The translations under genes and the position numbers were made by a program. DNA of 64,000 nt from assembly GCA_903813345.2 (NCBI GenBank), contig CAIIXF020000010.1:30622828-30686827 (forward strand), given 5' to 3'. The notes below the pieces were generated by a model that saw only the letters and a list, made by a program, of their open reading frames with translations, made no database searches and was not told the origin of the DNA. Positions 1 through 64,000 of this stretch are shown in pieces (within the stretch, counting starts at the first letter, position 1; each line of letters starts with the position of its first letter). This DNA comes from Owenia fusiformis. Its lineage: Eukaryota > Annelida > Polychaeta > Sabellida > Oweniidae.

Positions 1-559
1 GACTGCACAGGCAATTTACGAACTGGTCATCATTAGTAGCGTCCCATTCGAGCCATATTGATTGTAGTAGCTGTTCGTTCGTTCTTATGTGGGTTCTAGC
101 TTCGCTAATTATTAACACCAAGAGACGTTTCCGGGACGTTTTGAATTTAGAAAAATGTTTTCCTTGTCAGGGAAATGACCCGTGCGCAATCTCACACTTG
201 AAGTTTGTCAGGAAGACGTACACGTAGTCTGTAGAACGATTTTTCTGAGGAAGAGTTGGACTCCCTCTATCGTACTAAGCTTAGGAACAGATAGTCACTT
301 GTGAGAGTATATTAAGAGAGAAATAGGCTCACACATAAGTGAAACCTCTCCACACACAACATAATCGTTTCAATCCAACGGCACTTAGGTTTTCTAATCT
401 GTCCCGATGCCATATTCAACAAAGTCTTTTTTTACTTTTTTTTCGGTCAACCTGTATATCAATGAATATACTTTTGTAAAGAGACAACGGTGTTTGCGAG
501 TGAAATTTATACGTGTTAGATGAATTTTAGATGAAATCATACCCGTATCATGCAACACA

Positions 560-800
560 TTAACTGGAAAACCATTTATGTATAAAATGAAGAGAAGGGG
601 ACCAAGTATTGATCCCTGTGGCATGCTACAGTTAAAAAGCCTGCTTCAGTTGAAGACTCACCAGCAACATATATAACATCGTCTATTTGTCGGATAGGGA
701 ATCAATAAACTCAGAAGTTGACATTGAATGCCATAGGCTCTTAGTTTGAAGAAGTTTTGCGGAACACGGTCAAAAGCAACCGCAATATCAAGAAAGTGGT
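560..800 (-). pseudogene. Non-LTR (LINE) reverse transcriptase fragment
   Basis: Read on the minus strand, the piece contains an RT motif-A-like string (AVAFDRVPQ), then a KLRAYGIQ segment, then the block MPQGSILGPLLFILYING, which is diagnostic of LINE reverse transcriptases (the PQGSxLGPLLFxxYIN signature before the catalytic YxDD). The pieces lie in different frames with stops between them, and the YxDD end and the endonuclease are missing. This is a short dead remnant. The family (CR1, Jockey, RTE or other) cannot be assigned. Confidence 0.75.
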
Positions 801-949
801 TTTAGAGGCTTTGTCTTGGTCAGAATTTGGAAGTAAGAAATGTTCGATTGCCATTGGGTGAGAATGGGTGTTATGACCTGGTAAAAGACAGACAAAAGAT
901 CATTTGAAATCAATCAATTTATAAAATTAAAAATAAAGAGTAATACATA

Positions 950-1205
950 TTAATTTGGTTAGAAATGAAAAACTTAGATTTTCTTGAAAAGCTCCAGCCA
1001 TTTTCAAAGTGGCGGTCATCTTGAAAAACATTCTTGCTTAAAACCATTTTACCAATATACATTTTTCCACCAAATATGAAGAAAATAGGTACAATAGTAT
1101 TCGAGTTATTTCGGGATGAACTGACTCACTGACGGATGAACGGACGGACGGACGGACGGACGGAGGGCTTGAGTGTATCCCTACCGAACTTCGTCCGTTG
1201 GGATA
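950..1205. repeat. Interspersed repeat with GGAC tetranucleotide run
   Basis: A GGAC tandem run occupies about 1141-1163, followed by a GC-richer tail (cttcgtccgttgggata). The upstream part resembles generic invertebrate interspersed repeats ending in GGAC runs. No coding capacity is visible. Confidence 0.5.
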
Positions 1206-3701
1206 ATGAACAATAGTATTGTTATAGTCTCCAACTTTTTATGATGGCGTTCGGCGTCCGACGGCCGGAGTTTGGAGTTCGGCGTCTGTCACAAATGGCG
1301 GGTGGTGACATTTTGCATGTTAAAGCCTTGTTTGATATTAAGTTTGTGTGATCAATGATGTCATTTAGGGAGAACGTCAAAAGTTTAATGTAGCACAAAA
1401 AGCTATATATATTATCAGTAAAGTCCCAATCACCCCCATCCCCCTCACCCCCTGTTAACTATATAGTATGGAAAATGTTGCCACGCGCAATTTTTAACAA
1501 AAATATATCATCATGTTCCTTGTTGACAAGTCTTTCATATTCCTTAGATGGGGTTTATGTCTTTACTGTGTCATTATAGCGAAAAAAGGTTCAAAATCTG
1601 AAAAACTCAGAAATATTTTCAAAATGGAGGCGTGCAAAAAAGGATTGTGGGATGAAAAATGGCAGGTGCAATTTCCCGGGATCAATGTCGGGGAAGCTCT
1701 TTTGGGGTTTCAATAGTATAGTATGAATTTTCGATTTTATGCGCGAGAGCTCCTATCGAATGAAAATGAAAAATTATATTTTGACTAAATCCAAGCGCCG
1801 ATAGTATTCTAAAGTCACCGTGTATCGATCCACTTCAGTACTCTACAGATACCCATTCGGAATTTATTAACGCCTTAGTTATTAACATATGTCAACGATG
1901 CTTAAATTAATCGTTTGATTTGTCTTATCAGCTTTGTTTTATGGACCAATAACGGAAATTAAAGTCTAATATTGAATCGTTCCTTAACATGAATAATTCG
2001 TTAAACGAGTTTGTACTAAGAACAAATCAATGTGGGTCTTGATTTAGTTTTAAGTTTTGAACTCCCCAAATTTAATGACACAAATCAAAACTCGTCAAAA
2101 TAACGTTAACTTGTACAACATTCTTTTGAAATTGAGGCATTTTCAACAGGAGTTTCTTTCTGGTTGCAAGTGGTTTGATCGTATTTTAGAACCCATTTAC
2201 AGAGCAGAGGTGGACATACCATTTGATCACCAGTATTCCTTAATCTAAAGTTGATGTAAATAAGTAAAACTTGGTGTAAATACTGTATAATTATATATAT
2301 AAATTAATATTATTAATATTATATTATATATTATATATATATATGCATTACAAACTAGACATCTGGAACTATTTGGTTGAAAAACATTTTCTGCTTCATA
2401 ACAAGACACGCCCATAACAGAAACAAGTCAAAGAAAAGTCGGATCAAAGTGGTTTTGATTAATATCATTTTATTGATGCACTTAGGTATAAGTGCAATAG
2501 TACATTTTATTAGGATTGTTATAATCAAATCCAATATGCAATTGACACATTCCATTTGTTGTGATACTTCAAATCTTCAATGTATTTGCAAATGGTACTT
2601 ATGTCAGGGGCTTCTATGTAACGAATGGATTAGCATCCACAGATGCAGTGGCAAAGGCAAGTGTACAGTGTACAATGTCTGGGGAAGGGTGTTAAAGGGT
2701 TGACGAATCGCGGATATTGAAAATCACATTTTATCCATTTTCAGTAATGTTTGGTTAGGGCTTAGAATTTCAGCACATTTCAAGACTAAGAAAAATGTGT
2801 GGTACAAACATAAATTTTAGACCTTCCTCTACAACATGTGAAAAATGAAAGAATTCCTGCTAGTAATAAGGGAAATATGGCCCGTTGCAAGGTTCACTTT
2901 TTAGACCATCCTGTATATGATTTAGATATTTCTAAACTTTACAGGAGAGGGGTCAAATGACTTCCATGCCACATGCATTTTTGGAGAGAACTGTTTTTGC
3001 AGGAAACGATATTCTACCGATATGAGATCATTTTGGTAAATCAGGCGAATAGAATCATGGCCCGAATAGTACACACCTCGATAAAACGGTTTAAGACATG
3101 AGCGCATATACTTGTACTATTCTTATAAAAATGTAAACTAATTAGTTTTCAGGTACCTTGTTCGATTATACATGTTCTAGCTGCTGATATCAATTCAATA
3201 TCAAAAATATTGCTGGAAAACACTAACTTTATATTTTGTATTAAATCAAAAAACCAACAAAGACAACCAACTTTTAGAATTAAGAATTTATAGACGCGAT
3301 GCCATATCTCTAGTGTCCATCATTAATCCCATGGCCAATGAACTTCTCCGAATCCTGAGTTGAAACGTCATCGATTTGTCATGAAACTTTAAACCATTAT
3401 TATAGGTACTTAGGTTTATTCGCAGAGCGCCTTTATCTACATTTACTTAAATACTGAATTGAGATAACTATTAATTGATGGGAATAGGTTTCCATGTCTG
3501 AGGCATATCGCGGAAATAAGTATTCTCTCAAAGACGTCCAAAGCTTAATGAAAAGACATATCAGAATACGATAAAGAATTAAGTTCGCATTTGAGTAAGG
3601 GATGTCGACGTGAACAGTGCAGCGCTAAAATTCTTTATTTTTGTTAGGTGAGAAAATAATTGTTGATTTTTATTATGGACTAAGAAACTTTGAAAAAATA
3701 T
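1206..3701. other. Intergenic stretch upstream of the DBH-like gene
   Basis: No recognisable gene. It holds a short GC-rich patch near 1240-1300 and an AT-only low-complexity run at about 2287-2344. The open frames here are short and resemble no family. The promoter and 5' UTR of the gene starting at 3711 probably lie at its right end but cannot be placed. Confidence 0.5.
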
Positions 3702-3710
3702 TGACTTAAT

Positions 3711-6700
3711 ATGCTGCGATGCATGGAGGAATGCGTTAGAAGATATGGTCAAGTGAACTCAACCGAAACAACTAAAAACACAGATTCCATTGAAAAACCG
3801 AACGAAGATCGTTTCTTAAGAAAAATGTCACACCTTCTAATAAAATACGCCATTGTGGCCTTATTCTTAATAATTTACGGAGCGACTGGAAATGTTTCAT
3901 CGGCAGGTCCAGTGGTTTATGACAAAGACCTCGAATATGAGTCTCCGTTAGACCAAGAGCACACGATGTATCTGAAATGGGGTCTGGACAATTCGGAAAG
4001 GAGGATTGTTTTCCAAGTTTACGCTAAAATTGCGCCCGATGACTGGCTAGCGTTCGGATTTTCAGACTATGGCGAGTCGTTTAATGCAGACTTGTTCTTG
4101 TTTTGGACAGATGTAGATGGAGGTCATCATTTTCAGGTAAGTTAAATTTATAATACGTGGGAACGAATTATGGGGCCTTTCTCGAATTATGGGAGCGAAT
4201 TATGATGCAAGGGGATGAATTACGAGCTTTACTGATGTTACCGAAAAAATTATGTGTGTGTCCAAGATTTTATGTGAGAATATGAATCGTTCTATTCAAG
4301 AACCAATTCGAGGTCCGAATCCACACATTTATGGAAAATGTTGTTATTTTAAAAGTTAGGTCCATGGTTTCTGGCTTCAAATGTGGCCTACGGTAATTTA
4401 AAATTGAGGCCAATATTGGGCGTTTGACTAAAATAAAAATGTTGGTCCATCTTACAAAGAGGGAATGCAACACACTGGTCTTGCATGATGATATATACAC
4501 TCCCCTTCATAAATTTGACAACAGGAAATCTTCATTTGGTAGCGTGTAAAAGCCTGTTCAAATTGTGCACATTTATGACATAAATGTACTTAATGATTTT
4601 TAGAGAAATCGCCAAACATAAATAGGATATTCAGTGATAAGTGATTCAAAAAGGAATTTCCGGTTTCCATTCTTATAAAGTGGAGTGTAAATTGTTTTCT
4701 CCCACTTTAGGACACATACTCCGATCGGACAGGCATTCTACACGTGGATAAAAATCAAGATTTCGACTTACTTGAGGCCGACACGAGACCAGGCCGGGTG
4801 CATATCCCAAAGATACTCTTAGCCAAAGAAGAGACGCCGGGTGGTTACGTCATATTGACGTTCCAGAGAAAGTGGGATACCTGCGACAGTAATGACTATA
4901 TAATAGACGTAAGTACACGTGCTACATTCGCTGGGAGCTCACTCTCACTGGTTGCCACCTGGTTATAAAGACGCTACGTCTTTATAACAAAATGGATGAA
5001 CTTCAGTTGGAGGAACTTTTCATTTTCATCCTTTTAACCAAGAAGGGGTCGATTCGTATCCAAATATTTTAAATACCCTTATGTAATAGTAACATCCGAT
5101 TACTAAAAAGGTAGTCAGTCATGAGCAAATGTATCCAAAAAATTTTCCCGGCGTCCATTTTGTTTTATAATATTAAAAAGGCGCAACGTCTTTATAACAA
5201 AATGGGGACGAGTGACACTGAAAAATAACGAGATTGGCCAGGGATACATATACAATACATTACAACTTTCTGTATAATTTCCAATAAGGGGTTGAATCAC
5301 AAAAAATAATTGTTTTAGGGCCACTTTTACTGTCATTAGGCGTCTTGATCAAATGTTCTCTTTTTAATCCACAGTCGGGGACCACTCATGTCATTTTCTT
5401 CACTGGTACTGGACCAATCAACGCAATTGAAGGAATGAACGTGACGTCACATATGCCGGGACTCCAGCGGTTGCAGCTATTGAAGAGTCCTATACATCCC
5501 CCTAAATTCCCGCCTGATACAAAGATGTTCGAAATGCTTGTAGAAAATGTAAGATTTTGCAGCACATATTTATTTTTTTTATATCCTTGAAACCCCGATT
5601 CCCTACGCTGAAAAGATATTAAAAACCTCCAATCCTATTTTGAGACGCACATCACCAAATCGGTATTTGTTTGAAGAATTGTGGTGCCCTGGGGATGAAG
5701 ACGCGCCATATATAAATTAAATTGATATTTAAACAGTTAAACAATTAAACAGAATATGAAAATCAAGATCTGTTCAGTTCCGACACGGACCTCTGCCAGA
5801 AAAGCTCCTCTGTGTCTAGGCTCAATAAATATACTCAAGGATAAGACACGAGATCTTCGGAAAATTTATTTTTCCTTGATTTTGGAGTCAGTTTTTCAAT
5901 AAATATCACATGTCATACCTCAAACGATGCGTACTGTTGTTACCTTCAACTTCAATCACTAAAGCCAAACATCCAAGAAAGCGTCTGTTGATAAAAGCAT
6001 AAAATAAGCGAGCGTATATTTAATGGAGCACTTCGGCTATCTCCGTTGTTCAAATGATTATTCCCGAAGTCAAATGCCTTTTCTGAGAATGTGACGCCAC
6101 TCCGGATGACGTCACATCAGAGATTACCGAGAAGTCCCATGACGTTTCTTTAAACTCCCGTAGAAACAATAACGACGGTTTATTAGGCTACGCGATTCTT
6201 TACTTTCATTGGCTGTTTGTTGCGATGTGACGTAATTTGAGAGACGAACAACATCGGACACTGCCGGAAATTACCGAAGTGCTCCATTATCTTTACGCTC
6301 TGAAAATTTGAAATAAATGTCCCGGGAAAAGTCGAATTACAGCGTCAATAATGGATATCATGCAACCATTCAAACTAATACATAAAGAAGAGATTCAGGG
6401 TAAATATTGATCAATCAATGTCTGACAGATGGAAAAAATAAAGGTCAGTACGAGGGTCATATTTTTGGGTGGTCATTTTTTTGATGTGCCATTTTTGGCT
6501 CGTGTCTCATCTTCCCATTTATCCTTTGAGCCTACTACCAACAGGGGCTGGATCTGGCTCCGGATCTGTGAGTTCCGACATCATTTTAAAAGCTGTCCTT
6601 ACATCATCAATTTTCGAAAAGAAAAACCAGCAACACAGCTTGGTAAAAGAACAGCAAAAAGAAGGTCACTTGACTGTCTTCCGTGATTATGGAAATCGGG

Positions 6701-9700
6701 GCATTGTTTTATTTCAAGAACGGGAACGTGAAAAGTGTAGACAGTGATCCCATTTTGTAACTATTTCCTCCTTGTTGGCCTTTATTTGCCAGATTGAATA
6801 TAAAGGTATAATGCAAATATATGTACTAATAATGTCCCCGTATAAACCAAATGAGACAGAGGCACATATCGAGATTTTGACGTCATTTGCTAATTAACAT
6901 AATGTGACGTCACGCATGCATCATTGCAGAATTCTAATGGGATGTCCATATAGGACAAAATTGAATATCAAATAATTAAATAAATGTTAAATTGATCCAT
7001 TAGCTCAGGGTTAGAAATGGTGAAGATACTAACAAAGGTCAACTGTGCAAAAAATTGACGATCAACTATGAAAATATTTTCTTCCCCCAGAAAAAACAGT
7101 TTTTTGGCAAAAATTCCTATACTTTACATGTAACCGATGCAAAAATGGCGAAATTGGCGTTATACAAATGTAATTTTTGCCTTTAATATTCTTTTAAATC
7201 GTTAGCTCAGGGTTGGAAATGAAAGAACACGACTAATACGTTTATATTAACATATTTTATTTACACCACATTTAATAACTTTTCTTCCTGACAAGTTACA
7301 AGTAAGGTCGTTTTTGAAATACGACGCCGTTTTCCAACAATAAATAGCTAAAACGTCACACATTTAACATGTTTAATTATAACATACTTTATTCATAATA
7401 CAACTTATTTAACACTTTTAAGTTGCAACGATGTTCTTTTCATTTTTTCTCTACTGGAGGAGTTGATTAATTTAAATTTATTTATTTTCCAGTTTATAAT
7501 TAAAGCTATGGCTTTCTAGCCTTCCTAGCATACATGGGGCACTGGGGTCTATTTCTCCAAACTCCGTAAAGTTACGGACCCGTAGAGTTACGATTTCCGT
7601 AAAATTTAAAAAGTTACGACAAAGATGCGGAGTTTCAAATTGCATTTCTCCAAACTCCGTATCGTAATCGTATTTTAGTCCGCAAAGTTACGGAGATGTG
7701 ACGTCATTGTGCATTGTAAAATGCCCAAAATATAATTGTAATGATTCCAAATAAAATACATCATTTTTTTAAAAGAAGTTCCAAGATTGATAGTTACTAC
7801 AATTATTTCAACTTCAAACAGTTAATGCGAACCTTAAATCTTTTATCAGCAGGTATTTGATAACATAGATGCGAGTAGGAAGTTACCAATTTCACTACCA
7901 GGTGGCTCGTTCGGGTCTATAGTAGAAAGTTTCCTTTAACTTAAATTACATCTGTTTTAGTGGTTCAATTTTCATATTACCCTTATGTTTCTAATAGTTA
8001 TGAAAATTAAAATATGTCCAGTAAAGGAAAATGTTATCTGTCCAATACAAGAGAAGATATTTCACTTTTTGTGATTTTGTAACATGGGGTCTATGGGGAA
8101 TAAACCCGAACTAGAAGTCAAATTTTCAAAACAAATTTAATTTTAAAAGTTGATAAACAGTTTTCGAAACCATATTTCTAGAAGTACTTTTACACGTAGA
8201 TTTCAAATATGACATCACTTTGACTGAATTTTGAATATCTAATGACGTAAATCAAGATTATTTCTTCTCGCACTTAGTCTATTGTTTGTGTTATATTTTT
8301 TCAACATTTGAATTACATCTTCTAAATAGAAAACAATAAATGAAGGTTTTGTTTTTAATTTTTTGACTTCGATTACCCCAAAAATTTGGCCTCTCAGCAG
8401 GACGTTAAACTTATTGTGAACTTTTCAAGGCCCCGGATTTGAATCAGCTCTACATCCAAAATTGTGTATGGAGTTTGGTCGGATCTGTGAATAAGATATC
8501 TACAAATTTTTTGATTTTGTGATTTTTATGTACTTCGATTTGACACTTGCAATAATGATTTACTTGATGAAAAAAATCCAAGATTTACTTAATAGCAATG
8601 TAAAGAAATTTTATTTAAAACCAATATTTTCATAAAAAATCAAAATGTAGTTGCAACATCCAGCAGTTAGTTGAAATCTCTTCTTTGCGTTGTATATTAT
8701 GGGGTTTCTAGATCATTTGTCTGTGAACATATTCTATCGTCACTTTTTGGACGTTCTATGTGTTACACTTAATTTCTCTGTATCTAGACGTTCAGAAGAA
8801 AAACAAGTAAAAGTAATTAAACGAAGTTAGTGAAATCATTGAATCTTGGTGAGTATAGAAACTCTAAAAATAAGAAAGACGATGAATTCTCGCGTCGGTG
8901 ATAGTCCCCTCCCCCTGGGAATTATTGATCCCATTCGCTATTGAATAATATACTAGTAAATGCTGTTTTGAATAGGTTTCATGTGTACGCCAATAATTTC
9001 TCAAATGTTTTGTATGGAGTTTGGTCGGATTCGTGAATAATATATCTACTTCGAAGTTTGACAAGAAATTTTGTTTAAAAACAATATTTTCATAAAAAAT
9101 CAAAACGGAGTTGCAACATCCAGCAGTTAGTAGAAACCTCTTCTTTGCGTTGTATATTATGGGATTTCTAGATCATCTAATACACGGAAGATACGTTAGT
9201 TTTCCAGTGGTGTGTGGAATTAAACCTTTTTCAAGTCAGAAAAAACTGTGCGTTATATTGATTGCTAGTCTTTGAACATATTCTGTCGTCCAATTTTGAC
9301 GTTAAATGAATTCTAATACATGCAGGTCCAATTTTTGACTTAATTTCAAACATCTTGAAATTTGGCTTTTATTCTGGTATGATTAAAGAATAATGAAAGA
9401 AAGAAAATAAATAAAGTGCTGATTGTGTATCCAGCTATTTCATATTCACAAATATATACGTTACCGTAATGCCGTCAATCTGGGAATATATTTTGTCATT
9501 TGTCATTAAAATTAAATTCAATGCGTTCCGAGACCCCGAAACACTGTAATTGGGATTTTAAAGTTGGCGTTATCAAAATTAGTAGTAAAATCCCTGCGAC
9601 CTGAAAGTTATATTTTAATTTGGTGCAGCTCGAAGGAATTTTACTACCATCATCCGACTTCCCTGCCTCAAGTTGAAGGGTTGACCCAATAGGTTTGTCT

Positions 9701-12700
9701 AATACGGGTACTTCCACGTGCGTTTTCGGAGGCGGCTCTCAATTACCCACGGATATTATAGCAATTCGCGAACTCTTCTCACCCTTCTTAATCGGTTTTC
9801 ATTTCTATATACCTCCTTAGAGCTGCCATTTTGGTATAGCAGGAACGTGTTACTGATGCAAGTTACCATAGTAAACACTATGCAATAGGATGGAAATTCC
9901 TCCGTAAATAGTTATGGACAGGGTCTGAGGTGCCTATAAAGTTACGGAAAAAGAAGGCTATGACGTCATGAATATCGTAAACTTACGGAAATCCAACAAA
10001 ATCCCGTAAATCTACGATTTTTCGAGAAATGCAATCTCTCCGTAAGTTTTAGAAAGAACAATGGACTTACGGATCCGTAGTTTTACGGAGTTTGGAGAAA
10101 TAGACCCCTGGGCCAGTCATGAGACTGCCCCATACGCTAGAACGATGCGCAAATCATGAAAAATGGCCCATGCTTAAGTGAAAGATAAATAGTGTATAAG
10201 AGAGGTATGAATTGATTAATTTTACAATTCACCATAGCTCTCGGAAACAATATAATTTATATTTCAGTTATACTTGGGCTTTTGTTTTTTCCATCTGCGC
10301 GCCTTCCTAGCGTATGGTGCAGTCATTGATTTCCTTGTTCGTACACGTAGCGCTTCTACGGATGGTTTATGTTTTTGGGTTTTCCTATGATAGAGTGATT
10401 TGATATCATCATTGGACTTTTCTACACCCTGCCCTGTAAAGATTTTAAGGCTACCATACCTTTTAATAACACGAGGCGTAGGTACACCAAACAGTGGATG
10501 TAAGGTGTTACTCTATCGTAACCTTCTAGTTTAGATTGGAGGCCTAAGAATTCCTTTGCCCAACTTCTATCTACATCGTACTCATCAGAGTAGGATAATA
10601 ATTTAATTTTACTGGGCCTAAGATCCGCTTTGTTTTGAAAATAAGACAGGAAAATTACTCGCACTCCTCTTGTTTTCATGATCTGGTTTACACTGTAAAC
10701 AAGATTTGGCGCGACTTATAAAACCTCGCGCGGACGTTTTAGTACTCGATTACTGTAACGCTATTGGATCAGCGGAATCACGTGACAATAACAATAGGTT
10801 TAAAAGCACGTGGTAAAATGACGCTAAAATCTCGATATGAGTAGTCCACGGGGTCATGGTATTACACGTTTACGTTCACGTTCTCCCCAAAGCGTGTAAC
10901 CTAACCTCTCCAGGGGCGTAGGAAGGTGTAAATTCAACACTACGCCAAAAATCCCGCCAAAAAAATATGAAACAATTGTGTCAATATTCTATATCAAAAC
11001 GCCTATATTATGCTCGTAAAACGTCATTTTATGGTAACAGAGATTTCAAGCTTGCAATATTCACAACCTAAATGTGAACGGAAATACTTAAGCGATGCAT
11101 TTGTATGGGCGATTGGTCATACGTATAGGTTGGCGTTTCGATTGCATATGCAAGCTTTAAATCCCCGATACCTTTTTAATGTGTTTTAAAATGTTCGAAT
11201 GATTTTCATCATTTAAAATCGCCTTGGAAAGCCTATCTTTTAAATCTCGACACAAATCATTCTCACTTTGCTAATATCTCGAACGATTGAGACGACCAAT
11301 TTCCAAAAAACAATTAGAGATTTTTTAATCATTTTCGAATAATTGAATTAAGATCTGAAGATATATAGTATTGTCGGATTCCATCGTGTACCGTGCAATA
11401 CAATACGTACAGATTAAAGAAACTAGTTTGATCAATTGATATAAAGAAACGCATTCGTGATCAATGAAACAAATAAACACACCCACCACAAAGGTCAAAT
11501 CGAGGTCAACGTGACTTAGGGGATGCCAAAAAATGTTATAAAACAAGAATCTATTATTTGTCAAATGAAAAAAAACTAGGTTATCGCTTTTCTAGAACTG
11601 AAATCAATGGAACGTGTAATTGAATAATCAGCATTTTCAAGTTGTTTTTGTCTTTAACATCCATATTTCAAAAAGTACTACCAATAACAATTAGTGATTT
11701 AGTAAGAAAATAGATAATTGTTGACTTAACTATAATTTCGTGTCTATGATTTTGCATAGCAACGGAATATAAATCGATAGTGAAATTGAAAAATTGGGGT
11801 AGGGGAGAATAAAAAAAATATACATCTAAATTTAAAGAGGTTCATTATTATAATTATATGATACCATAGTTAGCATAAGCATTACGGAAAATTCAGAAAA
11901 AATGTCAAAGGTATTCATCTACTAGTTTTTGAAAAAAACAGCTTTCCTCTCAAATTCGTGAAGAGAACGCGATTCACGAATATTTGGCGAAATTGTATTT
12001 ATAAGACAGTCAATAGTGGCTCGATTTTCATGAAATAAAGCATGTTGGTAAGGGAATAACGCAGATGCGAGTAGGCAGTTACCAGTTTCGCCACCAGGTG
12101 GCTCGTTCGGGTCAGATAACATGGCGGGTATAGTAGAAAGTTCCCTTTAACTTAAATTACATCTGTTTTAGTGGTTCAATTTTATATGACCCTTATGTAT
12201 CTAATAGTTATGCAAATTAAAATATGTCCAGTAAAAGAAAATGTTATCTGTCCAATACAAGAAAAGATATTTAACTTTTTGTGATTTTGTAACATGGTGT
12301 CTATGAGGAATCAACCCGAGCTAGAAGTCACATTTTCAAAAAAATATAATTTTCAAAGTTGATAAAAAAATTTCGAAACCATTTATCTAGACGTACTTTT
12401 ACATGTAGATTTCAAATATGACATCACTTTGACTGAATTTTGAATATTTAATGACGTAAATCAAGGTTATTTCTATTCGCATCTAGTCTATTCAATCTGT
12501 TAAATGATATTTGCCAGACAGACCAATAATGATATGGTATCCACAAAACATTTCTTTAGGCTAGTGTGCTCGAGATTACTTTTACAATTTAAACAATGAG
12601 AAAATATGACTAAAGAACATCGGAAAGTTAAAAAGTCTTTTTATTCTCACTTTTCAACACTACGCACTGGCGTTTTGGCGTACATTGTTCCTACGCCACT

Positions 12701-15700
12701 GCTCTCTATACTTTTGCTTTTTATCAACCGTAGGTCCCTATACCTGCAAAGGAAACAACGTACTGGTGCCGTACTAAAAAACTTCCAAAGATAACTGAGA
12801 AGCATCACATTATACAGGTATGTTTATGGTATGTCATTAAAGTCTGGATAAAATAAGGTAAATATTCTCGTACGTACAATTATTTTTTCAAATCAAAATA
12901 TACATTTCATGAACTAATTATTGTAGTCTATCTAGTACATCTTTGTGTCGTGCAAAAAGTGTCATTTTTCGTACACCATACATGTAAAGGGTGACGAAAA
13001 TGGCTTTAGATTAATCAAACTATACTTTACAGCAATATTACACTTGTATATACCATTGGAAATATATTTCATTATTATATATTCTCATAATTCTTTTACA
13101 TAGTATTCATCATAAGTAATTCCATGTTGCGATATAAAACACATATCCGTTTTCACATCTCATGTACATCACATCACATCACATCACATCACATCACATC
13201 ACATCACATCACATTACATAGCATGAATCACATCACGTCACAGCACATGTACATCACATCCCATGTACATCACATCATAAAACATCACATCCCATGTACA
13301 TCACATCATAAAACATCACGTCACATCACATCACATCACATCACACGTACATCTCCTCACATGTACACCACATCACATCACATGTACATCACATCATAAG
13401 ACATCACGTCACATCACGTCACATCACATCACACCACATCACATGTACATCACATCATAAAACATCACGTCACATCACATCACACATACATCTCCTCACA
13501 TGTACATTACATCACATCACATGTACATCACATCATAAGAGATCACGTCACATCACGTCGCATCACATCACACCACATCACATGTACATCACATCACATC
13601 ACAGCACACGTACATCTCCTCACATGTACATCACATCACATCACATTACTAAAAAATCATTTCATTTTCACGTTTTAGTTCGAAGGTGTCATATCCCACG
13701 ATAGTATAGGTATCGTACACCATATGGAAGTGTTCCACTGCGAGGTACCACCCGATGAAGAAATCCCCCATTACAATGAACCATGCCCCGGAGAGGGATC
13801 CTCTATGAAACCGTGGATGCAGCGCATCGGGTCATGTAGACGCGTCATCGGAGCATGGGCAATGGGCGCTGGGGTGAGTTCGTTGTAATTAACCTCTGTT
13901 ATTTCACGGGCCTTTTTTGAACTGAACAAGGATGTGCATGTCCAATTACTCTGATGCGGGTAAGTAGTTACCAGTTTCACCACCAGGCGGCTGATTCGGG
14001 TCAGATAGCAGTAGGTACAGCAGAAAATTCACTTAACTTGTATATTCAGCAGTTTCAGTGGTCCAATTAACATATGACCCTTATGTATCTGATACTTATA
14101 CAAATTAGAATATATCCAGTAAAAGAAAATATTTTCTGTCGAATAAAAGAAAATATATTTCACTTTTTGTGATTTTATAACATGGGGTCTATGGGGAATC
14201 TCCCCAAAGTAGAAGTCACATTTACAAAAAAAAATTAAATTTTCCAAATTGATAAACACTTTTTAAAACCACATTTCTAGAAGTAATTTACATGGAGATT
14301 TCAAACATAATATCACTTTGACTGAATTTTAAATTCTTAATGATATAAATCAAGATTATTTCTACTCGGTCTGGGTAATTACATATACTGTACTCTACAG
14401 CTAGTATATCTGTATCCATTGGAAAGATAATTCATTCTGGGATAATCTTAGCATTTGAACCATATCAAGCGACTTTTAAGAAGTGCCACCATGCAACATA
14501 AGTGCCTTTCTCTACACGTTAAGTTTTGAACTCATGGTAATATATTAAACATATATTCCATTTATCTTCGCATCCCTCTTTAAAGTTGTGAATAAAAATG
14601 TTCATTTGCTCATCCACGTGTCGTTCCTCAAATGAGACAGAAGTTATTTCAAGTTATCTGCCTACTTTGGTTGTCTATTTTGAAGAACGTGTACGTGAAA
14701 CGTATAAAATTTGGTATGAACCATTTTCACTTCACTGGCCTTTACTTGCTCGATTGAGTTTGAATTTGAAGGTGTGAGGTCCTCATTGAAACCAATAAAG
14801 AGATTGACAACAACTCCCTGGATCATAAGGACGTCTGCTCAATTGAATCATGAAAATAGCTGACGTCTTAGTATGATGCTTTAATATACGACCTAATGTT
14901 GTAGCCCTTTTGGTATCCGGAAGAGGCGGGATATCCTATAGGTGGCGCTGACTTCTCACGTTACGTCATGATTGAGGTCCATTTCAACAATCCGACATTG
15001 AAAAAAGGTAAAAATAACCAGCACAATTTAAACATAATGTCGTGGCTAAGGCAACAGAGGAGATACAAACAAATACTAAAATTTATGGAGGGGTGCAGGG
15101 GAGGATCTGGGAACCAACAAGGGGGGGGGGGAGTTCAGGTCAGAGAAAAAACGTTCGCTAGCGCGGAAATGAATTTTGGGCCCCTAAAACCCAAAAGTGG
15201 GCCCAAATTTTGAAATTTTGAGGCCCATTTTCTTCAAAATTTGGCCTGAAATTAATAGGCCCACCCAAGGGGGGAGGCCCCCCAGATCCGCCAGTGCGTG
15301 TAGATGAGTTATGAGAAACGTTCCAAAATGTTGCAATATCATTGCCTAGAGATTCCTTGTCATGTCAATAGTTTTTAAAAGTAAAACAATTTTGACACTT
15401 AAATCATGCCTTGATTTTGAGGGATATTGCAATCGTTTTTCAATTCTAATGAGTTTAAATATTTCGAAATCGTACTTGTCCTTGTGTAAAGTCTAAATCA
15501 CTCATTCTCCAATTGTATGTGGTCTTGCTTAATGTGATCAAGATGTAAAATGGTATTTTTCTTATTGTGTAGGTATCATAGATAATTCTGGCATCCGTTT
15601 TTACTACACGCCTACCATGAGACCGCATGACGCCGGGGTTATGGAACTGGGTCTTGAATATATAGACAAAATGGCGGTACCCCCACATGTTGAGGATTTC

Positions 15701-18474
15701 GAGTTAGAAGGATATTGCATTCCCAAATGCACCAAAGTGGTAAGAAAGTAATTGGCACAAATACTAAGATGGTATGAATTGTCGAGGGGTTAATCCTTAC
15801 GCGTCGGGCGGTTGTGTAGTGAACTCTGGCTGTTAAGACTTGAATGCTTTAAATATTGTACGCATGTACACTACGTTTGCCCACTGCTTTAGATACCATT
15901 TATCCATTACTGATGTTCTGATTTTACAGGGTCTTCCACGCAATGGCATTCACATATTTGGATCACAGTTACATACACATTTGACTGGCAAGCGTGTCGT
16001 GACGAAGCACTACAGAGACGGCGTGGAATTGCCGGAGTTGAACAGGGACAACCACTACAGTCCTCACTTCCAAGAGATACGTATCCTTCATAGTCCCGTA
16101 CACGTTAGACAAGTAAGGGTTTTCAAACTGCTGGATACACAGCCAATCCGCAAAAGCACCTTACAGTACCACGAACGCGGCGTTGAAAGATACAGTGGAC
16201 AATACAGAGTACTGTAACGTACATTACATAAAAATGGTACCGTGGGAAACCGTATAAGCTTACGATACTGTATGATACCGTAATGTAATCAAAATGCGGA
16301 TTTAATTGGGAATGTAACAATGATTTTTAACAAATGGATATTATCTTCAGGACGTTGGATCCCAGACAACATAACTACGCGCCTTCTTTACCGAATTATG
16401 TCTGCATCTCTTTGGTCAGAGAGCGTATCGTTATAGTTAAAATCATTAATTTTAGATCGTAATTGAAAATATACGAGTCCTTATAGTTCTAATTAGACAT
16501 TTCTTTAGACAGTACTATCATTTACTAAAAAATAACCAATGTTAACATTTTAAACCATGTTACATGAAGCCTCAAAACCTTTGTTATACGTATACACCAA
16601 ATTTAACCCCCTAGTAATGACATGGTTAATTTGAGAATATTAATTCGATACATTTCAGGGTGATGAACTCATCACGACATGTACGCACAATACCATGTCA
16701 AGGCCAAACATCACTTTCGGGGGATTCGCCATCAGTGATGAAATGTGTGTCAACTATATCCACTACTACCCGAAATCCAAACTAGAAGTCTGCAAGAGCT
16801 CCATTGCAACCGATGCCTTAGAAAAATTCTTTGATACTGCTAAAAGGTAGAGATTTTGAAACCAATAGATGGCATGCCATCTTTATTTAAACATTATATT
16901 TTCCATTTTCCTTCAATGTTTTTGCATTGCATAAAATCTCATATGATGAAACCTTTAACATGAAAAAACAGTTTATTTGTTTCATTCATATATATTTGTG
17001 AGTATCCATTTTTATTGACCTATTATCCTGTAAACAGTTATTTGATATCATTACAGATTGGACGACCGAGTTATTTCCCCTATGAAGGTAGTAAGTAAGA
17101 GCTATAAGTCAGTCAGATGGGACAGAGTGACGACCAACCTCCTTGAAGCATTCTACATGAAGGAGCCCATTTCCATGCAGTGTAACCAGTCTGATGGTCA
17201 TCGATTCCCGGTAAGATTGTCGTCTGCTCAATTTCATTTGACGTCATTTCCATATTCAGGCAGAGTTTCGTATTTGAAAAAGTTGCAATCATTTAGCCAT
17301 TATCATATCCAGGAAAGATTTTTCATGTTTAAAAAAAACCAAAATGATTATTATCAATTATTTTAACAATAGGAAAGTGAAACTAGGATCTCGTAAATTT
17401 CCACACCACCTTTAAATCCAGTGTACAATTATTGCTTGTCCTTTGATGCTTATTTTGCCGTAAAATGTTATGATTTCTTCTAATATGAAAGAAGGTCTTA
17501 TGACGTGCACGGACCTGGGGACAATTCAGGAAATACGGTCTGATCTCAGCTTTGAGCGTTAATCTCTGCCTTATTTAAAAAGCTAACTATGTGTTTTATA
17601 TATTTTTCCTTCAAAATTTTGATGGGATCAAACATATTTTTAAAGTTAAATATATCCCGACATCGTCAAATACGCTGTAAGACGGAACACTTTACGCTTA
17701 CAGGGCTCGTCTAAATTGGGATAACTTTTGAAATAATGATCAAAATTCCCCTAAAATTTCAAAATTTATTCAATGGAACATGTTCATTTATGACGTCACG
17801 ATTGCTTAACGGCTACAGTTAAAATGATCTTATATGAACGCTTTTAAAATTTTCAAAATTGTGTAAGGTTTTGAAGGCGAATGGGACGAGCAATAAGTTT
17901 ACCTTCATTTAACCTTCTAACTTAAGTCTGATTTGAAAGAAAAATTAACTGCACAATTTTGTCATGGCGAAATTTACAAAACAATAACCAGTTTGTTTAT
18001 TTTGCAAATAATATTGAAATAAGAGCTGGTTTTTGAGACTTGAAAAAAATGTGACGCATCGATTTTTACCACAAATTCCATACATATCAATTTTTACCAA
18101 CGCCCCAAGTGGATTTCTTGACCGTTTTTCAAAATTCAAAAACATTTTAGACATATTGTCCTCGAGATCTTGCTACCCTGTGAATTTTGTCATGATTAGA
18201 TAAGGATAAAGTATTTTATTTTTAGGGTGACTAAACTTGTCAAAAATGTGACGCTTGTCGTTTTTGACGTTGTAAGGCTGTTTGCGCCCTATGCTGCTCA
18301 TTGTTTTGTCTTGGTTTTTGACGCCATAATATTACGCTAATTGTCCCCAGTTTCGTGCGACGTGTACCTACAGTTTACATATTAAATTGCAATTTATAGG
18401 GACACTGGGATGACTCGGAAATACCGAAGATAACACACCCCCTACCAACACCACTTCGACACTGTCCACCATGA
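3711..18474 (+). CDS. DBH: Dopamine beta-hydroxylase / tyramine beta-hydroxylase family copper monooxygenase
   Basis: Eleven exons join in frame to 648 aa: 3711-4136, 4711-4908, 5375-5548, 12734-12817, 13679-13873, 14905-15007, 15573-15739, 15930-16112, 16659-16846, 17057-17210, 18400-18474 (stop TGA), all GT-AG. Order: N-terminal tail, hydrophobic signal-anchor (about residues 42-58), DOMON domain (about 65-208), two copper type II monooxygenase domains (about 265-600). Copper ligands are present by family alignment: CuH His308/His309 in VHHMEVFHC and His385 in EVHFNNP; CuM His464/His466 in HTHLTG and Met539 in DEMCVNYIHYYP. Family enzymes hydroxylate the beta carbon of dopamine or tyramine with ascorbate and oxygen in secretory vesicles. 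YPEEAG and RDNHYSPHFQEIR fit DBH/TBH better than MOXD1. The length (648 aa) is close to the roughly 617 aa of vertebrate DBH. An in-frame TGA lies just before the first ATG; Met39 (3825) is an alternative start. Dopamine versus tyramine preference cannot be told from sequence. Confidence 0.93.
4962..4988. repeat. Perfect short palindrome in intron 2
   Basis: Two 12-base arms (GTTATAAAGACG and its reverse complement) flank a 3-base loop. A partial copy of one arm (aacgtctttataacaaaatgg) recurs at about 5186-5207. Confidence 0.6.
6018..6293. mobile_element. Small foldback MITE
   Basis: TAATGGAGCACTTCGG at about 6021 is mirrored by CCGAAGTGCTCCATTA at about 6276-6291. The inner parts (cgttgttc / gaacaacat) also pair. 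It is about 275 bp, non-coding, in intron 3 of the DBH-like gene. Confidence 0.6.
7541..10110. mobile_element. Non-autonomous TIR DNA transposon, about 2.6 kb
   Basis: The left end GGGGTCTATTTCTCCAAAC (about 7544) is mirrored at about 10090-10107 (gtttggagaaatagacccc). The arms continue with repeated CCGTAAAGTTACGGA-like words and their complements over roughly 100-200 bp. No transposase frame is visible. The interior has a direct duplication (8465-8770 and 9011-9310; for example gttgcaacatccagcagtta in both) and carries one copy of the three-copy 0.4-kb repeat at 7867-8275. It sits in intron 3 of the DBH-like gene. The superfamily is not assignable from the ends. Confidence 0.65.
7867..8275. 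repeat. Dispersed 0.4-kb repeat, copy 1
   Basis: Begins agatgcgagtaggaagttac and ends near atttcttctcgcacttagtc. It is collinear with copies at 12063-12484 and 13952-14369. Inverted-repeat-like ends (gatgcgagtag / ctactcgcatc) suggest a MITE. Confidence 0.75.
10290..10679 (-). pseudogene. Transposon-derived protein fragment with frameshift
   Basis: One frame, from an ATG at 10679, gives DRSWAKEFLGLQSKLEGYDR and VTPYIHCLVY. After a frameshift near 10490 a second frame continues RVIKRYGSLKIFTGQGVEKS, NDDIKSLYHRK, and then a basic tail (KARRWKKQKPKYN) to a stop near 10267. The TPYIHxLVY...GQGVEKxND pattern recalls multicopy uncharacterised, probably transposon-encoded proteins of marine invertebrates; that is recalled, not checked. 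A degraded piece of the same 3' end lies just left of the 2.6-kb transposon (about 7500-7540). Confidence 0.5.
12063..12484. repeat. Dispersed 0.4-kb repeat, copy 2
   Basis: Same order of words as copy 1 (gatgcgagtaggcagttacc, ccaggtggctcgttcgggtc) through to atttctattcgcatctagtc. It has the best-preserved inverted ends of the three copies. Located in intron 3, about 250 bp before exon 4 of the DBH-like gene. Confidence 0.75.
13160..13655 (+). repeat. ACATC pentanucleotide satellite
   Basis: About 500 bp of mostly CACAT/ACATC units, with a higher-order variant in which blocks of the pentamer alternate with catgtacatcacatcataa. It fills the end of intron 4 and stops about 25 bp before exon 5 of the DBH-like gene. 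Open frames across it (runs of TSHHI) are repeat artefacts. Confidence 0.95.
13952..14369. repeat. Dispersed 0.4-kb repeat, copy 3
   Basis: Begins gatgcgggtaagtagttacc and shares ccaccaggcggctgattcgg, the cttatgtatctgatac segment and the atgataTAAATCAAGATTAT end with copies 1 and 2. It is the most diverged copy. Located about 80 bp after exon 5, in intron 5. Confidence 0.7.
15105..15300. repeat. Poly-G repeat ending GATCCGCCAGTG
   Basis: Contains a G12 run near 15120, GGGCCC words with AT-rich connectors, and the terminus ccagatccgccagtg. Related termini and interiors occur at 38598-38735 and 58540-58730. It lies in intron 6, about 100 bp after exon 6. Confidence 0.55.
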
Positions 18475-18902
18475 AGAAAAACAGTCAATTGTTGAATGGA
18501 TTATTACGTCCATGCTGACCGATTGCTATTGTGGGGGGGGGATAAAACAGACTGTAAAAGTAGTGGCCAAAAACTGTCAATACTGCACCTGATTTTAAAT
18601 TGAACTGAATTGGTCAATTTATACTGTTACTTAAGATATGAAATGAGTGCTCTAAAATGGACTAGATTAATCCACGATTTGTCTTCCAAGTTGATGAGGA
18701 CAGAGAGGGGGACATAGTGGCGCACTTATTCTCTCTTAAATAGTTTTACTATTTCATAAAACATCTTCCTGTTCATGGTTTTTTAAAACACATGATGCTT
18801 TATTGTTTTTAAATGAAGCTTAGTACAGTGAAGAATGAAAATTCAATCTTTCATATTTTCAATATAAAATTTGATATGTATTTGATATGTATTTGATATG
18901 TA
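18475..18902. other. 3' flank of the DBH-like gene
   Basis: Holds the presumed 3' UTR. A G8 run lies at about 18534. An AATAAA-like signal could not be placed with confidence. No further gene is seen. Confidence 0.5.
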
Positions 18903-19548
18903 TTCGGGTGTCCCGAAAGTATGGGGCCCCCCCTAGGCAGACATATACCAGTGTCGTCACAGTATGTGTCATATATCATTTTAAAGCTTATGCAAAGTTG
19001 ATTGATTGATTCGCCAAGTATCATGGTTCAACTCTCAAATGTGAAAAAATTACAGGCATTTCAAAATTTAGTGTTTGGTCAAAATTAAGTTCAATTTTAC
19101 ACCAAATCACTAGTCAATGTGTCCTCCCGGGCCATTTTAACAGCAGCAATTATTTTCGGGTTGGATGGATATTGAATTGGAAAAAGAGAACGGTGAGGGT
19201 AGAAACTCTAAGGAAACTCTTCTAAAGTTCCTTAACAGGTTTTAAGAGGGTTATAAAATTCCACACCCCTATTTGAAGGGCTTTTAAGGTCATATCTGAA
19301 AATAATTGCTGCTGTGAGCATGGCCAAGGGGGGACTCATTGACTAGTGATGTGGTGTAAAATTGAACTTTATTTTGACAAAACACTAACTTTTAAAATTA
19401 CTGTAACTTTTTCCCATTTGGGAGTTAAACCATGATACTTGGCAAATCAATGTAACTTTGGATAAGCTTTAAAATGATATATGACACATACTATGAGGAC
19501 ATTGGAATATGTCTGCCTAGGGGGGGGGCATACTTTCGGGACACCCTG
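18903..19548. mobile_element. TA-flanked foldback MITE (Tc1/mariner type)
   Basis: The left end CGGGTGTCCCGAAAGTATG pairs with the right end catactttcgggacaccctg. Pairing continues for roughly 250 bp on each side (cctaggcagacatat, atgtgtcatatatcatttta, aatcactagtcaatg against their complements). TA borders both ends (18901-18902 and 19549-19550). It is 646 bp with no transposase. Each arm carries a G or C run just inside the terminus. Confidence 0.85.
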
Positions 19549-20119
19549 TATAGGATATCCTAGGACTCTAAGTGATATCACCTTCAACCACGAGTTAATA
19601 TCAATATCTCTACGAGTGAAAGTCAGAGAAAGGAACTCAGACCAGTCGAGATCCCCATGATCCTAACGACCATCTCAAGTAAATTTTATTATGAAATAAA
19701 TAGGTTATTAATGGTCGTGATGGAATATTGCCAATATCATATTTTCACTCGGAATAAAATTCATTTTCCATCCCACCCAGTTTTGTAGTTTAGCTATCAT
19801 ATCTGTGTCCTCTTATATTTTGATACTTCTCTGACATATTATTTTCGGAAAAAATAACATGACTGAATCTCCCTAAATTACAAAAAGCCACAGCTTTGCT
19901 GCACATTATACATTACTATCTGAAATATACAAAAGTTAGGATAAATATAAATGTTTCTATTTTTACATAAACTGTTTCAATTTGGTCATTTGATTGTTTA
20001 TTTTTTAAATTCAAAGTACTCAAAAATATTTAAATTTTTTTACTATAAGACTTAAGAATCCTACAGTGATCGATACATAACTTTTGAACAGTCTATGTTT
20101 ATTATTTTCAACAGTTCTT

Positions 20120-23100
20120 TTATCCAGATGTGAATCTTGGTTCACTTTCATTCTTCTCCGAGGCATCAGTTGAAATCACGTGACGAGTATTTACTTGACC
20201 CCAAGACCAGTAGAAGCTATACACCTTTTTATAACCTTTTACCCATTTGTCTTCTCCATCTTTGTTGTCTAGATTAAGCAATAATGATTGACCCTCTTTG
20301 AATTGAAGCTCACCTGGTTGAGCGTCTTCTTTTGACACCGTATCTATGGCTTTATACCAGTGCCATTCTTTGTCCTGAAAGACATAAGATTAACTCATTT
20401 GTAAACTTTGGTGACATACTAGTATTTGCATTCTTTACTGCATCGTACTATACGAGGGTTGTCCCAGAAAGCTAGAGCATATAGTGCATTACTTCTGTGA
20501 CAACCCTCGTACTTACTGAAACGTTGTTTTATCTAAAAACCATATTCAAAATATGAAAAAGTTTTCATTTACTCAATAAAATCACAACAATTTTTTAAAA
20601 TAATAATGCCAAAAATCCGTTTACAATTTTTGTTATGAAAATTATCGATGATCCATGATTAAACCCCAAACACTATTAATTACTATGTTTATTTAGAAAG
20701 GTGTACACCACTAAATGTCAATAAATACAATAATTTGTAGATAATAAAACGCTTACGGTATTCACAGGTTCCGATTCCCTTTCGTTCTCCGCACGTTTCT
20801 CTGCATTGATGACGGATTCAATGAAATCGAGAATCTCACTGAAAGCAAGAACAAAATTAGTATGTATTTTTGAGGATTTTTGAGGGGGTTTCTCTTGAAG
20901 TATCTATTGTTTTTCTACGTGTGTTCATTTTACCCCGTCGCTCTTACAGTAGGTTGATCTCTAAATAAAGACCCAAATGAATATATGTGATCAAAATTGG
21001 AAAATAAGAAAAATAAACTAAATAGAAATAAATGTTATTTTCGAGTACACATAATTCATTCCATACGGGTAACGATTTTTGGCGCGAAGACGAGGATTTT
21101 CCAACCCTAAACATATCCATGAACTTTTATCCCTAACCCTATACTCGTAACCCAAACTTTAACCCTTAAAGTGCCCGATAAAGTATAAAATGCGCATGCG
21201 TCCAGGTGTTGATAAACTATAAATAGCGAAAATCCAGGGTTTGTCACCACAAGGTAAGCCAGGACGTGTTGAGAGAACAGCTAGTGTTGATATTGAGTTT
21301 ATATGTAGCCAGATAAGTTTCCTTATTGAAATTACATATGGTTATTAGCAATACTTTGTAGGTGCTAAATAATAAAATATTTAGAGTATATATGAGAGAA
21401 ATTGGTCATTTCGAACCTGTTGAAAAGTGTGTGGCTCTCGGCTACACCGAGGAATTTACTTCCATGAGTACACACATAAATGTGGGGTTCCCCAAGAGGT
21501 ACGCGACAAGGTGACCTGGCATCAACTGTGCGACTAAATGCTACTATCTTCGAGAAGATAAAATAACGAATACGACAATAAGTTATTGCATGTGACAATT
21601 CCGAGCCTTCATCTCACTGAAGTATTTTGAAGTGAAAATAGGATTTTTGTTTTGATACATGAATTCAGAACTTTATTCTGACAACTAATCAAAACTGAAC
21701 AAAATTGATTGTACGTAACAGACAATTTATTGTTTTACAATGTTTTGATTGGCTAAACGAATGAAACCAACAAATTATGACATGTGAAATGACAATTTTG
21801 AAATGTAAAATTTAAAAGTGACAAACACAACCTCCCTATCCACTCTTTGGGAGCCCTAGTAAATTAGAAATATGTACATGCAGCAGTGGTAGTGTGCAGC
21901 TTATTATCACACTACGCTTTGTATTCTAAAGCCTGTTGTTTGTAATAACACTGTTCACTCAACGTATGTTTTGTGTGTGGGCAGTCAACGATAATCATTG
22001 TTTTATCCCGGTTATATGACCTCGGCGATTATAACAAAACCGTACTAAACGAAAAAACGCAAATAAGAGAAAGCTTTCACACACATATAAAAAATTAACT
22101 AGTCTAATCCGCCAGTATAAACTCTGTGCTATACGTAGCCGGGTCAGGCGCACACTTTAAAAGAGTCGGAATTTCGCTCGTCCATCTCCGCTTGAATGTC
22201 ACCGTTGCTTTCTCAATTCCATGCGCGGGTCTACATTTTTCGATTTTGTCCAGAGTTCATAATTTAAGTATTGGCGGCTCAGTTCCAGCCGAGTGCGTCA
22301 ATCATAATATTTGGCTTATTAATCGTCGTTAAGTCATTCAGTTGCGCGTACATTTTGTACGTGGACGATTTCGGTAAAGTTTCCAGTCAATGGCGCAAAA
22401 ATGCACTCGTTTTAGATCACAGGAGCTTTGAAAATTTGAAAAACTGGTTTGAAAAGCGTCCGCCATTTTTGTTTCAGAAATTTTTTCAAATTTTTAAAGC
22501 CTCTATCATTTAAAGCAATACATAGGGTATTTTTTGAAAAAATAGATTCTGTTCAGTGACCTTTCCAAAATAACTATTTTTAGCTTTTTTTCAGTCACAA
22601 TTTCGGAGGGCCGAAATATCTATTTCCAAAAATAATCATGTTTAGGGCCATTCTGACCATGCCCATTATGACCCTAGTATGTATCCAACAGACCGAATAT
22701 AATATTCGGTCTGTTATGATTGATATATTTCCTGTGGAAATCGCGGTGATATGTTTTGCACATTAATTTCTCGTTTATTATAAGAATGTTCACCTTGAAA
22801 ATTGGTGAATATGTTGAAGAGATGTTCATCTTAAACTAGAAGCAAAAATATTTGTATAAGGCGGGTACAAGTTGATATAAAATAATGAAATGTTCAGACT
22901 CACCGAAACTTCAGGATGTGTTCATAAGTAGATCGCGAAATCAATGTCAAGGACGTTTGAGTTCACGAGATCCAAACGAGATATGCAAATTTTGAACTTT
23001 GACAACACATGACCACTTGATTACCTCGGCCTTCTTCATGAATATTTCCGCTCTATTTACTATAAATGAAGAAAATTAATCGGGATAATGATAATAAATG

Positions 23101-24068
23101 ACTAGATCTAATAAATTCCCGCACAAATGGAATTTAGCAATACGCTTCCGTAATGTTGCTCCCGCTCCACGTGTTATTTGTTTACAAATAGACTGACGTC
23201 ACTGGCTAAATCTCGTTTATCGTGAGAATTGGCATTGCCAAAATGGCTTGACCTAATCAATGGCTTCGCTACAAGAAGCGTCTGTACATTTTATGAATAT
23301 CTTCAGTAAGAGGACAATATACGAAAAAATAATATTGTGAGTTCTTTATAAGGTAATCATTCTATCATTAAGGTCAGGGTGCATGATGGGAAATTTTCTG
23401 CATTCCTCAATTGAGTCACATGTTATTTTTCAAACAAGAATCACTCCTTCCCTTCATTGTCTATATCTTCCAGTTTTGCACAAAGAGTGCACTTATATGC
23501 CTAGAAAAGACTTGTGAGAAGAATGTTTTGATAAAGTGTATAAAAAACAAGAAAATTCAGTGAAAAAAATCAGAAAATTTTCAGAAATTTTTTTCACTGA
23601 ATTTTCTCATTTTTTATACATTTTACAAAACAAACCTTCTCACAAGGCTTTTCTAGGCACAGAAGTGCACTCTTTTTGCAAACTTGGAAGATGTAGACAA
23701 TGTGGGGAAGGAGTTATTCATGTTTGAAAAATAACATGTGACTCAATTGAGGAATGCAGAAAATTTCCCAACATGCACCCTGTCCTTAAACAAACTTATT
23801 TGTAACATTTATACAACACCACATTTTACAATAGGTGACTTACAGTCTGAATATTTATTCAGACGAAGGATACAGTCTAATTATGACCCTGGTCATGTAA
23901 ATGATATGTGGAACTGACTAAAGATCAAAACAAAACTCTCTTATCTTAGTTCTAAAGATTTCAAAAAAATAAGCGGCCTACATACCCATACTCATCAACT
24001 GGGGCGGATCCTGCAAGGTAGACCATACACACTAGTGCCAGTCCTCCTAATATAATTTTGTTCATCAT
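20120..24068 (-). CDS. Small secreted protein, family unknown (139 aa)
   Basis: Three exons on the minus strand join in frame: 24068-23986 (start ATGATG), 20838-20757 and 20374-20120 (stop TAA). Donors are GTATGT and GTAAGC; acceptors end TTTCAG. The product starts with a clear signal peptide (MMNKIILGGLALVCMVYLAG, probable cleavage after SAGSA-like small residues near position 22). The mature part is acidic and cysteine-free, has a helical stretch with a KR pair (VINAEKRAENE), and ends in a Trp/Tyr-rich portion. The segment ELQFKEGQSLLLNL followed by DKWVKG loosely recalls an SH3 RT-loop and n-Src region, which is inference only. I do not recognise the family. The first intron holds a 420-bp foldback (23369-23788), the second a 61-bp mariner relic (20451-20511). 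A MITE and the DIRS-like element lie immediately upstream. Confidence 0.7.
20451..20511. mobile_element. Minimal mariner-type inverted-repeat relic
   Basis: TACGAGGGTTGTC at the left is perfectly mirrored by GACAACCCTCGTA at the right, giving a 61-bp hairpin bounded by TA. The termini look like mariner ends with nearly all of the interior deleted. Confidence 0.6.
22687..22715. repeat. Perfect 29-bp palindrome
   Basis: Arms of 14 bases (AACAGACCGAATAT and its complement) surround one central base. Located in the first intron of the small secreted-protein gene. No T-run or other context suggests a function. Confidence 0.7.
23369..23788. mobile_element. Long-arm foldback MITE
   Basis: TAAGGTCAGGGTGCATGATG at the left is mirrored by acatgcaccctgtcctta at the right. 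The two roughly 200-bp arms pair almost throughout (ctcaattgagtcacatgtta, gcctagaaaagac, gtgaaaaaaat against complements), leaving a tiny loop near 23575. It is non-coding; a transcript would form a long hairpin. Located in the first intron of the secreted-protein gene. Confidence 0.8.
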
Positions 24069-24317
24069 TGTAGTCCAGTTCTCCTCTATTGTCAGTTCTG
24101 TACCTCTGTACCTGCCTTTTCCGAATAAAAAGCCTATTCGATTCACTAGTTTTTGCCTGAGTTGCCACACCTATTTCAAGGTTGCCAACGTTGAACTGGC
24201 CCTTGTGTTCATCGAACCCTTGCAAAACAGCACGTGCCAACTGTTTGCTATAGATTATAATTATGTGGTCAATTTGGCCATAACAGTTGAGTTTATAGTA
24301 CATGTGAACATTTATGC

Positions 24318-24463
24318 CTTGACCACATTTGCTCCGATTTTCACTACGGCGCCCGGCCGATTGAGTATTTTGTTCAAAATTGAATACAATATTGAATGAA
24401 CAAAACACTCAATCGGCAGATCGGGCGGGCGCTGGCCGATGGATTGAAGCATATGTGACCCAG
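24318..24463. mobile_element. Foldback MITE family member 1 (CACATTTGCTCCGATT ends)
   Basis: Ends are gaccacatttgctccgattt and gcatatgtgacccag. The interior contains ggccgattgagtattttgtt, facing its complement. It is shared with 32212-32343 and 46531-46658. The right end abuts the DIRS-like element. Confidence 0.75.
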
Positions 24464-24466
24464 GCA

Positions 24467-24585
24467 TTACTCAGAGGTTTTTAGTATATGATTTGAATAG
24501 TTAACAGTTAAGGTACATGTGGACAAAAACATTTTTGAAAAATGCTATACCTGCCTATGTTATTTTCTGGTTCAAAGTCATGTAT
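24467..24585 (+). repeat. DIRS-like left inverted terminal repeat
   Basis: Pairs with 27777-27895. Shared words include ttactcaga, gtttttagtatat, aaggtacatgtggacaaaaa and acctgcctatgttattttct. It lacks 11 bases present in the right copy. Confidence 0.85.
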
Positions 24586-24691
24586 CTATTTCGTGAAAGT
24601 GTCGTCGGCAATCTTCGTCACTTTCCGTGATTGGTAAAATAAATTCCCGCGTAAATTACTGTGTTCATTGTACCTTCTGATTTAGAAGTAA

Positions 24692-26011
24692 CAAGTCAGT
24701 TTTTCTTCTGTAGATACGCGAAGAACTATTCTTGATCTGAGTTGGCCGAAGGGAGATTCCATAAATTCAAATACCCCTAAAAATACCATTCAAGGTCAAG
24801 AATACAATTTGCGTTTTCCTACTATTGATGATTTGTGTGATCTTATTGTCGAGAAAGGTTCCGGAGCGTTGATGTTCAAGTTGGATCTTCGCCGGGCTTA
24901 CAGACAACTTTTTCTTGACCCGGGTGACATACACTTACTTGGATACAAGTGGAGAGATAGACTTTATTTCGACCAGGTTTTTCCATTTGGCAGCAGATTA
25001 GCCGCCCTCGCGTGTCAGAAAACCACTACGGCAATTACTCACATACATCACCAACAAGGCTTTCAAAGCATTGTATATTTGGACGATTTCGCAGGTGTAG
25101 ATACGCGTGAAAATATCGCGTCAAGTTTCGCAAGCCTAAAACAGATCCTAGATGATCTCAATATTCAAATGTCAATATCAAAGGAATGTCCACCTTGTCA
25201 AGAAATGACATTTCTCGGAATTTGGGTTAACATAGAAAACATGACGTTAAAAGTAACACCCGAACGTTTATCCGAGATAAAATCCATCGTGAAAGAATGG
25301 TTAAAGAAGAAGAAGTGCAATAAGAAGCAGTTGCAATCTTTGATCGGAAAACTCCAATTTGCCGCCAAATGTGTCCGACCTGGGAGGTTGTTTATTTCGA
25401 GATTGCTGAATTTCTTGAAATTACTTCCTGACAGAGGTAAGAAAATTATTCCGGAGGAAATATCCAAGGATCTCATGTGGTGGGAAATTTTCTTAGATGA
25501 ATATAACGGAGTTTCGTGCATTCCGGTTGAACCGTGGTCTGAACCCGACGTCATAATAGCTACGGACGCTACATTGACTTCATGCGGTGGTTACGCGTTC
25601 TCTGAATTTTTTCACACCGAATTTCCGAGTTTCATTTTAGAACAGAACTTGAACATCAATGAACTGGAACTTTTGACCATTATTGTAGCCATGAAATTAT
25701 GGGCCCAAAACCTGAGAGGTAAAAGAGTGTTAATGAATTGCGACAATAATACATCGGTTCTAGCCCTTAACTCAGGTAGAGCGAAATCAGAAATGATGCA
25801 AAAATGTTTAAGAGAAGCTTTATTTGTACAAGCTCATCATGAATTTGAGATTAAAACTGTGCACATTGCTGGAATCGACAACAGATTGCCTGATTTACTA
25901 TCCAGATGGGATAGAAAGAATTCAGAAAAGTTTTTTGACTCTGTTAAAGGGTCTTCTGTCAGGGAAAGGTATTGTTCAAAATATTTGTTTGAATTTTTAC
26001 ACAATTGGTAA
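24692..26011 (+). CDS. Reverse transcriptase / RNase H of the DIRS-like element
   Basis: The frame is open from 24692 (after a TAA); the first ATG is at 24809 (400 aa from there). The conserved N-terminal RT block RTILDLSWPKGDSIN lies upstream of that ATG, so the true start must be further left or on an upstream exon; an acceptor-like ttctgtag sits at 24706-24713. Motifs in order: DLRRAYRQ (RT motif A), YLDDFAG (catalytic YxDD, motif C), FLGIWVN, then an RNase H-like part with ATDAT, NELELLTI, NCDNNTS and the terminal LPDLLSRW. Such proteins copy element RNA to DNA at the target in DIRS/Ngaro-type elements. The frame is intact with no internal stops. Gag is missing, so it is probably not autonomous. 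Confidence 0.85.
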   Translation, partial: QVSFSSVDTRRTILDLSWPKGDSINSNTPKNTIQGQEYNLRFPTIDDLCDLIVEKGSGALMFKLDLRRAYRQLFLDPGDIHLLGYKWRDRLYFDQVFPFGSRLAALACQKTTTAITHIHHQQGFQSIVYLDDFAGVDTRENIASSFASLKQILDDLNIQMSISKECPPCQEMTFLGIWVNIENMTLKVTPERLSEIKSIVKEWLKKKKCNKKQLQSLIGKLQFAAKCVRPGRLFISRLLNFLKLLPDRGKKIIPEEISKDLMWWEIFLDEYNGVSCIPVEPWSEPDVIIATDATLTSCGGYAFSEFFHTEFPSFILEQNLNINELELLTIIVAMKLWAQNLRGKRVLMNCDNNTSVLALNSGRAKSEMMQKCLREALFVQAHHEFEIKTVHIAGIDNRLPDLLSRWDRKNSEKFFDSVKGSSVRERYCSKYLFEFLHNW

Positions 26012-26035
26012 ATTATTAATTTAATTTATATTGCA

Positions 26036-27010
26036 GTGTCTGAAATTGAAAGGCTTGACAAAGAGATCAGGGACACTCAAAGAGCTGCCTTTGCCAAAGG
26101 TACGAGGGAGAATTTGAAGGTCCAATAGAATCTTTACTTTTTGTTTTGTACTTATTTAGAAATAGAGAGTATGCCTTTGTCATTAGAAAATACCCTCAGA
26201 TATATTCAATTTCTTGCCAGATCTTTTAAGACTACTCAAGCGATCAGAAATTATTTGAATGGTGTACGATTGTTACACAAGATTTCTGGTTTCGAATTTG
26301 TTCATCATAAATCTATAGACGCCAAGTTTCTATTAATGGGAGTACAGAAAAAATCCCCACACACCCCTTTACAGGCGGAACCTATGACTCCTACAATTTT
26401 AAAGCAATTAGTCTCTATTTCGGATTTAGCAAATCCAAAAGAACTTGCATTATGCACTTCCTGGGTAGTGGCCTTCTTCCTGTTTGCGAGGAAATCTAAC
26501 ATAGTTCCTCCTTCTAAATACAGATATGACTGTAACAAACATCTCTCCAGGGGTGATTTTCTTATTCAAGATGAGGTGGTTTGGGTAAACCTTAAATGGA
26601 GCAAAACCAATCAATCGGGATCTAGAAAAGTCAGGATCCCTCTTTCTCGAATACCTCACAGTTCTATTTGCCCAGTTCGTCTTATCAAAGAATTATTCGG
26701 AAGGGTACCAGTTGAATTGGGTTCACCAGCTTTTACCTTTGCCCCTGGGGAGTTCATCACGGCCAACTCCTTTGTTTCTTCACTTAGGCTAAAACTTAAA
26801 CTCTTGGGAGTGCATAGTGAACGTTACACAGGTCATAGTTTCCGCAGGGGTGGCGCCACCTTTGCCTTTAAAATTGGACTACCTGGAGAGTTCATTCAAA
26901 AGCAAGGTGATTGGGCTTCAGATGCTTACAAATTATATTTGGAGATCGATGAGGATCAGAGACAATACTTATCTGAGAGACTTGCTCAATTCATAGCCTG
27001 TAATCATTAA
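26036..27010 (+). pseudogene. Tyrosine recombinase of the DIRS-like element, one premature stop
   Basis: The homologous frame begins about 26036 (VSEIERLDKEIRDTQRAAFA) just after an acceptor-like tatattgcag. An in-frame TAG at 26126-26128 falls where related recombinases have Trp (context NLKVQ-stop-NLYFLF). After it the frame is open to TAA at 27008-27010. Catalytic residues seen: Arg in FARKSN, Lys in KWSKTN, His-x-x-Arg in GHSFRRGG, Trp in QGDWAS and the nucleophile Tyr in AYKLYLE. The enzyme would integrate circular cDNA by strand exchange. A single TGG-to-TAG change appears to be the only break. Confidence 0.8.
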
Positions 27011-27539
27011 ACTCATATGAGTTTCACTTTTATATTTTCAGGGGTTTAGCAAGCTTTCTACTAAGTATTGAACGCGTGAGAGAGGTAACAATATAGTTAA
27101 ACGCTTTGTGTTCACATTTATGTGTTACCTTTTGTTTTGTTTCTTTATTTTTATTTTCATTGCGGGCGCTTTTGGGCCAGTTTGCAGTGTGGTCAATGAT
27201 AATTGAAGAATTATTATGTTAGTTATAAATACAACAATTGCCCACACTGCAGATGCCGCCCGTAGGTGCCAAATCATTGAAATCTATAATTTATGTTTAG
27301 TTATTAATTATATGTTATTATACAAGATGTATCTAATCTCGAGTATTTATGTATCCGTGGTGTCCTGTCTCGTCTATTAATGATCTGTACTAGAATGTCC
27401 TGTGAGTAGTTTTACTAACTTAGCATTCCACACATAAATATTAATCTGTGTTGTCCTACGTTATTTGAGACATATTTATCCAGTGTAGAAATGTCTCATA
27501 TCTTGATAGTATTCTAATTGGATTTAGAGGATCACCAAT

Positions 27540-27752
27540 CTCCTTGCTTTTTCAGGAAAGCATCATTACATTGGCTTTGTTTAATCCTGTAAACAGGTCA
27601 ATTGTAACTCCAGTGTTGTCCTGAGAATTTGAGAAAAAATTTGAAAATTAGAAAGCATAAAATATCATCATTTCCCGGAGTTACCATCGACCTATTACCA
27701 TGCTATACTAAAAGAGACAATGTAATGATACTTTCCTGAAAAAGCAAGGGAA
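27540..27752. repeat. Internal inverted repeat at the right end of the DIRS-like element
   Basis: ccttgctttttcaggaaag followed by atcattacattg (27540s) is mirrored by caatgtaatgatactttcctg and aaaaagcaagg (about 27718-27750). A second pairing block is gtaactcc (27605) against ggagttac (27677). Confidence 0.75.
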
Positions 27753-27776
27753 TTCAAACATACCTTCATACTTCAT

Positions 27777-27895
27777 TTTGTATCAGAAAATAACATAGGC
27801 AGGTATAGTATTTTTCAAAATGTTTTTGTCCACATGTACCTTAACTGTTTTAAAACTATTCAAATTATATACTAAAAACCCCTAAGCCAATCTGA
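27777..27895 (-). repeat. DIRS-like right inverted terminal repeat
   Basis: Reverse complement of 24467-24585, with an 11-base insertion (ccctaagccaa region) relative to it. Confidence 0.85.
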
Positions 27896-28002
27896 GTAAA
27901 TCTAACGAAAGTGGATCGGTATTGAAGCAAAAGCTGGACAGGCGCCGAATAACAGTTATATTTGTATTTAGAACAGCCACAACTCGCTCATTGCTTCCTA
28001 GT

Positions 28003-28082
28003 CAACTCGTACCCAAGACAACTCGTACCCAAGACAACTCGTACCCAAGACAACTGGTACCCAAGACAACTCGTACCCAAGA
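28003..28082 (+). repeat. 16-bp minisatellite (AACTCGTACCCAAGAC), five copies
   Basis: Five tandem units of AACTCGTACCCAAGAC, one with a C-to-G change. The same unit occurs in reverse orientation at 36939-37013. Short frames over it are artefacts. Confidence 0.9.
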
Positions 28083-28343
28083 TTATTTTCAGTATTATGG
28101 GTGCATATTAGAGGAAAAATTGATTTTGTATAATAATGTTTTCATATTATAATGTGAATCAAATAAGCCTCAATATTTTTTTGAATTTAGAAGACATTTT
28201 TCTCAGTGGATCGGGAAAGCATTTTGATTTAACTTGGATCACCTATATATATAAATAAATATAATTACAACATTAAATCTAATACTTGTTCCAAACACTC
28301 ATAAACATACAATATTTTGAAAAATGATTATGAACACTGCGTG

Positions 28344-28570
28344 AAATATGGGATTCCAACTCTTGACACGTCTAGAAACTGGTCTTTACACGCCGGGTTT
28401 CTAGACGTGCCAATTATTTACACCTCTTGACACGCGATGAATTCAACTCTTTACACCTCTTTGCACTTCTTGGCACACGCAGTGCAAAGACGTGTAAAGA
28501 CCATGTCAAAAAGTCTTTGCACGCCCTGTGACAATTAATGGAATCTCTTGACACGCTCTTGGCACACTGA
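28344..28570. repeat. Cluster of the TCTTGACACG-type short motif
   Basis: Within about 220 bp the words TCTTGACACG, TCTTTACACG, TCTTTGCACG and TCTTGGCACA recur roughly a dozen times in both orientations at irregular spacing, with TCTAGAAAC / TTTCTAGACGTG. It is bordered on the left by cactgcgtgaaatatgggat. A second cluster is at 34330-34485 and a decayed one at 32725-32805. Confidence 0.65.
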
Positions 28571-31500
28571 ACAACATAATTATGTGTAAATAAACAACTA
28601 ACCTAATTACCAATAGCAATACATACAGTATTTTAACGATTGCAAGTATTTTCTCTGATACTTTTAATTGATATATTTTTTAATCATTCTTTCGCAGACT
28701 GTTTGGAACAAGTACATGTAGCAAATATTAAACAGACTATTTTGTATGTACGCTGACACATTGACTTATTTAAACATTTTGGCAATTTCATGCCGCCTTT
28801 TGAAAATATAAATCAGTTACAGGCAATGCTAATCGACGCATTGATCCTAAGTGAAGGAAATACATATCATGATAAGAAAAAGAAAGGCGTTTCAAGGATA
28901 AAACGTGCAATAAACTTTGAAAACACTGATACATCAGGCCTATTTATATATTTATTTTGTATTAGCTTAATATAAAGATAACCTTACTTTTCGATGAGTA
29001 TTTGGATTTCGGAGTAATTTGTTTCAAGTTAAGTCAATACAAATTATCGCCGACTTAACTTGTGACCATACATATGATAAATGAGGGGCATTTTAATACA
29101 CAATTGGGCAAAACAAGCATATTCAATCGAATGTACCATTCTCTCTGCTGTTCTTTCCCAGCCTATCCATAAACAGACAGGTACAAAGTTCCCATAGTTT
29201 TCGCAACATCTAATTCTATGATCAATTGCTAGACACAGCAAATATACTAATTAATTGTCTGATTGTGATTCGGGAACGTAGGGTTTTTACATAAACAGGA
29301 TACTTGGCTGTACATAGCCTGAGAACACCGGATTGACCCCCCCCCCATCGACGCCTAGGCGCTGCTTATGTTTTAATAAGAAACATTCCCTTGTAAAGAA
29401 TTATCGGGATATGAATTGATACAAGGTCAAGTATTCTGCCCCTTTTGTGTGATAAAAATATGTATTTAATTGGTGCTGAATGTCTCAACATAAATCAGTT
29501 ATGTTTAATTAATAAATGACACTATTATGTCAGTCTACGCACTTCATGGACATGGACGGGGGGGGTGAGTTACCCATTCTAAAATGGTTAAATTTTGTAT
29601 TAAAGAGTAATCAATAGGTCGTGAACTCCGATTGATAACCAACTGTAGCATACTACTTAATTTGTTTGACTATTGATATTAAAAAGGAGTGAATTTATGA
29701 TATTCATAGAGGTACATTGTATTGGTATTAATATAATAATGATATTGGGGACCATAAACCACTTTGTTTCGCAAGTAGCTTTAGGATCGCGGTTTTATCT
29801 TCACATGTTGCCCTTTGTGCAATTCGAAAATGAAATATTTTAATCTATAATTTATATATCATTTGCAAAATAAATGTAATTAAGAGACATGGGGGAGGGG
29901 GGGGGTTAACGGCCAGAATTTGGAATGAATTTGGGAATTTCAAGGATTGATTCACTTAATGTTGTTCACTGGAGTCGATACACACACCTGCATAACAATC
30001 GGAGACAAAACTGACTTAATCTGATATGATAACAAAAGATTAATAACTTAGTCTATGTTTTTGTTTTTATAATTGCGGAAGTGTACCAAAACCACCTTGA
30101 TTACAGAAGATATCGTCTAGGCTTTAGATTTAATGAATAGATTTTTTGCCCTAGTCTCATTTAATAAAACAGGCTATTTGCGTATTTAATTAATATTTGT
30201 GACAAAATATTTCAGTTAGACTCAAAATCAAAACGAATTTCTCCATTATAGCCCCCCTTGCAACTGTCCCGAGTCTGCATCTGTTTTTCATGCTTCCGAT
30301 CCACCTTTGGGATAGAGAGAATAGATGTAGATTTGTAATTTGGGGGGGGGGGGGTGGCATTAAATGTGTTCTCATACAAACTAAAATAAACCCCAAAAAG
30401 CCATATCAAATGTCCTAACACAAGACCAATGCCATGTCAAACATCCAAATATAGAACCAATGCCATACCCCCGGGTACCAAATATCCAGAATATAAGACC
30501 AAGGCCATTCGAAATATCGAATGCCCCGAGAAGAAGGCAGATCTTTGAGTAAAATGATCATAAAACAACCTCAAATGAAGGATATGTGTAACAACTAGAC
30601 CAATGCCCCGGGACCAATGCCGTACCACAATTGAGGGGTAACATATTTTCCACACCGATTCTTATACCAGAAAATGGAAAAATCTGTCTCAAAATGTGGG
30701 TCCATTGGCTTGACATACCAAATGTAAAAAAGGTACCCCACCTGAGCCGAGTGTGAACCCCCGGGGTGAATGGTGAACACACGGGGCAAGGAATTCTTCG
30801 ATTTTGATTCAAGTAATTTTTTTATAAAATTCATACTCATGTTAATAGCGGACGCCTTGGCCAAATAATCTTTCAAATCATGCACTTTCCAAGTGATTTT
30901 GTAGCAAAATTGTGATAATATATGAACCCCTTGGAATTATTCAAAGACGGACCCCCGCCAGCCCATCCCCCATTCTTACCTATGCTAAACACTAAGATAA
31001 ACATATAGAATGGTATCTTACACTTTTTCTAAATGTTGATATCCAAAAAACATATCTTTTTGGTTTATCAACACATACCGCTCACAATATAACAAGTATA
31101 CAGATTGTAACATAGATAATTAGCGAATTGGGGAAAATTACAATCCCTTTGATCAAATTATTATAAGATTTAATCTCCAGCTGAGGTGCAATCAAAATGT
31201 TGATACACATAATTAGCAGTCAGAAAGATGCTCTTACCGTAGTTTTCAATATTCCCTTTGTTGTAACATCTTATTTCAAAAGAATGGATATTGATGGTTG
31301 TATGGAAGTATTCATATCAAACATTCACATTATAGTTTACAGTGGAATTCCCTCCATAAATGCAACATATTTACCATTTAAGATTTCATATTGGACTTTC
31401 CGCATAATGATAAAATGTTGACGATATAGTTTTCGATAAAACCCCAGGGCCGTAGCCAGCTTTCAGTCGGGGGGAGAGTGATGCAATCACCAAAATATTT

Positions 31501-32079
31501 TAGGTTTTCAGTCGGGGGGTGCGATCGTGACATAAATGAGGCAAAAAATATTTGTTTTGAATTTTTACAAAAATGATGCAACTTCCTTCAAACCTGAGCT
31601 AGAAGCTTCAAACAAAAAATCAATTTAATGCTCTTTTCTTCCTCTACCTTATGGTACCTTTTATTGCTTGTAGGAGGGGGTGCGAACCCACCGCTTCTCC
31701 TCGTTACGCTTATAAACCCAATAATGTATTCCCAAGGAATCGACTTTATTAATTTATATGTGAAAAATGAGCTTGCATGTACAAATTGCATCGTATGCAA
31801 ACCTTCCCGGTCATGTTTATGTCTTTTGAATGATGTCTACCCCTTGATGCATGCATCCTTTAATAAGTGGTGTTAAGAATATTGGTGTAGGGATATGTCA
31901 TAAAGATTTCACGTTATCGCGATATACATGTAGCCGCGTCCCCTTTGTCTTTATCCTTCCAAACGCAAACGGCAGATAAGAGGGGTTCTTAGTGATTGAT
32001 CTGATGCTTAATAAGCCACTTACAAGATACAGTTTTAAATATTGATATTGTGTAAAGTTTTAACACATAGGCGTAACCA
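28571..32079. other. Gene-free repeat field
   Basis: No convincing gene. It holds several homopolymer C or G runs (about 29339, 29563, 29891, 30341), a degenerate set of agaccaatgccat-containing direct repeats at about 30420-30620, and poly-G-bearing repeat debris at about 31445-31520. Frames here are short and match no family. Confidence 0.6.
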
Positions 32080-32122
32080 GGGGGGGGGGTGCGATTCGTG
32101 AATGATCGCACCCCCCCCCCCT
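32080..32122. repeat. Poly-G/poly-C inverted repeat
   Basis: A run of G followed by tgcga, then an 11-base loop, then tcgca followed by a run of C. Both strands carry a long G tract and the halves can pair as one hairpin. Confidence 0.8.
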
Positions 32123-32211
32123 GCTTAACCAATAGAGAAGGAAGAAGAAATGAGCTTTGAATGGCTTTCATTTGAAACTTCTAGTTCAATTTTGAAGGAA
32201 TTTGCAATGTC

Positions 32212-32343
32212 TGGTTCACATTTGCTCAAATTCATCGTCCGGCCTCCGGCCGATTGAATATTTTGTTTAAAATTGTTTTCATGTTTGAAAAAACACTCAA
32301 TCGGCCGGCCCCCGGACGATGAATCGGAGCAAATATGACCCAG
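32212..32343. mobile_element. Foldback MITE family member 2
   Basis: ttcacatttgctcaaattc at the left and gaatcggagcaaatatgacc at the right. The inner arms ggccgattgaatattttgtt and caatcggccgg pair, as do cgtccgg and ccggacg. Confidence 0.75.
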
Positions 32344-32724
32344 CCATATGAGGGGCAACATTTTATTATTTATTGTTTGAAATCCTGGGAAAATGCACTC
32401 CCCCAATTTTGCAAATCTGGTCTGCGGTGCTAATGAACCCTCTAATTTGTTTTCGTTTACATGAGCAACTAACAGATATGTTTATTCTCATTCTGTCTCA
32501 GCTTGATTTTAATTAAATTTTACCCCCACCCTTCGAACGTCTTTGTCTCTCTCATTTTTGCAACCCTACATTCAGTTTCTTTTTAAACCAAATCAAGAAA
32601 TATCCGTCCACATATCAGATATTAAACCAATAGTTGTTCATTATAAGAACAACCATATATTATATTATAGATCATAAGCTATTTTTAATTTCAGCTATAA
32701 AATAAGCCCTCTCTCCCCTCCTCT

Positions 32725-32805
32725 ATCTCTAGATACGCAGAGTTTCTAGACCGGCTAAGCATGTCTAAAAATTACTAGAAATTCCACAATTTATACAGTG
32801 ATATG
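32725..32805. repeat. Decayed copy of the TCTTGACACG motif element
   Basis: tctctagatacgcagagttt plus ctagac matches 34402-34430 closely, and tactagaaattccacaattt followed by an acagtg-like end parallels the end at about 34460-34480. Confidence 0.5.
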
Positions 32806-34329
32806 GATTTCATGTTTCTATTGAATCCCTTATTTTGAAGTCTAGCTAAATAATCGAGTTTGATTTTAAACGTTTTCGGGGATCCGGGCAGAACTCAGGA
32901 TATAGTGCTTGAGTACATTTGCATTCAAAATAATTCAAAATTCAAAATTGCAAATATCATGGAAGTTGATTGCAATTATGTTCGATGATCGTCAACATGA
33001 AAGAACAATATGTCTGAATAATTAGCTATTAAACATCTTTATCAAAACTTTCCTAAACTTTTAAATGTTGATCTTGTCAAAGAGTACTCTCCATCTGAGA
33101 TTCAGATGTAGATCGAAAATCAAATTGATTTCAAAGGTATTTATAGATGGTTTACATGAGGGGTTCTGTCCATGGTGTATTGCTTTCATAACAAAGAGTT
33201 GTTTTGCTTCCGGGGTCCTAAATTATTCTATTTTAAACAGTAACTAATAAGATTAAACAGATCAAAAAGACTCTGGGCACTGCCGTCGCCCCATCATGAT
33301 CAATACAGGTGACAATAAGCGACACATGTTTCAGCGTCATGATAGTAAACCATGACATCTCAAATCTTCCCAGCCCTTGATTTTTGAGATCTTTCATCCC
33401 AGCTCATATTTCATCTAATTGGGGTCATAAAACTTGTGTAACTGTGCCTGTTGCATCCTCGCTGGAAGGGTATTTTACAAGTATAAATGAAGTCCTTTGA
33501 AGAAGGATGTGCCTGTTGTTAAATACATGTACAATGCCTTACTACATTATGTAATGTATTGACATTAAGGTACATGATTACATGATAACAATCACGCTTA
33601 TTGACATTCATAACTCTTCCCATCTGATATGCTCAGATCACAGAATATGCCTCATTATATCAGAGCATGTTTCAGGCGTTTCAGACCCATAGCCAGGATT
33701 TGCCAAGGGGTGGGTTACTTTTTTAAGAAATTCCAGGGGGAGTTTACTTTTGGCAATGTTAGTTCAAAAATGAGCAAAATAATTTAAAAGGTGCTCAGTA
33801 TGGGGTAAAAAATGCAATTTTGGTCACGGAGGGGGGGGGGGGGGGTCGCTAGAACCAATCTATCCCCCCTGTATTCGGGCCTGCATGTGCTATCTACATA
33901 TTTGACAATTTGATTGACACGGTTCAAAGTGGACTTTGTTCATCATTCAAACTGTTTTAATATCTAGGAATATGCGTCCAAGTTAAAATCACTCGAAATC
34001 AGGGTAGATAAACCTAAGAAAAACACATTTCTTGTTTTCATTTGATCTTTAACATGATCCTGTAAAAATGTCAGATTTAGCAAAATACATAGGCGATCTC
34101 CATCTGCACACATCTACTCATTTCGACTAAGCTATTGCCTATACTTACACGCACATGCATACTTTTAAATTAATTTTATTTTGATAATGATTTAAAAAAC
34201 ACAAATTATTATTAACACGAAATTAAAATGATTGTTATATTCCAATCCTAGTAAAGTATAATTAAGCGCGACTATAGGGCATAACAACATGTGGCCGGTC
34301 TAATTATACTGTTTGTTTTGATAAGGCTG
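32806..34329. other. Intergenic stretch without recognisable gene
   Basis: AT-rich, with one G run of about 17 at 33829-33845 within a poly-G repeat fragment (33690-33870). Nothing else was recognised. Confidence 0.5.
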
Positions 34330-34485
34330 TGCAAAGAGATATCAAAACTCTTGACACGCTCTTTACACGCGAGGTCTTTGCACCTCTTGACACGTCTTGG
34401 AATCTCTAGATACGCGGAGTTCCTAGACTATCTTTGCACGTCTAGAAATTGCTTGGAATTTCACATTTGACGCAGTGGAATATGT
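34330..34485. repeat. Second cluster of the TCTTGACACG-type motif
   Basis: Contains gtgcaaagaga, ctcttgacacg, ctctttacacg, tctttgcacc, tcttgacacg, ctctagatacgcgg and tctttgcacgtctagaaatt, then ggaatttcacatttgacgca. Its right border matches, in inverted form, the left border of the cluster at 28344. It directly abuts the left arm of the 2.2-kb foldback. Confidence 0.65.
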
Positions 34486-34492
34486 GGATTAA

Positions 34493-36723
34493 ACATATCG
34501 TCGCATGAGAATAACTTTGTACTATCTCACATTTTTACGGAACTGAGAAATCAAGGTTTGAAAGTTTAGAGATCTGTATCTTACTCAGTATTGCTATGTG
34601 AAACTTGATTTTTTGTATGTCACCTGGTCTCACCCTAGAGATATCTTATATGAAATATCATACCTTGAAACAATTTACAAGATCCTTTTTTAAAACTATG
34701 GAAATGGAGTTGATACAATTTCCCACCGGAATAACAGCTTATTTCTAATTTCAAATTGTCATATCTGATATCAACTGTTTCAACCAATCAGCTCTCTAAG
34801 AATTGGTCATGTGACTTGCAAAACTTGGAGTTTCTTATATTAAAACAAAGTATGCCAATATGCATGTTATTGTATCTAGAATGAAAAATAATGTTTTGCT
34901 TTGTAAAAAAATCTTCAAAAACCAAAGAATATTATTTAATAAAATAAAGAAAATTCAATTTATAAAACTTTAAAATCAATTTCTCAAATAAGTACAATTA
35001 TTTCTTAATTTTGGAATCTCAGGACACCCTTCAAAAAGAATTTATTGCCTTTGAAACTAAGGCAGAAGTACAATGCATTGAAACCAATGATGCCAATACG
35101 GTCCCCCACATATTTCCCTTGGTATAAACCCTGTAGCCTAAACCTCCCAGCACATTACAATGTAGCCCCTAAGGGCCGGTCCGCTGGTCATTATCAGGTT
35201 ATTTTTGATACAGACCAGTTGATTTTTTCACTGGGTATAGGAGAATAACATTGCAACTGGTCCGTAATTCCATTTTGACCAGCAGGTGTCAGATCCTTAG
35301 GGCCTAAGACATAACCAATCTTTATTACATGCACATGGAAGAAGTTTGAAAATAGAAAAATAATTTCTAATTAATTTTAGATTAATGAAAGTGATGAAAC
35401 CTCGATTTAGGTAATCACATTTTGTTCATTGGGATGCAGCTATCATTATCCATTCATTTTCTGTTGTTTGCTACTCTGTGGAGTACAATTGGGAATTGAA
35501 GCAATTGTAGAAGTGGAGACTAAGAGTGGCTCTTTGTAAAGAAATTGAACCAATTTGTTACTTTTCCAAAATAAAATGTAGATGATCTAAAAACAATGAT
35601 CCCAAAAATGCAAAAGAAAGGACAAATCTGAAAAACATACTAGTAATAAAATAACTAATAAAAAGATCCCAGATGTTCAGTGAAAAGCGCAAAGTAAATC
35701 ATAGATGAAGAGAAAATAAAATAAGTGTTTTAAGGGACTATACTAACATAAAGATAACTCCTTATTGATATAGTGTATGGTCAGTAAAAGTTAAAGCTAG
35801 TTTAAATAGATTTAGCTTTTTTCCACAAACTATAAAACATCATTTTGAAAGAGATTTCAATAGTATACAGACAGTGATTGCCTTTGAGCAATGTATTGCA
35901 AAATATGACAGTTACTATTTGTTTTGATTACTATATCAAGTATATAACCTATTATTATGTACTCTATTTGAAGAAACAAATAAGTAGTCTTTCATTTTCA
36001 ACATTTAATGATGACAGCTTCGTATATGCATTTCTATTGCATTTGGCCATTCAAACCCCTATAAGACCTGGTAGCAGGGAAGACAAAGGGTATACTTTTG
36101 ACTGCTCACATGATCTAATTAACTGGTCATTTGTACTTTTCATCTTCCATGGTAGCAAGGATTTAGGTTTTCGAGGAAATTAGTAATTCTATTTCATATC
36201 ATGTGGCCATGAATAATCCAATGAGCATCCATAATACAAAGAGTAATTGAGGGCATATAATTTGAATATGCATGGGATTACACAATCATACTGTATCATT
36301 TTAATTTTTTTGATCTACTTGTAATAGTTCTAAAACTAAAACATGAAAGGCCAGGCATGCAAACTGGCATGGTATTGTGTTACAAAACATTATTTCATTC
36401 TAGATACAATAACATGCATATTGGCATACTTCGTTTTAATATAAGATTGTTATAACTCCAAGTTTTGCAAGTCACATGACCAATTCTTAGAGAGTTGATT
36501 GGTTGAGAAAGTTGATATCAGATATGACAATTTGAAATTAGAAATAAGCTGTTTGTCTGGAGATGGTACAATTTCACACTGAATTCTAGCTTAATGAGAG
36601 GGAATTGAGATGGGGCATGTATCTGAGATGAAAGCCTGTGTTTCAAATAGTAAAATTCCATGTCTATCTCAATTTTTTGGAAAATGGCAGTTAGTACAAA
36701 GTTATTCTCACGCGACGATATGT
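34493..36723. mobile_element. Large foldback element, about 2.2 kb
   Basis: acatatcgtcgcatgagaat at the left is mirrored by attctcacgcgacgatatgt at the right. Pairing continues over roughly 340-410 bp per arm (tctaatttcaaattgtcata, gaattggtcatgtgacttgc, atgccaatatgcatgttatt, tgtatctagaatgaaa against complements), with the inner ends near 34905 and 36385. The roughly 1.5-kb centre has no convincing frame, so it looks non-autonomous. Confidence 0.8.
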
Positions 36724-36938
36724 CTCTTCACTTGAACATCCTAAATCTGTGACCAATATAAAATAATAGTCAAAATAAATTGACACTCAAGGCTCAAAAT
36801 GTCACAAAATTAAATCGATTTCTTCCGAAAATTCTTCTTCAAACTTTAAATTATTCTGAACAGTATGTTACAATTATAATATGTATATCTATTCACATTT
36901 CCAGTCCAACGCTTGATTCAAAACAAAATAAACAATTA

Positions 36939-37013
36939 GGTACAAGTTGTCTTGGGTACGAGTTGTCTTGGGTACGAGTTGTCTTGGGTACGAGTTGTCT
37001 TGGGTACGAGTTG
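36939..37013 (-). repeat. 16-bp minisatellite, inverted copy array
   Basis: Tandem units of GTTGTCTTGGGTACGA, the reverse complement of the array at 28003-28082, with about four and a half copies. Confidence 0.9.
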
Positions 37014-37160
37014 ACCAGTTACCCGCTCATTGTTGACTCATTCGTGTCCATTTTGAAATCTATGATGTCCCCGAATGGATTACGCCAAATGTTCACAAAT
37101 TTTAAACAAGCAAAACTCTTTAAAGGCGCTTTCTCTCGAGAGTCACTTCCTCATTTCAGA

Positions 37161-37917
37161 ATTGTTTCGTTTAAAAAGGATGGGTATCGATATGGCGAAC
37201 TGAATTGAACACATGTTTATCTTAAACCAGTCATCAAAAATTTCTTAAAATTTCACACATCGTCAACCTAATGATCATCTTTTTAATAGTAGCTGTTTAA
37301 TCCGAAAATGAAATATATATACTTTTCTCTATATTGTTTTAGAAAAACACCAGCCACACTTCTTTTGTTCTTAGTATTATATGTTCGGAATGAAACGAGA
37401 CATCTATCCGAACCTCATTGGATCCAAACGACATATACACAACGTGTTTAGGTCTCTCAATATTGTAATTGTATAAAGGAAAGTTTGGTTGATTTAAAAA
37501 AATTAGTGAAATAAAAGGTTTACTTTAATTCTCATCTATTTTTGGGGTTTTTGTTTCAATTTTTTGAATACTTTTTGTTAAATCAACTAACTTTTCCTTT
37601 GTATAACTATAATATTGAGAGGTCTAAGAAAATGTATATGCCATTTTGTTCCAACAAAGTTCGGAAATATATTTTATTTCATTCTCAAGAATTGGTAGAA
37701 AGGAATAAAAAACAATTTTACTAAAAATCAAAAAATGTTAACAAAAACAGTTTTAAAAATATATTTAAATAATCTTCGCATTAAATTGTTGTCAATGAGT
37801 GACCATTACATAAATGACCGTGTTTTTTACAGAATGTTTTCAATAATTGGTTTAAGAGAAAAATAATGTTGAATTCAGTTCGCCATATCGATACCAATCC
37901 TTTGACAAACAATACAT
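37161..37917. mobile_element. Nested foldback element
   Basis: Outer arms: gggtatcgatatggcgaact (about 37180) against agttcgccatatcgatacc (about 37877). Inner arms: ctctcaatattgtaattgta (37453) against tataatattgagagg (about 37608). It is about 750 bp and non-coding. Confidence 0.7.
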
Positions 37918-37972
37918 TATAATCGGAATATTTCAGTCTATAACCTACTGTACTCCCACTAATACAGGGTGT

Positions 37973-38580
37973 TCCGAAAGTAACAGGACTGGTGCTGGCA
38001 TTTTGTCAATTCTGCACCGAGTGTCTTAAGATTTTCACAAATTGGACTGTGAAGTATTGCAACTAAAATTCTAAAGTTCCAGGAAAAATGGTAAAATGCG
38101 GGTAGAGTTATGGTTATTATAGTAACATGACACCACATTACCCGGGACAACTTTTCCGTGAAAATGTGATATCTAACATTTTTGTATTACTGAAGAAAGT
38201 ATCTAATTCACCTATCACAATACAACATTTCTCGTGTGTTTTATTTGTTGCTTTGTTTTAATGGTATTGCTATACAACTCAGATTCAAGTATGATTTCAT
38301 GATACTAATATTTATTCAATTTCCCAGACTTTCACTATGTCTAACAGTCTGCACAATTCACGGATGAGTTTTTGAAAAGACCAAAAGACCCAGTCATCCA
38401 CCTTGATAACATGCCTCCCCCAAGTCAGCATTAAAGACCACTGCAGCTATAAAGGAGCTTGGTCTTGAGGTCTAAGACCATTGCACCATACTCTTCTGAT
38501 CATGCAATACTTATTTTTTACTTTTATGGAGAATGGAATGCTAATCATATATTCGGCAATATGCTTTGCTCCGAATCCAC
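37973..38580 (+). pseudogene. Degraded mariner element
   Basis: A Tc1/mariner-like terminus (cagggtgttccgaaagtaac) lies at 37973. Downstream, between 38380 and 38530, shifting frames give VIHLDNMPPPSQ, then TTAAIKELGLEV, then APYSSDHAILIFYF. These line up with the mariner block HxDNAxxH...HPPYSPDLAPSDxxLF (second and third catalytic Asp region). Frameshifts separate each block and no matching right terminus is found. Confidence 0.65.
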
Positions 38581-38597
38581 AATTTCCGACTGGTTGC

Positions 38598-38735
38598 AGT
38601 GGCGGATCCAAAAATTAACAAGGGGTAGGACCAAATTTTGAATCTGGAAAACAATAATTTTGGGCCCCTAAAACCACAAGGTTTGGCCCAAATTTTGGAA
38701 AATTAAGGCCCATTTCTGATAAAATGGCCCAAAAA
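38598..38735. repeat. CAGTGGCGGATCC-ended repeat fragment
   Basis: Starts cagtggcggatccaaaaatt and shares ttttgggcccctaaaacc and gcccaaattttg words with 15105-15300 (same family, opposite orientation at the terminus). Confidence 0.6.
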
Positions 38736-38882
38736 GGTCTAAAAAAGGTCTAATGCATTATTATCAGTATATTTCAGTCAAAAATAACTTATTCAATATT
38801 CACATTTTTTGTTTATGACAAACGACGCTGATTTATGTAAAATAATTTAAAATTATAATATATCTAAAATCGCATTTACTTA

Positions 38883-40103
38883 CAGGGTGTGGCAAAAAAA
38901 TTTGCAACATTTTTAGAAGGCTAGAAAAGTATTGTAGTATAGCCGGGTTGCCAAATAATACGGTGGATATGAATGTACATTGATTGAAGTAGTATGGTAA
39001 ACAATCGTACTTAAATTGCAAGAAATATTTCTGGGCTCTAAATGTAAACAAAGGTGAGTCAAGGAAACAAATGTAGCGCGATGTTTAAATATCCATTATG
39101 ATTTCCTGCAAACGCTACAATATCATGACATTGTGGTTTTGACATATTTTTTTACAGAAACTTAAGAATATGCATATGTTACCAATCAAATACTTATACT
39201 AATACTGACTTCAATTTTTCTGTTAGATGTTTGAATATTAATGCTAAATTGTTCACGTGTCCGAAATTTACCATTTTTCCTAGAAAATGATTTTATGTGA
39301 TCAACAAGACATTCATTATGTTTAATAAATCTCCTACAATCTAGGATAACTGTTTAACCAATGTCTTGTACAGTTTTTTTCTGTATCTAGTCACTATGGT
39401 ATTATGTTTTACTGTATTAATTATTTATTAAACAAATGTTCTATGCATCCGCCTTTCACCTTCACAATCACACGGAGACGAGGACCGAAATGGTCAATGG
39501 CGCGATCCAGCAATTCTTGTGGTAGTTCTTTCCACTTATCTTGCATAACTTGTTTTAGTTGGTCAATAGTTTGTGGGATATAACCATTTAATACAAAACA
39601 TGTGTAATAGTCACAGGGGTTGGAATCTGGTGTATCGGGTGGCCATTCCTCAGGACTAATATTCTTCAAAAAGAACATCAAGAATGAGGGCTCTTTTAGC
39701 CCAAGGTGATTAAGTATTACCTATTCCAGCAGGATAGTGCTCCAGGCCATACTGCAAAAGCCACTTTGGAATAATTGGAGGAGAATACCCCTTGATTCAT
39801 TTGTACTGATGAATAACACTTAACAAAGATTGTGGCAGATTTAGTGAACATACTAAATGTGCTATTGATGATCACATAAAATCATAGAAAATAACATTTT
39901 CTAGGTAAATCTCGGACACGATGTACAATTTAGCATCAATATTCAAACATCTGACAAAAAATTTGAAGTCAGTATTAGCTTAAGTATTTGGATGGTAAAA
40001 TATCCATATCCTTAAGTTTCTTTAAAATTTTTTATGTCAATACCATAATGTTATGATACTTTTCTAGCCTTCTTAAAAAGATGCAATTTTTTGGCACACC
40101 CTG
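38883..40103. mobile_element. Rearranged Tc1/mariner element with long inverted arms
   Basis: The left end cagggtgtggcaaaaaaatt and tagaaggctagaaaag are mirrored by cttttctagccttctt and ttttttggcacaccctg at the right. Deeper arm sequence also pairs (about 39206-39310 against 39865-39990). Left TA is at 38881-38882. Two transposase pieces face away from each other: on the minus strand 39681-39421 carries EEWPPDTPDSNPCDYY to VKVKGGCIEHLF (C-terminal part), and on the plus strand about 39717-39800 carries FQQDSAPGHTAKATLE (upstream catalytic part). In an intact transposase these run in one direction, so the element has an internal inversion and is dead. Confidence 0.75.
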
Positions 40104-40442
40104 TTGTAAAGATATAAACGAACAAACATATTCTATTTGGATATGTTTTCATACACTAATAGTAACTCGTAATTGTGTCGACATATTCTAAACGCCAATA
40201 ATGAAGTTGTGGCACAGTCAGGGTAGTGATTGTATTCAGGGATTGTAAGCGCCAATAACAATGTTGCTTCGCAGTTAGGGTAATATGAATCAACAGATTC
40301 TGAACCCCAATACTAAAGTTGTGGAACAGTCAGGCTAGTAACTATATTCACAGAATTAAACACCAATAGCGAAATATAGGCATAGTCGAGGAAGTATTGG
40401 AATCTACATATTTTGAACGCCAATATTGCAGTGGAGGCACAG

Positions 40443-41220
40443 CTAGTAATTGTATTCACAGATTGTAAACGCCAATAACGTAGGGGTGTTACAGTCAACC
40501 ATAAACCACTTTCCCGTTGGCCGTTTCATGGTAACGCAATTCACTGCAATGTTAGAAGTAGGCTGCCCACTTTGCCAATTAGTCCAGGTTGGTTGGGCTC
40601 CTGTGTTAAACCAGACATATTGCATATCCGTATCGATGTCGTTAAGACCAATGTTCCACCAAGGAGCTGCAAAAAGCAGTGTATAAATAACATGCAAAAA
40701 TGAAAATACAATAATTCAATTTTAATAGTTCTATGGAATGCCTAAGTTAGTAATGGGGTACAACTCCTGAGAAATTGTTATCAGGTTCAACATCCGAGAA
40801 TTTTGATGCAATGGTTAAACTAGTTTTGGGGCATAATGCCTAGTAAGTAATTGGATGTAATACTTAATAAGTTTGTAATGATTGCCTTAGAAATTCGATG
40901 CAATAATATTATATAGCTTGTAATTGAGTACAATATCCAAGAATTTTGATGCAATTCTTTAGTTTGTAATGGTGTACATATCATTGTAATCGGATACAAC
41001 GCTTAAATTGAATAACGGGGTACAATACCTGAGACAAAGAATGGATGTGCCCTTATCTTGTTGTATTCGTCTTCATTTTCAAATGACAACATACTCATTG
41101 GTGGAGACTCCGACTGACATGCACTAAGCGCAGATGTTATATTTCGAAAAGTTGTTTCAAACAAATAGCAGGAACCAGCCACACCGACGTCTATATATCC
41201 CAAAGATTTACAATCTGCGG
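40443..41220 (-). other. C-type lectin domain (two exons of the sushi-lectin gene)
   Basis: About 138 residues. It begins ADCKSLGYIDVG, then CYLFETTF (first domain Cys), a WIGL-like core (WWNIGLND), WTNWQSGQPTSN and the closing VDCN...FTICEYNY. Where sugar-binding lectins carry EPN or QPD this one has QPT, and the usual WND calcium-site motif is replaced by WFMVDC. Calcium-dependent sugar binding is therefore doubtful, though the fold should be intact. An intron of about 360 bp splits the domain after FFVSG. Confidence 0.85.
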
Positions 41221-44200
41221 CTATATAAACAAAGTAATGATAACTACCTATTATTGAGATAAATATCGCACTAGTTGATCTTATCATATAATAGTCCATG
41301 GTATGAAATCTCTAGGACGTCTAGTAAAGGAGCTGGTAGCACACTATAGAGCAGCGATATTTGACCTAACATTAACATACCTACATGTGTTTCCTAATAA
41401 TTTTTATTATAACCGTTTAATATACTTCCGACTTTTAGGCTGAATTATCCCTTCCATAAACAGAGGTCAAAAAATTACCAAAAAATAAAATCCCAATTTT
41501 TCACAATTTGGAGTACACAATGCAACAGAAAATAATACAAAATGATTTTAAATATATGATTTGGTTTCTAAGCTCTAAGTTTGAGGTTATTTTTCTTATC
41601 AATACCCCAAAATTATGTAATCAGTGTATCGACGTGTTGTACTGTTTTTCAGGTATGTATACGATAAATGCTACAAATGAATCAATTTTATTTTAGAATG
41701 ACAAATGCTTAAATTATGCTAGTTTTTCACAAAATGGGTCTCAATACGTTTTGAGATATGAACTTTTTTCAGCGGTAAACATTATCAATAAAGGAGGGCC
41801 TATTGCTCTTCCTTGACTAATTGGGACTACAGGACTTGGTCGAATTCATGAATAATTGAGAAAAATCGTTATCATTATCTTCCTAAATTTTGATTGTATC
41901 CAGCGGTAAGGTCAAAGAAGAAACAGCCATTAGAAAACCTTGATGATACCCACAAGTAACAATTACTAAATGTTAATGATTTTGTTAAAGCATGTTCATA
42001 TAAATAAAAAGTTATATTACATTGTTAATTATTTCTAAATTATCTAAAATTTGATTTCAAAAGATGTCTTAAATTAAATAATAGTGACAACTTGATGAAT
42101 TATCCTTGAGCTTAACCGTTTTTTAATACTTTTACAACTTTCTATTCAAAGTATCATGCAAAATGCTAGATTTTCAGAAATGAATGACTAAAATTATTCA
42201 TCATAAAAAAATTAAATTAGACATTGCACAAATGAAAAGGGTTGAGTTTTACTGGGGTTGAGTTTTACAGGGTTGAGCTGACTTGGGGTTGAGTTTTACT
42301 GGGGTTGAGTTGACTTGGGGTTGAGTTGGACTGGGTTGAGATGACTTGGGGTTGAGATGACCTGTCACCAATAAAACGACTTTGTAACCACCATAGCTAC
42401 GTAATTTATCAGATCCTTATTCCTGTCTATTTCCGCTTTCCATTGGTATGTTCAAACTACAGCGTCATTTTTGACCCCGATTTGCTCGATGTTTTTTGAC
42501 ACAATTGGTATTGTTTATCTGGAGGAGAATTCTGATTCAAAAGAGAGTTACTAAATATTCTTTGCTATGTACCTACCCGAACAAGTTGGTTTCATTCCGC
42601 TCCAATTACCATCACTTCCACAAGTTCTCAGAGAACTTCCACTTAAGACAAACCCAGGGTCACATGCAAACGCCACTGAAGAATCATATGTTGTAGATAT
42701 GCCCATCATTGATCCATTCAGAGGGGTATCTAATGAGCCACAGTCAACAACTTCAATCAAAATACATCAATGAATTGATTAACATAAAAGCAAATAATGT
42801 CAAAACGAAGGCAAGAAAAAGCGATGAAAACATAGATACAGAAGCAAATAATGAAAACAAGCGCAATACGAACAACAGGACCAAACAAATCAGTCACAAA
42901 CAAAAAAGCAATTAATCAAACCAAAACATTTGAGCAAACAATGGCAAAAACAAACTTCAAAAACGATAAAAAATACCAACGCGAAAGCAATCAATGAAAA
43001 ATCAATGACGTTTGATTTTCCTGGTACAAGTTCATTTTTGCCTCGTTAACTTTCCAATATAGTTGGTTCAGGTTGTATTTTTTCCATTTTCTTTCATACA
43101 TTTAATGTTGTGTTATTTCTAAATATGAATCATAAGGAAATCATCTGCAGATATGACTGTATGATCTCTGAATAAATCTAGTTTTAATCTTAATTCTACG
43201 CAACCTTTTTATAATATTTGTTCCAAGTACAATAAAACAAAAGAAGTACAACAATACCCTTATGAAAGCCTTATATACAATATTCCCCCATTGCAGATGA
43301 ATTAAAATAGGCATATAGACTTACTGGTGCAAATGGTTTGAGTTCCTGACCATGTGCCATCGCCCTGACATGTCCTCAAGCTACTTCCACTGAGAGTGTA
43401 CCCAGTCTGACATGTGAAGGATACAGTTGAGCCTAGCTCAGTACCAGTGCCAGTAACTGTTCGTAAATCATATCCCGTAGGAGCACTCAACGGAGGACAA
43501 CCGGCAACTGAAAATTACAAGAATCGGATTTTTAGGCCGATATTAAAATGGCAGCAGTTATATAATTTCTTTGATTGATTCTACCTCCATCTTTATTCTT
43601 AATTATTTAGGACCTACTCTGATTAATCTCATGACGCCATTAGAGCAACAGTATACCAAAAACTATTAATTCAGACTCAAACGCTCCAGACTGTGACAAA
43701 GTTTGCTTACAAAGACGTAAGACCAGAGAGAGCTTCAGACTCGAACAACAAAAGTATGATTACAAAGACGTACAAACAGGGAATGCTTTCGACATATAAA
43801 ACTACTGTGTAACATTTGTTATACCAAAAGTTCATATTTTAATAAACGCTACTTACAGACACATTGTGGCTGCTCTCCACTCCATAATCCTGATGATAAA
43901 CATGTCCTTGTTGAATTGCCAACCAGATTAAATGCCATACTTTCACACGAGAAGGTCACTTGTGAATTGTAAATAGTCCCCGATACCATCATCGAACCAT
44001 TAACAGGAGCGTTCAGTTGACCACAATCCACAACTAAACAAAATATATAGAGGTTATTAATGGGAGGTTTTTGATACAGGGTATATCTGAGGGAAATACA
44101 ATATATTAACCCGAGAGACCGTATTAACCGAGGGTTGATATATTCTATTTACCGACGGATATACCCTGTATCAAAAATCTAGCATTTGATAAATGATTTA

Positions 44201-47200
44201 TTCTATACTAAGTACACTATGATGGTTTATAGTCGAATCCGACGGCTCAGTATCAACTCTCTGAATTTGTGACGTCGTAGATCTGATGAGCGGGTGATAT
44301 TTATATCACCCACTCACTTCAGATATCAATTATATTTCTGCATGTCATTTACCTAACATTACTAAGTATGGAATGAAATATAATATTGGTATATTTGATT
44401 TTGATATTCACTTAATGTTCGGGTATTATGGATATCAACATCAATAGTTAAGAAAATGATGCAACACAATTTGATAGAAAAATGTAAGCAGAATTCTAAC
44501 ACCAGTACGAGGGGTGATCAATAAGTAATGGACGCTTTTTTACACAGATACTTTTTATAGACCAATCCCTTTGATTTTCCTACCTGTGATACATCATTCA
44601 ATTATCTATCATTTCTGAGGATTTGAAGACAAAATATAAAATACATGTTGATATATCTTTATTTCCGTGAAGGAGGTACAGGTACCCCGGGACCGACATT
44701 TACGTCACATATTCAGTTTTCAACCAGTTTGGCAAATTTCAGTTAGATTTTAACTTTTCATATGCAACATGTGTTGTGTTGTTTGAAATACTTTGCTGAC
44801 TGGTCAACACATAAACAGAAAGTATTGTGATGTCAGAGTGTTGTATGGAAGGGGTTTGCAGGTCAATTTGAGAAAGCATTGTGGAAGAAAGGGGTGGTGA
44901 GAGAAGGGAACACCCTACTCCATATGGACAATGCACCTGCCCACAGATCTCAAAATGTTCAGAAAACAATATCCCTGGACCTCAAAATTGAGCCCTTGGC
45001 CAATGCACCATATTGTCCAGATCTGCTCACGTGTGACTTATTTATTTCTATACTACTTATTTCTATAGAGAAAGGATGCCTGTTTATTGATATTGATGAA
45101 ATAAAACAACCCGTGCAACTGCATCTTGCTACCATGTCAGAGAATGGATTCAGCCTTGTCTCACAATCTTGAATTAAGAGGATGAGGAATTGTGTACATG
45201 TAGCACTTGATGGAACCTATGTAGAGGGCCCTGTGGAATGAATGTGGCATGAATACCACATAGTGATGATAAAATATTCAAAATCAACTATGGCAGAACA
45301 AAATGGGGTAATTCATGACCATAATGGTTTGTTTTGTTCAGCCTGCATTCAACTGCATTGCATGTTAAACAAGCTAAAATAGCTTCAGAATGTTTGACGT
45401 AAATGTCGGTCCCGGGGTACCCATACATCCTTCACGGAAATAAAGATATATTAAAAGATATTACATGTTTTGTTTTCAGATCTTCAGAGTTTATAAATAA
45501 TTTAATGATGTATCACTGGTAAGAAAATCGAAGGGATTGGTCTATAAAAAGCATCTGTGTAAAAAAGCGTCCATTACTTATTGATCACCCCTCGTACATT
45601 CTAAACAGAGGGTCCAGGCTCGACACCCTTTATACTCATACTTTATTGTACATCAGAATAATATCCAACATGTTCACATCTGGAGCAGTTTACTTTAAGT
45701 AAATATAAGAAAGAAAGTCGATATTGATAAGATTTGTTTCTCTTTGTACCTACCCGTGCATGTCGTAGTTGTTCCATTCCACATACTGTCACTTTGACAT
45801 GTTCTGATAGAGCTTCCAGACAATGTATAGCCAGGATTGCATTGAAACGCTACCATTGAATTGTACGCTGTAGCTGCTTCTCCAGATATTGACCCATTGT
45901 CAGGGGCAGTTAGAGGTCCGCAATCTGCAACTATTTAAACATAATAATGCTGTTAGACAAATAATTATGAGCTGCAGACAAGGTGGTCTAGACAACTTCA
46001 ATATTTTTATGTTGCGTAAGTTTAGGAAACATTTGAACAGTAGGGATCAAGTGACAAAAACATTACAATTTGACATTGATATTAGTCTTGAATAATACTA
46101 GATTGACATCTTGCACAGCCAATAATAGAGACGTGTCATGTATGGTGATTGTTAAATTGTTAAGTTTCTGGTAAAATTGAGTCACTGGTCGAAGGCCTCT
46201 CAAGCGCGTCTCACTGGCATATTGAATAATATGTAAATAAGAGATCCACTCAAAAGATACCAAGTTTGTACTTACTTGTGCATATGGTTTCTGGTTGTGA
46301 CCAAGTTGCATTGGCCTGACATGTCCTAGTGGCAGATCCACTCAGAATGTACCCAGTCTGACAAGTGAATGTCACCACTGTGTTGTAAGTATCCCCACTG
46401 CCAGTCACTGTAGCATATCCCGAAGGAGCAGTCAACTGGCCACACCCTCCGACTATAAATTCATTTGTAGTTAGGTTAGCCCTCGCACGATCGACAACAC
46501 TATCTACACCCTCTTCTCTTAGCTTGTGCCTTGGTCACATTTGCTCCGATTTGTCGGCCGGCGTCTGGGGATTAAGTGTTTTTTTATATATGTTCAATTT
46601 TGAACAAAATACTCAATCGGCCGGGCACCGTAGTAAAAATCGGAGCAAATGTGACCAAGACAATACAAAGAAACGGCCAACATCTAGTCTTAGGTGTCAA
46701 ATTGTAGTCTTAAAGTCGAAAAAATGTCAAGGGGTCAAAGTGAAAGCTATATGAGTAAGTAAAAGTTGACGCTACGTTTATATGGTATCCTTATCGCAAC
46801 GTTATTGCAAATACAGAAGTATAACACAAGCCAATATATTAAACATTCAGAATCAAATAAGAAACGGAGTAATCAAATTGAATCTAAATTACTCACATAC
46901 ACATATCGGTTGTTCTCCACTCCATATTCCCGATGATAAACATGTCCTTGTTGAATTACCAATCAGACTGAACCCAGTTTCACACGCAAATGACGCTACT
47001 GAATTGTAATCAGTTCCAGATATAGTCAGCGTGCCATTGACAATAATGGGCGGCGAACCACAATCCACCACTAAAAAAACAATAGCCAAATCCGGCAAAT
47101 TACAATCTGATTTATCAGAGTTTCTCCAATCCAAACTCGTAAAGGGTAGTAAATACTTTTGATCTCACTATTTGACAATGGGCAAATTAGTATTACATTG

Positions 47201-50200
47201 TTATGCAAGGTTTGTCTTACACATTATCCAAATCTTGAGAATGAGCAATATTGGACATAAGAGATAAATAACAATGTCTATACAAAATGGCTACTCACTA
47301 GTATGGGGCGATTAGACGTTGATGATATGACATCAAAGGCTGACAATATTCTTACTCGAAAGATGATCTTGGGTTAACTTAAAGAAATATGATATGGCTT
47401 TCATATATATTTCTATGTACCTACCAGTGCATACTGTAATTGTTCCATCCCACGAACTGTTACTTTGACATGTTCTGATAGAGCTCCCAGACAATGTATA
47501 GCCAGGATTGCATTGGAACACTACCATTGAATTATAAACCGTCGTTCCATCTCCAAAAGTAGACCCATTGCCAGGAGCAGTTAGAGATCCACAATCTGCA
47601 ACTATTAATACATATGTCGTTTGAAATGTATATTATATATATACATATATTATATATATTATATATATATTGTATATATATAATATTGAACCTCATACCA
47701 AATTATATATGATGAAATGGGTTGAGCGGATCTTTATATCAGTATTGTCATTTCTTGAGTATTGGATCAATCAAATATAAAACCTAAGCCTAAATTGATG
47801 ATTTAATTTGTATATGTTCAAAGGATATACTTTATGTAGGCATTTTTGAATGGCCTCAATTCACATGTGTTCTTTAGTTAATATGACATGAAAATGATAT
47901 ATAAAAAGATCTGGATCATACCGGACAATCCTTCTTTCCAGAATAATATATATAGATATATAGAGTCGACAAAAGGTTGATATATATGACTTCAAGTGAT
48001 ATATTTACTTGTGCATATGGTTTCTGGTAGCGACCAAGTTGCATTGGCCTGACATGTTCTCGTGGCAGATCCACTCAGAATGTACCCAGTCTGACAAGTG
48101 AATGTCACCACTGTGTTGTAAGCATCCCCACTGCCAGTCACTGTATCATATCCCGAAGGAGCAGTCAACTGGCCACACCCTCCGACTATAAATTCATTTG
48201 AAGTTGGGTTAGCTCTCGCACGATCGACAACAATATATATCACTGTCTCTTAGATTACAAAGAAATGGCCAACAAGATCTAGTCTTAGGTTTCAACTTAT
48301 AGTCTTAAAGTTGAAAAATTTTTTTCAAGGGGTCAAAGTGAAAGCTATATTTTTTAAATAAAATTTGATATTACGTTTATACGGCACCCTTATCGCGACT
48401 TTCTGAAGTGCTATTGTCACACTGGCCATTTTAAGCACAAACGTAATTCCAACTACAGAAGTATAACACAAGCCCATTTATAAAACATTCAAAATTAAAT
48501 CTTAAATAATCTGTAATCAAAAATCTAAATTACTCACATACGCAAATGGGTTGTTCTCCACTCCATATTCCCGATGATAAACATGTCCTTGTTGAATTAC
48601 CGATTAGGCTGAACCCAGTTTCACAAGCGAATGACGCAACAGAATTGTAATCAGTTCCAGATATAGTCAGCGTGCCATTGACAAGAATGGGCAGTGGACC
48701 ACAATCAACAACTAAAGAAAGAATAAAATACGGCAAATTACAATCAGATTTATCAGCATCTTTATAATCCAAAGCTTGTGTAAGAAAATACATCGGTAAA
48801 GAAAAATATCGGTAAATACAATACATCAGATATATTGTATTTCCTTCAGATATACCCTACATCAAAAATACCATATCGTTAAATACCATATATCAACCCT
48901 CGGTCCCTACGGTCCCTCGGGTAGATATATTGTATTTCCCTCTGATATATCCTTTATAAAAAACCTCCAATTAAATAACCTCTATGTATTTCTATGTACC
49001 TACCAGTGCATACTGTAATTGTTCCATCCCACGAACTGTTACTTTGACATGTTCTGATAGAGCTCCCAGACAATGTATAGCCAGGATTGCATTGGAACAC
49101 TACCATTGAATTATAAACCGTCATTCCATCTCCAAAAGTAGACCCATTGCCAGGGGCAGTTAGAGCTCCGCAATCTGCGACTATTTTTAAACATATATCG
49201 TTTGCAATCTTCTCAGAAAAAATATCGAACTTCATACCAAATTATATATGATGGATACATAAAATTATAAAATAGTTTGAGAGGCCCTTTTTATCAATAT
49301 TGTAATTTCTTAATTATAAGAGCAATTGAAAATAAAACTCAAGCCACAATTAATGATTGCCAACTACTATTTTAATTATCTTTTGTTAGTCTATTCAAAG
49401 TAATAGAATTGTACTGGATTTCATTCAAAGGCTATATCTTATGTAGGCATTTTTAAATGGCCTCAATTCACATTTGTTCTTCAGTTGAAATATGGTTGTA
49501 ATATATGATTCCAAGTAATATATTTACTTGTGCATATGGTTTCTGGTAGCGACCAAGTTGCATTAGCCTGACATGTCCTCGTGGCAGATCCACTCAGAAT
49601 GTAACCAGTCTGACAAGTGAATGTCACCACTGTGTTGTAAGCATCACCACTGCCAGTCACTGTAGCATATCCAGGAGGAGTCAACTGGCCGCAGCCACCA
49701 ACTATAAATTAAATCTTTTTCTGCTCAAATCTGACCCACATCAAATAAAATTTAAGATATACCCTGTTAGCTTACAAAGAATCTGAACATAAGTGGGATA
49801 TGGTCTGTTTGGGAAACAAGGAAATTTCGACAGCCTAGAATCAGTTATAATGTTTCTACATGTTCTTGTGTTTGTATAAGAATTGTTCATTAGAATCACT
49901 GTTTTCACGTTGAGCACCGTGTCCTTGCAATATCAGTATTATACAAATATCGAAAGGGATTACATAACGTAAAACTTTACTTACAGACGCAAATGGATTG
50001 TTCTCCACTCCACATCCCTGATGATAAACATATTCTTGTGGAATTTCCAGTGAGATTAAACCCAGTTTCACACGTGAATGACGCTACAGAATTGTAAACA
50101 GTACCAGACAAACTCAATGTGCCGTTTGCAGGCATATCCAGCGTACCACAGTCCACAACTAAAGGAAGAATGGTAAATCCAGCAACTTAAAATGTACAAA

Positions 50201-53200
50201 TGTACGAAGGTGAGATCAGCAACGTCAGGGCTGAAACAGGAATCTAAATTATTGTATAATAATTATTGTTATAATATATATAACATGACGGCCAACCAAG
50301 TTCTGTGTATGGAAATTTCCGCGTGTCCATCTTTCGCATGTTCTAGTTCTAGTAGAGCTCCCAGACAATGTATAGCCAGGAATGCGTTGTAACACTACAA
50401 CAGCGTTATATTGAATCTCCACATTTACTCCAATTTAATGTGAAATTATATATTGCTATTGACCTACTTGTGCATGTCGTATCAGTCCCGTCCCATGATC
50501 CGTTACTTTGGCATGTTCTAACAGAGCTCCCTGACAATGTATAGCCAGGATTGCATTGGAATACTACTACGGCATCGTATGTTGTTCTTGAATCCCCAGA
50601 TTTACTCCCATTTTCAGGAGTAGATAATTCTCCACAGTCAACAACTATAAAGATTTTGATAAGATACATATTAGATTGGATAAATATGTTTTATTTCCCA
50701 AAGCTTATAAATATACAAATTTATGAAAAAGATTGTTACGTGTGAATTATGAGTCAAGAAATCTTACGTGTACAGTTGGTTTCAGTTCCTGACCACATGC
50801 CGTCACTCTGGCATGTTCTAGATGAGCTCCCTGTGAGGATGTATCCTGTCGCACATGTGAATGTCACCTCTGAGTTTGCGTTACTGAATGTTGCAGAGGC
50901 GTATCCTTGGGGAGGATTCAACTGTCCACATCCTCCAACTAAAATTTTTTCTCAGTTCAAGATCTCAATACTTTGAATGAACCTACGTAAGTTTTAAATG
51001 TTTTTTTATACTTAATCCATTTTTATTTATTCTACTCCATAAAAACATCGAGGATGTCTTCTCTGGTGTAGCGATATAAGTGGCAGAGTTCCCTTAAATT
51101 GAAAACTGTTCGTACAAAATACTCACATACACATGTTGGCTGTTGACCACTCCATATGCCGAATGATAGGCAGGTTCTTGAAGAACTTCCAAATAAAAAA
51201 AATTCAGGTGGACATGCGAACGATGCTACTGAATTGTAAACAGTCCCCGTTAAGCTCAATGTGCCATTGGGAGGAGTCGCAAGGGAACCACAATCGACAA
51301 CTGAAAAGTGATAAGTAAACGAGGATTGTTTCAGTGGCAATATTTAATATTTATTTAGGTTTTATCTCAACATCGCGACGTTTTAGAATGATGATTGATT
51401 TTTTCCGAGTGATATGAGGAACCTACCAATACACGATGTTGTCGTTCCACTCCATGTCCCATCGCTCTGGCAAGTTCTAAGAGAACTACCACTTAATACG
51501 TGACATATAGCAATATATATGTGATATAAGGAACCTACCAATACACGATGTTGTCGTTCCACTCCATGTCCCATCGCTCTGGCAAGTTCTAAGAGAACTA
51601 CCACTTAATACGTGACATATAGCAATATATATGTGATATAAGGAACCTACCAATACACGATGTTGTCGTTCCACTCCATGTCCCATCGCTCTGGCAAGTT
51701 CTAAGAGAACTACCACTTAATACGTGACATATAGCAATATATATGTGATATAAGGAACCTACCAATACACGATGTTGTCGTTCCACTCCATGTCCCATCG
51801 CTCTGGCAAGTTCTAAGAGAACTACCACTTAATACGTGACATATAGCAATATATATGTGATATAAGGAACCTACCAATACACGATGTTGTCGTTCCACTC
51901 CATGTCCCATCGCTCTGGCAAGTTCTAAGAGAACTACCACTTAATACGTGACATATAGCAATATATATGTGATATAAGGAACCTACCAATACACGATGTT
52001 GTCGTTCCACTCCATGTCCCATCGCTCTGACAAGTTCTGACAGAACTACCACTTAGCACGTGACCAATGTCACATGTGAAGACTACGTCTGAATCGTATG
52101 TTGTCGCATTGCTGGACAACGACCCATTCTCCGGAATACCAAGGACTCCACAATCGACAACTACAACAACATATCTCAAACATTTTTCGGTAGGCCTATG
52201 CACCATTTATGGTGACACATGATTTGTAAAATGTGTGCGTTTTGTTGAAATACTGAGGAAACTACTGCTAATCATTGTTCAATTACTTTAATATCGGCTT
52301 TTCATCATACACGCTGCAAGACCATTCCTCTAGAATCATAAAGTATTACGTGTGTGTCTTTGTCATCACTATGTTCTTATGGTCATATTTTTGTATCTTC
52401 TAACATATTTGTCAAAAACTATAATATTTCAATATTAACGTATATGGAGGCAATACACAGATTTGGCAAAGTGAAGTTATGATCTATATAGATTTCAAAG
52501 AAGCTTAGTTGTGCAATTGGTTTCAGTTCTTGGTCATATGCCGTCACTCTAGCAAACCCTCGAGGAACTTAATATAGTTTCTTTATGTTTTGAATTTGAA
52601 ATTTAGATTTCAAAGAAGCTTACTTGTGCAATTGGTTTCAGTTCCTGACCACGTGCCGTCACTCTGGCATGTCCTTGAGGAACTTCCTAAGAGGGTGTAG
52701 CCGGTCTGACAGGTAAATGACACCACTGCATTAAATATGTAGCTACTGCCAGTAATAGTCGCATATTCCAAAGGTGGGTTTAGCACACCACAATCTCTAA
52801 CTAAAAATGAGATTTAGATGTACGTCATATTATCAATACAATTTCATTTGCTAAACATATCTATTATATTTAATCGATAGAATATTATGCTCTTAAGTAC
52901 TGGTTCAGTACTAAACTCCAAATTGTACTTCATATATAATGTTGTGATATATAATTTCTAATAATGACACAGAGATAAGTCTTACTTGTGCATATTGTCT
53001 CTGTCCCATCCCAAGTTGAGTTGGCCTGGCACGTTCTTGTTGAACTTCCAGAGAGAACATACCCCACATTACAGGAGAATGTTGCCAATGTATTGTATGT
53101 ACTATTCGCTACATCTACTGTACCGTTTCCAGGAGCAAGTAGGGTTTCACAGTCGTTTACTATAACGGAATTAAAGGTGAAGCCTCAAAAGAGAATTCAA

Positions 53201-56200
53201 AGGACTCGACTCAGAAATTCTCATAGATAATATTTCTATTCGTTCTAGTGCGGTTATAAATCCATATTTTGCATGGTTGCATGAAAAAGTATATTGTGTG
53301 ACGTATTTGCAAAACTGGTATGGCAATGTATACTTACTTATGCACGTGGTGTTAGTGCCCGACCAAGTACTGTTAGCCAAACACAGCCTGCTACTGCTAC
53401 CAACGAGGGTGTATCCAGTATTACACGTGAATGACAGAACAGAGTTGTAAAACGTGTCATTTCCGATTGTGTCACCATTGTTGAGTGGTTCTAGAGTTGG
53501 GCAGGAGCTCACTATAACAAAAGGCCAGATAGGACCATAGTTGTAAAGGAAGTACAAGAGAGAGACGTTACTTTCAGGGTTCCTATATTATAATGTTGTC
53601 TGACGATGACATCGTGGCATAAATGGTTTCAGTTATCGATCTTGGGATTCTTTTCAAAGTCTTTGTTATGATGCCTAGGTGAATAAATTAAATTATGATA
53701 CTAAATTTATATGATATTTACATGTACATTCTGGTTGGCGTCCACTCCACACGCCCAGATATAAACACGTCCTTATAAAACTGCCAAACAACATATTGAA
53801 TCCAGTGTCACACATGAAAATCGCGACAGAATTGTAAACAGTTCCTGTTATGTTCAGTGTGCCATTAGTAGGGATGTCAAGAGGGCCACAGTCAACAACT
53901 AAGCAAAAATAATTTTATCAATATATTTTTAGATATCCATATGTGGATATATGATATGATATTACAGTAAGTGATGTCGGAAAAATATGGTATCTGTAAA
54001 CAATCAATTTTGGATCATAATAATTTACTCTGTAGGAAACAATCGTGAAACAATTGCTGACATTTTATCATAACCAACCCTTCTCTAAAATCTTGCATAA
54101 ATTGAATTTAATTGCAACTTTATAATAAAACTTCATAATAAAACTTCCTCCCATGGATTTTCTTCCAGGGAAACATTAATTGGTTCCATTTTAGTTAATG
54201 TGTCCGACCATAAGTCATAATAAGTTAACTCAGCATATGAGGTTTATGTATCCCAGCTTATTAGATATGGCAGGGCGTGTTCAAAATTTCTAGATTTCAA
54301 ATCAAGACATATTTTAGTGACCTAGCTGTTAGGTCAAGGTTATACTTGTAAAAAACTTAAGAGATCTTTTCTAGGCTTTACTGAAAAGTACAAGTCATTA
54401 ATCTTGAAATTTCAAATTTTACCACTTGAGATGCTGAAGGATGTAGGAATTGTATAATAAATTTGCAATGAACTCACAATTTTTTCACCTGGGACCTTTT
54501 GAGGTGGATCCCGGCTATGGCATTAATGGTTGAGAAATAGGGATCGAAACCAGCCATAGTTTTCTCCTGATGACCATTGTAAATCGTTGTTTTATGGATT
54601 ATGATGATGGCTTTGCGAACGGATGTTGACCCTTTGAACTGCCCATCGACTTCGAGACAGGATTTTATCTATCCAACATCATTTGAGACTGAATACTCAT
54701 ACTGAATCTTTTATGAGTACTAGTATCTACAACTATTTTTGATGTTATGAATATTGGCTACCAGTATTTTCATTTTTCTTCAACATGTATTGTAATGACT
54801 TCAGTATGAATGAAATGTCCCTTGGTGTTCTGGTCCTGGTTCTCGATTGGAGAGGGGAGGGGGATGTTAGACATTGTTTCTTTTCACGTTAGATCATGGT
54901 TTTGGAATATATAGGGTCTACTTTTCTTATGACAGATTTACACTTACAGTTTGCTTTTCGTGTTGGGTTTCTAGTCACCCTTCCCTTTTGGCATTTGTGC
55001 TTATATATTTAAGGAATTATTCATTTGCCTTGAGCCTAAAATTAATCTAATTAAGAATTGATTTTAGATTTTTACTTCATTTTATGGTAAGTTTTTTTTT
55101 TATTTAGCAATGGATTTTAAGGGTTACTTATGCATCGCCTTTCAAACATCTTAGGAAATTGGGTTTATTATAGATGAACAAATGAAGTTTCCCCTTTCCA
55201 ATTTTAATATGTCTAGTTTAAATTTGAACGAGTTCCAGCTAAAATCAAAATTGAGTTTCGCGTAGGGGGATATAATTATGTTACAGTTTAATGCTAATTG
55301 GAAACTATGCTGGGTTTATGTTAATTATCATAATTATATGATCAGAAGATAGAAAAGCGTGTCATGCATACTTTAGCAACAAATATCTCGATTAACATTC
55401 AAACATGTTTAAAAGCTACACATTCAAAAATGGCTTCCAATATATTATGTTATGGTCCAAATCCATCTCTCAGCATGCAAAACACAAAGTGCGTTTTATA
55501 TGCAAGCTTAATGTCTCTGTTGATAATACCTGTACAGGTTGGGGCAGTACCATCGTACGTCCCATCCAGTTGGCATGTTCTTTCGCTGCTGCCGCTTAGT
55601 GAATAACCTATATTGCAACTGAAGTAGAGGGATGATCCAACTGTGGTTGCAGAACCAGTTACGGTGCCATTTGCGGGGGCCGGGAGACTACCACAGTCCA
55701 CAAGGGGCACGTTCCCCGCTATTCAAATTAATGGTTTGTATATGTAACAGATAAAAATGAATATCTAATGTTCAATTTAAATGGCATATATTGTCGTCGG
55801 ATTGAATAATTGATAAAATATTGCTAGGAATAAGTATGTAAGTACAAATACTTATGTAAGTAAATATAATATCCAAACTGAAATAACTTTGCGTTCCTCA
55901 AGGATCCGCACGGATCGCCCAACTCGGACCGCCAAACGACGAACACCGTAAACAAAAAGACTAGGGACTATATGGTTTAATAAGGTACCTATAATTTCTA
56001 TATTTCTAAAATACACCCAAAATAGTTCAACAACCGGAAGTCTCATTGTAGACAAATTGCAACTTAATTAAATGCTTCATATTAATGTTGTTGAAAAACT
56101 GAGATAAACATAAAATGGCATTAAAACACTATTCAATTGGTACTTCCAACTTATGGAAGGGGCTGTATTAAGGTATACATTATATACTTACAACATCTTT

Positions 56201-58002
56201 GCTTTTTGTAATGTGTTATGTTGTTGACGACGTTAAAAGAGTTACAAGTTGTCGTTGTATCGTGTGAATAACACAGGTTTGACAGGAAATTAAAGTCAAC
56301 AGCTGAGCAGGACGCATTGCAGGAATTAAGGCAGTCCCTAGCTGTGATGACACCCGGCACTAACACTGCTCCAAATACATTGACATCACTGTATTGTTCA
56401 AGGACTGGCAGAGCTGTTAATGAAAAAATCACAATCGAAAATGTATCATGTTCTTTTCGGTAAATATCTACTGCAGTTTGAATGTTTCTGTAATTTGTAA
56501 TGAGTATCAATTCTATGGGGATCCTTTGCTGGAATCATTGAAAGATGAACAGGTTGTACAGTGTACGCACATCACAGAATCATGTTAGTGATAAAAGTAA
56601 TCCGAAACAAATAATTCACAACAATTAACGAGCCTGTAGTGAGTTCTCGATGCAAGTGTTTGCAAAGAAGCACTACTACATATCCGAAACAAATAACTCA
56701 CAACAATTAACGAGCCTGTAGTGAGTACTCGATGCAAGTGTTTGCAAAGAAGCAGTACTACATAAGTATTCGACGTTGTCGATATCGTGACTGAAACATC
56801 TCTGCTGGTCGAAGTCAACTCCCATGCACCTTGATTGAGTCTCGCAGATGTTGATGCATTCTGTCGCTGTGGTCGCTCCTGCGATCTCCGTTCCCCCGGG
56901 GACGTGGAAACCAGCAAATGAATCTTAGAAAAAAGGACAAAGACTTACATTTCAATTGTGTTGCTTTGTTAGACGTTTCCGGCGACCCACGTGATAGAAA
57001 CCTCTAATTTTGATTATCTTGTTTTTGATTTAGATTTAAAAAATGTCAACAAAATTTCTATTTAGTAAATTTTCTTGTGTAACCTTAGTAATAGGTAGGT
57101 CTAGGGGAAAGTTAGTTAATATAACTCTCTTATCATCAACAATAGTTCTGCTTATCATTAGGGATAGGTCTAGGGAAAAGTTAAGATAATTTTCTCTTAT
57201 CATCAACAATAATTTTTCTTATCATTAGGGATAGGTCTAGGGAAAACTTAAGATAACTTTCTCTTATCATCAACAATGGTTTTTCTTATCATTAGGGATA
57301 GGTCTAGGGAAAAGTAAAGATAACTTTCTCTTATCATCAACAATAATTCTGCTTCTCATTAGGGATAGGTTTAGGGAAAAGAAAAGATGACTTTCTCTTA
57401 TCATCAACAATTGCTCTTCCTACATTAGGGATAGGTCTAGGGGAAATTAAGGTGGGAATAACAAAAATGCAAGCATACTGCATATTCAATGGTAATTGAA
57501 AGAATACTATTCTGTACGAAATATTAATCTAATGAAGGTACAGGTTGAAAAAACCATAGGACAATTTCCAATTTGGGCTTATCCCTGCTTCTTGGAACTA
57601 ATAAAAATCTAGGATACCAAGAAATTTGATGTCATTGCATCCTACAAGAAATTAGGGAATCTTGGCGGTATCCTTTGAATAATGAATGCCTAATTGGTAT
57701 TTAGACTCCCAAAATTAGACGTTCGTTGAAAATTGTTAAAAACATTCAAAATCTAGGATACCAAGAAATTTGTTGCCATTGCATCCTACAAGAAATAAGG
57801 GAAACTTAAGGGGTTGCTTTGAATAATGAATGCCTAATTGATATTTAGACTCCCAAAATTAGACGTTCAAGTTCAATATGTCGAAACGATTAATTTTAAT
57901 ATGAAAATCAGAGTTTAACTTACCTATTACAATACAGCTAACACCTCCGAGATACAATCCAATCCCAAATATAATTTGTAAATAGTCCCCAACGTGTGCC
58001 AT
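40443..58002 (-). CDS. Secreted PAN/apple - 21 x sushi (CCP) - C-type lectin protein, about 1546 aa
   Basis: Twenty-six minus-strand exons join in frame (4641 nt), every junction phase 1. Signal peptide 58002-57924. PAN-like exons 56923-56702 and 56413-56192 (222 nt each). Sushi: 55718-55530, 53898-53722, 53511-53338, 53159-52986, 52800-52624, 52160-51987, 51300-51127, 50938-50768, 50644-50468, 50158-49985, 49701-49528, 49180-49004, 48711-48538, 48185-48009, 47601-47425, 47070-46897, 46452-46276, 45930-45754, 44033-43857, 43507-43325, 42750-42577. Lectin 41220-41029 and 40666-40443 (stop TAG). Each sushi exon has the four-Cys pattern with CG at the start, GYxLSGSSxRTC and WSG or WDG. No membrane segment follows the lectin, so the product is probably secreted. 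Sushi and lectin modules suggest adhesion, glycan binding or immune recognition (inference). The order is the reverse of selectins. Tandem exon-end copies and intronic transposons complicate splicing. Confidence 0.88.
42238..42362. repeat. GGGGTTGAGTTKACT minisatellite
   Basis: About eight imperfect copies of a 15-16-bp unit (tggggttgagttttact / tggggttgagttgact) in the intron between sushi 21 and the lectin exons. Confidence 0.85.
44070..44186. repeat. Short foldback repeat, copy 1
   Basis: tttttgatacagggtatatc at the left faces gatataccctgtatcaaaaa at the right; the inner part aacccgagagaccg faces ccgagggtt. A related copy is at 48833-48968. Confidence 0.75.
44508..45594 (+). mobile_element. 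Mariner element, TA target duplication, transposase fragment
   Basis: The ends cgaggggtgatcaataagta and tacttattgatcacccctcg are perfect inverted repeats flanked by TA (44506-44507 and 45595-45596). Arms pair for about 200 bp (aatggacgc, ttttatagaccaatccctt, ccccgggaccgacatttacg). Inside, 44879-45172 encodes LLHMDNAPAHRSQNVQKTIS and ANAPYCPDLLTCDLF, matching the mariner DNAPxH and PYSPDLxxCDFF blocks. Roughly the first two-thirds of the transposase is missing, so it needs enzyme in trans. It sits in the intron between sushi 18 and 19. Confidence 0.88.
46531..46658. mobile_element. Foldback MITE family member 3
   Basis: Ends are cttggtcacatttgctccga and tcggagcaaatgtgaccaag. It is the best-preserved terminal pair of the family, in the intron between sushi 16 and 17. 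Confidence 0.8.
47636..47690. repeat. TA-rich microsatellite
   Basis: About 55 bp of TATATA-type sequence in the intron between sushi 14 and 15. Confidence 0.9.
48833..48968. repeat. Short foldback repeat, copy 2
   Basis: Contains atattgtatttccttcagat at one side, ccctcggtccctacggtccc in the centre and atattgtatttccctctgat at the other. Related to 44070-44186. Located in the intron between sushi 12 and 13. Confidence 0.65.
50310..50440 (-). pseudogene. Decayed duplicate of sushi exon 9
   Basis: ccagacaatgtatagccagg and the following bases repeat the middle of exon 9 at an offset of 169 bp. Translation gives NAVVVLQRIPGYTLSGSSTR, in which a domain Cys has become Arg; the 3' end and donor are lost. 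A non-functional exon copy in the intron after sushi 9. Confidence 0.75.
51417..52065 (-). repeat. 112-bp tandem array of the 3' end of sushi exon 6 with its splice donor
   Basis: Six copies at exact 112-bp spacing; donor positions (plus-strand acctac) begin at 51421, 51533, 51645, 51757, 51869 and 51981. The copy at 51981 belongs to the real exon 6. Each unit holds about 70 nt of coding sequence (SGSSLRTCQSDGTWSGTTTS), an intact GTAGGT donor and about 40 nt of intron. The five extra units are nearly identical to each other and differ slightly from the exon copy. 112 is not a multiple of three, and read-through meets a stop (RIKW-stop), so use of a downstream donor would truncate the protein. 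Confidence 0.95.
52491..52700 (-). repeat. 115-bp tandem duplication of the 3' end of sushi exon 5
   Basis: gatttcaaagaagctta at 52491 recurs at 52606, followed in both by ttgtgcaattggtttcagtt and gccgtcactct. The outer copy has lost its donor (GTAAGC became CTAAGC on the coding strand), leaving the inner one functional. Confidence 0.85.
56601..56764 (-). repeat. 82-bp tandem duplication of the 3' end of the first PAN-like exon
   Basis: tccgaaacaaataattcaca at 56601 recurs at 56683 as tccgaaacaaataactcaca, followed by matching acgagcctgtagtgagt and gcaagtgtttgcaaagaag. The exon-proximal copy keeps a GTGAGT donor (plus-strand actcac 56696-56701); the distal copy has GTGAAT. Confidence 0.9.
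57085..57450. repeat. 67-bp minisatellite in intron 1 of the sushi-lectin gene
   Basis: gggataggtctaggg recurs at 57161, 57228, 57295, 57362 and 57428, with cttatcatcaacaat between; about six copies. Confidence 0.9.
57606..57893. repeat. 144-bp direct duplication in intron 1
   Basis: aatctaggataccaagaaat at 57606 recurs at 57750. Both copies continue through gcatcctacaagaaat to actcccaaaattagacgttc. Confidence 0.9.
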
Positions 58003-60496
58003 TCCACCGAATCTAATGACAGCGCGAGTTAAAGTTACCGCATATCTCTGTTAAAACCGTCTATACTGAAAACATCGGTTCATTATGCATATAACATATT
58101 TCTTTAATTGCAACTGCCGAAAGGCTTGATGTTTTTGTTGAAAACATTACGTAATTCTGATTGAATTGATTAAATTAGGAAATTGAGTGTCTAGTCATAA
58201 TGGACAAACACGTTTTAATTATTTCCAATAGGCTTTTACATGTAATTAAGTTTTACAAAATGTGATTAAACATGAATTTATGCACATTAAGATATCTATT
58301 ATTTGCCAGGCTGTAGATTATCCCCATGAGGGATATTTGGATTATCGAGGCTAACATAATATCTATTTACCCAAAGACTTGAAATTTCGAGGGATATCCC
58401 GTGAACCGAAGTTGTTAACCGACTAAAGGATAATCTGTTTATTCTTTACATGATGGTATTTGACGGTTTTCGATAAAAGGGTATATCCTGAAAGAACTAC
58501 AATAATATCAACCATAACTGGCCCAGAAAATGTTTTTAGGAAAAATGTTTTAGGGGTTCGAAAATGGGCATTTTTGGCATTTTGGCCTTTTTTGGTCAAA
58601 TTTTCAAAAATGGGTGCGTTTTTTTCAAAATTTGTCCAAATATTTTACCGCGGAATTTTGTTTTCCAGACATGAAATTTGCCCCCCCCCCCGTTCCTAGC
58701 GTCTTGATCCGCCAGTGATACAATTGGTCAAAAAGTACTAAAACCTGTTCAAAACTGCAACACTTTCCATGCTCTATTCCACATAATTTAGAAGTGCAAT
58801 TACAATGATTAAGTAGCTGTAAGCATAATCATTGTATAGAAAACATATATTATTATGCACGGCTTATACAACCAGTCAGCATACAACTCAAGTAATAAGG
58901 AACTATATGTCATTTCTGAAAGCGGAAATGATGAAAAATGCCAAATTTTGTCCTTAAGTGTCTATTTTTTTTCATATTTTCCAGTCATTTTTCCTAATAA
59001 ATGGGGTAGGGGAGATCTGAAAGCTCTAATATGAACATTGGTTGTTCATTATAGATTTTCTATATCTTAAATGGAAGAAGACATATGTACAAGAGCAGAT
59101 TGAATTAAAATTCACCAACCAGTTAGCATGAGACTCAAGATATGAGGAACTATATGTTATTGCTGAAAGCGAAAATGATAAAAAATGTAGTCCTTAAATG
59201 TGCCATTCGTAGACTAATGAAGGTCCTGAAACACATGAAAAACATTAAATAATACAAATTATTGATATTGAAAAGCTACAACTTTGTTTGAGTTAAAGAT
59301 TTTTGTAGATTTTTTAGAACTTTTTTTTTTAAAATCAAGGTATATGTATGTCTTCTTCGGACCAGTGTTTCGATATGTTTGCAAGTATTATATACTTCGC
59401 AGGCGAAATCCCTTATGAAGGAGACCCAAATAGAATAAAAAATACAAAGAAATTCCATCCAGCTCATCAAGTCATTTTTTCCCTTAACTCTCTTAGAACA
59501 TTTTTCACCCGAGTACTCATGCCTTCGTGTAAGGTTTGAAACAACACCTTTTTGAAATGATAATAAGTCAACAAACCACTGAGTCTATGGCATAAATCCT
59601 TAAACATTTTATCATGAGCAGATAAATGTTTCAGTATTTCAGACAAGGGGTACTAATTTTCGAAGTTACGATGTGTAAAGCAAACAAGTTATCAATAAAC
59701 TCTAAAAATGTTTATGTTAAACCAGAAAAGTAATTGGAAAAAGCTACGTTAAAGAGGAATCTTCGGTATGGTATGGAATATGGGACGTTCGAGATGATAC
59801 CCATTCCGTATATATACATAGGTCAACTAGTTTAAACTTGATTTTTCAAAAATATGGAAAAATAAGAAAATAAGGAGAAAAAGGCTAGGGGTATCGTCGA
59901 TGTGGCTACAAAACTGAAATAACATGACCTCTTTTAATCAACTAATATAATCTACTAACCGACACAACGAGTCAAATAATTTTAAAATGATAATATTTTC
60001 CCATTGTTTGATGGTTCTCTATGGTTTTCACAGCAGCAGCTAACGAACGTGTTGTCATGAGGCGAATGGAGATTATAGGACCAAGATAACGGAAATGTTA
60101 ATGCAAATCAAATTGTGAAAGGTCGCGCTCACGATGAGCGATGCGCATCTGGATTATTGCAAAACAATAACAGTTCATGATCGAATGAACTTATTAAAAA
60201 AATTCTGCAAAATACTATTTAGAACATTGACTTTGCACCAAACTACTCCCGAAGGGTTTGGCAGCATCAGATCACCAACGTATTTAAAGCAGTTAATTCC
60301 AAAAATTAAAAAATCATAAGTCAAAGGTTGGTCATCTAATGCAATTATGAAATGAGATTGAATTTCAAGCATTACCCTCATCAAAAGGCATAAAAAAATG
60401 TCAAAATAACATCAAAATACATTGTATGGAATTCCTCATATCGATAGAAATATTACTGCGTTGATATATACAATAACAAGGCAAAGACGTGAACAA

Positions 60497-61033
60497 TATC
60501 GTACCTAAAACACAACATTGTGGTCTTGTTGACCAAGAAAGCAAGATGGCCGCAGAAAAGTTAATCAGCTCTAGAACTTATCACTGTGTAACATATGTAA
60601 AAATTTGAACGGTTTGGCTGGAAACCTGTAGACAAGTCTTGAAAGTGAAGATTTTAGGACGGAAAATCCAAAATGGCCACCTTAAAATTTACCCAGAATG
60701 CCCAAAAACCAATCAGTTCTTGACGTTGATATGTAGAAACATCCCTGAAAATTTCAGATGAATCCCTCAAATAATTTGGCTGAAAATCTGTAGACAAGTC
60801 TTGAAAGTGAAGATTTTAGGACAGAAAATCCAAAATGGCCACCTTAAAATTTACCCAGAATGCCCAAAAACTAATCTGTTCTTGACGTTGATATGTAGAA
60901 ACATCCCTCAGATGAATCCCTCAAATGGTTTGGCTGGAAACCTGTAGACAAGCTGAAAAGTGAGACGCCGCCCGCCGCTCGCCCGCACGCCCGCCAAGCT
61001 GACTACAATATCGTACCTTTTGTTAGGTACGAT
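60497..61033. repeat. Repeat with 162-bp internal tandem units and a GC-rich tail
   Basis: gacaagtcttgaaagtgaag occurs at 60631 and 60793 with the following 100+ bases matching (caaaatggccaccttaaaat, gttgatatgtagaaacatcc). A third partial start is at about 60936. It ends in a CGCCCGC-rich stretch (60964-61000). Both sides carry atatcgtacc (60499 and 61008). Confidence 0.8.
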
Positions 61034-61209
61034 AAAAACGAATGTCTTTGTTGCTTGTAAAATATGTCTTCGTATTATTCCTACAAGACGGAAAACTGTC
61101 TTCCGAACTGTTTCCGAGGCGAGGGAACCGATTGTAAATATCGAGATAATTACTTCATATTTCAAAACCGGAATCCACGCACTACGTACGCATGGGCCGT
61201 ATAACAGTT

Positions 61210-61602
61210 AAAAGGACGAATCTCGGTTTGGAGAACGAAGTTTATCAATCTAAATGAGCATTATCCCTGCTTCGGACAAATCTGATTTTTTTACATTAAT
61301 ATAGATTTGAATGCCTTTGAATAGTGATAATTTAATTTGGGTAATATTTCTAGATTTTTCGCCAAAAAATATTAGTGCAGTACACTGATGAACTTCTTTC
61401 CCGAAATCGAGACTTGTATTTTATTGAATCGGTCTAATTGAGCGTTATCCCTGCTTCAGACCAATTTGTTATTTTTGCATCTTGTAGATTTAAATGTCCT
61501 CTTTTGAATGTACATAGTTTAATTTGGGTAATATTTCTATATTTTTCATGAAAAAAAGTATTAGCCCAGGAGACTGTTCTCCAAACCGAGAATCGTCCTT
61601 TG
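61210..61602. mobile_element. Foldback element with internal direct repeat
   Basis: aaaggacgaatctcggtttg (61211) pairs with caaaccgagaatcgtccttt (about 61582-61601). Inside, two direct repeats of about 183 bp both contain ttatccctgcttc and tttaatttgggtaatatttc. Confidence 0.8.
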
Positions 61603-64000
61603 ATGGATAATGGTAATCAAATCAAGAAAACAAAATTTTCTGAAGTTTTGGAATTTTTCGTCAGGAAATAAGACCAAAATTCACGATTCAAATGTTGAAG
61701 TGAACAAAATGGCGTCTGTTTGAATTCGAATTTTGTATCAAGACATGCCAATATATGGGACAGAATATCGTTGTTGCACTCTTGGAGCAGTGCTCAAAGT
61801 TTGTTCGTGTCCTCGTTGTAGCTCGTTATCCTAGGGTAGAAATCAGGCCAAAACTTAACCAAATCACGTAATTAAACGGGGTTTCCAAAGATGACAATAA
61901 GAAAAATAAATTATCTCGATCAACTTGTACTTCGGTTCTGTTTTGTTCACACTGTATACGTATGCTCGACTTCCCTGCCTGCAGAGTCTGGTCATAAACT
62001 ACCTCCTACAAACTTTAGACAAAGCACTCTTTTAAAAAGCAAAGTCGAACGAATGCAAAGGGTAATACTGGACATATAGATTAATCTGTCCGTCCATAGA
62101 CGATCAAAATATTGTCCAAGACGAGGCATCACAATTTATATAGAAGTTTATGAAAGTTTGCAGAAGGTAAAAAGCTACCGCTTTTGTAGATTCATAATTT
62201 TAAGACAGTTGATGAACAAATAACCCTCTTAATCTAGAATATTTTACCAAGACATAATCCTTTTTATGCTTTTATGAGACGTGATTTAAGAACGTTCTGA
62301 GAACTAGATTAATTGGTGTCATCAGGGAATAACTGTTAAACGTACTTAACGCACTATACATACTGAACCCACTAAAACATAAATCATTATCTTTCATATG
62401 AATGATCAGAACAATGATATAAGTCGCCTGCTTGATCAAATATTATTGTCAGTCAATATTTTAGAAAAATGCAATAATTCATATATTTTCGTGTGAATTT
62501 TTCTCCTAGCTTGTAATAGAAATGTCCGTTGATGCTAAAAATGATGTAATATGTATTTGATATTGCTTTAAAACTGTCCACCCCTCCCCCATTTAAAAGA
62601 TATGCTTTGTAAAAGTGAGTCAAAAGTAGGTTCATTTGTTTTGCATTAAGACCGTCTAGCCCCTCAAAGCTAAATCATTTGCTTAACCAGGAATCGAACC
62701 TGTTTCCAGTGAGACATTTAGATGATGAATGAGAAATAGATATAAGAAAGTATATGGAATGTTTTAGAAAAAAGTTGTATCATTACACTAAAATTATATA
62801 AAAACAGTCAATAATCATACCAACAATATATATATATATTTCTTATTTACTTTTTTATTTCAATATTAGACTGTATGCCTGAGTAACCATTGTAAGTTAA
62901 ACTAGAATAAGTTGCGTTTTATCCAGTTTTAATCTTGAGAATATATTTCCCGTAAGGGTGAGTTTAAAATGCAGGGCCCAGATTTCTCTCGATTCCAAAT
63001 TTTCAAAATTATATGTATCCATGCATGGATTAGGCCCCTGAACCCTTCCTAATAAAAAGGGTATTTCTTGAGACATATTGCTTGAAATCCCTAAATATAC
63101 CTTTCATATTAAGGGGGGGGGGGGGCAACAAGGCCTGTAGAGAGAAAATAGGAACATTTTAACTTTTTCTGAGCTATCAGGGCAACATTTGGCTTAACAT
63201 CTTCTTTGGCATACCTATTTTCTTAAAATGTATGGATAAACTATTAGTTTCAGCATTAAGAAGTGTTAATTCAGTTCAAAGCTTCAAAAAGGGGAAATCC
63301 ACTTTTATATCTTTAAGATATATGTTTCAAGAGGAATGTCAGCTGAAATGTTTGTCTAGGGGGTTTCTTTGTAGATAATAAAATTAGATGTTAGTCTCAA
63401 TGAAATATCCAAACTTTAATATATTTTTACACTGGTTCATGATCGTTGAATGGCCCCATTGCACTAATTATTGCAACTTTAATTAACTGAAATAATTATC
63501 TATATAAAGAATTTTATTTAAAAGTCCCAGAGGAAAAGTCCAAAATGCATACAGTATTTATCGTAAATAGTATGTCGTAGCTTGGAATAATATATAATCA
63601 TAATATAATATATAATATATAATCATTCTATAGACAAAAATAAATAAACGAAATCTAGATTGTAGAGCTTCGACATATAACATTTAGTAAAGTATTCAAA
63701 AACATATCATTGTCGTCTTTCATCCTACCTGCACAAATTAAGTTTTGAAAAATATGTTTGGATCAAATCCATGCTCAATACATTTCATCGGAAATTTTCG
63801 CATCACATGTGGAATATTAAAAACTCAGGCAAAACTGATAAAAGTTGTTCGACTCCGCAATAATGCGATATCATCATTCATATCCGTGTCTAGAATTCAT
63901 TTTTATATTATCAAGATTAAAATATAGACCATCTTCAAAATTAAAAAAAAACATATGGTGAAATAGTCATGAATTTGTGCAATAAGAGTCAGACATTTAT

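Follow-up and report, generated by a model that had tools for sequence, protein, structure and literature searches.

Small tandem duplications of exon 3′ ends in a PAN, sushi and C-type lectin gene of Owenia fusiformis, including an array of six splice donors

In Rogers-type intron gain, an exon segment that contains AGGT is tandemly duplicated in genomic DNA (review, PMC3443670). The potato RdRp gene is described as carrying a short tandem duplication that spans the junction of an intron with an exon, with a new intron backed by RNA reads, and one of its introns holds a further duplication of 83 bp (PMC4974935). Duplication of a splice acceptor, three bases long, has also been mentioned (PMC7261849), and among short insertions (<100 bp) in the human genome small tandem duplications are reported to be the commonest (PMC8355091).

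The locus described here resembles the potato RdRp gene in that short tandem duplications cross an exon boundary. However, the potato duplication runs from intron to exon (that is, on the acceptor side) and its new intron is RNA-backed (PMC4974935), whereas the present ones run from exon to intron (on the donor side) and are known from sequence alone; moreover, an in-frame new intron is not possible at the exon termed sushi 6. As in Rogers-type gain, an extra 5′ splice site has been set beside an old one, but it is a working donor that has been copied and not a latent AGGT, and no frame-keeping intron results (PMC3443670). Break-repair duplications are likewise direct tandem copies of tens to ~100 bases (PMC8355091), whereas the events at this locus are germline ones seen in one sequence, with units of 57–115 bp at or above the <100 bp class. 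Whole sushi exon blocks have been duplicated in the same gene, as in Dscam-type arrays (PMC1397879), but the exon-end copies are partial and without an acceptor, and thus cannot by themselves be alternative exons. Among the matches listed in a search of the open-access literature on duplicated splice sites and intron gain by duplication, none was recognised as describing several donor-side duplications within a single gene; since that search covered only the top matches, absence is not proven and the donor-side case cannot be called unpublished.

The window, that is, the whole 64,000-nucleotide stretch of DNA analysed, is animal DNA in appearance, with intron-bearing genes, a G+C content of 30–40% per 2 kb, and the retroelement-like frames and inverted-repeat elements described below. 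The gene, an animal gene on the minus strand, contains two PAN domains, 21 sushi domains, and one C-type lectin domain, and 25 of its exons have been mapped (Table 1); the map excludes the first exon, which was not located, and the stop of the gene is at 40443. Joined via their first donors, the 25 exons give one open frame of 1519 residues with a single terminal stop, and the lengths of all 24 exons preceding the last are divisible by 3. The sushi repeats are above the Pfam cutoff; with the exons scanned as separate pieces, PAN_1 on the PAN1 exon (17.0 bits, cutoff 21.4) and Lectin_C (18.2 bits, cutoff 22.6) are below it, as are weak matches to cEGF and HRM. The PAN_1 match falls on PAN1, and the PAN2 exon is named by resemblance. 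Pfam gave no match on the minus strand at 57–64 kb. Sushi blocks of three exons each are tandemly duplicated at ~1.6 kb within 45710–50648, their introns being alignable at 67–70% over long stretches, and residue identity is 95–97% within the groups sushi 11/14/17, sushi 12/15, and sushi 13/16.

Table 1. Positions in the window of the mapped gene part and of the duplications within it
Feature	Positions	Strand	Description	Basis
Mapped gene part	40443..56923	-	PAN1, PAN2, sushi 1-21, C-type lectin 1-2	Exon map from sequence, joined frame, Pfam
PAN1, first copy	56682..56764	-	Exon end, donor (+1 at 56701), ~20 intron bases	
PAN1, second copy	56600..56682	-	3 of 82 bases changed, weaker donor (gtgaat)	
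Sushi 5, first copy	52601..52685	-	Exon end, donor (+1 at 52623), 20-23 intron bases	
Sushi 5, second copy	52486..52570	-	11 substitutions in 82-bp core, two exon-frame stops, donor GT to CT	
Sushi 6 array	51409..52064	-	Six 112-bp units; donors (+1) 51986, 51874, 51762, 51650, 51538, 51426	
Sushi 9, decayed copy	50346..50436	-	Middle of exon (exon nt 31-130), no donor	
Intron-only, sushi 12-13	48828..48963		Offset 95, weak (score 29)	
Intron-only, between two lectin exons	40775..40989		Offset 143, weak (score 26)	
Last-exon array	40169..40497	-	57-bp array, about 5.9 decayed copies, starts with last ~55 coding bases and stop codon	

The whole window was scanned for direct repeats at distances of 30–500 bases with a score threshold of 24, after 12 simple-repeat stretches had been masked; short-period TRF repeats (e.g., 31 bp at 30400) lie below this threshold. 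Four Markov-shuffled windows served as the control and yielded a single segment scoring at least 20, with a score of 21, compared with 42 for sushi 9, 61 for sushi 5, 77 for PAN1, and 532 for sushi 6. The scan printed 26 rows, of which 3 representing exon-exon paralogy were dropped and the remaining 23 were grouped into 14 duplications. Seven are inside the gene, at PAN1, sushi 5, sushi 6, sushi 9, the end of the last exon, and the two intron-only sites, and seven are outside it (4963, 8603, 57126, 57589, 58869, 60613, and 61316); hence a mapped exon is not involved in 9 of the 14, namely the seven outside the gene and the two intron-only ones. Five duplications that are exon-free as mapped form a cluster at 57096–61576, upstream of the PAN1 exon, with offsets of 67, 144, 247, 162, and 187 bp.

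Other elements were also observed in the window. A gene of the DOMON/copper type II monooxygenase kind (Pfam) lies at 3705–17000 on the plus strand and is presumably MOXD1- or DBH-like; its exons are outside the map, and the duplications at 4963 and 8603 fall outside its Pfam stretches. An inverted-repeat element with the end GGTCACATTTGCTCCGAT, or nearly so, is present in three copies (46531–46670, 24315–24460, and 32201–32346), one of them in the intron between sushi 16 and sushi 17. The element-end pattern had no match in viral contigs, and a match in one bacterial contig (L001, Rhizobium sp.) was taken as chance. The intron between sushi 18 and sushi 19 contains, at 44505–45597, an element with ~196-bp inverted ends that are 89% alike, mariner-like by eye. 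At 24692–27010 on the plus strand, two long open frames look retroelement-like by eye, with reverse transcriptase/RNase H-like and tyrosine-recombinase-like parts, and might conceivably be of the DIRS type; the first frame had no match in the PDB at 0.001. Two 16-bp minisatellites, at 28003–28082 (CAACTCGTACCCAAGA) and 36939–37013 (GGTACGAGTTGTCTTG), have units that, by eye and once rotated, form a pair of reverse complements. Rfam gave no match at the gathering score.

The initial annotation had described tandem duplication of the exon 3′ end together with its donor at PAN1, sushi 5, and sushi 6, and all three duplications are present in the sequence at scores above those of the shuffled windows. 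The unit sizes of 82 bp at PAN1 and 112 bp at sushi 6 hold, whereas the 115 bp given for sushi 5 is a spacing: the copied stretch is 82–85 bp long, and the other ~33 bp of the period are spacer sequence that has no counterpart behind the second copy. The two PAN1 copies are offset by 82 and the two sushi 5 copies by 115. The distal donor, said to be mutated in both cases, is destroyed at sushi 5 but only weakened at PAN1 (from gtgagt), its gene-specific score falling from 6.7 at the first donor to 3.4. Read-through past the first donor of either exon meets a stop within a few codons. The damage to the distal donors of both simple copies was taken as compatible with neutral decay, given that 82 bp hold 3 substitutions at PAN1 and 11 at sushi 5, and selection against distal donors was set aside. 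That the copies at PAN1, sushi 5, and sushi 6 are decayed whole exons is ruled out by the sharp left edge inside the exon and the absence of an acceptor.

At sushi 6, six donors follow one another at 112-base steps, as first described, and all are intact with equal scores of 8.9. The donor positions originally listed (51869, 51757, and so on) have to be corrected, each being 5 bases lower than the G of the GT, and the parent donor at 51986 had been omitted. Copies 2–5 are identical base for base. Copy 1 differs from copy 2 at 5 positions in 96, all within the first 34 bases, and copy 6 has one different base, at intron position +11, and unrelated sequence beyond +18. Unequal exchange produces identical inner units with differences confined to the edges, and the array, with its inner copies alike and its edge copies divergent, agrees with this expectation. 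An older pair, to which the 5 differences in the 34 nt nearest the left edge belong, was probably expanded later by unequal exchange. Since the stretch that is alike includes the working exon end and its donor, that end may have served as the source for renewing the copies; the intact state of all six donors would probably reflect units that were amplified recently and homogenised along with the working exon end. The unit pattern had no match in viral contigs. Test constructs with duplicated 5′ splice sites were reportedly used by Reed and Maniatis in 1986 and by Eperon in 1993; the sushi 6 exon is like such constructs in having several identical donors behind one exon, but is a natural array of six, read from genomic sequence.

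The decayed middle-exon copy noted earlier beside sushi 9 is real, covers nucleotides 31–130 of the 177-nt exon, and has no donor; it resembles sushi 12, sushi 15, and sushi 18 too, and the rejection of whole-exon decay given above does not extend to it. The array at the end of the last exon was absent from the initial annotation, as were the two intron-only duplications in the gene. In this array the stop codon, and no donor, has been duplicated, with the same geometry as in the other cases, and TRF gives a 112-bp period besides that of 57 bp.

The account we favour, at a probability of roughly 0.75, is that these are small tandem duplications of the ordinary kind, among which selection has let stay those with an intact exon and first donor or stop, and that the sushi 6 array was later expanded by unequal exchange. 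Generic small tandem duplications of genomic DNA, which are common in this stretch of DNA, would arise by break repair or replication slippage and would then be filtered by purifying selection. A duplication starting inside an exon and ending beyond it would generate the order exon, donor, copy, donor, so that the exon survives complete in the first copy, in frame and with its own donor, and everything after it would be intronic or, where the last exon is concerned, downstream of the stop. Such a duplication would cost little because a complete first exon copy with its donor or stop remains; one lying wholly within an exon, with a length that is not a multiple of 3, would break the frame. The extra copies would subsequently decay, and indeed sushi 5 has stops and a dead donor, PAN1 has a weakened donor, and the sushi 9 and last-exon copies are degraded. 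The traits of a generic process are present: the adjacent direct copies are above chance, and the same kind of event is found away from exons. The earlier proposal of a shared mechanism or a common constraint is partly supported. The constraint fits, in that every duplication leaves a complete first exon copy with its donor or stop and no comparable copy lies on the acceptor side. A mechanism specific to donors has less in its favour, given that the geometry recurs without a donor at the last exon and that 9 of the 14 duplications are without a mapped exon. Against the generic account, the nearly identical end points at PAN1 and sushi 5 (−62 and about +20) are not predicted by it, and six equal donors at sushi 6 would be expected to compete; the excess at exon 3′ ends, the split between downstream and upstream copies, and a possible assembly error in the array size, all taken up below, count against it as well.

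What the later sushi 6 donors could produce bears on whether they are kept for a purpose. The first donor is expected to be the one in use. For each of the five others, read-through adds 17 residues (GRFLISHIYCYMSRIKW) and then reaches the same stop, which sits 59–507 nt before the junction. The earlier suggestion of truncated isoforms thus holds to the extent that use of a later donor would end at this one premature stop, 17 residues on; a truncated secreted form or a decay-bound mRNA is possible from the predicted frame, with mRNA decay the probable outcome. Acceptor-like CTTAG motifs inside the copies, at sushi 6 only, create potential 62-nt introns and 50-nt micro-exons, and inclusion of 1 to 5 of these leads to an early stop in every case. 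No route to a longer protein via the sushi 6 donors or micro-exons was found, and a coding role of the copies was rejected on the grounds that all five later donors and every number of micro-exons give an early stop. It is unlikely that the spare donors have been selectively kept for a truncated or unproductive transcript, whether as an alternative donor or as a poison exon end, so as to tune or diversify the protein. Six intact and equal donors, and a single early stop so placed upstream of the junction as to suit mRNA decay, would be in keeping with such a role, but the distal donors of PAN1 and sushi 5 are damaged, and the near-identity of the sushi 6 copies already explains why their donors are intact.

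This near-identity could also reflect misassembly, in which a genuine pair or triplet became six copies. Identity to the base among copies 2–5 is what such an error would leave; however, at both its left and its right edge the array departs from the inner copies as a real one does, and the divergent pairs at PAN1, sushi 5, sushi 9, and the last exon are beyond the reach of this explanation, which we consider improbable.

Whether duplications fall at exon 3′ ends more often than by chance was assessed in two ways. Each of the 25 exons was set against as many as 600 bases of the intron or flank to either side. Strong copies, with z values between 16 and 41, are present downstream of 5 exons (PAN1, sushi 5, sushi 6, sushi 9, and the last exon), leaving out borderline similarities upstream of sushi 1 (z 6.1) and downstream of sushi 17 (z 6.4), and on the acceptor side no exon has a comparable copy within the nearest 600 bases or less. 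A similarity upstream of sushi 7 (z 7.9) was discarded, as it lies within the sushi 6 array and reflects sushi paralogy. By our own arithmetic, the two-sided sign probability of the 5-to-0 split is 0.06. Furthermore, 4 of the 7 duplications in the gene, not counting the sushi 9 copy among the 4, are at exon 3′ ends with the 5′ end uncovered, compared with 0.8–1.6 of 7 expected by random placement in the gene. The probability of at least 4 is 0.004–0.05 in this test, which was picked post hoc; the range spans the use of period or copied length, a detectability of exon copies up to twice that of others (the detection bias in the simulations being an assumed factor of 2), and the purging or keeping of within-exon duplications. 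With the last exon removed, the probability of at least 3 is 0.04–0.08. The excess is suggestive and not firm, and with 4 seen against 0.8–1.6 expected the generic account needs a substantial contribution from selection or from detection bias.

The same excess could be read as the mark of a mechanism linked to the donor itself, in which a fragile or paused 5′ splice site in transcribed DNA undergoes templated repair that duplicates approximately −62 to +20 and leaves filler at the junction. Relative to the donor, the copied stretch extends from −62 to +20 at PAN1, from −62 to +20 or +23 at sushi 5, and, judged from the last copy, from −78 to +18 at sushi 6, and unmatched bases separate the first copy from the next at sushi 5 (~33) and sushi 6 (~16). 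The near-equal end points in two unrelated exons, PAN1 and sushi 5, should be rare by chance, yet they are one coincidence among many possible, and the coincidence vanishes if the period is taken as the sushi 5 unit, because this moves the intron end: by period, the intron ends are at +20 (PAN1), +53 (sushi 5), and about +34 (sushi 6). In addition, a donor is absent from the last-exon array and the sushi 9 copy, so that not every event includes one, and duplications without exons are the commoner. We thus regard a donor-linked origin as very unlikely. Least probable of all is an extended version in which exon 3′ ends are a preferred substrate of templated duplication with a near-constant footprint (~−62 to +20), perhaps a defined fragile or copied stretch arising from co-transcriptional donor recognition, and surplus donors survive as the spliceosome commits to the first-made donor, although, if true, it would make the exon ends of the lineage a record of splice-site commitment.

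Irrespective of how its copies arose, the gene is a case of duplication at several scales, from 57-bp and 112-bp arrays and single 82-bp copies to three-exon blocks of ~1.6 kb. Its donor-carrying partial-exon duplications are the mirror image of the acceptor-side, intron-making duplication described in potato (PMC4974935). With six identical donors spaced 112 nt apart behind a natural exon, RNA from this animal could show which of several equal donors a living cell chooses. Finally, the 3′-side excess, if it is genome-wide, would mark the kinds of change that splicing can tolerate.
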